Of a stretch of 64,000 nucleotides of DNA, positions 1 to 64,000 are shown piece after piece. This stretch comes from Sphaerolaimus hirsutus (taxonomy: Eukaryota > Nematoda > Chromadorea > Monhysterida > Sphaerolaimidae). The notes under the pieces are model-generated. The model had not been told where the DNA came from. It saw only the letters and a list, made by a program, of their open reading frames with translations, and did no database searches. A program made the translations under genes and the position numbers. The stretch covers positions 14,694,001 to 14,758,000 of the forward strand of contig OZ038456.1 in the NCBI GenBank assembly GCA_964036195.1. The letters run 5' to 3'. Each line of letters starts with the position of its first letter. Positions within the stretch are counted from its first letter, which is position 1.

Positions 1-450
1 CCCATACAGTCCAGCTATTTATCTTTGCTTACCAGACCCCGCGAGCTATCTGAAAAATTCAACGTGAGTTTTACAATTTATGGTATTTATACAGTTTTAC
101 ATGACTTTTGACAGTTTAAATGACATTTTACATGTTACGGGGTCTGTTAGTTACAGCAGGAATAACAATCTTACTATTATAGGTAAGATTGCCACTGCCT
201 TATTTTCATTCACAAAATAGTCAAATAGTCACGAATTCATTCACAAATTATGAAATTCATAATAGATATAATAGGTGTAAAAATTCAATACTGTTCCCAT
301 ATTGTTTACGTGGCTCTGTCAAGAAAAAAGTTGATAAAACCCTTGATCCCTAAAAAATGTCGGCGTCACCTAGACGTTTCTATGCAACTTTCAAGATGCT
401 TACAGCATCACCTCACAACCACATACCATAATCCCGCGCCAATCACCCAG
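1..450. other. Strip upstream intron sequence; possible unresolved exon end near 63
   Basis: The exon at 451 needs an upstream exon ending in phase 1. A GTGAGT site follows base 63, but the frame that would fit has a stop codon just before it, so no exon is called. Bases 75-145 hold fragments of the TTTTACATGAC-type inverted-repeat family found elsewhere in the window. Confidence 0.4.
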
Positions 451-3400
451 GGGCGCAAATTTCACCAACGCACGCCAACTCTCTGCCGTTGGTTCTTTTC
501 AACATGGTGACCGGTTTTTGCGCCGGCACGCACAGTCATTATCCCATGCGCAAAACGCTTCTACTTTTGTGGAAGTGCATACTTTTTTGGCTGGGCGGCT
601 GGGAAGAGTTGAAGGTTTTGAAGGATCAATTGCGACAGGAGGTTGGTTTGACGAAAATGAATTTTTTGACAATTTTAGCGTGTTCTGAACCGTCTGAAAT
701 GTCAATAATTTTTTAAATTTTTTAATGTAAAATGTCGAATTTTCAGTGATAATTGTTGTTGTTTTTTAAAGTTTGACATCGAAATTCCAATTAAAATACC
801 AGACCAATGTTTTACCACAGGCACATCTGGCACCATGCCAACACACGATAACCGTGGCACAGAAACTACATGCCGCACACGCACTGGCTGTGCCAGTGTC
901 AATTGGCGCCACTGGAGCGTGCGCCATGGCCATGGCGCAAAGCGCACAGGCGCACAAGGCTAAGGTTGGTGATAATTTCTATGGAAATTTTCGGAGTATA
1001 CGTAATTGATATTTACCGTATTACCTCGAGTTATCCCCCCTTGAACAAACCCCATCGAATTAACTCCCCTCAAAATGGGCTGGTGAAATAATACCCCCCT
1101 CCCCCCGAAATACCGCCCCTCTGGAATGATGTATATCATGTATGCAATGTACATGATGTATGTATTACTGCTAATTTGCTTTGCAACTAAATACACATAG
1201 ACTAGTTGTAGCTATCTACGTTTTTATGTCCAAATATATCCTTTTTGGACACATTTATTACCTATTTTTTGGCGACACCCATAGCGCCATGGCGCTTTTT
1301 TCGCAAGTTAGGTTATAAGCGGTAAGACACCTCCCGAGAATCTCCCCAAACAACCCCCCCACCCCCACCTCAACTCAGATAACCCGCCATTTACCGGCTT
1401 TTTGGCGTGACAAAGTCGACGAGTCATCCGACCCAACTTCGGACGCCGATCAACCACCTCAAGCGGGCGTCGGTGAGCTCGAACAGCGCGCCGAACGCGA
1501 ACTAGATAGACAGCATGGACAGGCGCAGGGGGAAGACAACGATGACGAGTCGACCAAAAGTCCATTCGATCCCACTTTGCTGGCCGATGATGATGATGAT
1601 GACAATGGAGAAAATGGTTCGGTTTTGGGTTCATTTAATGGTTGTCTATTCTTATCCCGTGTTGGCATTGCGCCAAAAACTCCCCGGTCTCCAAAAATTG
1701 AACTGCCAGTTCCGATGCGCACTTTTCTATCCTTCCACGAAAATTTTATAATCGTTTCTTCGTTCAGGTTGCATAACGGCCGCGAACGACAGCGGAACGG
1801 AAATGACAGATGACGAGGCGTTTGACGAAGCCACCCCGCAGCCAGTCGGGCTGCAGGTTCGATTTCTGCCGATTTTTATGGGTTTATTTTTGATGAAATT
1901 TTTTCGTGCCGTGAATGATCTTGGGTCAGTTCAACAAATTGGACAATTACAAGAGAGGTATTTAGTAAGTCGCATTGAAATGAAGTTATAAGTGGTATTG
2001 TAAGTCAGCTTTATAAGTAAGTTACGAGTGACAAGTAAATGAAAAAACATGTTTTTTGTCATGTGTAGTTTGCCATACTCTTCACTTACTACCGTATTTC
2101 CTAGAAATACCCCCTCGAACGAGCCTCACTCGAATTACCCCCACTAATTACCCCCTGACAACTGACAGTGTCAAGAAAAGTGTCAAGTGAAAAGTAAGCT
2201 CACTGTAGGTTACACGTGAATTGTTAATTAAAAATACCTGTCGCTCGTAATATAATGGTGGCTGTATGTAAAAGTCTTTTTTATCTACATAGATATCTAT
2301 CAGAAAATTCTCAAAATACTCAGCCAAACCGTCCCACACTCCGCTCTGAAACACCAGCGCCAGCGCCAACGCTCACGCCGCAAAATGGCGCCAGCGAAGG
2401 CGCCAACCAAGTGCCAGATAATCTAAGTGAGGCTGGATCAGATGATACTGGCTTCACAAGAATGGTGAGGAGAATTGCACAGAAATTGGCACCCGGTGGC
2501 AAGAGGTTGGTTAGAGTTAATGGTTGGATGTTTGCCAAGTGTGTGAAAGTGGTTGAGTGGTCATCCAACGATTGCTGGTGGAGTTCGCTCGTTATACAAA
2601 ATTCTGTTAATAAAAATGACACCTTTTGAAAACGAATTTTTGAAAACCAGCCTTTCAGGAAACCGAAACGTTTTCCATCATTTAATTACTCCAGCCACTT
2701 ATACCGCGTGGAGCGCAGAATCCTACCACAATTGAATGAATCAAAAGCTTGTGATAAATTTCGTAATTAATTACTTCATAAAGAAACGAAATATTATGAT
2801 AAAAACTGTATAAGTTTTGGTTCATTATTAAGATGAGTTATGGTAGGTTTCCATACGAAGTGTGACGTCCGCCAAGTACATCTCTCGTCATGAAGCAACA
2901 TCAAACTTCCATCAACAAAATAACGCACGTAATTTATGTCTTTATTCATCAAATTACGGTAGCACTCATTCTAAAGCGTTCAATCCAACCAACCAACCAA
3001 CCCAAAACCTCTCAGCACCCTATCGCGTCACGGCTCGGTAATGCCTTGGCAAGCCAAAGTCCGCCCCAACGACGTAACTTCCTTCATCGACGCGGCGCGC
3101 GCCAAATACCTCAATTATCGCCTGGCGCCGCCGGTCGGCTCGATGGCCTTCCTGCACACGATGGCGAACTTGCACAAGGTGGACGGCATGGACTTGTTCG
3201 GGCTGCCCGAGCCCGTTCAGAGGAGTGTCAGAGTGCTGCAGAAACACGTTTATATCAGCTTGGCCGATGTTCAGGTGCGTGGGCTGTTTGGTGGGTGGGT
3301 GTTTTTGTGCGTGATTTAGTTGTGGCGTGTTTTGATTCAAACGGGATTGACTTTTCGGGATTGGGATCGTTTTTTTTAGATTTCGGGATCGGGATCCCGT

Positions 3401-6400
3401 TTGGACATTAGTTTGAGTCATGTTAAATTCGGATGTATAATTTCGTTCTTAAAACGTGGCAACGCACATTCGAGTATGTTTGGAAATATGCGAAAACGCG
3501 TGCTGCATTTATACCATACTGACTTTGAATTGCCCACATTATTGTGCATTCCGCACAATTGGCACCATGGCGCTGACGTCATTTTTAATCGGCACAGACG
3601 CCCCCCCCCCCGTCCCGGAATGTTGATTTTTTTGAATAATCAATATTTTTAAAGTTAAAAATCTTGAGCTAATATTTATTTACAGCTGGCGCGGGAAGAA
3701 CTACTGACGAAATATCCATTTTCACAAAAAGAAAAAGTTGCAGATCGGCCAGCCGAACAATTGTACGCGGCCATTTTACCGCACGCGCCCCAGTATATGA
3801 TTGCGCTACTCAAGGTTGGCGGTTTTTATTTTTATTTTTGTTAAAAAAAGTTTTGTTTTTATCTTGTCCTAAAATCAATCGTCGTAATTTCTGTTACGTT
3901 TTATTCATCCGATTCACTAAACGATTATAAGAATAAATGGATGACATGCTAGTAGGAAAGGCGAAATAAAATCATATAAGATGTGTACAAACGTCAATTA
4001 CGCTCTAAAGCGCTAAAAGTGCTAACTAATAGAGTTCATAATGAACGAAAAGTTATATTGTACTATGTATTTTCCGTTATAGCTTACGACTGCATACTTT
4101 GCACGGATATCTACCATACTCCTTCTGAATAATAAACAAATACCAAAAAATTACCATAATACATTGGTGGGTATAAGTTAGCTAGTGTTAATGCCAGATT
4201 ATTTACCAACGATTTGTGACCTAAATATTCATCAAATATGGTGACATTCTGTGCAAAGTATACAGTCTGCTCAGAACACAATTTTTTGTATAATTATAAT
4301 TGTTTGGAGAGCAGACCAGTGTAATACGAAAAACTTTCCACCATAAAACTTTCCCTATCCAAAATATAAATACATCTGAACCTAAAAACCAGAAACATAC
4401 TATATAAATGTTTATATAAATGCAAATACTATATATATAAATATATGTTTGTGTGTAAATATATAGTATTTATATTTAAGTATAAAAATTCTATTTAATA
4501 TGTGTATATAGTTTTTCGACTTAAACATATAAATACTGTAAAATAGAAATATACAAAAAGGATCACAACATTTCTTCCCCACTATCAATATTCAACAATA
4601 CGCTACCGTAATTGCCCGAACACAATTTAACCATACTACGTTTTTTCACCGAGTTGCATTCTCTCCGCGGCACATCTACATCACCCCCCATTGAATTTAT
4701 GCTCTTAATATCTTCAGAAATACCACTGTCACTGCTCGTCGTACTGTACACTGTGTTTGTGGATTGTGTACGGTCGTATATTGGTTTTGCGCTCTTTTCA
4801 GCCTTTTCTGTCTTTGGGGGTTCCTCGGGGGTAGTCAGAGGGGTCTGAGAGGGGTGGGGTGATGTGTGAGTTTTGTTGGGGCGTTTTTTTGGCGCAGTGT
4901 ACGTTGGCTACTTTTTATTATGTGGTTGGGGCTGTGCACACTAGTTGACACTGGGTGTCAACCCCTTTCAATGTCAATTTAGCTTTTAGTTGACTGGTCA
5001 CTTTTAGATTTTCAGATGCACATGTCGTAATATATAAACCATTATTACGGCACCACGTGTATTAGTTCTAAATGGGAATTGACATCGAAATCAGTTGACA
5101 CTCGGTGTAACCAAAGTGCGTAGCGCTTTTGATGGGCTATTATTTTATGGGAAAAATTCTGAATTTTAAGAGTTTTATCTTGTAATGCTCAAGTGCGGAC
5201 AACGTGCCCGCCATGTTGAATCCTTGCACAAAAACAACTCTCATGTGTACAACTGCTTTCACATTAAAATAATTTAAAAAATTTTTTTTAAATTTTAAAA
5301 TTTCCACACTCACCTCCTCATGCACATCGCCCACATCAGATCCATCAAAATCACTGCCACATTCTTCCTGCATCTCAAACATCTCCTCTTCTATATCTCC
5401 CAGCGTGTTGTATTTTTCGTGATGTCCCAAAATCCGATCTACGCTGCCCCATCCCACGTCCAAAGTGGGATATTGGTGCGCCAGCGCCAATGGGTGGTCC
5501 CCGTGCACTTTGTTCGGACATCTGCGCGGGAAATGGACATATGCAAATTCGTCTTTTTCTATGCATTTGCGGGTGTGAAATGATCAAGTGCGAGCGAGTT
5601 TTTACCTGTAGTCAATGCGAAGTCCGTCCTTTCTGATCGCGTCTAGTTGCCATTGGAGTAGGAACGACTCGGCGACTGAACTGCAGAGAACCGCGTGGCA
5701 TCTGAGAGATTTGTTGAGATTGAATTTTGGGTGAAAAATGGTAGATTAGAAGGGACTGTGCTTATAGGGCCGCATGCTTTAAGAGAGTGCTACTGTATTT
5801 TGATGAAAAATGTCAGGTGGTAAATTTTGTACTAAAGGCGCTAAACACAGTAGTTGACATTTGGATGTCAACCGGTTGATGTCAATTGAGATTCTAGTTC
5901 ACGTCATCCTTTAATGCCATAAAAATTATCAATACGTGAAGCAAAATCTGAATTGACATCAACCAGTTGACATTCAAATGTCAACTAGTATATGTAACAC
6001 AAATCCACCGGAAGTGGAAGCAACTTAACCAGAACTGTGTCAGAGAAAATATTTATAAACATTCGGTTCTTTATTCACATGGTATACTGTAAATCTCACT
6101 GTATTCAAAGCATGCACTAAGCATTTTATATAAAAATATATAAAATATTCACCTGAAAGAATTCCTCTCTCTTGTAACCCAGACAAAAACTCTGCCGCCC
6201 GACCAGCCATTTTGGTTGCTCAAAATGACGTCACTGCAAATAATTTCGGCTATGTGAAAGTGCTTCCTTCCCAATTGAGCCGTGTTTACGTACAGACCGC
6301 AGCATGTGACGTTGATTTTTGCATTTTGACTGCCTGGTGATCTTTTTGCAGCTGCCTGAATAGATTTATGGGGGGTAGATTGAAGGTTTGGTACAATTTT

Positions 6401-9400
6401 GGGAGGATTTTTGGAAAAATGTGTTTTTTATGTAACTCACTCTTTGTTGCACCGCCATCACCCACAGTGGACATTTGAGACCTTGCAAACTGGCTACATT
6501 GGTTGGCACGTTGCCAAGATATAGATATTTCGCTGCGGCTGGTTTCTGCTTTTCAACAGTGCCAGCTTTAACATAGTTGGTCTCGATTTCATTGCCATTT
6601 TTCATCATACATTGAGGTATCAATTTTTCGAATACCCTCAAAAATGGGAACAAGCAAGCCATTCTCAGTGTAATTTTTCTGTTTGGATAGCACAGAATGG
6701 ATAAAATGGAATATATTTGCATTTGTGCCCTGCCTTTGACTAGCATATTGTTTTATATTGAATCTCTGCGCACTTAATTGTCAAGTGGCAAGGTACTTGT
6801 TCTCGAATGGAAAGAGAGCATGTTAATCACATCGTAAACATTTATTGCGTTTTCGACGCTAGGTTTTAGCTATTGACGCCTCAATTTTCAAACCAGTCTG
6901 AAAGTGGGACTATTATTGTGTGTTTTTTAAACAATTGTTTAGGCATTGCAGTATTTTTATTTTGATAAAGTTTGTGTATGAATGGTATTTGTTTGTTACC
7001 AGGTTGATACGGAGTGTTACTATTTTTTAGTGAATAAGTCGACCTTTAAACACGTTACAATGAAATCTAACATACCTCCAAGTGAATAAAAACTCAACTA
7101 ATACGTCAAAACATTGCTGTCACTATTGGCGCGCATTCGCTGCGGTATTTTTCACGTGACCTTATTCAACAAAATACGATAGCATCCTTTGTCCGATTTT
7201 ATTTAGCAAAAAGGAACTAAAAAAAAATACACCGAAAAATCTAACCCCCCAAAAATTGACAAGTCCGTGTCAACTTTGTGACCAACATTCTCCACTTGAA
7301 AACTACTTGCGCTTATTAAAAGAATGGGTGAATGGACTTTCTTGAACTTTCCTAAACAAGTGCATAAAAGTAATTTGCATCAAAATTGTCAAGATTGCAT
7401 TAGCGGTCACAATGTTCTTGAAGGTGCCTTTAGCCCACTCAAAACACTTGACAATATTCTTTCAACTCAAATACTATATGATCGCTAGATCATTCCATCC
7501 AAAGTTTTCCATTCTTTTTTATTGCGACCGTGACGCTTGCGGACTTGATTGAAGTTTGCTTATATAGAGTTAATTATAATTTTTGTCCGCTGACCGCTGA
7601 CACTTCACAATGGAATTTACCGTAACCCGTCTGAATGACGTACCGACTTTTGGGAAAGTTTTCATCGTGAATAGATATTTGGATATTTTAATAGATAGAT
7701 AAAAAAGATCCAAAAAATATATGTTTTTTAAAAATAGATATTGTATATGTTGCCTTTACTTTGTGTGTATTATGTGCATAAATGTCGTGTGGGTTTATTC
7801 ATCAAAATACGGTAACAACTGGGCTATTCTAGATTTGGACCTCTCTGGCGTTGGATAGATAGCTAATCGTTCCTCCGGTGAAATAGGTAGCTAATTTTTT
7901 TTTGGGGGGTGGTATTCGCCGGGATTTGCGTTTCATATTACGTCATAGTAAAAATTATTTATATCCATCCTTTGTTTTGGTTCACCTAAGTTTTCGATCT
8001 CATTGTGTATTTCATATTAAGTTATATTAAAAAAAGCTTCATCCATGATTTGTGTTGTTTAATAACACAATGTATTAAATTACCGTAAATACACAATTTT
8101 AGGTAGGTTATTTTTGATTAAAACCGATCAATTTCCCAATTTCAAATAAGTTTTCAATGCAGGTGCTCCTAGCGGCGGCGCCAATGTCAAAGGCAAAATC
8201 TGATGCAATTAATTTACTATGTGATGTGCTCCCGTCAACAGTGGATAGGTTGGTTTATAATTGGTTTTAACTGAAAACTGCACGGATCTGTCGGAAAATT
8301 GAAGGGTACACAATTTTCCAGTTGACAGAAAAAAAACGGAACAAATGAATTGGGTCCTGAAATCCCGAAATGGGGCAATTTCTAAGTTGATTATCTAGGC
8401 TCACAGCGTTAACGAAAAAGGTGACCAGCCAATAACTAGTAAATTATTTTATTTTATTTTATTTCATTCTGGGTCTGCGTCACAAATAAATGATCAGCTG
8501 GAACTTCCCACTGTACAGTAAAGTCAGTGGTTGGCTGAGTTCCACCCGCGTGTTTATACATCAGTAATACCCCTATTGCTCTGTAAAAACTAATATGCAA
8601 GCACCTGTAGATCACATGATATCACATTAGTTTTGTAAATGGCACTGCGCACACTAGTTTTCACACGAAGTTTCGAAAACTCATAAATGAGCTTTGAACG
8701 TGTTGAGTTTTCCACAATGAGTCATTTTAAATATCCGTCAACTGTAGTTGACGGCCACCTCATTGTAGAAAACTCAGATGCGTTCTAAGCTGATTTGTGA
8801 GTTTTCGAAATTTCGTGTGAAAACTAGTGTGCGCCGGCACAATAGTACGCAAACTTGCAAATCAAAATGCAATGTCACTTTAAATTCAACTTGTCACTTT
8901 AAATACCACTTCCCTCACTTAACCTCACCCCCCCCAGCGCCCTAGTAATGTCCGCCAGCGGGTCGAGTTTCTCTCTGGACACCGCGGGTCTGGCGCAATC
9001 TCCCCTACCCGGTGCGGGCGCCGGCGCGCTCAGAGAGCAGCACGTACCCGGCGCCGGCGGCGGTGATCGACAGATGCTCGTCAATGCCGATGTGCACAGG
9101 CATAAAGAGGTTGGGGGGTTGGGGGAGGGTTTTTTTTTTTGGGGGGGGGGGGGGGTGGGGAGTGGGTTGGTAAACTCAAGTGACTTATTGGCGGCGCACA
9201 CTTTAGTTGACACATCTGTGTCAACTGGACTGTGTCAACTCAGATTTGGGCTTCACGTGTCGCACAGCGATCTCCAAATGCACATGCGGCAATGTTGCAA
9301 AATGCATATCACGGTAAGTGCATTGGAAGATCGCTCTGCGACACGTGAAGACGAAATCTGAGTTTACACAGACCAGTTGACATACATAAATATGTGGGCC

Positions 9401-12400
9401 GCCATCATCACACCCATTTTATCTCGATTTTTGACGCCAATTTTTAATTAAAATTGCAAAAATATAAAACGCAGATAATCGTCAAGGCGGTATCTTCGAT
9501 CGTTCTACTTTTATTGAAACACGCCCGTCTGAACCACGTGCTCCAGTTTGAGTATTTGTCTCAGCATTTGGTTTTCGCCAATTGCATTCCGCTCATTTTG
9601 AAGTTTTTCGATCAGAATCTCACTTCCTACGTGCGCAGTAGGAACGAAATCGATGAATTGAGAATGCCCGATGCGGCCGCGTATTATTTGAAGCATAGTG
9701 AGTTTTGGGCTGGGTTTTTTATTTATTTTGTGGCTACACAGGCCAAATATTCAGTTCATGGCCATCTTTAAATACATCTTGAACGTGCATTAATTTTAGC
9801 CTCCGCGCTGATTGGTTGGTTATTTTTGGCGCGCTGCCAATGTGAACTGCGCGTGTACAGCGTTGATTGACCTAAAATCAAACATTATTCAAGTTTAATA
9901 TAAAAATACGCATACCCGAGTACTGAGAATATTAATGGAAAGTGAAATTTCGCGTTAAATATGAAACACTTCAATATAAATAAAATGTAAGGTAATTAGA
10001 AAATTATTTTTGGCAGTCAATGTAAAACATGATAAACACCCCCCCCCCCCTCCCGCCCCACACCATTACAACCGCGCGACATGTCATGAATATTGACGTC
10101 ATGGGCCATGCTTAACCGACATCCCACATCTAAACTGGGACACGGAACATGTTGACACGGAACACATTTGATTATACCCGGCATGCTGGGAATAGGCAAC
10201 AAAACACATGACCTAGTGATTTGGAAGGTGATCATCTATAATAAGTATGAAAATTTGCGATTTTTGGTGCAAATTAGAGTAAAAAAGCTCAAAAGCGCTC
10301 CAGATAGCTAGATAGCTAGGCAATTTGTGGGTGGTGGGGGGGATGTTCAGAGGAAAGTAGCCAAAAAAATTGCCCCAGGGATAGATAGATCGCTGGGCAG
10401 TTTGGGATGGGGTCACCCGCCCCCCGTTGACACGGATGACACAAAATTAGATGTGCGGTCGGTCTAGATGTGGGATGGGTTTAGATGTCGCATGGCAAGG
10501 GCCCGACGTCGTTACCCAATGCTGGTAGACCGAATACGTTTACGTTTACTGAAATGTTACAGAAAAAAGTATCTGTACTAGCCTTTACATATACTTTTCG
10601 AAACTAGTCGAGTACAGATAACGTATTTTAGATAGGGTTTTATAAGGGTTTTTTCAAGACATAGAAAGCAAAAAAGGAGTGAAAAGGCTTAAAAGGGAAA
10701 TATAGCCAAAATGTGCATATAAGCACATATATAGCCTAAAATAGCTGGAAATAGGCAAAAAGCATATGAACTAGTTAATTTAAAGGTTAAAATTGCCAAA
10801 TAGGTATGAAAAAGCGATTTTGAGTGAAAATTGGTGTAAATTGCTCAAAATGCTCACTTTCAAGTGTTCAGTGGAATAAAAACTATTTTACTCACGTTAA
10901 CTCATGAGTAAAAGTAAAATTTTAATTTACGTTTTCTGTACTCAGGGGTGAGTAAACTTTACTTAAACTTTGAAAAAAGTTCTATACTTTTAACAACTCT
11001 GCTTAAATTATTCAACCCATTCACAGACTTTTGCGCGCCGGAAGTGAACACTGATTTTTACGATTCAAAAACGCACCCAATGCCGCCCGATTATTACGTT
11101 TGGCGGAACGTTTTTTCGTCTGTCAATTTGCTGAGGGTTCTCAATAAGTTGACGAAATGGAAGCACGCGCGAACTATGATGCTGGTTGTGTTCAAAAGCG
11201 CGCCGATTTTGAAGCGCGCGCTCAAAGTGGAGCAGGTTCGGTTTTTATATTTAATTGATGCTTCCTTTGGCGCTATGAACTTCAGTTGACACCGGGTGAA
11301 TTCAATGTCAATTTAGAATGTAGTTTCAATGCCAGTTCAAATTTCAACATCGTTCTGTTTTCCGTCAACTAAAATCTGCTATTGCATCAGACTAGTTGAC
11401 ACCCGATGTCAAATATTCTGTAGCGCCTTTGGTATGTCTAGATGAAAGTGGTGAATGTGTGTTAAATGTGAATTTGTTTCCACATGTTGAATGTGAATTT
11501 TATTTCGAAATCCAATAAAACAACAGATGTTAAATGCAATCGTTATGTGGTCACATACTGTTTTATAAAAAATATAATTGTTGCAAATTAATCTCAGTCC
11601 CTTTTTACAGTAATCAACAAAAGCATTTTTATCCTACTTTGCAGATTCTGGTGCAAGTGTACACTTTGAAATTGCTGAAAATGCAAGCAAAATACCTGGG
11701 TAGACAGTGGCGCAAGACAAACATGGAAATTATGTCGGCTATTTACAGACAGCTAAGACACCGGTTCGGTTTTATTTTTTATTTTTGTTAATTCCAATTT
11801 AAGCTGAATTCTCTGAACCTTTGGCCGGTCGCTCAAAATGTCGTGTAAAATGTCCGGTTTTTACCGAGATTTCAAGTTTGACATGACATTTGACAAACAT
11901 TATGGTTGTTTTCCATTTACTGGAGCCCTGAATATGTCAATAATATTTTTCAGATTAAACGACGACTGGGCGTATGGAACTGAGACTCAGAGCAAAAGTT
12001 GGGATTTCCAAGAAGATGAAGCGGCTTTGAAAGCTGTTTTTGAACGTTTCAATCGTAGGCGATATGGGTTTGTCGCGCCAGCTACCGGTGCGCAGAACAC
12101 CGGTTTGTTTTTTTCGATTCACTTTTTTGTCAACTTTTTATTCACTTTTTAGAAATGCAACTTGAATATGCTACTTCTCGTTTTTACATAATCTATGGCG
12201 GTTGCAGGGTTTTTTGAACCGTTTTAGCTTTAGTGAAACTTTCTGGACGCTTAACTTTAATTATTGTGTCACGTTAGATTTCCAGTATTTTCCGTGGGAG
12301 TGTTTTCTTTCTCTTCAAGAGCACCATCATTAGCGCTTTTCCCGTCGAGTTTAATGGGAAGGTTTTTTTCTCGAAAAATCATCATAACACTCCTCGTTAG

Positions 12401-14254
12401 TGATCTAAAAACAGCAATGTCGCTTTTCCAATGTGCGGCTCCAGACGCCAATGGCGCCACTCGATTTTGGCGCCAAGCGCCATGACGCTTTTACATCAAT
12501 TACTACTCCTCGTCAAGACAAAAATGGTTGTCAAAAAAATTCTCCTCACACTGAACGGGTATTCCACAGACATGCAAATTTCACGCATCTGCCAACAAAC
12601 ATTGTTTTCTCCTTAAAATGCAAAAAAAGCAAAAATGAAAACTTGGCACCATGCCAGGTACGCACGAGGGCAGCAGCGGTGCAGCTGGAGCCCCGTGCGC
12701 AATCGCTCCCTCAGCGAGCGCCAGCGGTGGGCTTGCTAGTGGTTTGTTTGGAATGGGGACATTAATTTCAGTTGCGTTTTTTGACAGTTTTTAAAAAGTA
12801 ACTTTTCCATTATGATTGAGCGGATTCTATTTTATAAATTTCCGTAGTTTATTGTACGTATTCCGATCTTTCTAAGCGAAATTAAACCGGTCCAAGTTTA
12901 TTTCGCGCGTATTAAAATGGTGTAGGCTTAATTCATCTGTTTCATTCGCGAAATTGCATAGAAATAAGTCGCTCGAGTTAATAAAAAAGTAACCAACTTC
13001 AACAATTCCCCGCAGGCGCGACCGCACCCACCTCCCTGAGCACAAACCCCGCCCAATTGGGTGGCCCAAACCGCCTAACAACTAGCGCCGGCCAATCAGC
13101 ACTTTCCAATCCCATAGGTCAAATGGGTGCCAGTGGGACAAACATTGGCTCAGTGCCAAGTGGCCAGTCGCCACACAGGCCGTTGTTGGCAGCTGGCCAA
13201 GGCAGTTTGAGTGTGGCTGGAGGGGGAGCCGCCGTGCTCGGAGCTAGTATGGTTGGATTGGCTACGTTGTATGAGGGGGAGTGTCGGTTTTGAGGGGTTG
13301 TGCTTTTTTGTTTTGTTTTTTTTTGTTTGGGGGGGTTGATTCCGGGTTTAATCGCATCGGGTTTGGTTTCATATCGAAAAATTATATGCTCAATGTCAGG
13401 AATGTCGTTCGCATTTCTGGTTTTCAATAATTTGCTTGTAGTTTCTCAAATCTGCCTTATATTTTCCTATATACCCCCCTCGAATAACATCCCAATGTCA
13501 GCGAGATGAGTATGAGTTATCCACATAGAAAGTGGTAAAAGCCAGCAGTATAATGTGTTATTTTGTGTCATAACTCGGGAAAGATCTATACACCATAATA
13601 TAGTACAATTCTCAACTGGATTCGCAAAATTATGTTTGTCTGTTTTTTACTTTAACACACTTCAAAAAAAAAATATTTTCTCGCAGTGAAACCGGGCGTA
13701 GATTACAGCGACTTTGGCGGGGAAGATAAACCAGTTGAGATAAATGCCAACGCTGCGATAGCGCAACACGACGAACAGTTTCAGTTGACGGATCGATTTA
13801 AACGGAATTATGAGCGGTGGCTGAATAGGGAAGTCTACAGGTGTGTTTTTGTGTTTGTGTTTGTCTACAGCGGCCAGCCTCGCACCGTGTAAAATGTCAT
13901 TTAAAATACCGTATTTACTCGAATAATTCCCCCTCGAATAAATATACATGTTAGAGGGAGGAAAAAATAATTCCACTCGAATAGTCCCCCCCCCCCCTCA
14001 AAAAGTCTGACGAAAAAATAATTCCACAGGGAATTATTCGAGTAAATACGGTCTTTAATGTCACGTAAATCAATCAATTGTCATGGAAAAGTATAATGTC
14101 GTGCAAAAACGGGCATTTACAGGGACTAGGGCTGTCGCGGCTGTGTTTGATGTATGCGGCGCGGATGTGTATTTGAAATAATGAAAAAATACAATATTTC
14201 AGGTCCAACATTGACTGGGAGCAGCTTCTTTTGGAGGTGGATCCGTGCAAGTAA
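451..14254 (+). CDS. Strip: STRIP1/STRIP2 ortholog (striatin-interacting protein), 3' 17 exons, 5' incomplete
   Basis: Exons: 451-641, 821-964, 1379-1616, 1768-1856, 2324-2505, 3016-3274, 3686-3814, 8163-8248, 8938-9109, 9475-9697, 11027-11235, 11645-11763, 11954-12102, 12658-12741, 13016-13246, 13687-13840, 14203-14254. Every junction is GT..AG and keeps phase; together they give 902 codons and a TAA stop. Segments recognisably like animal STRIP1/2 include [82 protein letters not shown] and RLNDDWAYG, ending [17 protein letters not shown] proteins are core scaffolds of the STRIPAK phosphatase-kinase complex (striatin/PP2A), cytosolic and cortical, acting in cell shape and Hippo signalling. 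Roughly the first third (N1221-like part) lies left of the window. Least sure points: the donor at 2505 (2464 is an alternative), the end at 12102 (12087 also fits) and the upstream join at 451. Confidence 0.93.
2750..2885. repeat. partial foldback, GGCGGACxTCACAC end
   Basis: The stretch ending TGGTAGGTTTCCATACGAAG then GTGACGTCCGCCAAGTAC matches one arm and the centre of the complete foldback at 40366-40541. It lies in the Strip intron 2506-3015. Confidence 0.5.
3337..3405. repeat. imperfect palindrome with GGATCCCGTTTGGAC end
   Basis: Just downstream of the 3274 donor, CAAACGGGATTG..TCGGGATTGGGATCG is followed by its inverse, ending GGGATCCCGTTTGG. The same motif pair occurs at 40130-40220 and 60118-60205. 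Confidence 0.5.
4563..6210 (-). CDS. complete four-exon gene nested in a Strip intron, opposite strand; 205 aa, unrecognised
   Basis: Exons in coding order: 6153-6210, 5606-5675, 5314-5521, 4563-4844, on the minus strand. The start codon is in good context (CCAAAATGG) and has an in-frame stop upstream. Phases 1, 2, 0 match across all three introns, whose donors are GTGAAT, GTAAAA and GTGAGT. The protein starts [16 protein letters not shown], continues [20 protein letters not shown] and a segment with [14 protein letters not shown], then an acidic stretch ([10 protein letters not shown]). The last exon begins Pro/Lys-rich and has a Ser-rich motif [14 protein letters not shown], resembling a phosphodegron or kinase-target region (inference). 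The whole gene lies inside the Strip intron 3815-8162, so both cannot be transcribed through this region without opposing transcripts. No signal peptide or membrane segment is seen. I do not recognise the family. Confidence 0.8.
4931..5117. repeat. foldback element, ACACTAGTTGACA-type ends
   Basis: Left arm GCACACTAGTTGACACTGGG is matched by an inverted right arm with AGTTGACACTCGGTG. It belongs to the large family of 150-250-bp foldbacks with a CACACTAGTT-like terminus seen throughout the window. Confidence 0.65.
5840..6000. repeat. foldback element, TTGACATxxxATGTCAA arms
   Basis: The left arm has GTTGACATTTGGATGTCAAC, and the right arm has CAACCAGTTGACATTCAAAT then GTCAACTAG. The arms are nested palindromes. 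It lies between the first two exons of the nested gene, within its intron 5676-6152. Confidence 0.65.
6440..6610 (-). CDS. possible exon (start-like) upstream of the nested gene
   Basis: A minus-strand open stretch begins [12 protein letters not shown] and reaches a perfect GTGAGT donor just below 6448. It could be a 5' exon of a second small gene or an untranslated 5' exon of the nested gene. It cannot be joined in frame to the ATG exon at 6210 because of an in-frame stop between that exon's nearest acceptor and its ATG. Confidence 0.25.
8641..8840. repeat. long-stem foldback, CACACTAGTTTTCACACGAA family
   Basis: Left terminus GCGCACACTAGTTTTCACAC, right terminus GTGTGAAAACTAGTGTGCGC. The interior pairs again as AACTCATAAAT..ATTTGTGAGTT and GTTGAGTTTTC..GAAAACTC. 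At the centre is CCGTCAACTGTAGTTGACGG. It lies in the Strip intron 8249-8937. Confidence 0.75.
8938..9109 (+). CDS. Strip: Strip exon carrying a Gly/Ala/Ser-rich insertion
   Basis: In vertebrate STRIP1 the segment between the DVLP motif and the DVNRHKE motif is short, about 20 residues. Here the exon begins in phase after DVLPSTVD and encodes a low-complexity stretch of about 45 residues rich in Gly, Ala and Ser before reaching the conserved ADVHRHKE end. The insert keeps the reading frame and GC-rich codon use of the flanking exons, so it looks like genuine coding sequence and not intron retention. An intron inside this exon is possible but no good internal GT..AG pair was found. Confidence 0.75.
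9188..9402. repeat. foldback element in a Strip intron
   Basis: The left arm GGCGGCGCACACTTTAGTTG pairs with a right arm ending ATATGTGGGCCGCC. An inner pair TTCACGTGTCGCACAGCGAT / ATCGCTCTGCGACACGTGAA is nearly perfect. Confidence 0.6.
10505..11005. repeat. transposon remnant ending AACAACTCTG
   Basis: Motifs GAATACGTTTACGTTTAC, CTGTACTCAGGGGTGAGTAA and the terminal TTTTAACAACTCTG are shared with the element in the gene B intron at about 45645-46010. It stops just before the Strip exon at 11027. Confidence 0.5.
11268..11435. repeat. foldback element in a Strip intron
   Basis: Termini TTTGGCGCTA and TAGCGCCTTTGG flank the inverted motifs AGTTGACACCGGGTG and CTAGTTGACACCCGATGTCA. Confidence 0.6.
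12658..13246 (+). CDS. Strip: Strip: two low-complexity linker exons (12658-12741 and 13016-13246)
   Basis: Both exons start and end in phase 1, so they can be included or skipped together or singly without a frameshift. They encode about 105 residues dominated by Gly, Ser, Ala, Thr and Pro. They sit between the conserved RFNRRRYGF segment and the C-terminal segment that begins [11 protein letters not shown] and contains [11 protein letters not shown]. Vertebrate STRIP1 has only a short variable spacer at this point. The donor at 13247 (GTATGG) is preferred to one 4 nt downstream because it joins in frame to 13687. Confidence 0.7.
13902..14057. repeat. MITE-like foldback, CCGTATTTACTCGAATAA ends
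   Basis: ATACCGTATTTACTCGAATA at the left is matched by ATTATTCGAGTAAATACGGT at the right, with C-rich arms. It is in the last Strip intron. Further members are at 1014-1120, 2091-2155, 22088-22243, 33033-33184, 37906-38065, 49188-49612, 53958-54113 and 54607-55478. Confidence 0.75.
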
Positions 14255-14616
14255 ACGGTCTGTTACGAGATTTCTGTGTCATTTTGCTAAATATTTAGGT
14301 TCGCTTTAATACCCCATTTCTCGATTTATTTCGCGTTCAAATATTCTTCGAATGTGACCATTTTTGTGCGTGCGCAGTTTGTCTTCAAGCGTTTCTTTAC
14401 ATTTCCAAATGTTGTTCTTGTTTTCAAAATCAAAATTGCGCGAAGCGTAAATACTGCAATTTTTGGGGGGAAGGTGCCGCGCGAACACAATTTCACAGCG
14501 CTATTTCGATTTTGCAAGTGCGTTGCTTGTGCGCCTATCACGGCCCTGTAAAATGTCATGTGAAATGTAATCTGCCCTGTAAAAAATATTCTACAGGTGA
14601 AATTACGGGCTGCGGG

Positions 14617-15701
14617 TAGGGTTGGGACGATATGACTTTTCGATATCGATATTCGATATGAAAATATGCTCGATATCGATATTTCGATATTTTCGATATT
14701 TCGATATTTTAGTACAGCGGGGCATATTGTATTTCCATTTGGACACAAACGGGCCTGTGCCTCTGTGCATGTTTACCCGCTGTGCATGTCGGGGGTATTC
14801 TAGATTTTGACCCTCCAGGGGGTTGGATATATAGCTAATTGCTCCAATGGAAGAATAGATAGCTGGAAAAAATTTAGGGGGTTTGGGGGTTCAATATATA
14901 GGCTTTTTTGTGATGCAGAAAAAAGGTCAAAAAATCGCAAAAAGTAGGTGAAAAATACTAAAAATGGTTATATAAGCACATATACTACAAAAAAACAGCT
15001 GAAAAAAGACAATAAAACACATGAACTAGTGATTTTGAAGGTAAAAAATTTATAAAAATGTATGGAAATTAGCGATTTTGAATGAAAATAAGGGTCAACA
15101 TGCACACCGGGTAAACATGAACAGAAGGCCTCAGTCGACACAAACATGGTTGATAATCTTTTTAAATGAGGCTCACAACAGTTGAAATGAGGTAATGAAA
15201 TAAAAACAGGATGAATCAAATTATATAAGGTGAAAAATTATTAAGCAAACACTTTAGGTCATACTTGTGACTAGGGGTGGCTGGCTTTTAACATTTTTTA
15301 AAGGTTGGTATTTTAAAATAAACAACCACATTTTTGAGCCGTGCTGCCATGCAAAGGTTTGGTGAAATGGTTTCCTTGTGATGCAGTTTGCTGTGTTAAT
15401 ATAATTTATTTTGTAAGGATGTGTATACATTACCCTTGATATCCTACTTTTGATAGCTCAATGTGAAAATAACATGGCATTTATATATGATATATTACTT
15501 TGTGCATTCATAAGCATACGTGTTTGGCTGCAGCATCCACTTTTTGTTGGCTTCAGCCATTTTTTATGGGATCACAAATACCTCAAAAAGAATACCAGAA
15601 TATCGAAAAATATCGAAAAAATGGTCGATATTCGATATCGATATTCGATATGAAAAATGGTCGATATCCGATATTCGATACGATATATCGTCCCAACCCT
15701 A
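14617..15701. mobile_element. non-autonomous hAT element, TAGGGTTGGGACGATA ends, 1,085 bp
   Basis: The terminal inverted repeats are TAGGGTTGGGACGATA and its complement, flanked on both sides by the 8-bp direct repeat GCTGCGGG (14609-14616 and 15702-15709), the hAT signature. Subterminal ATCGATATTCGATA repeats occur at both ends. No transposase frame is present. It carries a further inserted stretch at about 14768-15118 with GTTTACCCG / CGGGTAAAC ends. It interrupts an older GTGCCAGTCCC-family foldback (14529-15722). Confidence 0.85.
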
Positions 15702-16479
15702 GCTGCGGGACTGGCACCGTGCCATGTATACCGATTTTTTCTTGCAATAGCCAAAAAAAACCCCTGCGATTTACCCCCTGCCACTTTGAAAAATAAAACC
15801 CCCTGGGGCATTTCGAGGAATAACGGTACTTATCTATTCATATATTTATTTCCATAGGTTGAACAAACCTTTCTTCGTTTTCTCATCGTTTGTGTCATTT
15901 GCGTAAAACGATAAACGAAAAGTTTGGGAAATCTTTGATGCCATTGGGTGTATATCTACGTTCAAAGTTGACTCCTGGCGAATTTTTTTTTACTTGACGT
16001 GCAATTTTTCTCAATTTGAAACCATTTGATGTTTTTTTAAACAAAATTAGCTGGGAGGACAAATCGATTGCATAAATTTATATATTTTTTTGCAACCATG
16101 CTGTTTCACAGTGAATAAGAATTGCAATGTATTTATCTGTAAACTGTATTTATGTCGGTCTTCAGTTAATTTTGAGGTGATTTTCGACTTAAAAAAATGA
16201 CCGGTGCATGATGACTACTGAAATTTGGCGCAATTTGGCGGTAAATGCTACATTATCTCCACCTATACAATTTCGAGAGAACTGCACGCTAAGGATGCTT
16301 CAATGCAAAAGATAGGAGGCACAATCACAGGCCTCATTGTGCCCAATTCGTGTGTGTTTTTGCACACAATGCAGTCACTATTTATTAGTACAAATGCCCT
16401 TTACAAACACGATCCACAATCTTGACAAACAGGGTTAGTAGATGGCAAAGTTGCTTCCCAAGAATGCAATTGCACATGT

Positions 16480-18940
16480 ATAGGGGGTTGACTTGAGTTT
16501 TTAGGGGCTGAGTTTACAATTCAGGGTTGAGTTGATGGGTGTTGATAAATTAGGGTTGAGTTGACAGAAGTTTAAAGATAAGGGGCTGTTGACACAAGTT
16601 TAAAAATTAGAGGCTGAGTTTATGGGAGTTGAGTTGATGGGTGTATGCCAAATTAGGGGCTGAGTTTATGGGAGTTAACAATAACATTACCATAATCCTT
16701 AAGTGAGGCCCCCGGGGCAAAAAAATATAAATTGTGATATAATGCATTTGTGGGTTACTGATTACAATGATTTGAAATATGCACTCCATTCTGACAGTAC
16801 ATTACGATAACCCTGAAATTGAACCCAAAATGGGGCCAAAATTTTCAAATTGTGAAATGATGCATTGTGGGTTTCTAATTGCACTGATTTGATATATAAT
16901 GCACTCCATTTTGACACTACATTACCATAACCCTGAAAATGAACCACTGGGGCCAAAAACTTTCAATTTGTGAAATGATGCATTTTTGGGTTTCTGGTTG
17001 CACTGATTTCAAATTTAGGTTTCTGATTGCACTGATTTGATATATGCACTCCATTGACACTACATTACCATAACCCGAAAAATGAACCCATGGGGCCAAA
17101 TACTTTCAATTTGAGAAATGATGCATTTTCAGGTTTCTGATTGCACTCATTTGAAATATGCACTTCATTTTGACACTACATTACCATAACCCTGAAAATG
17201 AACCACTGGGGCCAAAAAATTTCAATTTGTGAAATGATGCATTTTTGGGTTTCTGATTGCACTGATTTCAAATTTGGGTTTCTGATTGCACTGATTTGAT
17301 ATATGCACTCCATTTTGACACTACATTACCATAACCCTCGAAATGGACCCATGGGGTTAAATACTTTCAATTTGAGAAATGATGCATTTTCGGGTTTCTG
17401 ATTGCACTTATCTGAAATATGCACTTCATTTTGACACTACATTACCATAACCCTAAAATGAACCCCCTGGGCCAAAAACTTTCAAATCATAAAATGATGG
17501 ATTTGTGAGTTTCTGAGTGTAGTGATTTCAAATATGCCCAGGGCTTAAAAAATTAGAAATTGTGAAATGATTCAATGTGGGTTTCTAATTGCACTGATTT
17601 GAAATATGCACTCCGTTTTGACACTACATAACCCTGAAAACTACATAACCATAACCCTGAAAATGAACCTCTGGAGCCAAAAACTTTCAATTTGTGAAAT
17701 CATTCATTTTTGGGTTTCTGATTGCACTGATTTCAAATTTGGGTCTATGATTGCACCAATTTGATATATGCACTCCATTTTGACACTACATTACCATAAC
17801 CCTAAAAATGAACCCATGGGGCCAAATACTTTCAATTTGAGAAATGATGCATTTTCGGGTTTCTGATAGCACTCATTTGAAATATGCACTTCATTTTGAC
17901 ACTACATTACCATAACCCTAAAAATGAACCCCCTGGGCCAAAAACTTTCAAACCATAAAATGATGGATTTGTGGGTTTCAGAGTGTAGCTATTTCAAATA
18001 TGCCCAGGGCTTAAAAAATTAGAAATTGTGAAATGATTCGATGTGGGCTTCTAATTGCACTGATTTGAAATATGCAATCCATTTTGACACTACATAACCC
18101 TGAAAACTACATAACCATAACCCTGAAAATGAACCTCTGGAGCCAAAAACTTTCAATTTGTGAAATCATTCATTTTCAGGTTTCTGATTGCACTCATTTG
18201 AAATATGCACTTCATTTTGACACTACATTACCATAACCATAAAAATGAACCCCCTAAGCCAAAAACTTTCAAATCATAAAATGATGCATTTGTGGGTTTC
18301 TGATTGTAGCGATTTCAAATATGCACTCCATTTTGACACTACATTACTAAAACTCTGAAATTGAACCCCTAGACCCAAAAATTTCTAATTGTAAAATGAT
18401 GCATTTTGCAGGTTTCTTATTGCACTGATTTGAAATGACTCAATTTCAACTCTACATTACTGTAAGCCTTAAATTGAACCCATGGGGCTAATAAATTAGA
18501 AATTGTGAAATGATGCATTTGTGGCTTTTTGATTGCCTTGATTTGAAATATGCACTTCATTTTGACACTACATTACCATAACCCTGAAAATGAACCCCCA
18601 GGGCCAAAAATTTTCAAATCATAAAATGATGTGTTTGTGGGTTTCTGATGTAGCGATTTCAAATATGCACTCCATTTTGACACCACATTACTAAAACCCT
18701 GATAATGAACCCCTGGGCACAAAAACTTTCAATTTGTGAAATGATGCGTTTGTGGGTTTTATATTGCAGTGATTTGAGATGTGCACTCCATTTCTACTCT
18801 ACATTACCATAACCTTTTAAGTCTAACCCTTGGGGCTAAAAAATTGAAAATTGTGAATTGATGCATTTGTGGATTGATGATAGTGATTTTTTGAAATATT
18901 CATACCATTTTCACACTACATTACCATAAACCTGAAAATG
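16480..18940. repeat. satellite-like tandem array, about 115/145-bp units
   Basis: The unit contains TTTTGACACTACATTACCAT, AACCCTGAAAATGAACC, GGGGCCAAAAACTTTCAATT and GGGTTTCTGATTGCACTGAT. Spacing of the CATTACCATAACCC motif alternates between about 115 and 145 bp, because some units carry an extra 30-bp copy of the GGGTTTCTGATTGCACTGAT part. Units become more divergent toward the right end. Confidence 0.85.
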
Positions 18941-19340
18941 AGTTTACGGGAGTTTCCAAATAAGGGGCTGAGTTTATGGGAGTTTCCAAATTAGGGGCTG
19001 ATTTTAAGGGAGTTTCCAAATTAGGGGCTGAGTTTATGGGAGTTTCTAAATTAGGGGCTGAGTTTATTGGAGTATCCAAATTAGGGCTGAGTTTACATCA
19101 GTTTCCAAATTATGGGTTGAGTTTACAGGAGTTTCCAAAATTGGGGGCTGAGTTTATGGGAGTTTTCAAATTAGAGGCTGAGTTTATGGGAGCTTACAAA
19201 TAAGTGGCTGAGTTTATGGGAGTTTGCAAGTTAGGGGCTGAGTTTACGAGAGTTTGCAAGTTAGGGGCTGAGTTTATAGGAGTTTCCAAATTAGGGGCTG
19301 AGTTTACAGGAGTTTCCAAACTAGGGGCTGTGTTTACAGG
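18941..19340. repeat. 30-bp minisatellite, GGGGCTGAGTTTATGGGAGT units
   Basis: About 13 copies of a 30-bp unit that reads AGGGGCTGAGTTTATGGGAG then TTTCCAAATT. Scattered single copies begin earlier, at about 16500-16680. Since 30 is a multiple of three, the array is open in several frames on both strands; that is not evidence for a protein. Confidence 0.85.
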
Positions 19341-19880
19341 ATTTAGAGGGGGTCCCCATGGGGTGCCATTTTTAAGGGGTCTCCAGGGGGTGCCATTTTC
19401 TGGAGGTACATATGGGGGTGCCATTTCAAGGGGGTCCACATAGGGTGCCATTTTTTGGGTGGTCCCCAGGGGTGCCATTTTTTGGTGGTCCTCAGGGGGG
19501 TGCTATATTTTTTTTGCAGGGGGGTCCTAAGGGGGTGCCATTTTGGGGTGGTCCCCAGGGGGTGCCATTTTTGGAGAGTCCCCAGGGGGAGCCAACTTTG
19601 GGTGGGTCCCCAGGGGGTGCCATTTTTGTGGGGGTTCCTAGGGGGTGCCATGTTTGGGGGGTCCCCAGGGGGTGCTATTTTGGGGGGTCCCAAGGGGGTG
19701 CCATTTTTGGGGGGTCCCTAAGGGGTGCCATTTTTCGGTGGTCCTCAGGGGGTGCCATATTTGTGGGGCCCTAGGGGGTCTCATTTTTGGGCGGTTCCCA
19801 GGGGGTGCCACTTTTGGGGGGTTCCCCGGGGGGTGCCATTTGGAGGGGGGTCCCCATTGGGGTGTCAGTTTTTGCAAGCC
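19341..19880. repeat. GC-rich minisatellite, GGGTGCCATTTTTGGGGGGT units
   Basis: About 18 copies of a 27-31-bp unit containing GGGGTCCCCAGGGGGTGCCA then TTTTTGG. It abuts the previous array directly and is strongly G-rich on the plus strand. Confidence 0.85.
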
Positions 19881-19904
19881 TCTGAGTAGTGGGTACCTAT
19901 AGCA

Positions 19905-20376
19905 GGATTCTCTCCAACCTTCAGTTGGGTTTTGTGGTTCTCTACAATTAATACCACAAGGATTTACAAACACAAAAAGAACAGCAAAGCACAAATGTAA
20001 CCAATTGAAGATTACAACAAAGTTTGACACCTTGCAAAAACCACACTATCATATCACAAAACCTATACCACACAGAATGCACACTGCACACCATCATACC
20101 AAATCGCAAACTGTCCACATTTTACTACCGAGTTTCATGCCCAACCATTTTACAGTTAACAGTTTTACATTTTACCAACCAAGTTTACAAAAATCCATTC
20201 CAAAACATTGCATCTTTGGTATTGGTCTTGTTATTGTTGGTACATTACATACTGCATTTCAAAACACATGCCAAGCATGTGGGCAAACTTAACTAAAGTA
20301 TCATATTTTCTCCAATGGTATTAATTGTAGAGAGCCACAAAACCCGACCGAAGGTCGGAGAGAATCCTGCTAGTTA
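19905..20376. repeat. foldback element, AGCAGGATTCTCTCC ends
   Basis: Left arm: AGCAGGATTCTCTCCAACCT, then TTGTGGTTCTCTACAATTAA. The right arm at 20314-20376 is its inverse (TTAATTGTAGAGAGCCACAA, then GGAGAGAATCCTGCT). The interior is AT-rich. Confidence 0.7.
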
Positions 20377-21449
20377 AAGAACAATTTCAATGGTATCATT
20401 TGTATGGTAAATTTTTCCGCCCCTGTACCTGTCTTTGTTAAAGAGACAATGTGTTGTTGGGAAGTCATTAACGATGACACATTACATTCTTAAGCTTCCG
20501 TCTGTGTTCCCGCATCATAAAATGTCACGTCACTAACACTCGCTCTCATTAATTAACGCACTCGAAACAAACATCTCGGAACTGAAGTAAATACGTCACT
20601 GTGACACGTTCAACTGTGCAAGTGGCAACAATGCGTCACTTAACTTGACATTTGCAACTTCACTTGCACTTGACAATTTGAGCGTTACGTTCGATTTTAT
20701 TTACAACGATTAATTAGGTATTCATGACGTCGGTTGGAATGTAGAAAAGGGGGCAAATAGGATGTTTTGCCATCGAATGTCTTAAGCCGACCGTTTTTTA
20801 TATTTTTTGAAGTGAAAACAATTGAATGAATACACATTTAAAGGTTTGTATAGTCAACTTTACAATAACATCCACTGTGAATATCCCATCTGAATGAATA
20901 AACAAAAAGAAATTTTTCTTCTCATCACATGACATAACTAACACAATTTCTAGGTGAATTTTGTGTACGATTAATTGGTCACGTGACTTTAATCATCAGA
21001 ATATGGTAACACTCTAAGGCGTTCGGTCAGTTCCGTGTAATTGTTTAATTGGTCACCCTGTGTACATAATTAATTACGTAGGTTTCTGCACACTTCAGAA
21101 ATAAAAGAAACCTGAAGAATGTTCAAATGTGCATACACTTCATTTATTTGAAGGGCTAGCCAATATATTTTTATCTTCACATTTTCATGTAATTACTTTT
21201 CAATTTTAAAAATCTATTTTTACGTGGACCGTATTATCGTAATAATGTAGGTAAATTGAAAGCAAATAAGCGAGGGTGCGTATATTTATAAATTCGAAAG
21301 TTCTAAAATAAATCATAATTTTCCAAAATAAATATTCGTGAAATGAAAGCATCGTTGAGACAAACATTGGAGGTATAAACGGAGGGAAAAAGCAACGAAG
21401 AGGTTTTCACTTTAACAGCGATTTTGTCGAAAATCGGCGTCAGCTTACA

Positions 21450-21612
21450 GGCCCCACACACGCTAGTTGACATCGACATCAAATGTCAACTGGTTCCGAT
21501 CCCAATTCAAAGTTGGCTGAGAATCCAATGAACGACGTTCAAATGCAAGCTTGGAATTGGGATCGGAACCAGTTGACATTTGGTATCAATGTCAACTAGT
21601 GTGTGTGGGGCC
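21450..21612. repeat. foldback element, near-perfect hairpin
   Basis: GGCCCCACACACGCTAGTTG at the left is matched by CAACTAGTGTGTGTGGGGCC at the right. Inner pair GGTTCCGATCCCAATTC / GAATTGGGATCGGAACC. It is the cleanest member of the CACACTAGTT family. Confidence 0.75.
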
Positions 21613-22087
21613 AAAGTGACGGATGCACAACCCAAGTTTTGTGGTTAAAATGAATGACCAGCGTCTAGATCAAGGACGTAATCCAAAGGTGTCTTTTATT
21701 ATTTTTTTACCGAAACCTATTTTTATGAAAGACAAAATGTTGTCTGTTCAAAACTTCACAAGATGTTTAGTGATGTAAACGACGGGCTATGGCTTCTAGA
21801 ACAAGTAGCGCCACAAAAATGATGCCTAAGCGGACACTCTTAAATAATTTTCTGGAATACATCCCTGGTCTAGACTCTTTCTTAAGTCTGGGAATCTTTC
21901 GTACACTGCAAAAAGTGTATTCGTCGGATAATGTATAATAATTGCATAATGACAGAATAAGAACAATTAGTATTATTTTTATGACTTTCGCAAGCGGACA
22001 AGTGACAGTATGGCAATTTTAAGTGACAATTTTAAGTTATGGTGGGAAGCTAAGCGGGAAGAATCTTGAATCCACCTGCTATTAAAA

Positions 22088-22243
22088 TACCCTAAATCCT
22101 CGAATAAGACCCCAGGGGATTTATTTTTTGCCTCAGACGTTTGGTGGGGGGGGTGTTATTCAAGGAGGAGTTATTTTTTCCTCGCCTCGCTAACAGGGGG
22201 GACTTATTCGAGGGAGTGGTCTTATTCGAGGATTTGCGGTACT
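22088..22243. repeat. MITE-like foldback, AATCCTCGAATAAGACC ends
   Basis: CTAAATCCTCGAATAAGACC at the left and GGTCTTATTCGAGGATTTGC at the right form an inverted repeat around a G-rich centre; same superfamily as 13902-14057. Confidence 0.75.
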
Positions 22244-22422
22244 TAAAATTTGCTCATCGCTTTACTTAACAGCTTATTACCGCTAGCGAACGAATGGTTT
22301 TTACGATGACTTTGGCGCCGCATTTCACCGCCTTTCATCGCCAAGGGTACCGCGCACCTTTTGCTTTTGTATCCGGCGCCATTTTATTGAACGGAACCAT
22401 TGTGCCCTTGACGCCAGGTGCC

Positions 22423-22600
22423 AGTCCCAAGCGCTGCAATGTCAAGTGTCAAAGGGCATCATAAATGTCATACAAATTTGTCAATTTTAGTGCAACGTTC
22501 AGTAAAAAAACTTTTCTTTTTTGTTTTTAAATGACATTTTACATGACATTTAACACTTGACGTTCAACTTTACAGGACTCGAGACTGCCCCTGGTGTTTT
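22423..22600. repeat. GTGCCAGTCCC-family foldback in the intergenic region
   Basis: On the plus strand it starts CCAG/GTGCCAGTCCCAAGC and ends GGACTCGAGACTGCCCCTG, with TGTCAAGTGTCAA / TTAACACTTGACG arms. Its termini look like an intron of the gene B type (GTGCCA donor), but no exon is seen on either side. Confidence 0.55.
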
Positions 22601-22701
22601 TTGGTGTAATTAGCGGCGTCGATTTTGAGTGCCGTGGCGCTTGGCGCCATTTTGTCTTGTGCTTTTCCATCACCACTTTTATCGTCACTTCTAAAACTGT
22701 T

Positions 22702-22924
22702 TTAAATCGCCGACAAATAACCCATCAAAATTTCACTCCCATCTGAGGCGCGAAATTCGCTATCATTTTCGCGTTTGCGTGCAGCAAAAATGCCACCAAG
22801 AATCTCATTCTTAGATCCATGGCATTTTTGTCCGCGGCAACGAGTGTTCTCACAATTCCGGAAACTGTCCGCGCCCGGAGAGTGTCCAACCAAGTTTGTG
22901 CGGTCGAGATCGAGGGAGGGTGGC
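22702..22924 (-). CDS. gene B terminal exon
   Basis: It follows a CGTCGCAG acceptor and joins in phase to 23270-23337 (RAADALCAERAASLTNAVNW). It encodes a Cys-containing segment (NCENTRCRGQKCHGSKNEIL), then a charged tail ending DGSEILMGYLSAI and TAA. It could instead end a separate small gene if the low-confidence exon 23931-24004 is wrong. Confidence 0.6.
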
Positions 22925-25900
22925 CTGCGACGTATTTTTATTGGGGTGGAAAAAATGTCTGGGTCGAAATTGCGTAAATTTAGGGTAATTTTGAATTAAA
23001 AAAACCCAAAAACACTGCGTATTTTCGAGTTTCACTAGAAAAGCAATATATTTTTAGTGGAAAAAAGTGGAAAAGTCTACGTTCAGTCCTGCTGCCGAGA
23101 AGCTAAACCCCAAATCCCGAAAACCCCGCCCAACTAAAATCCTAACCACAATCAAAACCCAACCCAAATCATTCCTACTTACACTCATTCAAACCCCACC
23201 CCTCACCCACCAAATTCCCCCTGGCACCCCTTGGCACCTCCCTCATTCATCCACAAGCCGCAACTCAACCAATTGACAGCATTTGTCAAACTGGCTGCTC
23301 TCTCAGCACACAGTGCATCAGCTGCCCTCTGCAATGCCTGTGAGTATACTGATCTCCTGGGGATGTCTGGCAGGCCGTAGAATTGGGTGTGGAGTAGGTG
23401 GGTTAGTGTGGTCGCGCTGGAGAGACAGAGCCCTGTATGGGGGGGGGGGTGTTTGAGGGTGAAGGGTGGGGTTGGAATGTTTTTTTCTGGTTAGAGGTTT
23501 GAAGTGACTTTATTAAGAATATGTGTCTATGTAATAAATTCGTGATGGATTTTGGTGAAAACTGATCCCTACAGCTAAAATAATCCCCATAGTTCGCACC
23601 AGCGAAAAATAATCCTCCAGTGGGTATTTAGGGAAAATCTTCAAATTCAACATGGGGCCCGCACCCTGTTAAGTGTAAAATAATGTCAAATATCATGGTA
23701 AATGTCACTCAAAATAAAAAGGGAAGATGTTATTGCCGAACTTTTGACATTTTGCATGACATTTGACAATGACATTTTACTTGACATTTGATACTTCACA
23801 CTTTACTGGATATAGGACTGCCCCCAGGGTCAGGCGGTTCATTTGCGTTGCATGTGTGTTCATTAGCACTAACTCATCAACCAATGTCTCCCAACATACC
23901 GACACCCTGCAAATCATCATCCACCCTGACCAAATCACCCGTCCAGCACAGCCTAAGTGCCCAGCCACAAGGATCACCAAAATCATTGGCACCAGATCCA
24001 TAATCTGGCGCCAGCACCAGAAAATCCACCATGCCACCAGGGGGCAGTCCCAGACCCTGCAAAATGTCCTGTAAAATGCTAAATGTCATGCAAAGTGTCA
24101 AAGTCATGTAAAATAGCAACCGTACGTTTTACGTATGTAATTTTACCAGGCATTTTACATGACTTTGACACTTTGCATGACATTTGACATTTTACAGGGC
24201 ATTTTACAGGGTCTGGGACTGGCACCAGGCACTTCTTCTATACCCATTGCCTGTAACTTCTTATAGGCAGTGAGCATTTGCACACCGAGCCAAGTCACGT
24301 TGCGCTCGTGTGTTTTTGCTTGTTGGCCGCCTGCCAAGTGGGTCTGCTGGGTGCGCTGGGCATAACCCGACAGCGTGTAGGGCACGCAGCGAGACAGAAT
24401 GTGTAGCTGTGCGTGGGGGGTATGTGTATGGATATGGTAGACTTCATAGGAAATGGATTGGAAATGCAGTCAGTGAGTTGTATATATTTCCCCAAGTACT
24501 CCATTACTAACCACTTCAAAATCTTATTCAAAACTTTAATTTTCAAACAGACAAGCCCATAATTATGTACCTTTGCTCCATGTGGCATTCTGGCACTGAG
24601 CCAATCTGGTGAGGTTTCACAGTGGAACGTGTGTACAGCTGGCAATTGATATGGCTCACGTTTTTCCTGATACAGATCCACTGTGGTATTGCATGTGTTC
24701 AAACTGATGGCCACTATAGTTACTGGGATGTCTTTGTTTGCGCCATTCTGACCAGAAGTCTGGGGGGTTTTTCAATGTGGACATAAGGATTCCACATTTA
24801 ATTGTAAAAATTTTACTGCCAACCAACCATTTTCACCCTATCAAAAGGCAATATGGCATCATAGAACAGAGCATGATGAGTCTCCAATGTGGGCTGCTGT
24901 TCACCCAAAACCACCAGATCTGACAAGGCCACTTCTGTCCATTTCACATTCATTGCTGGCCCATATTCACCAGACATTTGGTCATAATGAGTGTATAGGA
25001 AAGACAGTGTGCTCAACTGGATAAAAAAGGTTTGTACCGGTGATTTGTGATGGTTACAAAATTGCAAAAAATATATTGGTGAAATATCACTGACATGGCT
25101 ATTGCTTATGGCCACATTTCCTGGAGAAAACACATCGTTCCCAGTATTGACATAATTTTCACCAGCAAAACTGGCTTGTCTTCTGTGGCCATTTATTGGT
25201 GGTGATTTATGTTGGTTTGGTCTGACAGTGGCTGCTGGCCTGATGTCAAAGAAATTCCTGGCCTGTGCCCCATCTGGTTCCATGTATGAATGCCTAAAGT
25301 GTGATTTTGAATGCCTTTCAGAATGCCCAGATTTTTTACAGCTGCCTGTTCGGTGGAATAATGGTTCATGCATTTTGCTGTGGTCCAAAATTTGTTTTTG
25401 TGTTCACCTGTAAATCGGTGGTTGTCAGGATTGTGGTCAGAACCTGATACAGGCACCTCAACCATATCCCTGACCTTGACTTGTTGTTTTCTTGAGAGTG
25501 ATTCAGCTGCCATACACTTTTCATCTGGGGAGTGCATTGTAAAATCACCTGAAACATCATAACGTGGGGTCAAATGAGCTAATTGTTTAGCAAATTACCA
25601 GTTCCTGTAAAAACAGACCATACTGTCCCACTTGATGGCACAAGTCCTCATATTTAGTATTGGATACATGTTTGTTGCCACCTGTACATGTCTGCTTGCC
25701 ACCAAATCTGCTGACCAGCCTGTGAAAATTGCTGGTCTTGCTGGTGGGTGAAATGTGGAAGGCCATTTCATCCACTTCACTGGGGTCTGTGGGGAAAATT
25801 GTGCCAACTTTGAACTGTAAAAATCAATCAAAATCAAAACCTACTTTGATGCTGGTGCACAGCTTGACTGGTGTCAACCATCAGGTCAACTGGTTCAGGA

Positions 25901-28900
25901 ATATGTCTGCAAATGTGAATGTCCACATGCTGTGATGTACATTTTGGCATCATGCCAGAATTTGCAGTTTTATTTTCTACTGCAGTTGTGGTTTTCCCCT
26001 CATTTTCTATAATTTGGGATCCCTGAATTATCTCAGAATTGGGTCTATGTGTCTTTTGGAGACTCTGCCCATTCTGCGGAGATTGGTTGCTCGCTGTTCC
26101 TGGTGAAAATCCACTTGATGCAGTTGACTTTCTGCGAGTTGACAAAACACGGCAGTTGTCAAAACAGAATCACTTGTCAAAATTATAGCATACCTATCAC
26201 GTGACACTGACTTTGTTTTTGTTCCCTTCACACTATTGATCCTGTACAAGTGATTATTTTTATTCCCAGCACTATCAGTATTTTGCGGACTGGGACTGGA
26301 GTGTGCAAACGAGGAACTGTTCGTGTGCAGACTGTTTTCCGTGTTCGCTGGCGACACCGTGCTGGAGAACATGCCTGCGGATTTCAGACGTTTAAAGTTT
26401 ACCGTATCCCATCTGAAAAAAATATCAAAACTATATTTGTGGGTGTATTTGATTGGCAATTTTTCACGTGACTTTTTTTCATCGATATATGCTAAAAAAG
26501 ATCGACTAGCATGCAGGTGGCAATCCCTGACTGTAGTGTAAAGTAAAGTGTCAAATGTAAAGTCAAATGCAAAGTAAAGTGTCAAATGTAAAGTAAAGTG
26601 TCAATTATGTACCCAAATCTTATTTTTTGGTATCCAAATATTATGTTTTTGTATCCAAATCTTACTATTTGACATAAGATTTGGATACAAAAACATAAGA
26701 TTTGGATACCAAAAATGATATTTGGATACACAATTGACACTTTACTTTAAAGTTGACACTTTACTTTACACTTTACAGGGCTTGGTGGGACTGCCCCGAA
26801 CCGTCAGTTCAGCAAATAGACATGAAAAAACCCAACAGCAACAAAGAACAGCAATGGCCATGCGCACAGTAGTTTTCACACGAAATTTGGAAAACTCATC
26901 AATCAGCTTTGAACTAGGGTTGGAAAAAAACGTTTTTTTTTAACTCGTGATGTTTTTAAAAAAAAAAACGTTTTTTTTTAATAAAAAACGTTGTTTTTTT
27001 TAAAGTTCCCAGATATGACCTTGTGTCAACATATATAGGTATATCAGAGAGTGGCAATATACTGTGATGTTATATATGACCATATAATGGCTGTGGAGCC
27101 ATGGGATAGCATTATAAGTGGTGATTTGTGTCAAAAATATCCATTTTTCGTCGACATATCATTTGTATATTGCCTTATAGTCGAATGTTCGTGACTTCAG
27201 GTAAAGTTAAGCACGGAATAGTGATGAAACAAGGTTATAAAAGGAGGTTGTTACTTTGGGAGTGAAGTTACACACTGTGGAGGTACATGGAAGCACATTA
27301 CCTCAATATTATATACTACAGCAACATATGACGGCTTATTAACCCATGGTAGCACATAGAAATGGATACTTTGGTACTAAAAATGCCACAAAACCAATGA
27401 AAACAACCACCAATGTCAATTTGTGTGTGAAATTGCGCACTTGCGCGCAAAAATTTTGCAAAATACCAAGTGCTTAGTACTAAAAAAAACGTTTAAAAAA
27501 AAAAAACGTTTAAAAAAAACATCGGCCAACCCTACTTTGAACGCATTTGAGTTTTCTACAATGAGTCACTTATAATCTCCGTCAACTGTAGTTGACGGAC
27601 ACCTCATTGTAAAAAACTCAAACGCGTACAAAGCTGATTTATGGGTTCTCAAAACCTTGTGTGAAAACTAGCGTGCGCAGGCACAATGAAATGACACACC
27701 ATTTTGGCTGTGTCCTTCTGAAGAGCTGCCATCGCAAGCCAAACTGAGAACATTGGCTGACATAGGTGCTGGGGGTGCTGGCAGAATCTTCATTAATTTC
27801 GTTTTTGCATCCTGTGATGATGATTTTATTAGGCCGACACATTTTTGGGTTGTTCGATTCACGGTTTTACTTTAAATTAAAATTTTGACGTTAAAATTTT
27901 TGATTAACTTCGTATCCCACAAATCGTGCAGACCGACAAAAACGTTTTAAAAAATCGGGCTTCTAAATTTTACTTTCGCACCTGAGCTTTGTCAGCCCCA
28001 CGTAAAGTAGCATATTCTGACTGCTGTCCGTTCTCGGCAACTTGGCAACCAGTTGACAAAGTTGGCTCATTGCCAACTGGTGATGGTCCTATAGCAATTG
28101 ACAGGGCGCCTTTTGCCACGGGACTGGTACTTTTCGATTTTGGAACGTTTGATGATTGTTTGCCATTTTCTGTGATCATTTGTTTGATTGATTTTTGCTT
28201 GCTTTGATCGTGAGTTTTGCTGGCGTGGTCTGGCTGAATCTGGAATGGTAATTTTTTGATTGTTTCGCAGGTGACAAATTGATGAAGGTTCTACGCACGA
28301 TAGTTGGCAATGGATTTAATCTGGTTTTCGTGCCAATTCAGATTTTAGTTGATTGTTCGCAGAATGATGCTTAGCCGTCAACTAAAATCTGAATTGACAG
28401 GGAAATCAGTTGACTGGCGCTAGGACACAATTAAACACCAGGTGTCAAAGTGAAGTACCAAAATAGCTAACTGGAAGCACGAGTGTTGGTGCGGGCAAAT
28501 GCTTTGTAAATGCTCCATTTCTCTCAATGTTATCAGTTTTTCCATTCACTAACTCCCTCATCTTTGATACATTTCCCTTGTTTTCGCCATACTTTTTCTG
28601 GCCAGCATCCAACTTTCTTGGCTGACTGTCAAGTTGCTGACATTTTTGTTGCTGGCTCAGTGGTACGTTGGCTGCTGACATACTCTTCACCAATGTCACT
28701 GACTTTGCATGGTGAATTACTGAGTCTGATTGTTGGCATAGACGGGCACCTGTTTGATGTGTGCATTGTTGATAAATACGTATACTCGAGTACTGCGTAA
28801 ATACTTCCGAAAAAATACTTAAATACGAAAAAATTCACCTGGATATTTGCTATTTTCAGTACAATCTCCATACTTTGCATTCTGTGACCATTCGTACACT

Positions 28901-30762
28901 TTTCCAAAATCGATTTCATTGATTTTTTTACCGCCATCAGAGCCAGATTTTCTCAGATTTCCCTGAGTCTGTTTCCCATTTTTCGCACTTTTTCCATTCA
29001 CACCACTCGTTGGGGTTGCGCCAGAATTCGCGTGATAAATGCCGCTGGAGTCAATCAGCTGAAGCGCGATGAAAAATTACATCCCAATTCCTGAAGAAAC
29101 CCCTGGATGGAATACCCTACCATTCGTGTAAGCGAATTTGGGCGCAATTAGGGTTGATCGAATTTGGTGCCCATTTTTTTACGTGGGCTTATTCGTCAAA
29201 ATACGGTCAAATACCCTCTGATATGCTGACCGAAAGTACAAAGCCCATCATTATGTTCCAAATTGGGAAACGGCCCAGAAAACCCCCCGATTTAAACAGC
29301 TTACCTTTGGCCGAATTTTAGCAGTCGCCACAGGCCGCACGGAATCGAACGCTGACCCATCAGATTTCCGCAGTCTCAGGGCATTTCGCAGCGCCATCGA
29401 CGCGTCTCGTTCATTCTGATTGGGGGGGGGGCATGTAAAGTGTGAAAATGTAAAATTAAAAATTTATTTAACAAAATTTGTGAAATTTCAGATGAAACAA
29501 TATTTTGGCTAACAATGTGAAGCGATATTTTGGCTGACATTTATGTGAAACATTGACTGACTTTTTACATGACATTTTACGGTGCACGGGAAGGGCCCTA
29601 TGCATGCTGTTGGTGAAAAAATAAAATTTACAATGCACCCCAAAATCATAAGCGCTAAAAATACCAAAAACAATTCAAATCCCATCCGAACCACACCTGA
29701 AATTCTAAACCATCATCCCGGTATCCATCGCTCTCAAAATTACTTGTCACTGTGCCAAAAGTGGCATCAAAAGCCCCCTTAGGCACAATATCCGCCCTGG
29801 GGCAGTCCCACACCCTGTCAAATGCGCTGTAAAATGTAAAATGTCATGCAAAGCGGCAAAAGTCATGTAAAATGACATGCAAAGTGGCAAAAGTCATGTA
29901 AAAATGGAAAGTAATTCATTTGACATTTTCCAGGACATCTCACAGAGTCTGGGAGTGGCACCTGATATCATAGCACCAATTCGCCTGTGCACCCCCTGCC
30001 ACAGCAGTGCCACCACTGGCAGTTTTGGCCATGGTGCCAGGATGTGGCATGCTGCAGCTGGCCATGTTGGTGCCATGGCAGCTGGGGTATGCCATGGCTG
30101 GTTGGATCTGGACGGTGCCTTTGAGGGGGTTGATACGGTGATAAATTAGTTGTTTATTAGTGCGATGAAGCTGTGATTGTGATTTTTTTAAATACATGGC
30201 CAGGGCCAATTATGAAAGTGGACAAGTGACAAGTAGTAGCTCAACTTTAATCAGGGATAATGCGTAAAGTCTCGATAATGTCTCTGAAACTACTTTTGTC
30301 ACTTAACAATTCAGAAAGATATCAAGGGTGCCAAAACTACCATGAAAAGCAACGAAATTCCATCTGCCAAGCTAAAATATAATATCAACATTTCCCGCAA
30401 TGTGGTCACACAAGCTAGTTTTCAACCAAAATTTTGAAAACTTGTAAATTTGCATTGAATGCATTTGAGTTTTCTAGAATGAGGTGCCCATCATCTACAG
30501 TTGACGGAGAGTAAAAATGACTCATTCTAGAAAACTCAATGCGTTCAATGCTGATTTAAGAGTTTTCAAAAAGGAACATTGAAAACTAGCTTGTGTGGCC
30601 ACAATAAGACACTTTATTTGTCACTTGGCACGTGGGAACTTCTAAGACTCAAGAAAATATGAAACTTCATAAATAGTGTAAACTTCATTTCAAACCCTGA
30701 CCATTTTTTCCCACCGCATGTCTGATGGGCTTTGGTCGGATTAAATCGCATTTCGATGGCAT
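22702..30762 (-). CDS. gene B, copy 1: 19-exon Ser/Asn/Lys-rich protein, about 1,097 aa, family unrecognised
   Basis: Minus-strand exons: 30696-30762 (ATG, MPSKCDLIRPKP), 29962-30118, 29697-29796, 29305-29415, 28839-29058, 28472-28749, 27982-28239, 27700-27811, 26194-26374, 25879-26131, 25619-25814, 25408-25548, 25038-25345, 24828-25016, 24571-24747, 24226-24406, 23931-24004, 23270-23337, 22702-22924 (stop). All junctions are GT..AG and in phase, summing to 1,098 codons. The N-terminal half is disordered-looking (Ser, Asn, Lys, Gln), with ERDASMALRNALRLRKSDG as a basic amphipathic patch. The C-terminal third is richer in hydrophobics (MNVKWTEVALSDLVVLGEQ, VHTFHCETSPDWLSARMPHG, NVTWLGVQMLTAYKKLQAMG) and is probably folded. 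No signal peptide or membrane span. Weakest parts: the donor at 25879, the donor at 25619, and exon 23931-24004. I do not recognise the family. Confidence 0.72.
23829..24003 (+). CDS. alternative plus-strand reading of the same segment, Ser/Pro-rich
   Basis: Between two GTGCCAGTCC-family foldbacks, the plus strand has an open Ser/Pro-rich stretch (SPNIPTPCKSSSTLTKSP) that follows a CCCCCAG acceptor and ends in TAA. The opposite strand supplies gene B exon 23931-24004 in the model above. Only one is likely to be real; composition favours this one, phase continuity favours the gene B exon. Confidence 0.25.
24039..24225 (-). mobile_element. second gene B intron with a donor formed by the same foldback family
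   Basis: On the minus strand the exon ends GAAGTGCCTG and the intron begins GTGCCAGTCCCAGACCCTG. The far end of the hairpin reads CAGGGTCTGGGACTGCCCCC. The arms pair over about 75 bp (CAAATGTCATGCAAAGTGTC / its complement). Here the acceptor used in the model lies about 33 nt beyond the hairpin, at 24005. Confidence 0.7.
26538..26790. repeat. foldback with tandem GTAAAGTAAAGTGTCAA subrepeats
   Basis: AAAGTAAAGTGTCAAATGTA repeats at the left are matched by inverted TTTACTTTACACTTTACAGG at the right. At the centre are paired ATCCAAATCTTA / TAAGATTTGGAT blocks. It ends TACAGGGCTTGGTGGGACTG then CCCC, so it is a distant member of the intron-forming family. It lies in the gene B intron between 26375 and 27699. 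Confidence 0.6.
26857..27684. repeat. long-stem foldback split by the hAT at 26915
   Basis: Termini ATGCGCACAGTAGTTTTCAC and GTGAAAACTAGCGTGCGC. The uninterrupted (and partly deleted) copy is at 44211-44381. Confidence 0.75.
26915..27534. mobile_element. hAT element inserted inside a foldback, 620 bp
   Basis: Ends TAGGGTTGG and CCAACCCTA, flanked by an exact 8-bp direct repeat CTTTGAAC (26907-26914, 27535-27542). The second copy of the locus has the empty site at 44263-44270 with a single CTTTGAAC. The host foldback spans 26857-27684. No transposase frame. Confidence 0.88.
28290..28430. repeat. foldback element in a gene B intron
   Basis: TGCCAATTCAGATTTTAGTT at the left pairs with CAACTAAAATCTGAATTGAC at the right around a short loop. 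The equivalent is at 45160-45290. Confidence 0.6.
29797..29961 (-). mobile_element. gene B intron made entirely of a foldback element (introner candidate), copy 1
   Basis: On the minus strand the exon ends GATATCAG and the intron begins GTGCCACTCCCAGACTCTG. It ends GGGTGTGGGACTGCCCCAG directly before the next exon (GGCGGATATTG). The two ends are inverted repeats (CTCCCAGACTCTGT / ACAGGGTGTGGGA). The interior holds further inverted ACATTTTACA / TGTAAAATGT motifs. So element ends and splice sites coincide at both sides. The equivalent intron in the second copy (47658-47892) is longer but has the same ends. Confidence 0.8.
30401..30601. mobile_element. foldback insertion present only in copy 1
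   Basis: Ends TGTGGTCACACAAGCTAGTT and AACTAGCTTGTGTGGCCACA, with long inner pairing. The second copy shows the uninterrupted sequence CCCGCAATAAG at about 48337-48347. It lies in the gene B intron after the start-codon exon. Confidence 0.8.
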
Positions 30763-33700
30763 TATGTCGAAAATAAAATCGACAATTTCCACGCGAAAAT
30801 ACCAAATTAGAGTGTAAACGATTAAAATTATAGAAAAACGTAGGCTATTTTCTGCTAAAGTGTGAAAATAGAGATAGATCATAGATAGACAGGGCGGAAA
30901 ATTTTCGTATGTTTATTCCCGCAGTAACAGAATGAAATGCCGAATAACTTCAGCCAAGTGTGAATACAAACGTCGCTTCTTTTGCCTGTCAAAGGTGTTG
31001 TTCTTTTGTTATTTACCAGGGCACAGTTTCTATTGAATTTTTATCCAATTTTGATTGCATTTTAGTTGAAACGGCTACCTAATTATTTATGTCTCTTCAC
31101 CACAAAAAATAATTCGAAATGTACAGGTTTTGGTGGACCGAGAAACATAACTTGATTGACCTTTTCCACCAGTAATTTTCATTGAAAACTGGAGAAATTG
31201 CGCCCTGGATCTATCTCAGCCATTGAACATTGGCATTCACGCATGACGGTGTTAGGCGGGACTTTTCTTTTTTCATTTTTTAAAATCCGTTTGTCGGATG
31301 TAAAAAATTCCAGTTCAGCAGGGATCAAAACCGCAAGTGGACACGTGCGACGAAAAGTGGCGATGAAAATTACACGTTGTTAGTCAAGTGACAAGTCAAG
31401 TTTTAAGTGGCAAGAGTGCCCATTCAGCAATTTACTCTACCTACTTATCATTTATAAAATTTTTGTCACTCAACTTATAATTGCCACTTTTGTTGTCAAT
31501 TGTCAGTTTGCAGAATGTGTACATGATTTCGGCTATCGACATCAGATTTTAATTAAATGGCAAGAAATTTAAAGCATTTAAAAATGGAAAATGGTCATAT
31601 GATGATTTCCTAACAAAAGCTTTCCACAGCTTTATTTGCTTTGGAGTATCATTGTAATGTGCTCGAAAAAACTGGCATTTTTTAAGTGGTAGTATTTTGC
31701 TCGCAGATATTTTTACTGTGGGAATAAAAGGACTGCCAGACGGTAGACAGGAAATAAGTTACAACAGTGTGTTGCAGAAAAATTTTGATTGTATTTTTAT
31801 GAACCTGATAAAATTTTGTAGTTGTGGTGTGAAATAGTAAAAGTGAGAGCGATCTAATGTGATACTAATAATACATTTTTTTGTTCATATTGAATACGTT
31901 ATTTTTTTTGATTCTATTCTAAAATGTGCATTTCTAAAATGATATTTATCAGTTTTTTTATGTGAGATATGCAAAAGGCATCTGCGTCGTTATAAGGAAG
32001 AAGTAATGTGAGCAAAATTGAAACCACAAATATTTGTAAAGCGTACTTTTATTTGAGCCACCCTGTAATTCCAAAAGTCACAAATTTTTCCACCTTCAGA
32101 GCGGCATTTCTCAGCACATCCGCTCACAGATAAAACGCACAAAAAGGTGACCTACTCAAAAACTTGTTTTCTTTGTTGTGCACTGCGCGGTGCGTAGTTT
32201 TTCCTGTTTTGCACGGGTGTTTAAACAAGGGGGGTTGCATTTGGGGGGGGGTAGTATTACAGTACTGGCGGAACTCCCAGAGCCTGTGAAATTCCCTGTA
32301 AAATGTTATGCAGTGGCAGAATTAATGCAAAATGCCAGGGCAATTTACAGGGTTTGGAAGTGGCACATGATAAGATACAATGCTTTAAAGTGAATATTAT
32401 CATATTTCTAAGAATAAAGGCACGTGGTAACTTATGTATAATACCAAAGTCAAGGGTAGTGAAAGCAGCAGGATGTGATAAGAAAAATACAATATTTAAA
32501 AATGGTTAATGGATAGGAAAAGGGAATAGAATTTTTGGAATTCACGCAGCAGATAGGTATAAATATAAATCAGTCTTTGGTATTTTTTAGCACCGAGCTT
32601 AACCCAAATGCCAAATCTGAGATGCCAACAATGCAAACAAAAATTTGATTTGCCTCCAGGCATTTAAATCGGACCAAACTTTTGTGCATGTTTTTTTACA
32701 TATTGGCTAGCCGGAAGTGCTTACTCCAACTTTTTATTTATAATCCTATTTTTGATTTTAGAGGCCATCAAAATGAAAAATCCGCAGCTTTAGTTATAGC
32801 AGGATGCGTTTTCGAAATGTGAATGTGAGGTTGTCAAATTCCCTGAATAAACAAAGAGCTAAACGTCACTTTGTAGCATTTCCTCTATTCTTGTAAAGTA
32901 GGTACGCTTAGCTCGATGCAGATATATACAACAGGTCAATTCTGCGAGTGCCAAGAAAAGTGGTAAAAAATAAAGTCATAGGTGGTAAGACGGTAAGTCA
33001 AGCGAAAAGTACCTACATCCATTAATCGCAGGTTACCGTATTTCCCTTGAAATACCCCCCGGGAGTGATTCTTTTATATTGAAAATTTAGAGGGGGGTAT
33101 TTCGAGGCGGTATTATTTCGTCAGAAATTTTCTCTAAATTCATATTATTCATTTGGAGCGGGGTAGTTGGAGGAAATACGGTATTTTACTCGCCTCACAG
33201 TCACACGCAATTACCACTTAACACTTCTATCACTTGTTGTCACCTTGCGAAATGAGCACCAAGTAACGCATATAAATAAAATAGTTGAGCGAATCTATTC
33301 CAAAAATGCACTATTGGAACATTTGTTTTTAGATCTAATAATTGGGCTGCTGCACCAGGGTAGGCGGGGTATGTCAGCTTGTGTTTCTGAAAGCAAACAA
33401 TATTGTTTAGGCCATGAACAATTTTGGTTAATTATACATTTCTAGTATTTTCTATGGTGTATAGGTAATTTTTTACTTCAAACTACCCACCAAATTGTGA
33501 CTTTTATTACCATCATTGATTTGACGTTGATTTTGGCCGAAAACAATCTTACTGTTGCAAAAACACGTGGATAGGTCTTTACACTTGATGTAAGAAAAAA
33601 CAGTGTAAGTATAAATTCAAAATACCTAGATAGCCAGTGAAACTGGCAACTAATTATTAAAATGTTTATGAGCTTCACTAGTATTAAACCCAAATTTCCT

Positions 33701-35114
33701 ATGCTCAATTGACACTTATTGCAATAGTAAATATATAATAGAAATAATGTAAAAGAAATTGATCTAGAACACATGAGGGCTATTTGTTTGCAAAACTGTT
33801 CCAATTCTCACAACACTTCAGTTCAGCTGGGTATTGCTGCCTGCAAATTATACAGACTTGTCTATTTGTGCTATTTTCGTCTACTGACCGCAAATTTTAT
33901 TTATGAAATCTAAATTTACAAGTTCAATCTTTTTGAATAAAATAACGAGATAGATGAGGGTCAATTCCGCAAGTTGAGAAGTGAAAAAGCAATCTAGAAG
34001 TGGGAAGTAAAACGAAAGGCAAAAAGTGAAAAGTACCTACCGAAGTTCTTGGGAAATGTAAAAATGTAAAAAGCCCTGGGAAATGTAAAAAGTCATGAAA
34101 GTGTCAAAAGTCATGTAAAATGCCGTGGAAAATGGCAAACGTATATAGGGTATTTCAAATCACTTTTGACACTTTGCATGACATTTTACATTTTACATGG
34201 CATTTTACAGGGTCTGGGTTTGATCCCAGTGATTTCAGGTGCCTAGTGCCAGCCAGCCAATTTTTGAGACAGTAACAAGACATCAATAAAATGAAAATCT
34301 GGTGCACGTGTCCAGATATATCGTATTTTGTCTAAACAGTAAATACCGAGTTTAAGCAGGAAATTTGGAGGAAAATTAGATCGGTCAATGACAAACACAC
34401 CGCCCTGAAGGCAAATAAAAATATCGAATAGTACGCGGATGAAATTAAAAAGTGATCGTGTGGGCTGTACAAACAGAGTAAAATGTTACAAATTGGTTGA
34501 TAAAATACAAATTAATATACCTACCGATATAATATGAGGATAAAAGTGCCAGTGAAAGTAAAAATTTGGCTCCAGTAAAAAAAATTTCTATGAAATTTAC
34601 ATTGCACCCTAATTCATTGCTTGATTGAAGCATATTTTCATTGCTTGAAACATACTCATACCGTCAGATGCAGAAAAATCCAACAATAACATGGGTGCAT
34701 AGTACCTTAGGTGTCTACAGACATACTGTATTTGTGTGCATAATTCCTACACTTGAATAGTATCCCCTGTAAGAGGTCTGACGCAAAAATTATTTCCGAT
34801 GACGCATAATTGAAATGCTAGCAACAAAATTACAATAATGAATGTGTTAAACATCACCAAAATTATATAATTCAGCAGATGAGGTAGTAGAATATGAGCA
34901 AATAAAATTTTTTATTACGAAACTTTGGCGCCATTTCAGGCGCCATCCAAAACAGAAAAATGCGCCAAGCGCCAATAGCGCCATAGCGCCATTCCATTAC
35001 TAGTGCCAAGTAGTGATGGAAAGGCAACGGGTCACCGGTGCCCCGGTGCTGGGCACCGAAGGCCACCAGCACCGGTGCTGGTGCGGTGCGGTGCCATTTT
35101 TCGAGGGTGCCCTG

Positions 35115-36077
35115 TAGGGCTCGAACTCGACTCGACTCGACTCGTGACTCGAGGGTAAAACAGGGTACCGACTCGACTCGTCTGACTCGACCGGAAAAAT
35201 ATGGCCCAAACTCGAGACTCGAGGTTTTTGCCTGACTCGACTCGAAATTTTGGCAAATTTCGAGTCAGGGTTTCCATTGAATAATGTTCTAAAATATCAA
35301 TTTTGATATGAAATTTTAAACCTATTTTTCAAAAAATTTGCGCGCCAGCGCATTTCCACACCACATGTGTGATATATTGTGGATTTGCTTGGCATATGTA
35401 TGGAATGGTGTTAAAACTCAAATTTCGTATTGCCATACAATTCTACATAATGTGCATGTGCACATTAGTTTAGCGCCAGATTTTGGTAAACTCATAAATC
35501 GGCTTAGATAAAATGCATTTGAGTTTACTGAAATGAGTAATTGTTAATCCCCATCAACTGCAGTTGACAGATACATCATTATGGTAAATTCAAATGTGTT
35601 CAAAGCCGATTTATGAGTTCACCAAAATCTGACAGTAAACTAGTATGTGCAGCGCCACATGTGAAACAGACACACACCACCTCAAATGCATTGCAAAATG
35701 TTGGCACTGATCCAAAAAATGTTGTAAAAGATGTTGATTTTCCATCCCTAGGCCAATTTTATTTTTGCAACTTTATTTGTAACAACATGAGTGATCAAAA
35801 GTTCAATTTTTGCTTAATCTTGATATTTAAATGAACTTTTGGCATTTAGACTCCATTAAGTGTATGTGAAAACATTGGTAGAGAAACCAGCATCAAAAAT
35901 TACTGCAAGGGTCATACCAAAAAGTAACGCATCCGACTCGACTCGAGACTCGAGATTTTTGCCCGACTCGACTCGATCTTTCGCTGGCTCGCCCGACTCG
36001 ACTCGCCGACTCGACCGGAAAAAATTTGAGGTTGCGACTCGAACTCGAGTTTGAGAAAAATCGAGTTTCGAGCCCTA
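35115..36077. mobile_element. hAT element nested in the previous one, TAGGGCTCGAACTCGA ends
   Basis: Ends TAGGGCTCGAACTCGA and TCGAGTTTCGAGCCCTA with an exact 8-bp flanking repeat GTGCCCTG (35107-35114, 36078-36085). The subterminal parts are CGACTCGACTCG simple repeats. A truncated relative with the same right end lies at 62310-62437. Confidence 0.87.
35447..35660. repeat. foldback nested third-level within the hAT pair
   Basis: ACATAATGTGCATGTGCACA, then TTAGTTTAGCGCC, pairs with CTAGTATGTGCAGCGCCACA at the other end. Inner pair TGAGTTTACTGAAATGAG / TCATTATGGTAAATTCA. Same long-stem plan as 8641-8840. Confidence 0.65.
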
Positions 36078-37040
36078 GTGCCCTGCCTATGCCGGTGCCA
36101 TTTTTTTAAGAATAGCACCGGTGCCGGTGCGGTGCGGTGCGGTGCCATTTTTCAGCGGGTGCCAAAGGTGCAAGCACCAGGGCTAAAGTGAAATGCACCG
36201 AGAAATGCACCGGCCAAGTCTTCATAGGTTGTAAAATTTCGTCCACCGCATGCGCTTACCTTTACATATCTACAAGAGCAGCGATATATCCAAATGTTTT
36301 CAGTCTATTTTGGAAGAAACATCCCATCAAATATACTTAGAAATCTGCAGAAAAAAACATCCCTTCTGAAGAGGGAACAAAAATTGTGTTGTTTTCATAA
36401 TCATAAATATTAAATTTGTTGCATCATTTTGTTCATAATTTATTGTCGGTTGATGACAAAATATAGTAACATTTTCAGTACACATCCATCCCAGTCAGTA
36501 TACAATAGTGACTGTGTATTGGAGCATATTGAATATTTGAGCTATCATTTTTAAACATTGTAATTACTTCATAAAGTGATCGCCATGTCATTCTGATCAT
36601 TTTAAATGCTAAACCATCAAAATCGGTAGAGAATTCATGGAAATACGCAGTTCGAAAGGTGACGCATCTGAGAAAATACCCGATAACTACTTCGGAAACT
36701 GCATCCCGGTGCGGTGCCTTTCGGTGCTAGCACCGGCAGCCGGCCGGTGCCCCAGGGTGCCGGTGCTATTTTTTTCAAAATGGCACCGGTGCCGGTGCGG
36801 TGCGGTGCCGGTGCGGTGCGGTGCCATTTTTTGGCCGGTGCCCATGGTGCCAGCCAGGTGCCCTTTCTGAGGAATGGCACCGGTGCCGGTGCGGTGCCAT
36901 ATTTCCCGGTGCCTTTTCCATCACTAGTGCCAAGACGTAGCAATTAGTAAATCGAGTTCCATGTAAATATCTAGTTTTATTTCGGGTTATTCCTTGTCAA
37001 TTTGCGTACAACTTTCCTTATCACTTTACACTCTATCGGT

Positions 37041-37220
37041 ACGCACATTACCTAGTTGACAACCAAAATTTTCAAAGCTGATAAATCTCATTGCGGTGAA
37101 CTCAAATGTGTTTAAAACAGGAGTCTGTCAACTACTGTTGATGGAGATACAAAATGGTTCATTCTGGTAAACTCCAATGCGTTTAAAACTGATTTATCTT
37201 AGCAACTAGCTGGCGCGGGG
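37041..37220. repeat. foldback element, CCTAGTTGACAACC / GCAACTAGC ends
   Basis: Long-stem foldback with inner GTGAACTCAAATGTGTTTAA / GTAAACTCCAATGCGTTTAA pairing. The equivalent in copy 2 is 53101-53283. Confidence 0.6.
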
Positions 37221-38415
37221 CTTTTCCTTGCAATTTCGTTCACTTGGAGAATTGGCACCAGAACAGAAATCAGAATTCTCAACTCACATTCATCATTCTG
37301 CGGAATCATTGTCATGCCAGAATCCAGAGGTTTTTTCTTCATATTAACCGACAACTAAAAAGTAGTAGGCTTTTTTTAGTCTGATTGACATTGTTTTTGA
37401 CAATCTATAGCAGTGGATGTCTATTTTGACATCTGCTTTTTACATTCTAAATATGTAGGTAACGTGATATTCTGGCACTCACGTGAAATACAATTTCTGT
37501 ATTGAAAAAGCTTTACTCATTGTGTACGCACAGCTAGACAATGTTTAAGATGATCAAATATCGCATTTCCAACTGGGTCAAAAGGTAAAATATCTAAAGA
37601 TTTAATTAGCGCTAGTTCAATATTGTTCAAAAACGAATTTCACCGTAACATGTGGGCACTATTTCAACTTTCATGGAAACTAGATAAATTTATAAAAATG
37701 AAGATTTTTTGGCGAAGTATACCCAGCTAAATATAATTGAAATTTTATACACGAATTTTGCAATCCATACTTGGTATGTTATGTTGAGAAACAATGTCAT
37801 AATGTCTGTATGTTGAGAAAAGCACATGGACTCAGTTCAAACTTTTGGCAAACGAGAAATTTTAAAAACAAATTTAAACTATAAACACATGTTTCAATTG
37901 TGGTATACCGTATATAGGTACTCGAATAAGACATCGGGAGAGTTATTACCTTGTCAGAAATTGCTGAGGGGGTGTTATTCGAGGGGGGTTATTTTTTATC
38001 ACCTCGCGAACGGGAGTAGTTTTTCAAGGGTTATTCGAGTTACTCGCGGGGGTGTTATTCGAGAATTGTTCCGCATAATTTACAACAAATTTTCGTTTGT
38101 CTCGAGTTGGAACGATCGACTGGCAGTCAATGGGGAAAACAAACAAACAGAAAAATCAGGGATGTGTATAAAAGTGAATGGAATTTATCACCAAATTGTG
38201 TATTTTTGAAATATGTCCATCCCTTGTAAAGCTGAGAAGGGATGGACATATTTCTCGACCCTAAATATCGGTTGTCCATCTCTACTTTCACAAAGAAAAA
38301 CTGTGCAAAAACATGCTCACAAAAACTATTAATTTATGACAGTACAGTATAATGTACAACTTTTCAACACGTACAAAAGTCACGCAAATTTTAATATAAT
38401 TTTCACACTCAATTT

Positions 38416-41377
38416 TCAATTTTTCACAGCGACAATAACACCGCAGGCAATAACATCGCCCGCGTTTCCATTCACAGCTGAATTTTGGGTGCCGCCCAGG
38501 CCGAAATCATCCCGATTCGCATAGATTGCTATCGCTCTGCGAAATGAATATTGCGTATTTTCGTTTGAATTATGGTAATTTTAGAATATTTATTTCCCAA
38601 TCCATTAATTTAAAGGCATCATAAAATATTAAATACATTGAATGCCCATAATATCCAAAATATTCGTCCTTTTGGGGCAAAGCGCCATTTTCTCTGGCAC
38701 CAGGCACCATTCATCCCGGTGCTTTTCCATCACTACACAATACACAACAAACCTGCCCAAAACTCCTCCATCATTATTACTCAATCGCAATCGCGAACTG
38801 GTTACATCCATTCTGGCGAGCGTATTACTTCCAAAACCAGTTGCCAAAATGTTGCCCAAATCACCGGCGTGCGAATTTGCAGTTGACGTAGATGGGGCTC
38901 CGTGAACTGAACCGGTTGGGTTGAAATGCCCGCCCAGATTGCGACAGTTTTGACTGGGTGTGGTAGGGATGGAAAATGTAACAAAAATATGATTGAATGA
39001 AAAATGTCATGTAAATATAATGTAAGATGTCCGATGAATTTGTACGTCATTTACCTTTACCTTTATTTAAATGTTTTAAAAAACACTTGCAAAATCTGCT
39101 CTGATGTTTCACATTTTATATGATATTTTACAGGGTGCGGGAATGACCTCAGTCCCAAAAGTTTAAAATGAGTGCTTGCTTGAGCTGTCACCATCAAAGA
39201 ATGCAACACATTTTTGTGAAAAGTCAGTTAAGTGAGGGAATATCTGATAAAATATTTGATTGAACTCACTACAAAATTACTATGCAAAACAAATTGATCG
39301 AAATTTTTGAATAAGGTATAAAAATTGATGCAACAAAAATGATTGATTCTATAACGAAAATTTGGCCATACATGAATCACAAGTAACAAAAAGTGACACT
39401 ATTCCACTGCTTCTGAAGCCGATTCCGCAAGTAAAAAATTGACGCGAAAAGTGTGAGTGGTCAGACAAGTCAACATAATGGCGATGCACACACTAGTTTA
39501 CTAACAGAAGTAGACTCATTTTGGGTGCTCATAAATACGCTTTGAACGCATTTGAGTTTACCAGAATGAGGTGTCTGTGAACTACAGTTGACGAGGCTGT
39601 AAAATCACGTATTCTGGTAAACTCAAATACATCAGCTGATGCATGGGCATCCAAATTGAGTTTACTGCTGTTAGTAAACTAGTGTGTGCAGCCACATAAA
39701 GTGACCAGAAATCTTTGAAAATACATGTCCCTTAAAGCTGTATCGTTACTAAACTTGCCACTTTAAAATTTACTTACCACTTACCACTTTTCACGTCACT
39801 TATCCACTCACAAAGTCAAGCCCAAAAACACACCTGACATCGCCATATTCCATCAAAGCCACAGCGTGTTCGCCAACTGGCAACCCATTCACTTGACCGG
39901 AAACTCTCAACAGCCCATTGAATAATGTCTGTTGCAGATCGATAGTGCCGGAAATTTGCGAATTTAATTGTGAGAACGCTGGCAGAATTGCAGCTCGCGC
40001 GTAGTAGACTGAGGGTGTTGCCTGTGGGGGGAGGGGGGGTAAGGAAAAAAACATTTTGTAAATTTAAGGTGAGATGAGAATTACCTATGTGGGAACTTGT
40101 GAAATTGTTGTTGTGTTCACTATTCCATAATAGGGTCCAAACGGGATCCCAATCCCGAATCGCGATAATTTTCGGAATTTTGCGGCCCCGATGCCGAAAA
40201 GTCGATCCCGTTTGAAACGTTTTCCATAATACTTACATACTTACTTTTGTAATTGCAAATAAAGTGGGTTTATTTTGCTGTTCGTGTTTAAAAATACCTT
40301 TGGGATCGTATCAAATATTTTTTTAAAGTCGTCTTTCATTCGATAAAATACCTGGTTCCAGATATATACTCGGCGGACAGCACACTTAGTATGAAAACAT
40401 ACCATAATTTGATAAATAAAATATTGAAATAAATTTCGTAATAAATTATTACACAGTAAAGACGAAAAACTATAAGTTTTGGTTCATGATTCAGATGGGT
40501 TGTGGTAGGTTTTCATACTAAGTGTGATGTCCGCCGAGTATACCTAAATAAGACGCCATTTTACAATCTCCCCTCCCACCCCCCCCCCCAAAAAAAAAAC
40601 GATGAAAAGGCCCCCCACAAACCAATCCAGGACCCCCAACCTCAGTGCAAGCGGTCACACTAACACAGGGGGCCCCCACATTCTCACTCTGTCTCACATA
40701 GCCGGCCCTGCAAAAACAGCCCAGTTGGCACGTTGCCAAAGGGGTCAAATTGTTGGAGCAGGACCTCAATGTAGCGCAGGTAGCTTCACGTCCATTTGGG
40801 CACAGGGATCTTTGGCACTGGGAGAATACTTCGTTTGGATCTGTGCAGATGCAGCGTCTGCGATTGGGGTGACATTTTTCTTGGTTAGAGGGTGGCGATG
40901 TTATTTTTTGCATTTTTGATGGGGGGTTTTCTGTGTCTTCTGTTCCGTGAAATTTTGTTTAATTGTCATGTCCCAGCTTTTGAATCTGCCAACAAAAGAG
41001 ACAATGGAAAATGCACAATGCACACCAATATGTTCCACACGCAAGTTGCATGTATTCATCTTTTTCTCTTTCAATTTCTGCCTGTTTTGCTTTAATGAAA
41101 AGCCTAATAGTTCTGAAAAATGATACACCCCATTTCATTTGATACACAAATTAAAAAATATGTAAGTACAAAACAAGTGTATCCCAAAACCACATCAAAA
41201 TTCCGGAAACTGACCTATTGACAGCACTCGTTCCAATCGCATTGACAATGGGGCAACATTTTCTACCCCTCTCACACTGTGAATCGAGTGAACAAAAAGC
41301 GCCGGGGGTGTCTACCGTATCCCGGGGACAAACATTGTACGTGGGACCGTTACCACCCTGGGGGGCAATTCCAGTGC
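38416..41377 (-). CDS. gene A, copy 1 (left contig): Cys-rich + TIL + SOD-like, 5' exons missing at the gap
   Basis: Minus-strand exons: 41215-41377 (Cys-rich), 40641-40857 (TIL), 39834-40021, 38753-38953 and 38416-38536 (SOD-like, stop TGA). Phases 2, 0, 2, 2 match at all junctions; 295 residues remain. The sequence is nearly identical to the copy at 54436-61828. The three upstream TIL exons present there have no counterpart here, because the contig ends at 42106. It is best read as the other allele of the same gene cut by the assembly gap; otherwise it is a 5'-truncated duplicate. Confidence 0.85.
39481..39697. repeat. long-stem foldback in a gene A intron
   Basis: GCGATGCACACACTAGTTTA pairs with TAAACTAGTGTGTGCAGCC. 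Inner pair TGAGTTTACCAGAATGAG / ATTCTGGTAAACTCA. The equivalent in copy 2 is 56808-57026. Confidence 0.75.
40366..40541. repeat. foldback element, ACTCGGCGGACA ends
   Basis: TATACTCGGCGGACAGCACA then CTTAGTATGAAAAC at the left; GTTTTCATACTAAGTGTGAT then GTCCGCCGAGTATA at the right, a terminal pair of over 30 bp. It lies in the gene A intron between the TIL and SOD exons. The equivalent in copy 2 is 60356-60535. Confidence 0.75.
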
Positions 41378-41711
41378 CTGAAGGGGGGGGGGTATTCGAA
41401 ATTAAACTTGTTTTGGAAATTGTTTTGGCGGTTTGGCTGTGGTAATATTGTGTGAAATGAGGTGTTTGTCTACGAAAGCTGTCAGATGCCAATTCCACAA
41501 GTGGACAGGTGACAAGAAAACTGGAAATCGATGAGTAAAGTAAAGTGATAAGTAAACTCATAGGTGACAATCATCTAAATAAATTTTGTAGCAATAAAGT
41601 TTCTTGCGACTTTAAACTTGCGGAATTGACTCAAGAATCCTCAAAGCAACAAAGGATTCTAGACAAATCGAAAAATTATTTAAGTACAGCCAGATTTATG
41701 TGCTGTTAATA

Positions 41712-42000
41712 AACACCTTCCCGGTCACGTACGGCAGCCATTTTTTGATTGTACTTCTTCTATCCTATCCCCAGTTCTAGGGCGCCCCCGAGGCTGAAAC
41801 TTGGGGGAGATATTGTCGCAACCCCCCTCTACTTCGCATGAATTGGGGGGGTCGCCGCGACCCCCCCAATTCATGCGAAGTAGAGGGGGGTTGCGCCAAT
41901 ATATCCCCCAAGTTTCAGCCTCGGGGGCGCCCTAGAACTGGGGATAGGATAGAAGAAGTAAAATAAAAAAATTGCTGCCGGACGTGACCGGGAAGGTGTT
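41712..42000. mobile_element. 289-bp near-perfect palindrome flanked by TA, copy 1 only
   Basis: Begins AACACCTTCCCGGTCACGT and ends ACGTGACCGGGAAGGTGTT. The two arms are nearly identical over their whole length and meet at GGTCGCCGCGACC, leaving almost no loop. TA is on both sides. The second copy has uninterrupted sequence at about 62151-62166. The 2.6-kb element at 57428-60070 has the same termini. Confidence 0.85.
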
Positions 42001-42106
42001 TAGTTATCAAAGCAAAGCAGGTGAAGCTTTTGAGCATATTAGTTCCTTAGTCATCATCACAAAATGCAAAATAACAAGCTTGTACGTGCATTAAAATTAA
42101 ATAAAA

Positions 42107-42306
42107 NNNNNNNNNNNNNNNNNNNNNNNNNNNNNNNNNNNNNNNNNNNNNNNNNNNNNNNNNNNNNNNNNNNNNNNNNNNNNNNNNNNNNNNNNNNNNN
42201 NNNNNNNNNNNNNNNNNNNNNNNNNNNNNNNNNNNNNNNNNNNNNNNNNNNNNNNNNNNNNNNNNNNNNNNNNNNNNNNNNNNNNNNNNNNNNNNNNNNN
42301 NNNNNN
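42107..42306. other. assembly gap, exactly 200 N
   Basis: A round-number run of N joins two contigs. Homology between the two copies extends on the left side up to this gap. Confidence 1.
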
Positions 42307-42576
42307 CTAACTGCCTATTTTCAGCTATTTAAGTATTATATGCTCTTGTATACCCATTTTGAGCTATTTTACACCTACTTTTAGCGATTTTTCTCCCTTT
42401 TCTTCCTTCTATGCCCCGAAAAAGCCTATATATCGAACCACCACAACCCCCCCCCCCCCCAAACCCCCCCCCCCCAACCACCCCCCCAGAAAATTTTTCA
42501 GCTATCTATCCCTCCGGAGGAGCGATTTGCTATCTATCCAACCACTCGGAGGGTCAAAATTCAAGATACCCCTGAG
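42307..42576 (-). mobile_element. hAT-like element truncated by the gap, CAGGGGTATCTTGAATTTTG end
   Basis: Reading on the minus strand, the element end is CAGGGGTATCTTGAATTTTG, followed by GACCCTCCGAGTGGTTGGAT and poly-C/poly-G tracts. Relatives occur at about 7822-7920 and 14788-14900. It lies immediately beside the gene B donor at 42582; copy 1 has no element at the matching place (26188). Confidence 0.65.
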
Positions 42577-42581
42577 CATAC

Positions 42582-45500
42582 CTGTCACGTGACACTGACT
42601 TTGTCTTTGTTCCCTTCACACTATTGATCCTGTACAAGTGATGATTTTTATTCCCAGCACTATCAGTATTTTGCGGACTGGGACTGGAGTGTGCAAACGA
42701 GGAACTGTTCGTGTGCAGACTGTTCTCTGTGTTCGCTGGCGACACCGTGCTGGAGAGCATACCTGCGGATTTAAGTTTACCATATCCCATCTGAAAAATA
42801 TCAAAACTATATTTGATTTGGTGTGATTTGATTGGCAATTTTTCACGTGTATTTTTGATCGATATAAACTGGTGGACAATATAAATGGAAAATTGACTAC
42901 ATAAATTTTTGAAATATTCTCATGTGCAAATGATCAGCCAATCTAGCTAAAATTTTGTGTGAATGTGGGGCCAACATTTCTTTACATTGGCCCCAAATGG
43001 CACCCGCCGGCACCCCCCTGGTTAGCCGTGACAGCCTTCTATCTATTTTTTCCGTTTTTTTTCTGGCCAATATAATTGGAAAATTTTGGAATCCCACACA
43101 GAATATTGCTGCAGGGAAAGCGCGCTGCCATTTTTGGCATGCTGCCAACACAAGCATAGGATACGCTTGTGCTGGCAGTTTTTTTATGGAAAAAAAATCA
43201 CTAATGGCTTGCTCAGAGCCGCACATAGGTTGCAGGGTGATTTTTACCCGCTGCTGTCCCCAGACTGCTGCTGCCTTACAAAAATCCATCCTAAATTGCA
43301 GATATCAGCCACTTCATGACATTCAAACATATTAAGAATATTATAAGTGCAAACATTTTGATTGTGATTGCAAAAACCACAAATTTACACTTTCTGGGAA
43401 TGACCTCTTCATCTGTCTGGCCCATTTACACAAAATACAGGACACATTTTCAGTTGTCCCCTGGTATATGTTTAACAGATAATTGTTGCCTGAATTCAAT
43501 GGGCACTAGCATTTAATGATTTGCATGCAGATGCTGCAGAGGCCGATCACGCTTTTACGGAAACGCTGTCTTTGAACAGTGGTATTGCCACTGATCGCCA
43601 TAAATGCAATCTTCTTGCAACAATGTGGTGCAGGACCAGCCACATGTTGCTCATGACACTTAGGAAGCCAGTCCTGGCCACCATGTGCTGTATCATAAGC
43701 CTGGGGCTGTGTAAGACACATTAGTTCCAATATATGTTTTGTTCAAAAAAAATATTTCAGGTTTGATCTTCAGCAAAATTTTGGTGTAGGGATTGCGTCA
43801 GTTGTGAGGGGGTGGAATAGTTGCAGGAAGTTACCATCTCATATGTCCCAAAAAATCAGTGGCCTAAACCATCCCCAACCCATTTTATAAATAAATCAAA
43901 TTCTGGCCTGAACAAAAATTTGTATGGATTTTCCATTTATATTTACCAGAAAAAAGTGGAAAAAAAATATTTTCAGCAACAAGGGTGGCCTGAGGGGGTG
44001 CCACTTTGGTTATATATAGTATATACTTTGGCGCACCCTCACACTAAGTGACAGCCTGGTGGCTTGCTTGTGTGATTTTTAAAATGTTATTTTGTGAATT
44101 TTCCATTTATATTGTCCACCAGTTTACGATGAAAACATTCGACTAGCATGCAGAACCGTCAGTTCAGCAAATAGACATTAAAACACCCAACAGCAACAAA
44201 GAACAGCAAATGGCCATGCGCACAGTAGTTTTCACACGAAATTTGGAAAACTCAGAAATCAGCTTTGAACGCATTTGAGTTTTCTACAATGAGCCTCATT
44301 GTAGAAAACTCAAATGCGTACAAAGCTGATTTATGGGTTCTCAATATTTCGTGTGAAAACTAGCGTGCGCTGGCACAATGAAATGACACACCATTTTGGC
44401 TGTGTCCTTCTGAAGAGCTGCCATCGCAAGCCAAACTGAGAACATTGGCTGACATAGGAGCTGGGGGCGCTGGCAGAATTTTCATTAATTTCGTTTTTGC
44501 ATCCTGGGATGATGATTTTATTAAGCCGACACATTTTTGGGTTGTTGATTCACGGTTTTACTTGAAATTTGGCTGCTCACTGCACAGCCAGATGAGTCTG
44601 GCACGTTTTGACGGATTTTCAGCGAGGAAAATGTAACTCCCAGCTTGAATAATACCCCCGTCAACGAAATATTGGAAAACCTTCTCGAGTTCTCGGATTA
44701 TCGTTTACTGTTCATGCACCCTGTCAAACTGATCGAACCACTTTTTATTGGGCAACTTTTAAATTAAAAGTTTTAACTTTATATCCCACAAATCGTGCAG
44801 ACCGACAAAAACGTTTTAAAAAATCTGGCTTCTAACTTTTACTTTCGCACCTGAGCTATGTCAGCCCCACGTAAAGTAGCATATTCTGACTGCTGACTGC
44901 TCTCAGCAATTTGGCAACCAGTTAACAAAGTTGGCTCATGGCCAACTGGTGATGGTCCTATAGCAATTGACAGGGCGCCATTTGCTGCGGGACTGGTACT
45001 TTTCGATTTTGGAACGTTTGATGATTGTTTGCCATTTTCTGTGATCATTCGTTTGATTGATTTTTGCTTGCTTTGATCGTGAGTTTTGCTGGCGTGGTCT
45101 GGCTGAATCTGGAATGGTAATTTTTTGATTGTTTGCAGGTGACAAATTGATTAATGTTCAACGCACGATGATTGACAATGGATTGAAACTGGTTTTCGTG
45201 CCAGTTCAGATTTTAGTTGATTGATCGCAGAATGATGCTTACCCGTCAACTAAAATCTGAAATGACATGGAAATCAGTTGACTGCGCTAGGACACTCTTA
45301 AACACCAGGTGTCAAAGTGATGTCAAATCGCAAGTACCAAAATAGCTAACTGGAAGCATGAGTGTTGGTGCGGGCAAATTCTTTGTAAATGCTCCATTTC
45401 TCTCAATGTTATCAGTTTTTCCATTCACTAACTCCATCTGTGATACATTTCCCTTGTTTTCGCCATACTTTTTCTGGCCAGCATCCAACTTTCTTGGCAG

Positions 45501-48500
45501 ACTGTCAAGTTGCTGACATTTTTGTTGCTGGCTCAGTGGTACGTTGGCTGCCGACATACTCTTCACCAATGTCACTGACTTTGCATGGTGAATTACTGAG
45601 TCTGATTGTTGGCATAGACGGGCACCTGTTTGATGTGTGCATACCTAGTTTAATAAATACGTATACTCGAGTACTGCGTAAATACGTTTACGTTTCCTCC
45701 CGAAAAAATACCGGTACTCACTTACTCACGTACTTTTTGAAAGTACACGAGTACAGAAAACGTTATTGAGAAAAAAATTTGGAGTGCAAAAAAAAACCGC
45801 TCAAACGATTTAAAACGGCTGCAAAAACGGGTGCGGAAATGATAGAAGTTGCGACTCTCGCTTTCACTTTAACTCATTTTTATATCGTCCTAGGTACAAA
45901 AGCGAAAACAAAATTTACAATTACGTTTTCTGTACTCAGGGGTGAGTAAAAATAAAATACTCTAGTTTGCATTTACTTTGAAAAAGTTCAGTACTTTCAA
46001 CAACTCTGGATGTGTGTTTGAAGGTGGTGTTTCAGCATAACGACAAATAAACTGAAACGTAAAACAAAAAGTTATTAGATGCAAAAGATTCACCTGGATA
46101 TTTGCTATTTTCAGTACAATCACCATACTTTGCATTCTGTGACCATTCGTACACTTTTCCAAAATCGATTTCGTTGATTTTTTTACCGCCATCAGAGCCA
46201 GATTTTCTCAGATTTCCCTGAGCCTGTTTTCCATTTTTAGCACTTTTTCCATTCACACCACTCGTTGGCGTTGCGCCAGAATTCGCGTGATAAATGCCGC
46301 TGGAGTCAATCAGCTGAAGCGCGGTGAAAAATTACATCCCAATTCCTGAAAAAAACCCTGGGTGGAATACCCTACCATTCGTGTAGGCGAATTTGGGCGC
46401 AATTCGGATTGAGCGAATTTGGTGCACACTTTTTTACATGGGCTTATTCATCAAAATACGGTCAAATACCCTCTGATATATAATATGCTGACTATGGTGT
46501 CAAAAAAAGGTTTTTAGGAATTGAAAAAAAAATTTTTAGGAAAACGGAAACGGAAAAAAAATTCAGCGGACGGAAAACGGAGAAAAATGTGCGCTTGCCG
46601 ACAACAGAAAAGGAAACTGAACAATATTTCGGCAGCCGGAAAACGAAAAACAAGGCCAGAAAACCGGAAATGGAAAAATGAAATTTGCACAGAAATGGTA
46701 AAAATTGCTTAAATTTTGCTGGAAAATGGAAGAAAATTGCTTAAATTTGTTGGAAATGGTAAAAATTGCTGAAATTGTGATGGAAAATGAAAAAAGTAAA
46801 CATACATAATTGAATACCTGCATGCATGTTTAAAAGTTTGGCTGAAACAGAAAACAGACAGTCGAGCCGGAAAAAGGGAATATGAGGTGGAAAAACAGAA
46901 AATTTAGCTGGAAAATGGGAAAAAAGGTGTAGAAAAAGAAAATTTAGCCGGAAAACGGAAAAAAGCCAGAAAAACTGAAAATTTAGCCAAAAAAAAAACG
47001 GGAAATGAGGCAGAAAAACGGAACCGGAAAATGGAGAAAAAAAATTCAGCGGCCGGAAAACGGAACGGAAAACGGTAAAAATTGCCGTCGGAAAACGGAA
47101 ATTTAACACCCTAATGTTGACCGAAAGTACAAAGCCCGTCAGTATGTTCCAAATTGAGAAACGGTCCAGAGAACCCCAGATGTAAACCGCTAACTTTTGG
47201 CCGAATTTTAGCAGTCGCTACAGGCCGCACGGAATCGAACGCTGACCCATCAGATTTCCGCAGTCTCAGGGCATTTCGCAGCGCCATCGACGCGTCTCGT
47301 TCATTCTGATTGGGGGGGGGCATGTAACGTGTGAAAATGTAAAATTAAAAATGGGATTTAACAAAATTTGTGAAATTTCAGATGAAACAATATTTTGGCT
47401 GACATGTGAAACATTGACTGACGTTTTACATGAAGTTTTATGGTGCACGAGAATGGCCCTATGCATGCTATTGGTGAAAAAATGTAAATTACAATGCACC
47501 CCAAAATTTTAAGCGCTAAAAATACCAAAAACAATTCAAATCCCATCCGAACCACACCTGAAATTCTAAACCATCATCCCGGTATCCATCGCTCTCAAAA
47601 TTACTTGTCACTGTGCCAAAAGTGGCATCAAAAGCCCCCTTAGGCACAATATCCGCCCTGCGGCACTCCCAGACCCTGTAAAATGCCCTGTAAAATGTAA
47701 AATGTCATACAAAGTGGTAAAAGTCATGTTAAATTCCCTGTAAAATGTAAAACGTCACGTAAAGCAGCAAAAGTAATGTAAAATGCCCTGTAAAATGTAA
47801 AATGACATGCAATGTGGCAAAAGTCCTGTAAAAGTGGCAAAAGTGGTCATTTGACACTTCACAGTACATCTCACAGGGTCTGGGAGTGGCACCTGATATC
47901 ATAGCACCAATTCGCCTGTGCACCCCCTGCCACAGCAGTGCCACCACTGGCAGTTTTGGCCATGGTGCCAGGATGTGGCATGCTGCAGCTGGCCATGTTG
48001 GTGCCATGGCAGCTGGGATATGCCATGGCTGGTTGGATCTGGATGGTGCCTTTGGGGGGGGGGGATTGATGGGGTAATTAATTGGATTGTTTATTAGTGC
48101 GATGAAGTTGTGATTGTGATTTTTTGAAATACAGGGGCCAGGGGCCAATTATGAAAGTGGACAAGTGACAAGTACCTAGTAGCTCAACTTTAACCAGGGA
48201 TAATGTGTAAAGTCTCGATAATGTCTCTGAAACTACTTTTGTCACTTAACAATTCAGAAAGATATCAAGGGTGCCAAAACTACCATGAAAAGCAACGAAA
48301 TTCCATCTGCCAAGCTAAAATATAATATCAACATTTCCCGCAATAAGAAACTTATTTGTCACTTGGCACGTGGGAACTTCTAATACTCAAGAAAATATGA
48401 AACTTCATAAATAGTATTAACTTCATTTCAAACCCTGACCATTTTTTCCCACCGCATGTCTGATGGGCTTTGGTCGGATTAAATCGCATTTCGATGGCAT
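42582..48500 (-). CDS. gene B, copy 2: first nine exons only
   Basis: Minus-strand exons: 48434-48500 (ATG), 47893-48049, 47558-47657, 47195-47305, 46094-46313, 45351-45625, 44851-45108, 44392-44503, 42582-42762. Lengths equal those of copy 1 except exon 6, which is 3 nt shorter and stays in frame. The donor after 47195 is GTTAGC where copy 1 has GTAAGC. The 3' ten exons are absent because the contig begins inside the transposon at 42307. It reads as the second allele of gene B, not as an independent gene, though a truncated duplicate cannot be excluded. Confidence 0.7.
44211..44381. repeat. long-stem foldback, uninterrupted copy
   Basis: ATGCGCACAGTAGTTTTCAC / GTGAAAACTAGCGTGCGC ends, as at 26857-27684 but without the hAT insertion and with the central CCGTCAACTGTAGTTGACGG segment deleted. 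Confidence 0.75.
45645..46010. mobile_element. transposon in a gene B intron, longer in copy 2
   Basis: Contains ATACGTATACTCGAGTACTG, CTGTACTCAGGGGTGAGTAA and ends TTCAACAACTCTG. In copy 1 the same intron (28750-28838) keeps only about 35 bp of one end, so the short intron is almost wholly transposon remnant. Confidence 0.6.
46493..47113. mobile_element. hAT element, 621 bp, purine-rich GGAAAACGGAAA content, copy 2 only
   Basis: Ends TATGGTGTCAAA and TTTAACACCCTA, flanked by ATGCTGAC / ATGTTGAC (46485-46492, 47114-47121). Copy 1 has one ATGCTGAC at 29223-29230 and no element. Inserted in the gene B intron between exons 4 and 5. Confidence 0.85.
47658..47892 (-). mobile_element. introner candidate, copy 2
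   Basis: Same intron as 29797-29961. It starts GTGCCACTCCCAGACCCTGT and ends CAGGGTCTGGGAGTGCCGCAG, with additional internal CCCTGTAAAATGTAAAATG units that make it 70 bp longer. Both splice sites still fall on the element ends. Confidence 0.8.
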
Positions 48501-49187
48501 TATGTCGAAAATAAAATAGACAATTTCCACGCGAAAATACCAAATTAGAGTGTAAACGATTAAAATTATAGAAAAACGTAGGCTATTTTCTGCTAAAGTG
48601 TGAAAATAGAGATAGATCATAGATAGACAGGGCGGAAAATTTTCGTATGTTTATTCCCGCAGTAACAGAATGAAATGCCGAATAACTTCAGCCAAGTGTG
48701 AATACAAACGTCGCTTCTTTTGCCTGTCAAAGGTGTTGTTCTTTTGTTATTTACCAGGGCACAGTTTCTACTGAGTTTTTATCCAATTTTGATTGCATTT
48801 TTAGTTGAAAACGGCTAACAAATAAATTTTGTCTCTTCACCACAAAAATAATTCGAAATGTACATGTTTTGGTGGACCAACAAACATAACTTCATTGAAA
48901 TTTTCCACTAGTAATTTTCATTGAAAACTGGAGAAATTGCGCCCTGGGTCTATCTCAGCCATTGAACATTGGCATTCACGCATGACGGTGTTAGGCGGGA
49001 CTTTTCTTTTTTCATTTTTTAAAATCCGTTTGTCGGATGTAAAAAATTCCAGTTCAGCAGAGATCAATTCCGCAAGTGGACACGTGACAAAAAGTGGCGA
49101 TGAAAATTACACGTTGTTAGTCAACTGACGAGTCAAGTTTTAAGTGGCAAGAGTGTGCATCAGCAATTTACTCTACCTACCGTATTA

Positions 49188-49612
49188 CCTCGAATTATCC
49201 CCCCTTGAATTAACCCCCCCCCCCTCGAAATACCCCCCCCCCCTAAAATTCGGCTGAGGAAATAATAACCCCCCCCTCGAAATACCCCCCCCCCTAACAT
49301 TGAGTGTAAAGAGAACGTACATGACAAATACCGCAGTTTGTGATCTGTACACTGCAGAACACGCGTTAAAACTGGAGATTGAGTGACGTTAGGGAAGGGT
49401 TTATGTGTATATACAGTTATATATACCTATAAAGACATATACATCTATGTAATTGTTCGATTTTTCTACGTCCGAGTATGGGGAATTTCCGAAAATTTCT
49501 GGCGAAATAATAGACCCCCCCTCGAATAAACCCCCACCTCGAATTAACCCCCCCTCAAATTTTGCTGGCGAAATAATAAACCCCCTGGGGGTATTTCGAG
49601 GTAATACGGTAC
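49188..49612. mobile_element. CCGTATTACCTCGAAT MITE, absent from copy 1
   Basis: CTACCGTATTACCTCGAATT at the left and GGTATTTCGAGGTAATACGG at the right with poly-C arms. Copy 1 is uninterrupted at about 31440 (ACTCTACCTACTTATCA). Confidence 0.75.
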
Positions 49613-50027
49613 TTATAATTTATAAATTTTTTTGTCACTCAACTTATAATTGCCACTTTTGTTGTCAATTGTCAGTTTGCAGAATCTGTACATGATTTCG
49701 GCTATCGACATCAAATTTTAATTAAATGGCAAGCAATTTAACGCATTTAAAAATGGAAAATGGTCATATGATGATTTCCTAACAAAAGCTTTCCACAGCT
49801 TTATTTGCTTTGGAGTATCATTGTAATGTACTCGAAAAAACTGGCATTTTTAAAGTGGTAGTATTTTGCTCGCAGGTATTTTTACTGTGGGAATAAAAGG
49901 ACTGCCAGACGGTAGACAGGAAATAAGTTAGAACAGTGTGTTGCAGAAAAATTTTGATTGTGTTTTTGTGAATATGATAAAATTTTGCAGTTGTGGTGTG
50001 AAATAGCAAAAGTGAGAGCGATCTAAT

Positions 50028-50272
50028 GTGCCTACACACACTAGTTTTCACCGTGACTTCGTGTGAAAACTGAAATTTTTTCAAATGCAAATTAATGAAC
50101 ACGGTTGAATGATTTCATTAAATTTAAATTGGAATTTAGATTAATGAAAGTTAAGCTTTAAAAATTTGAAAACTAAAACACATATCGCACACAAAAAGAG
50201 TAGGCTGGATGTCGCCATGTCGCCATTTCAGTTTTCACATCGGTCACGGTGAAAACTAGTGTGTGTAGGGCC
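50028..50272. mobile_element. foldback insertion present only in copy 2
   Basis: GCCTACACACACTAGTTTTC / GAAAACTAGTGTGTGTAGGGC termini. Copy 1 reads straight through (GATCTAATGTGATACTAATA) at 31851-31870. Confidence 0.8.
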
Positions 50273-53200
50273 ATATGATGCTAATAATACTTTTTTGTTC
50301 ATATTGAATACGTTATTTAGATTTCATTCTAAAATGTGCATTTCTAAAATGATATTTATCAGTTTCTTATTATGTGAGATTTGCAAAAGGCATCTGCGTT
50401 GTTATAAGGAAGAAGTAATGTGAGCAAAAAATAAACGCAAGATATTTGTATAGCATACTTTAATTTGAGCCACCCTGTAATTCCAAAAGTCTCACATTTT
50501 ACCACCTTCAGAGCGGCATTTCTCAGCACATCCGCTCACAGATCAAACGCACAAAAAGGTGACCTACTCAAAAACTTGTTTTCTTTGTTGTGCACTGCAC
50601 GGTGCGCTGTTTTTCCTGTATTGCACGGGTGTTTTAACAAGGGGGTTGCATTTGGGGGTAGTATTACAGCTCTGGGGGGCACTCCCAGAACTGTGAAACT
50701 CCCTGTAAAATGTCATGCAAAGTGTCAAAAGTCGTGTAAAATGCCAGGACAGTTTACAATTTACAGGGTCTGGCACATGATGGAACTGCATGCTTTAAAG
50801 TGAATATTATCATATTTCAAAGACTAAAGGCACGCTAAAATAATAACTGAATATTAAATGCCAACTTATGTAAACTACAATATTTTAAAATAAATAATAT
50901 TTTAAAAAAATACAATATTTAAAAATGTAAAATGGATAGAAATTGGAAAGGGAGTAGAATTTTTGAAATTCACGCAGCAGAAATATAAATATAAATTAGT
51001 TTATGGGTTTTTTGAACATAGCTTTACCCAAATGCCAAATCTGAGATGGCACCTATGCAAACAAAAATTTGATTTGTCTCCAGGCATTTAAATCGGACCA
51101 AACTTTTGTGCATGTTTTTTTACATATTGGCTGGCCGGAAGTGCTTATTCTAACTTTTTGCGTATACCTAATTCTAATTTTGATTTTAAACTCCACCGAA
51201 CTTTCGAAATTAAAAATGCGCAGCTTTAGTTCTAGCAAGATGCGTTTTCGAAATGTTAATGTGAGGCTGTCAAATTCCCTGAATAAACAGAGCTAAAAGT
51301 CGCTTCCTAGCATTTCCTCTATGCGCTGCAATGCAGATACAATACAACAGGTCAATTTTGCAAGTGCCAAGAAAAGTGGTAAAATAAGGTCATAAGTGGT
51401 AAAATGGTAAGTCAAGTGAGAAGTAAACCCATTAATTACAGGATATTTTGCTTACTTCACACACACACTTACCACTTAACACTCGATCTATCACTTGTCA
51501 CCCTGCGAAATAACCACTAGGTGAAATATACCCAGGCATATAATATATTTGAGCTAATATATTCCAAAAAATACGCTATTTGGAAATTTGCTGGTTAATA
51601 GAATAATTGGGGTGCTTTGAACCACGATATGTGGTGTTTGCTTTTTACCTGCACTGCACGTGTATTTATGAAAGCGAACAGTATTGTTCAAGTCATGCAA
51701 AATTTCAGTCAATTATGCGTTCTTGGCATTTTTTATATATTTTTTTTGTTCAAACGGTAGTTGTAAATTATTATCATCATTGATTTGAAGTTGATTTTGG
51801 CAGAAAGATCTTGATGTTGCAAAGAAACTTGGCTAGTAATACTTGAAATAAGAAACACACTGAAAGCAAAAATACAAAATAGGTATCTAGATAGCCAGTG
51901 AAACTGGCAACTAATTATTAAAATGTTTATGAGCTTCACTAGTATTAAACCCAAATTTCCTATGCTCAATTGACACTTATTGCAATAGTAAATATATAAT
52001 AGAAATAATGTAAAAGAAATTGATCTAGAACACATGAGGGCTATTTGTTTGCAAAACTGTTCCAATTCTCACAACACTTCAGTTCAGCTGGGTATTGCTG
52101 CCTGCAAACTATACAGACTTGTCTGTTTGTGCTATTTTCGTCTACTTACTGACCGCAAATTTTATTTATGAAATCTAAATTTACAAGTTCAATTTTTTTG
52201 AATAAAATAACGAGATAGATGAGGGTCAATTCCGCAAGTTGAGAAGTAAAAAAGCAATCTAGAAGTGGGAAGTAAAACGAGAGGCAAAGAGTGAAAAGTA
52301 CCTACCGAAGTTCTTGGGAAATGTAAAAAGCCCTTGGAAATGTAAAAAGTCATGAAAGTGTCAAAAGTCATGTAAAAAGCCGTGGAAAATGGCACACGTA
52401 CATAGGGTATTTCATATCACTTTTTTGACACTTTGCATGACATTTGACATTTTACATGGCATTTTACAGGGTCTGGGTTTGATCCCAGTGATTTCAGGTG
52501 CTTAGTGCCAGCCAGCCAATTGTTGAGACAGTGACAAGACATAAATAAATTGAAAATCTGGTGCACGTGTCCAGATATATCGTATTTTGTCTAAACAGTA
52601 AATACCGAGTTTAAGCAGGAAATTTGGAGGAAAATTAGATCGGTCAATGACAAATACACCGCCCTGAAGGCAAATAAAAATATCGAATAGTACGCGGATG
52701 AAATTAAAAAGTGATCGTGTGGGCTGTACAAACAGAGTAAAATGTAAGAAATTGGTTGATAAAATACAAATTAATATACCTACCGATATAATATGAGGAT
52801 AAAAATGCCAGTGAACATAAAAATTTGGCTCCAGTGAAAAAAATTTCTATGAAATTTACACTGCACTCTATTTCAGCTAACATCATTCACATCCTGCCCC
52901 CAGATCTTATTGGTAAGATGCCAATGCCCAAAGTTCATATTAGGTATACATAAAAGAGCGCCTGTGGACAAGTGCCAAGACGTAACAATGAGTAAATCGA
53001 GTTCCATGTTTTATTTTATTTATTGTACCTACCTAGTTTTATTTCGGGGTTTTCCTTGTCAATTTGCGTACGACTTTCCTTATCACTTGACACTTTATCG
53101 GTACGCACATTACCTAGTTGACAACCAAAATTTTCAAAGCTGATAAATCTGTTTTAAACACATTTGAGTTCACTGCAATGAGGAGTCTGTCAACTACTGT

Positions 53201-54435
53201 TGGTGGGGATACAAAATGGTTCATTCTGGTAAACTCCAATGCGTTTAAAACTGATTTATCTTAGCAACTAGCTGGCGCGGTGCTTTTCCTTGACATTTCG
53301 TTCACTTGGAGAATTGGCACCAGAACAGAGATCAGAACTCTCAACTCACATTCATCACTCTGCGGAATCATTGTCAGGCCAGAATCCAGAAGTTTTTTCT
53401 TCATATTAACCGACAACTAAATAGTAGGCTTTTTTAGTCAGATTGACATTTTTTTGACAATCTATTGCAGTGGATGTCTATTTTGGCATCTGCTTTTTAC
53501 ATCCTATGTAGGTAACATGATATTCTGGCACTCACGTTCAATACAATTTCTGTATTGAAAAAGCTTTACTCATTGTGTACGCACAGCTAGACAATGTTTA
53601 AGATGATCAAATATCGCATTTCCAACTGGGTCAAAAGGTAAAATATCTAAAGATTAAATTAGTGCTAGTTCAATATTGTTCAAAAACGAATTTCACCGTA
53701 ACATTGGGGGCACTATTTCAACTTTCATGGAAACTAGATAAATTTATAAAAATGAAGATTTTTTGGCGAAGTATACCCAGCTAAATATAATTGAAATTTT
53801 ATACACGAATTTTGCAATCCATACTTGGTATATTATGTTGAGAAACAATGTCATAATGTCTGTATGTTGAGAAAAGCACATGGACTCAGTTCAAACTTTT
53901 GGCAAACGAGAAATTTGAAAAACAAATTTAAACTATAAACACATGTTTCAATTGTGGTATACCGTATATAGGTACTCGAATAAGACCTCGGGAGAGTTAT
54001 TACCTTGTCAGAAATTGCTGAGGGGGCAGTTATTCGAGGGGGGTTATTTTTTATCACCTCGCGAACGGGAGTAGTTTTTCAAGGGTTATTCGAGTTATTC
54101 GAGAATTTTTCCGCATAATTTACAACAAATTTTCGTTTGCCTCGAGTTGGAACGATCGACTGGCAGTCAATGGGGAAAACAAACAAACAGAAATATCAGG
54201 GATGTGTATAAACGTGAATGGAATTTATCACCAAATTGTGTATCTATATTGTAAAGCTGCAAAGGGGTGTATTTCTCGACCCTAAATATCAGTTGCCCAT
54301 ATCTACTTTCACAAAAAAAACTGTGCAAAAACATGCTCACAAAAACCTTTAATTTATGACAGTACAGTATAATGTACAACTTTTCAACACGTACAAAAGT
54401 CACACAAATTTTAATATAATTTTCACACTCAATTT

Positions 54436-57349
54436 TCAATTTTTCACAGCGACAATAACACCGCAGGCAATAATATCGCCCGCATTTCCATTCACAGCTG
54501 AATTTTGGCTGCCGCCCAGGCCGAAATCGTCCCGATTTGCGTAAATTGCTATCGCTCTGCAAAATGAATATAGCGTATTTTCGTTTGAATTATGGTAATT
54601 TTGGAATACAGTATTTCCTCGATATACCCCCATCGAAATACACCCCTAAAATGGACACTATGAGTTTATAAACCCCCCTCGAGTTTATAAACCCCCCCAA
54701 ATAGGTATAGTGTATAGAGAACGTAAATGACAAAAGCTACGGTTTGGGATCCGGGAAACGTAGAACACACGTTAAAAACAATGACTGTGTTATGTCAAAA
54801 CAGGGTTTATACGGTCTACGTACATACCGTATTTCCTCGATATACCCCCCCCCCTCGAAATACCCCCCCTCAAAATGGACACTATGAACTTATAAACCCC
54901 CCCCTCGAAATACCCCCCCCCCCCAAATGTAGTGTATAGAGAACGTAAATGACAAAGGCTGCGGTTTGTCATCCGGGCAATGCAGAACACTCGTCAAAAA
55001 CGATGACTCTGTTATGTGAGAACAGTGTTTGTACATCTACACACTTATAAATGTCTTTAGAGTCTTATAAATGTCGATTTTTGTTGCATTTTTCGACGTC
55101 TGCGTACGTTTCAGACGACATTTTAGTACTGGGATTTCAAAAAATTTCTGGCGAAATAATAAACCCCCCCCCCCTCGAAATACCCCACCCCCCTCGTTTA
55201 ACCCCCCCTCAAAATTCTCACTCTGAAAAAATAAACCCCCCGGGGGTATTTCGAGGAAATACGGTATATAAGTCTATAGGGTCTTATACATGACGGTTTT
55301 TCTTGCATTTTTCGACGTCTGTGTACGTTACAGACAACTAATTAGTACTGGGATTTCAAAAAATTTCTGGCGAAATAATAACCCCCTTCAAAATACCCCC
55401 CTCGTTTAACCCCACCCCCCTCAAAAATCTCACCCTGAAAAAACCCTGGGGGTATTTCGATGAAATACGGTATCTATTATTTACCATTTCGGAGATCAGT
55501 TATGGGCTGTATGCGTTTAACTGAGTTCAGTTGTGCAAGTAGTCAAGTGAAGAGAGAAGTGATAAGTTGAGTCAAGTTATCAGCGATGACTAACATAGGT
55601 AGTGACAAAGTCAGTGGTCAGTCACAAACAACTGACAACGAAACTTGAAAGGGGCAAATGAATTTCCAAATGAAAATAGTACTTGCTACGGGGCAGGCCT
55701 GATACGCACATCTGCCCGTTACGCACATTTGCCCGTTTTTTCACTTGACACTTTGTCAAGTGATTTTCAGATATGAGTGAAGTCAAAAAAGTTCACTAAT
55801 GTCATTGCGCAGTGTTTTTCACTTCACTCATGTCTGAAAATCACTTAAAAAAGTGTCAAGTGAAAAAACGGGCAAATGTGCGTAACTGGCAGATGTGCGT
55901 ATCAGTGCACCCCCTTCCTACATGTAAGCATACTTGCCATCAACCACTTATTATTTTGCTTTAAATACGTTCAATACCCAGAATATACACAATATTATTA
56001 ATGATAGAATACGGAGCATAGCGCCATTTTCTCTGGCACCAGGCGCCATTCATCCCGGAGCTTTTCCATCACTACACAATAGACAACAAACCTGCCCAAA
56101 ACTCCTCCATCATTATTACTCAATCGCAATCGCGAACTGGTTACATCCATTCTGGCGAGCGTATTACTTCCAAAACCAGTTGCCAAAATGTTGCCCAAAT
56201 CACCGGCGTGCGAATTTGCAGTTGACGTAGATGGGGCTCCGTGAACTGAACCGGTTGGGTTGAAATGCCCGCCCAGATTGCGACAGTTTTGACTGGGAGT
56301 GGTAGGGATGGAAAATGTAACAAAAATATGATTGAATGAAAAATGTCATGTAAATAGAATGTAAGATGTCCGGTAAATTAGTACGTCATATAGGTACGTT
56401 TTGAAAAGACACTTGGAACATCTGCTCTGACGCTTCACATTTTATATGATATTTTACAGGGTGAATGACCTCAGTCTCTAAAGTTTAAAAAGCGGGCTTG
56501 CTTGAGGAGTCACTCCCATCAAAGAATGCAACACATTTTTGTGAAAAGTCAGTTAAGTGAAAGAATATCTAATAAAATAGCTGATTGAACTCACTGCAAA
56601 ATTACTATGCAAAAGAAATTGATCGAAATTTTTGAATAAGGTATAAAAATTGATGCAACAAAAATGATTGATTCCATAACGAAAATTTGGCCATACATGA
56701 ATCACAAGTAACAAAAAGTGACACTATTCCACTGCTTCTGAAGCCGATTCCGCAAGTAAAAAAGTGACGCGAAAAGTGTGAGTGGTCAGACAAGTCAACA
56801 TAATGGCGATGCACACACTAGTTTACTAACAGAAGTAAACTCATTTTGGGTGCTCATAAATACGCTTTGAACGCATTTGAGTTTACCAGAATGAGGTGTC
56901 TGTAAACTACAGTCGACGATAATGTAAAATCACGTATTCTGGTAAACTCAAATACGTTCAAAGCTGATGTATGGGCATCCAAATTGAGTTTACTGCTGTT
57001 AGTTAACTAGTGTGTGCAGCCACATAAAGTGACCAGAAATATTTGAAAATACATGTCCCTTAAAACTGTATCGTTACTAAACTTGCCACTTTATAATTTA
57101 CTTACCACTTACCACTTTTCACGTCACTTATCCACTCACAAAGTCAACCCCAAAAACACACCTGACATCGCCATATTCCATCAAAGCCACAGCGTGTTCG
57201 CCCACTGGCAACCCATTCACTTGACCGGAAACTCTCAAAAGCCCATTGAATAATGTCTGTTGCAGATCGATAGTGCCGGAAATTTGCGAATTTAATTGTG
57301 AGAACGCTGGCAGAATTGCAGCTCGCGCGTAGTAGACTGAGGGTGTTGC
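54436..57349 (-). CDS. gene A Cu/Zn-SOD-like domain, three exons, copper ligands lost
   Basis: Segments GEHAVALMEYGD, GGHFNPTGSVHGAP, SHAGDLGNILATG, YANRDDFGLGG and NAGDIIACGVI align with Cu/Zn SOD. By human SOD1 numbering, His46 is Ala, His48 is Met, His120 is Tyr and Arg143 is Ile (Val in copy 1): all exclusive copper ligands and the catalytic Arg are gone. His63, His71, His80 and Asp83 (zinc side) and Cys57/Cys146 (disulphide) remain. Both copies show the same ligand losses. The stop follows VIVAVKN, at the normal SOD C-terminus. Confidence 0.88.
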
Positions 57350-60300
57350 CTGTGGGGGGGGGGGGGGGTTCGAGGTGGGTAAGGAAAAAACCGTTTTGTA
57401 AATTTAAAGTGAGATGAGAATTACCTAAACACCTTCCCGGTCAAGTAAGCCACCCATTTTTTTCTTTCACGTCGGAAGCTATATCTCGGGCTATGGTGGG
57501 GTTATAGAGCTGAAACTTTGTGAATATATACTTGTAACATCCCTCTACTCTGCATCAATGGGGGGAGGCATGGCGACCAACTACAGGGTGGGTCGCCCTA
57601 TATGCAACAATTTTTTGCCAGGTTTTCAGTGTCCCAAACAAGTACACCACCCACTTGATTAGCTACACTAAAGGGGCTGTATCTCCAGTTGTGGGGGTGG
57701 TAGAAAGCTAAAATTTTAGGGGTATCTTGGTAACACCCACGCCTACAAACGCCAGTGGGGCAGCTCCCGACGACCCACTACAGTTTGTGCCGCACCGTAT
57801 AAAGTTGTTGTTTTTTTAAAAAGCGACACAAGTGTCCCCAACGATGGGTAAGTTCTCAAAAAAAAAACACTTTCTGTGTTTTGAGTTTTTCAAAAATGAA
57901 TACGTGTGTTTTGAGTTTTTTTATCAAAAAAAACTTGAGTAACTCTGTTTTTATTTCTGCGTTTTTTTGTTAAAACTCGAGTTTTTGGAGTTTTTTTCTA
58001 AAAAAACTCGAGTTTTCCCCAAAAAAATTCTGATTTACAGCATTTTGATGTGGTAACAGCGGTTTTCTTATAAAATATTAGTTTTGCACATGTTTTAACC
58101 CCACATAACATATGTGTATTCATTCAAGTGTCGAAAAAGTCCATAAAAATGTCCTCATGACCCACATCACATGCACCCACATCACAACACCAGCATCAAC
58201 AAAATGCTCACAAAATACAATTTACACAGTACTCCAAAATTCTTTAATGGATGTGCACTGTATGGAAGACTACAGAATTGATTTGAACTACAACTATATT
58301 TAAACATGTCCACCAGGAGAAGTGCATGCCATCTTTAATTTATTTTTTGTTTTCAACATAAAATATGAATACATTATGTACATATTTACATGCCATACAT
58401 GCATATCTTATCTTGTTTAGTTTAACTGAATTCATGTGCATTCTGAAAATGTGTTCAACCACTTCGTTGAAAAAACTCAAAAACTCAAAAAACTTTTCTG
58501 TGTTTCCGTGTTTCTGTGTTCTCCAAAAAAAAACTCATTTGAGTTTTGAGTTTTTCAAAATTTGTGAGTTTCCGTGTTTCTGTGTAAAACAAAAACACAC
58601 AAACTCAATGAGTTTCTGTGTTCAATTTCTGTGTTCTTTCCATCGTTGAGTGTCCCAAGTAAGTTCACCGCCATAGGCGGCGCAAGGTCTCAACTTGTGC
58701 TTGTGACATTCACATTAGCCAACATTTCACCTTGTGACACCTTCTTATCCGAGTCCTTGTGTGAAGTTGGCAGCCAGCCAAAAATTTCGAAATCGCTATA
58801 AATATAAATGTAATTGGCTAAGAATAGGTATATGACCATGTATTTATATTGATGAAAATAGTGATTATAAAAGGCGAAAATTGGCAAAATGGTGCAAATT
58901 TGGGTAATTTTGAGCTTTGACACTAGTTTGTACAATACGCGCTTGTGAATGTCACAATGTGAAATTGAAATTTCTGCTTGTGACACCAGAAATTCCGCTT
59001 GCGACATTCACAAGCGTACAAGCACTTACGCCGCCTATGTTCACCACCTTAAGGAATTAAAAATTTTTTTTGAGAACATACCTTATATAAAAACTGAATC
59101 AGGTTTTCACCCTAGTTCTACTAATTAAAATTTTTTTCCTTTGTTTAGCCACCCCCATTATAAATGGCAGACCAAAAATTTCACTTTAAACCAATTTTTT
59201 GTTCCACTTTAAAAGTTGGTTTACAAAGTTCAGTAGAGGAGGGTCAAAGGTTCAAAGTTACGTAAACAACATAACCTCCAAAATGGCAACATAAGGGAAT
59301 TTATTTGGGGTGAATTCTATGATGTCATAATGATGTCATTGCAGGAACAAAAATTTACAGAATTTTCACTTTTTCATTCCACCCAAATAAATTTAATTAT
59401 GTCGCCATTTTGGAGGTCATGTTGTTTACGTAACTTTGAACCTTATACCCTCCTCTACTGAACTTTGTAAACCAACTTTTAAAGTGTGGAACAAAAAATT
59501 GGTTTAAAGTGAAATTTTTGGTCCGCCATTTATGATGGGGGTGGCTAAACAAAGGAAAAAAATTTAATTAGCAGAACTAGGGTGAAAACCTGATTCAGTT
59601 TTTATATAAGGTATGTTCTCAAAAAATTTTTTTAATTCCTTTAGGTGGTGAACTTACTTGGGACACTTGGGTCGTTTTTTAAAAAACAACAACTTTATAC
59701 AGTGCGGCACAAACTGTAGTGGGTCGTCGGGAGCTGCCCCACTGGCGTATAGTAGGGGTGGGTGTTGCCAAGATACCCCTGAAATTTGTAGCTTTCTACC
59801 ACCCCCGCAACTGGAGATACAGCCCATTTAGTGTAGCTAATCAAGTAGATGGTGTACTTGTTTGGGACACTGAATACCTGGCAAAAATTGTTGTATATAG
59901 GGCGACCCACCCTGTAGTTGGTCGCCATGCCTCCCCCCATTGATGCAGAGTATAGGGATGTTACAAGTATATATTCACAAAGTTTCAGCTCTATAACCCC
60001 ACCATAGCCCGAGATATAGCTTCCGAAATGAAATAAAAAAATGGGTGGCTTACTTGACCGGGAAGGTGTTTATGTGGGAACTGGTGAAATCGTTGTTGTG
60101 TTCACTATTCCATAATAGGGTCCAAACGGGATCCCAATCCCGAATCGCGATAATTTTCGGAATTTTGCGGCCCCGATGCCGAAAAGTCGATCCCGTTTGA
60201 AACGTTTTCCATAATACTTACATACCTACTTTTGTAATTGCAAATCAGGTGGGTTTATTTTGCTGTTCATGTTTAAAAAAACTTTTGCGATCGTATCAAA

Positions 60301-63153
60301 TATTTTTTTTAAAGTCGTTTTTCATACGATAAAATACCTGGTTCCAGATATATACTTGGCGGACAGCACACTTAGTATGAAAACCTACCATAATTTGATA
60401 AATAAAATATTGAAATAAATTTCGTAATAAATCATTACACAGTAAAGAGGATAAACTAAAAGTTTTGGTTCATGATTCAGATGGGTTGTGGTAGGTTTTC
60501 ATACTAGGTAAGTATGATGTCCGCCCAGTATACCTAAATAAGACGCCATTTTACAATCTCCCCTCCCACCCCCCCCCCAAAAAAAAACGATGAAAAGGCC
60601 CCCCCCCCACAAACCAATCCAGGACCCCCAACCTCACTGCAAGCGGTCACACTAACACAGGGGGCCCCCACATTCTCACTCTGTCTCACATAGCCGGCCC
60701 TGCAAAAACAGCCTAGTTGGCACGTTGCCAAAGGGGTCAAATTGTTGGAGCAGGACCTCAATGTAGCGCAGGTAGCTTCACGTCCATTTGGGCAGAGGGA
60801 TCTTTGGCACTGGGAGAATACTTCGTTTGGATCTGTGCAGATGCAGCGTCTGCGATTGGGGTGATTTATCTTGGTTAGGGGGTGGCGATTTTTTTTGGTG
60901 CATTTTTGAAGAGACAATGAAAAATGCACAATGCATACCAATATGTTCCAGACGCAAGTTGCATGTATTTATAGTTTTCTCTTTCAATTTCTGCTTGTTT
61001 TGCTTTAATGAAAAGCCTAATACCTAGTTCTGAAAAATGATACACCCCATTTCATTTGATACACAAATTAAAAAATATGTAAGAACAAAACAAGTGTATC
61101 CCAACTAGGGTGTCAACAAAAACTTTTTGGCAGAAAACGGAAACGGAAAAAAATTTGCACTTGCCGGAAAACGGAAATGGAAAAAAATTTCCACCTGCCG
61201 GAAAACGGAAAAATGAAAGGCCGGAAAACGGAAATGGAAATGGAAAAATTTGCTGAAATTATGCCAGAAACGGAAAAAAATTGCTGAAATTTTGCCGGGA
61301 ACTGAAAAAAATTGCAGAAATTTATCCAGAAATCAAAAAATTTGCAGAAATCTTGCTAGAAATAGAAACAATTCACATAATTGAGAACCTGCATGCATGT
61401 TTACCAGTTTGGCTGAAACAGAAAACAGAGAATTGAGCCAGAAAATGAAAAAAGGTTGGTAAAACAGACAATTGAGCTGGAAAACGGAAAAATGGCGGAA
61501 AAACTAAGATTTTAGCCGGAAAACGAAAAATGAGCCGGAAAAACGGAGAAAAAAATTTAGCAGCTGGAAAACGGAAACGGAAACGGAAAAAATTGCCTGC
61601 GGAAAGCGGAAAACGGAAAGTTGATACCCTAATCCCAACGCCACATCGAAATTCCGGTAACTGACCTATTAACAGCACTCGTTCCAATAGCATTGACAAT
61701 GGGGCAACATTTTCTACCCCTCTCACACTGTGAACCGAGTGAACAAAAAGCGCCGGGGGTGTCTACCGTATCCCGGGGACAAACATTGTACGTGGGACCG
61801 TTACCACCTTGGGGGGCAACTCCAGTGCCTGAGGGGGGGGGGTATTCGAAATTAATTTTTTCGGAAATTGTTTTGGCGGTTTGGCTGTGGTAATATTGTG
61901 TGAAATGAGGTTTTTGTCTACGAAAGCTGTCAGATGCCAATTCCACAAGTGGACAGGTGACAAGAAAACTGGAAATCGATGAGTAAAGTAAAGTGATAAG
62001 TAAACTCATAGGTGACAATCTTCTAAATAAATTTTCTAGCAATAAAGTTTCTTGCCACTTTAAACTTGCGGAATTGACACAAGAATCCTCAAAGCAACAA
62101 AGAATTCTAGACAAATCGAAAAATTTTTTAAGTACAGTCAGATTTATGTGCTGTTAATTGTTATCAAAGCAAAGCAGGTGAAGCTTTTGAGCACATTAGT
62201 TCCTTAGTCATCATCACAAAATGCAAAATAACAAGCTTGCACGTGCATTAAAATAAAATTAAAACTTTACGCATGAAGATTTGTATTTGCATCATACCAA
62301 AAGGTAACGCATGTGACTCGACTCGTGACTCGACATTTTTTTTGGCTCGAGACTCGATTATCACTGAGTCTGACTCGACTTTTAAAAACCACACCGACAA
62401 CTACTCAAGCTTGAAAAATCTGATTTCGAGCCCTAGCCAGGTTGCATTTTCAATTAGAACCTAAGGCGCACGTAAGGCGCCAACACGCGAGAAAGCGCAT
62501 GAAAATGCGCCAAAAGTTCTACTCGAATTAGGCCCCAGGTGTCAACCTCCAGATGTGTCGCACTGATTACGAGGGATGCACGCGGAGTTTTCCCAGTCGC
62601 TCGCATTTCTGCAAAAAAACGGGCGGTGGAAAATCATCAATTTGATTTGTGAGCTAAAAAAGTGCCAAATACCAGTTGACGGTCGCCCATTGGTCAACCG
62701 AAAAACCAATTTGAACACGTTTTAATCAATGAAATTTCTTGTGGCTTTCTGCCATATATTTATATATTTATAAATATCAGTTTTGACAGATAAACCAAAC
62801 CGATGCGTCATTGTAAACTAAAACGAGCATAAAACGGACTTTTTAGTTGACAACCGATCGACTGTCAACTAGTATGCGAAACACAATCTAAATTTTTGTC
62901 ATCAAAAATCTTGAATCCCGCACCTGAAAACAAAGCCACTTTTGCAGAAACACCCGCTCTGACACGGGACGCAAAATGAGGTGCTGGGGGCTAAATTGTC
63001 ACAACCTGAATGTGAGAAATTGTAAAAAGTGTAAAAATGTTATAAAAATGTGAAATTTTGCAATGTGAAAACAAACCAATTGGACAAGCAGATGCGCAAT
63101 TTTGCCACTCTTTATTGGGGTCATTGCATCTCCGGTCACCTGAACAGGCTTCC
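54436..63153 (-). CDS. gene A, copy 2: secreted-type TIL + Cys-rich + TIL + copper-less SOD-like protein, 5' incomplete
   Basis: Minus-strand exons: 63077-63153, 62924-62990, 62547-62608 (TIL-1); 61666-61828 (Cys-rich); 60633-60849 (TIL-2); 57162-57349, 56092-56292, 54436-54556 (SOD-like, stop TGA). All phases agree and 364 residues are encoded. TIL domains are small disulphide-rich protease-inhibitor modules. Many Cys plus a SOD fold with its structural disulphide Cys suggest a secreted protein, but no signal peptide is in the window. The exon before 63153 is not identified. The mixture is unusual; I know of no named protein with this exact order. The SOD part cannot bind copper in the normal way (see the SOD entry), so a structural or zinc-binding role is more likely than catalysis. 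Confidence 0.85.
54607..55478. mobile_element. cluster of CCGTATTTCCTCGAxATAC MITEs in a gene A intron, copy 2 only
   Basis: At least three nested or tandem units with CCGTATTTCCTCGATATACC left ends and GTATTTCGAGGAAATACGGT right ends, poly-C arms, and a repeated GTGTATAGAGAACGTAAATG interior. Copy 1 has none at 38580-38620. Confidence 0.75.
55699..55908. mobile_element. foldback with TGATACGCACATCTGCC ends, copy 2 only
   Basis: CTGATACGCACATCTGCCCG pairs with GGCAGATGTGCGTATCAG. Inner pair TTTTCACTTGACAC / GTGTCAAGTGAAAA and TCAGATATGAGTGAAG / CTTCACTCATGTCTGA. Same gene A intron as the previous entry. Confidence 0.75.
57839..58648. mobile_element. hAT element nested in the foldback, CAACGATGG ends
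   Basis: CAACGATGG / CCATCGTTG termini flanked by the exact 8-bp repeat AGTGTCCC (57831-57838, 58649-58656). The interior is rich in TTTTTGAGTTTT and its inverse. Confidence 0.85.
58672..59039. mobile_element. second hAT-type element nested in the foldback, CATAGGCGGCG ends
   Basis: CATAGGCGGCG / CGCCGCCTATG termini, flanks TTCACCGC and TTCACCAC (7 of 8 match). Subterminal ACTTGTGCTTGTGACATTCA inverted repeats. Confidence 0.8.
60633..60849 (-). CDS. gene A TIL-2 domain exon
   Basis: Begins CICTDPNEVFSQCQRSLC, with LATCQLGCFCRAGYVRQ and APCVSVTAC near the end; ten Cys in canonical TIL order plus one extra. The predicted inhibitory loop region (between SLC and ATC, NGREAT) contains an Arg, which would suit trypsin-like targets (inference). 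Confidence 0.85.
61106..61631. mobile_element. hAT element, 526 bp, same purine-rich family as 46493, copy 2 only
   Basis: TAGGGTGTCAAC / GTTGATACCCTA termini, exact 8-bp repeat ATCCCAAC (61098-61105, 61632-61639). Copy 1 is uninterrupted near 41181. It lies only about 35 bp from the donor of the Cys-rich exon. Confidence 0.87.
61666..61828 (-). CDS. gene A Cys-rich (WAP- or lustrin-like) module exon
   Basis: Contains YNVCPRDTVDTPGAFC, SQCERGRKCCPIVN: five Cys including a CC pair in a C..C..C..CC order, like half of a WAP or lustrin-type repeat. The module is one exon with phase 1 in and phase 2 out. Confidence 0.7.
62310..62440. repeat. truncated TAGGGCTCGAAAT hAT fragment
   Basis: GACTCGACTCGTGACTCGAC content and a right end GATTTCGAGCCCTA as in 35115-36077; the left end is degraded. 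Confidence 0.6.
62547..63153 (-). CDS. gene A TIL-1 domain over three exons
   Basis: Spliced reading: CNDPNKEWQNCASACPI, then PSTSFCVPCQSGCFCKSGFV, then NASDWENSACIPRNQC. This is the TIL pattern C..NExxxxC..xC..C..C..GC.C..G....C....C with one Cys of the usual ten displaced. Phases 2, 1, 2, 1 run through the exon ends without a break and continue into 61828. Confidence 0.8.
62815..62885. repeat. short foldback fragment
   Basis: TTAGTTGACAACCGATCGAC followed by TGTCAACTAGTATGCG, a remnant of the CACACTAGTT family in the intron between the second and third TIL-1 exons. Confidence 0.45.
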
Positions 63154-63539
63154 CTGAATTCCAAGGAGGTGAGAATTTACACTGTAGTAATTGGGATTGT
63201 AAGAACACTGTTGCGATGTGTGGTGGTTTAGCATCGAAAAACTATCTTGTGAAAATATAATCAAATATTATCTGAGAAAACTTCTTCACGAGAAAATATT
63301 ATGAAATCTTGCTTGAAAAAAACCTTAAAATTCAAATAAAAATATTTTCGAGGGATTTCTGATATTTTTTCAAAATCTCAGAAAACTCCTCTAAAGAAAA
63401 TATACCTAATTAAATCTCTCCGGTAAATCCAAGAGAAAATATAAACATAATAATTTTTTGAATTTTAAATAGTTTCTGATAGTTTTATTTATATATGTAT
63501 CTCCCAGGGATTTTTCAGGGTCTGGGATCAGATCCGCAG

Positions 63540-63892
63540 TGATAATTAACCACCATGATGACGTAACATTAACTTTTATCAATGATCCGATTAAGCTGAA
63601 AATACTACAATTCGAAAAAATGGGTTTCGAAAAAAAACATCTCAACCAATCAAAAATCAAGCTCCGCCCACCTGAGTACGCAATCAGACTCGAAATTATT
63701 CGCATCTGCCAAAATATACGGCTGTCTGCAAAAACAACCCCTTCTGCAAGTCGTAGAACATCCACTTGGATTGGGGTCGTCGCAAGCGGGGGGACATTGG
63801 GGTCCACACACGAGAAATTCCTTCCTGAGGGGGGTGGGGGGGGGGGGGGTTCGTCGGTAAAAAAGGGATGTAAAAAAAAGAAATCAGATGGT
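63540..63892 (+). CDS. candidate plus-strand exon, unrecognised, Lys-rich end
   Basis: Open from an ATCCGCAG acceptor to a strong GATG/GTAAGC donor. Reads INHHDDVTLTFINDPIKLKI, then RPPEYAIRLEIIRICQNIRL, a Gly run and KKGCKKKKSD. If real it begins or continues a gene to the right of the window. The opposite strand is also open (SCVDPNVPPLATTPIQVDVL), and could be an upstream gene A exon, but no donor there joins in phase with 63153. Confidence 0.4.
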
Positions 63893-64000
63893 AAGCTCCA
63901 TTGAATTGTGATAGAAAGACACCACGGCGCTGTCTTTCCTTGTCGCCGATCGCCCTTTTTCAATGTCACAATGACGCCACTTTTCTGGCGTTTTATTATA

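Follow-up and report, generated by a model that had tools for sequence, protein, structure and literature searches.

Can the insertion of one transposon supply both splice sites of an intron in an animal gene? The question is raised by a short segment on the minus strand (29797-29961) of the 64,000-nucleotide stretch of Sphaerolaimus hirsutus DNA analysed here (the window), where the original prediction placed an intron whose two splice sites are the two ends of a foldback transposon. I found that this segment, hereafter intron A, consists of an element body (29800-29961) and the 3′ copy of a target site, CAG (29797-29799). Read on the minus strand from 29961 to 29797, it begins with GTGCCACTCCCAGACTCTG and ends with GGTGTGGGACTGCCCCAG; the fuller read is GTGCCACTCCCAG...GGGACTGCCCCAG. 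As predicted, the ends are inverted repeats of each other, over 41 nt with 78% identity in this copy at 29.8 kb and 83% in a copy at 47.7 kb, and the tips of the repeat in intron A differ in their first bases, which are GTG on the left and GGG on the right. The predicted RNA fold of both copies is a long hairpin pairing the two ends, and it beats 200 of 200 shuffled sequences in each case (z = -4.55 for intron A and -7.20 for the 47.7-kb copy). For intron A as single-stranded DNA with 10 flanking bases on each side, z is -2.75, and 2 of the 200 shuffled sequences did as well. No Rfam family matched at the gathering scores. On sequence grounds, 29797-29961 is a well-supported candidate for a transposon-made intron.

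Does the element interrupt a coding gene? On the minus strand, exon 1 (29962-30095, with the ATG at 30095) ends ATATCAG, its last three bases (29962-29964) being the upstream copy of the target site, and exon 2 (29655-29796) starts GGCGGAT and ends with TAG. When the element is removed, a frame of 91 amino acids runs from the ATG at 30095 to the TAG at 29655, and this frame is phase-consistent over the intron, as originally stated, exon 1 having 134 coding bases (phase 2). When the intron is retained, a stop codon lies six codons further on in both gene copies. The second copy of the gene (47516-48026, minus strand, ATG at 48026) encodes the same protein and carries the same insertion (47658-47892, minus strand) with an interior 70 bases longer. 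Between the gene copies, one of the 276 coding bases differs, and synonymously, whereas 21 of 165 aligned intron bases are substituted, with 70 gap columns in addition (Fisher P = 8e-9 for 1/273 versus 21/165). This contrast supports the presence of a coding gene interrupted at 29797-29961. The flanks differ at 12 of 100 bases after the stop and at 7 of 52 before the start; the 17 bases upstream of the ATG have no substitution. The identity between the gene copies ends 6 bases past the in-frame TAG and stops 3 bases inside the acceptor border. Since identical runs of 60 to 252 bases are also present elsewhere in the duplicated block, the exon run alone is no proof, and the argument lies in the way in which the edges of the run fit the ATG, the TAG, and the intron. 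As a check, an exon of a superoxide dismutase (SOD)-like gene, placed by homology at about 38953-38753, was compared with the identical run at 38744-38958, which is at most 9 bases off on each side.

The two gene copies belong to two colinear copies of a large block (26187-42106 and 42575-62264), which differ by 619 substitutions in 11,175 aligned bases (5.5%; 16 segments were aligned, with an overlap of about 38 bases between two of them). Because a run of 200 N (42107-42306) separates them, the block copies may be unmerged haplotypes placed in series rather than a tandem duplication. The 268 bases following the N run have no match in the first block copy. Thus, the insertion at 47658-47892, which had been taken as a second, independent intron, is the intron A insertion in the duplicated block, and I rejected it as independent support. 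The prediction of a foldback transposon stands in that a transposon-like element family with an empty site elsewhere was found (see below), but with one independent intron locus and not two. Since only one independent locus in the window lies inside a gene as such an intron, the term introner family is unproven. Other insertions are present in the second duplicate only (49181-49609, 50031-50272, 57428-60070, and 61105-61631); their tips are inverted repeats, short direct repeats lie at their junctions (e.g., ATCCCAA around 61105-61631), and they seem to be further foldback or DNA elements for which the first duplicate offers natural empty sites. Long inverted repeats lie at 59036-59656 (88.8% over 624 aligned bases) and at 41704-42009 (94.7% over 304), the latter close to the N run, and large diverged tandem-repeat arrays occupy 16684-18941 and 18939-19874.

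Is the element one of a family? With up to three mismatches allowed, one end motif was matched five times in the window against 0.06 expected, and the other three times against 0.01 expected, with both duplicates counted. A profile built from five sequences (the 29.8-kb, 47.7-kb, and 32.3-kb copies and the 24.0-kb copy on both strands) detected some 11 loci across the window with E values no higher than 0.0012, at 0.1, 14.5, 22.4, 23.7, 24.0, 26.5, 29.5, 29.8 (with 47.7), 32.3 (with 50.7), 34.1 (with 52.4), and 39.0 (with 56.4) kb. Words such as CATTTTACA and TGCATGACATTT recur through the low-complexity interior of the element, and the weakest profile matches may therefore be compositional. 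The further members that had been predicted were found close to the places given, at about 22418-22591 (plus strand), 34065-34222 (divergent ends, strand not assigned), and 52322-52480, together with more, but those listed as 34055-34235 and 52310-52480 are one duplicated locus. The member at 24041-24225 (minus strand) is a palindrome over nearly its whole length, and that at 26517-26797 (plus strand) is present in duplicate 1 only; the terminal AG is absent from these two and from the 22.4-kb copy. A diverged member at 23652-23824 (plus strand) has an intact right end with CAG and an unrecognisable left end, while another at 32268-32366 (minus strand) has kept both GT and AG. Nothing shows the latter to be an intron, because no reading frame of 100 amino acids or more overlaps it and no other segment of the block is as diverged as the one that holds it (161/1117); the left end of its duplicate, at about 50676-50779, is damaged. 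One more diverged member (38996-39147, minus strand; duplicate 56335-56462) lies inside an intron of the Cu/Zn-SOD-like gene. Collections of viral and prokaryotic contigs, from which little was expected, were also searched. The pattern GGTCTGGGACTGCCMC was found in 18 viral contigs, one of which matched an element at threshold over 21 bases only, taken as chance; the interior pattern was found in no viral contig, and the end pattern in no contig of the genome-contig collection.

The ends of the elements take the form CWG/GTG on the left and CWG/GGG on the right (a slash marks the border). The left ends are cag/GTG (29.8 kb), ctg/GTG (24.0), cag/GTG (22.4), cag/GTG (26.5), and cat/GTG (32.3), that is, CWG/GTG in four of the five loci with a recognisable left end. 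Read inward, the right ends are ctg/GGG (29.8), cag/GGGG (24.0), cag/GGG (22.4), ctg/GGGG (23.7), ttc/GGGG (26.5), and ctg/GCGG (32.3), that is, CWG/G in five of six; those of the duplicates are ctg/CGG (47.7) and tgg/GGGG or, shifted by one base, ctg/GGGGG (50.7). CWG adjoins nine of 11 independent recognisable ends, where a border inside a C or G run was chosen by eye, within one base, so as to place CWG next to it. CWG is found at 2.8% of window positions, and for nine of 12 ends, with one unrecognisable left end counted, the binomial P is about 2e-12, for a motif that was picked after seeing the ends. The two ends differ: GTG is found in all five recognisable left ends and in none of eight right ends, and a GGG start in six of eight right ends and in none of five left ends (right-end counts include duplicates). 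Among the five loci with both ends, the target copies match at 29.8 kb (CAG on both sides) and at 24.0 kb (CTG on both sides); they differ at W at 22.4 kb (CAG left, CTG right), are CAT (left) and CAG (right) at 32.3 kb, and include a damaged right copy at 26.5 kb.

The filled site of the 26.5-kb copy has an empty counterpart in duplicate 2 (44145-44178, plus strand), AGCATGCAG/AACCGTCAG, whose junction context is ...GACTAGCATGCAG/AACCGTCAGTTCAG..., identical over 15 bases on the left and 25 on the right. The empty CAG/AACCG compares with the filled CAG/GTGGC...CCCCG/AACCG, and hence the 26.5-kb element begins at the GT right after CAG. This empty site indicates that the element family moves. 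Either the element never entered duplicate 2 or it was precisely excised from it, and on its own the site is also compatible with an insertion that duplicated no target. A four-base target CAGG and a five-base target CCWGG were dropped, since CAG is followed by AACCG in the empty site and the G after CAG thus belongs to the element. An 8-bp duplication of the hAT type was not seen by eye in the flanks. The original prediction omitted the CWG target copies, which would explain the origin of the splice sites.

Other genes of the window offer splice sites for comparison. Pfam gave matches to SOD (3.9e-11), WAP (5.4e-5), and DUF3402 (3.7e-6), which I take to be a STRIP-type domain, and to TIL at 0.018, below its cut-off; no homologues of the TIL-like frame were found. 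The Cu/Zn-SOD-like gene lies at about 40021-38431 (minus strand), with a second copy within 57289-54451, and the best two of 40 matches of its protein are from Rhizoctonia solani (41%) and Gnathostoma spinigerum (45%). Aligned by eye, the first copy has HAVALMEYGD in place of the usual Cu/Zn-SOD stretch HGFHIHEFGD, and two copper-binding histidines are thus apparently lacking; in the second copy, LMEYGDV alone was located. The element-family members in this gene (38996-39147 and 56335-56462) run near the C-rich acceptor of the intron, and the alignment stops short of the intron end. In the gene with the DUF3402 match, at about 11640-12120 (plus strand), a weak family match (11835-11900, E 0.039) lies between two exons.

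Which splice sites would intron A use? The outer pair consists of the donor CAG/GTGCCA and the acceptor GCCCCAG/G (GCCGCAG/G in the second copy). The prediction that the intron ends coincide with the exon borders is thus borne out as far as plausible splice sites at both ends are concerned, but the donor is ambiguous with TCT/GTGAGA, which lies in frame 18 bases inside the element. The six donors that were read by eye in the SOD-like, WAP, TIL-like, and STRIP-like genes (GTGTGT, GTTTGT, GTCAGT, GTTGGG, GTTCGG, and GTTTGT) have G at both -1 and +5. GTGCCA is a weak donor with the G at -1 and not at +5, while GTGAGA has the G at +5, like the other donors, and not at -1. The six acceptors read by eye in the window comprise three C-rich ones (CCCCCCACAG and CACACCCAG in the SOD-like gene and CCCCCCTTCAG before the WAP exon) and three T-rich ones (one SOD-like and two STRIP-like). 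T-rich acceptors like TTTTACAG are also present in frame inside the element, namely CATTTTACAG 30 bases and CATTTGACAG 18 bases before its end (CATTTTACAG replaces CATTTGACAG in the second copy); of the two, CATTTTACAG is similar to TTTGCAG and TTTTTCAG, which are STRIP-like acceptors. The element may therefore have been inserted into the exon and be spliced at such inner sites, with the GTGAGA donor and/or the acceptor 30 or 18 bases before the end, which would lengthen the protein by 6 to 16 residues. As this reading would have it, each of the six possible pairings (two donors, three acceptors) leaves an open, in-frame coding sequence in both copies. However, the last 30 bases before the outer acceptor differ at five sites between the copies (by eye), which would mean four residue differences if coding, against no residue change in the 276 coding bases; these 30 bases look non-coding, and the outer acceptor is favoured over the inner ones. 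On the donor side, the first 18 bases of the element have one difference, which would be synonymous, and the data thus do not discriminate between GTGCCA and GTGAGA. Splicing at inner sites seems to me unlikely on balance but by no means negligible.

Two further explanations concern the intron and the gene themselves. An ordinary older intron might have received the element and then lost the remainder of its original sequence. Another family member does sit in an intron, that of the SOD-like gene, but both exon borders of intron A are element ends with matching CAG copies, and zero intron sequence is left outside the element, so that this history is improbable. It is likewise hard to credit that there is no gene here and that the element was merely inserted between two non-coding conserved blocks. 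The 91-residue spliced product has no homologue at E 1 among 5.8 billion proteins and none in plasmid records, no Pfam match, and a single PDB match at E 3.3, taken as chance, and the identical runs elsewhere in the block also suit this explanation. The limits of the conserved run, which respect the ATG and the TAG, with the lone synonymous change in frame, argue against it, and so does the number of changes itself: the P of at most one difference in 273 bases is 3e-6 if the block average of 5.5% is applied and 6e-5 for the 4.4% that is usual in many block segments.

The explanation that I prefer, and consider somewhat probable, is that a CWG-targeting foldback transposon was inserted at a CAG in the coding sequence and became the intron. 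A short, NuwaI-like foldback element that carries no gene would have been inserted at a coding CAG with duplication of the CAG, giving exon-CAG/GTGCC...GCCC-CAG/exon. The left end of the element would become the GT donor, and the downstream CAG copy the acceptor, aided by the terminal C run of the element; the upstream CAG copy would form an exon end favouring a donor, and the hairpin could draw both splice sites together. Splicing would leave one CAG and thus the exact pre-insertion mRNA (the uninterrupted sequence is ATATCAGGGCGGAT), so that the insertion could persist as an intron. An insertion in reverse orientation or at a CTG target cannot yield such an intron.

It may be asked whether NuwaI-like transposons with a CWG target come predisposed to make introns in animals, and whether the family found here is a polarised animal introner family. 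I regard this as doubtful, though worth stating. The duplicated CAG would be favoured both where exons end and where introns end; one change from GGG to GTG at one tip might then be enough for every sense-oriented insertion at CAG to become a seamless GT-CAG intron. If so, sense-oriented CAG insertions of this family in exons should be spliced exactly, while CTG insertions and reversed insertions should not survive in exons. A further animal introner tied to a transposon group by its target would explain the source of both splice sites, and such a case would predict which transposons can make introns.

How does the family compare with known transposons? According to the consulted text of PMC4482050, the NuwaI group belongs to the PHIS superfamily (PIF/Harbinger, ISL2EU, Spy), makes CWG target duplications, has inverted repeats of 12-61 bp that usually start with GGG, and occurs in 16 animal genomes. 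The family in the window seems to share with NuwaI, as described there, the CWG target, a G-rich terminal inverted repeat in this length range (41 nt here), an animal host, and a paralogous empty site, but it is short, its left end is GTG and not GGG, and only two of five both-ended loci have matching target copies. Counting against the explanation preferred above are this left GTG, the CAG and CTG of the 22418 copy, the CAT and CAG of the 32268 copy, and the 26.5-kb copy without a complete right CAG, and, besides the weak donor and the T-rich inner acceptors, the single intron locus and a host gene for which the searches found no homologue. No transposase was found among the 20 window proteins searched against Pfam (the spliced product and 19 of 73 frames). 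The element family resembles NuwaI in its target and right end, and I do not call it a member.

Among known systems of intron gain, MITE-derived introns with non-canonical splice sites have reportedly been described in the larvacean Fritillaria; an animal host and foldback elements as introns would be common to both cases, while the splice sites are non-canonical there. No CWG-type introner was found in the open-licence literature searched, at least in titles and the starts of abstracts. In the consulted part of PMC9860276, introners are reported from 175 of 3,325 genomes, with two groups among animals and land plants, both of them animal, and families there range from 5 copies to more than 2,000, compared with one candidate intron locus in the window. 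The same text describes element ends at or near both splice sites and a spliced mRNA of unchanged length, as seems to be the case for intron A, and inverted repeats in 72 of 177 introner families, as here. In some of its families, the element brings one splice site and the target duplication provides the other; the introners of Chrysochromulina carry the 5′ site and co-opt the 3′ site in this manner, as is proposed here, although inverted repeats are absent from that family and its target duplication is 4 bp long (PMC9860276). The introners of Amoebophrya, in the portion of PMC7789003 consulted, were defined on non-canonical introns, few of them in MITE families, whereas the candidate here would be GT-AG; they resemble it in their hairpin, in the inverted repeats that lie just within the ends of the intron, and in direct repeats (3-5 nt) that extend across the borders with the exons.
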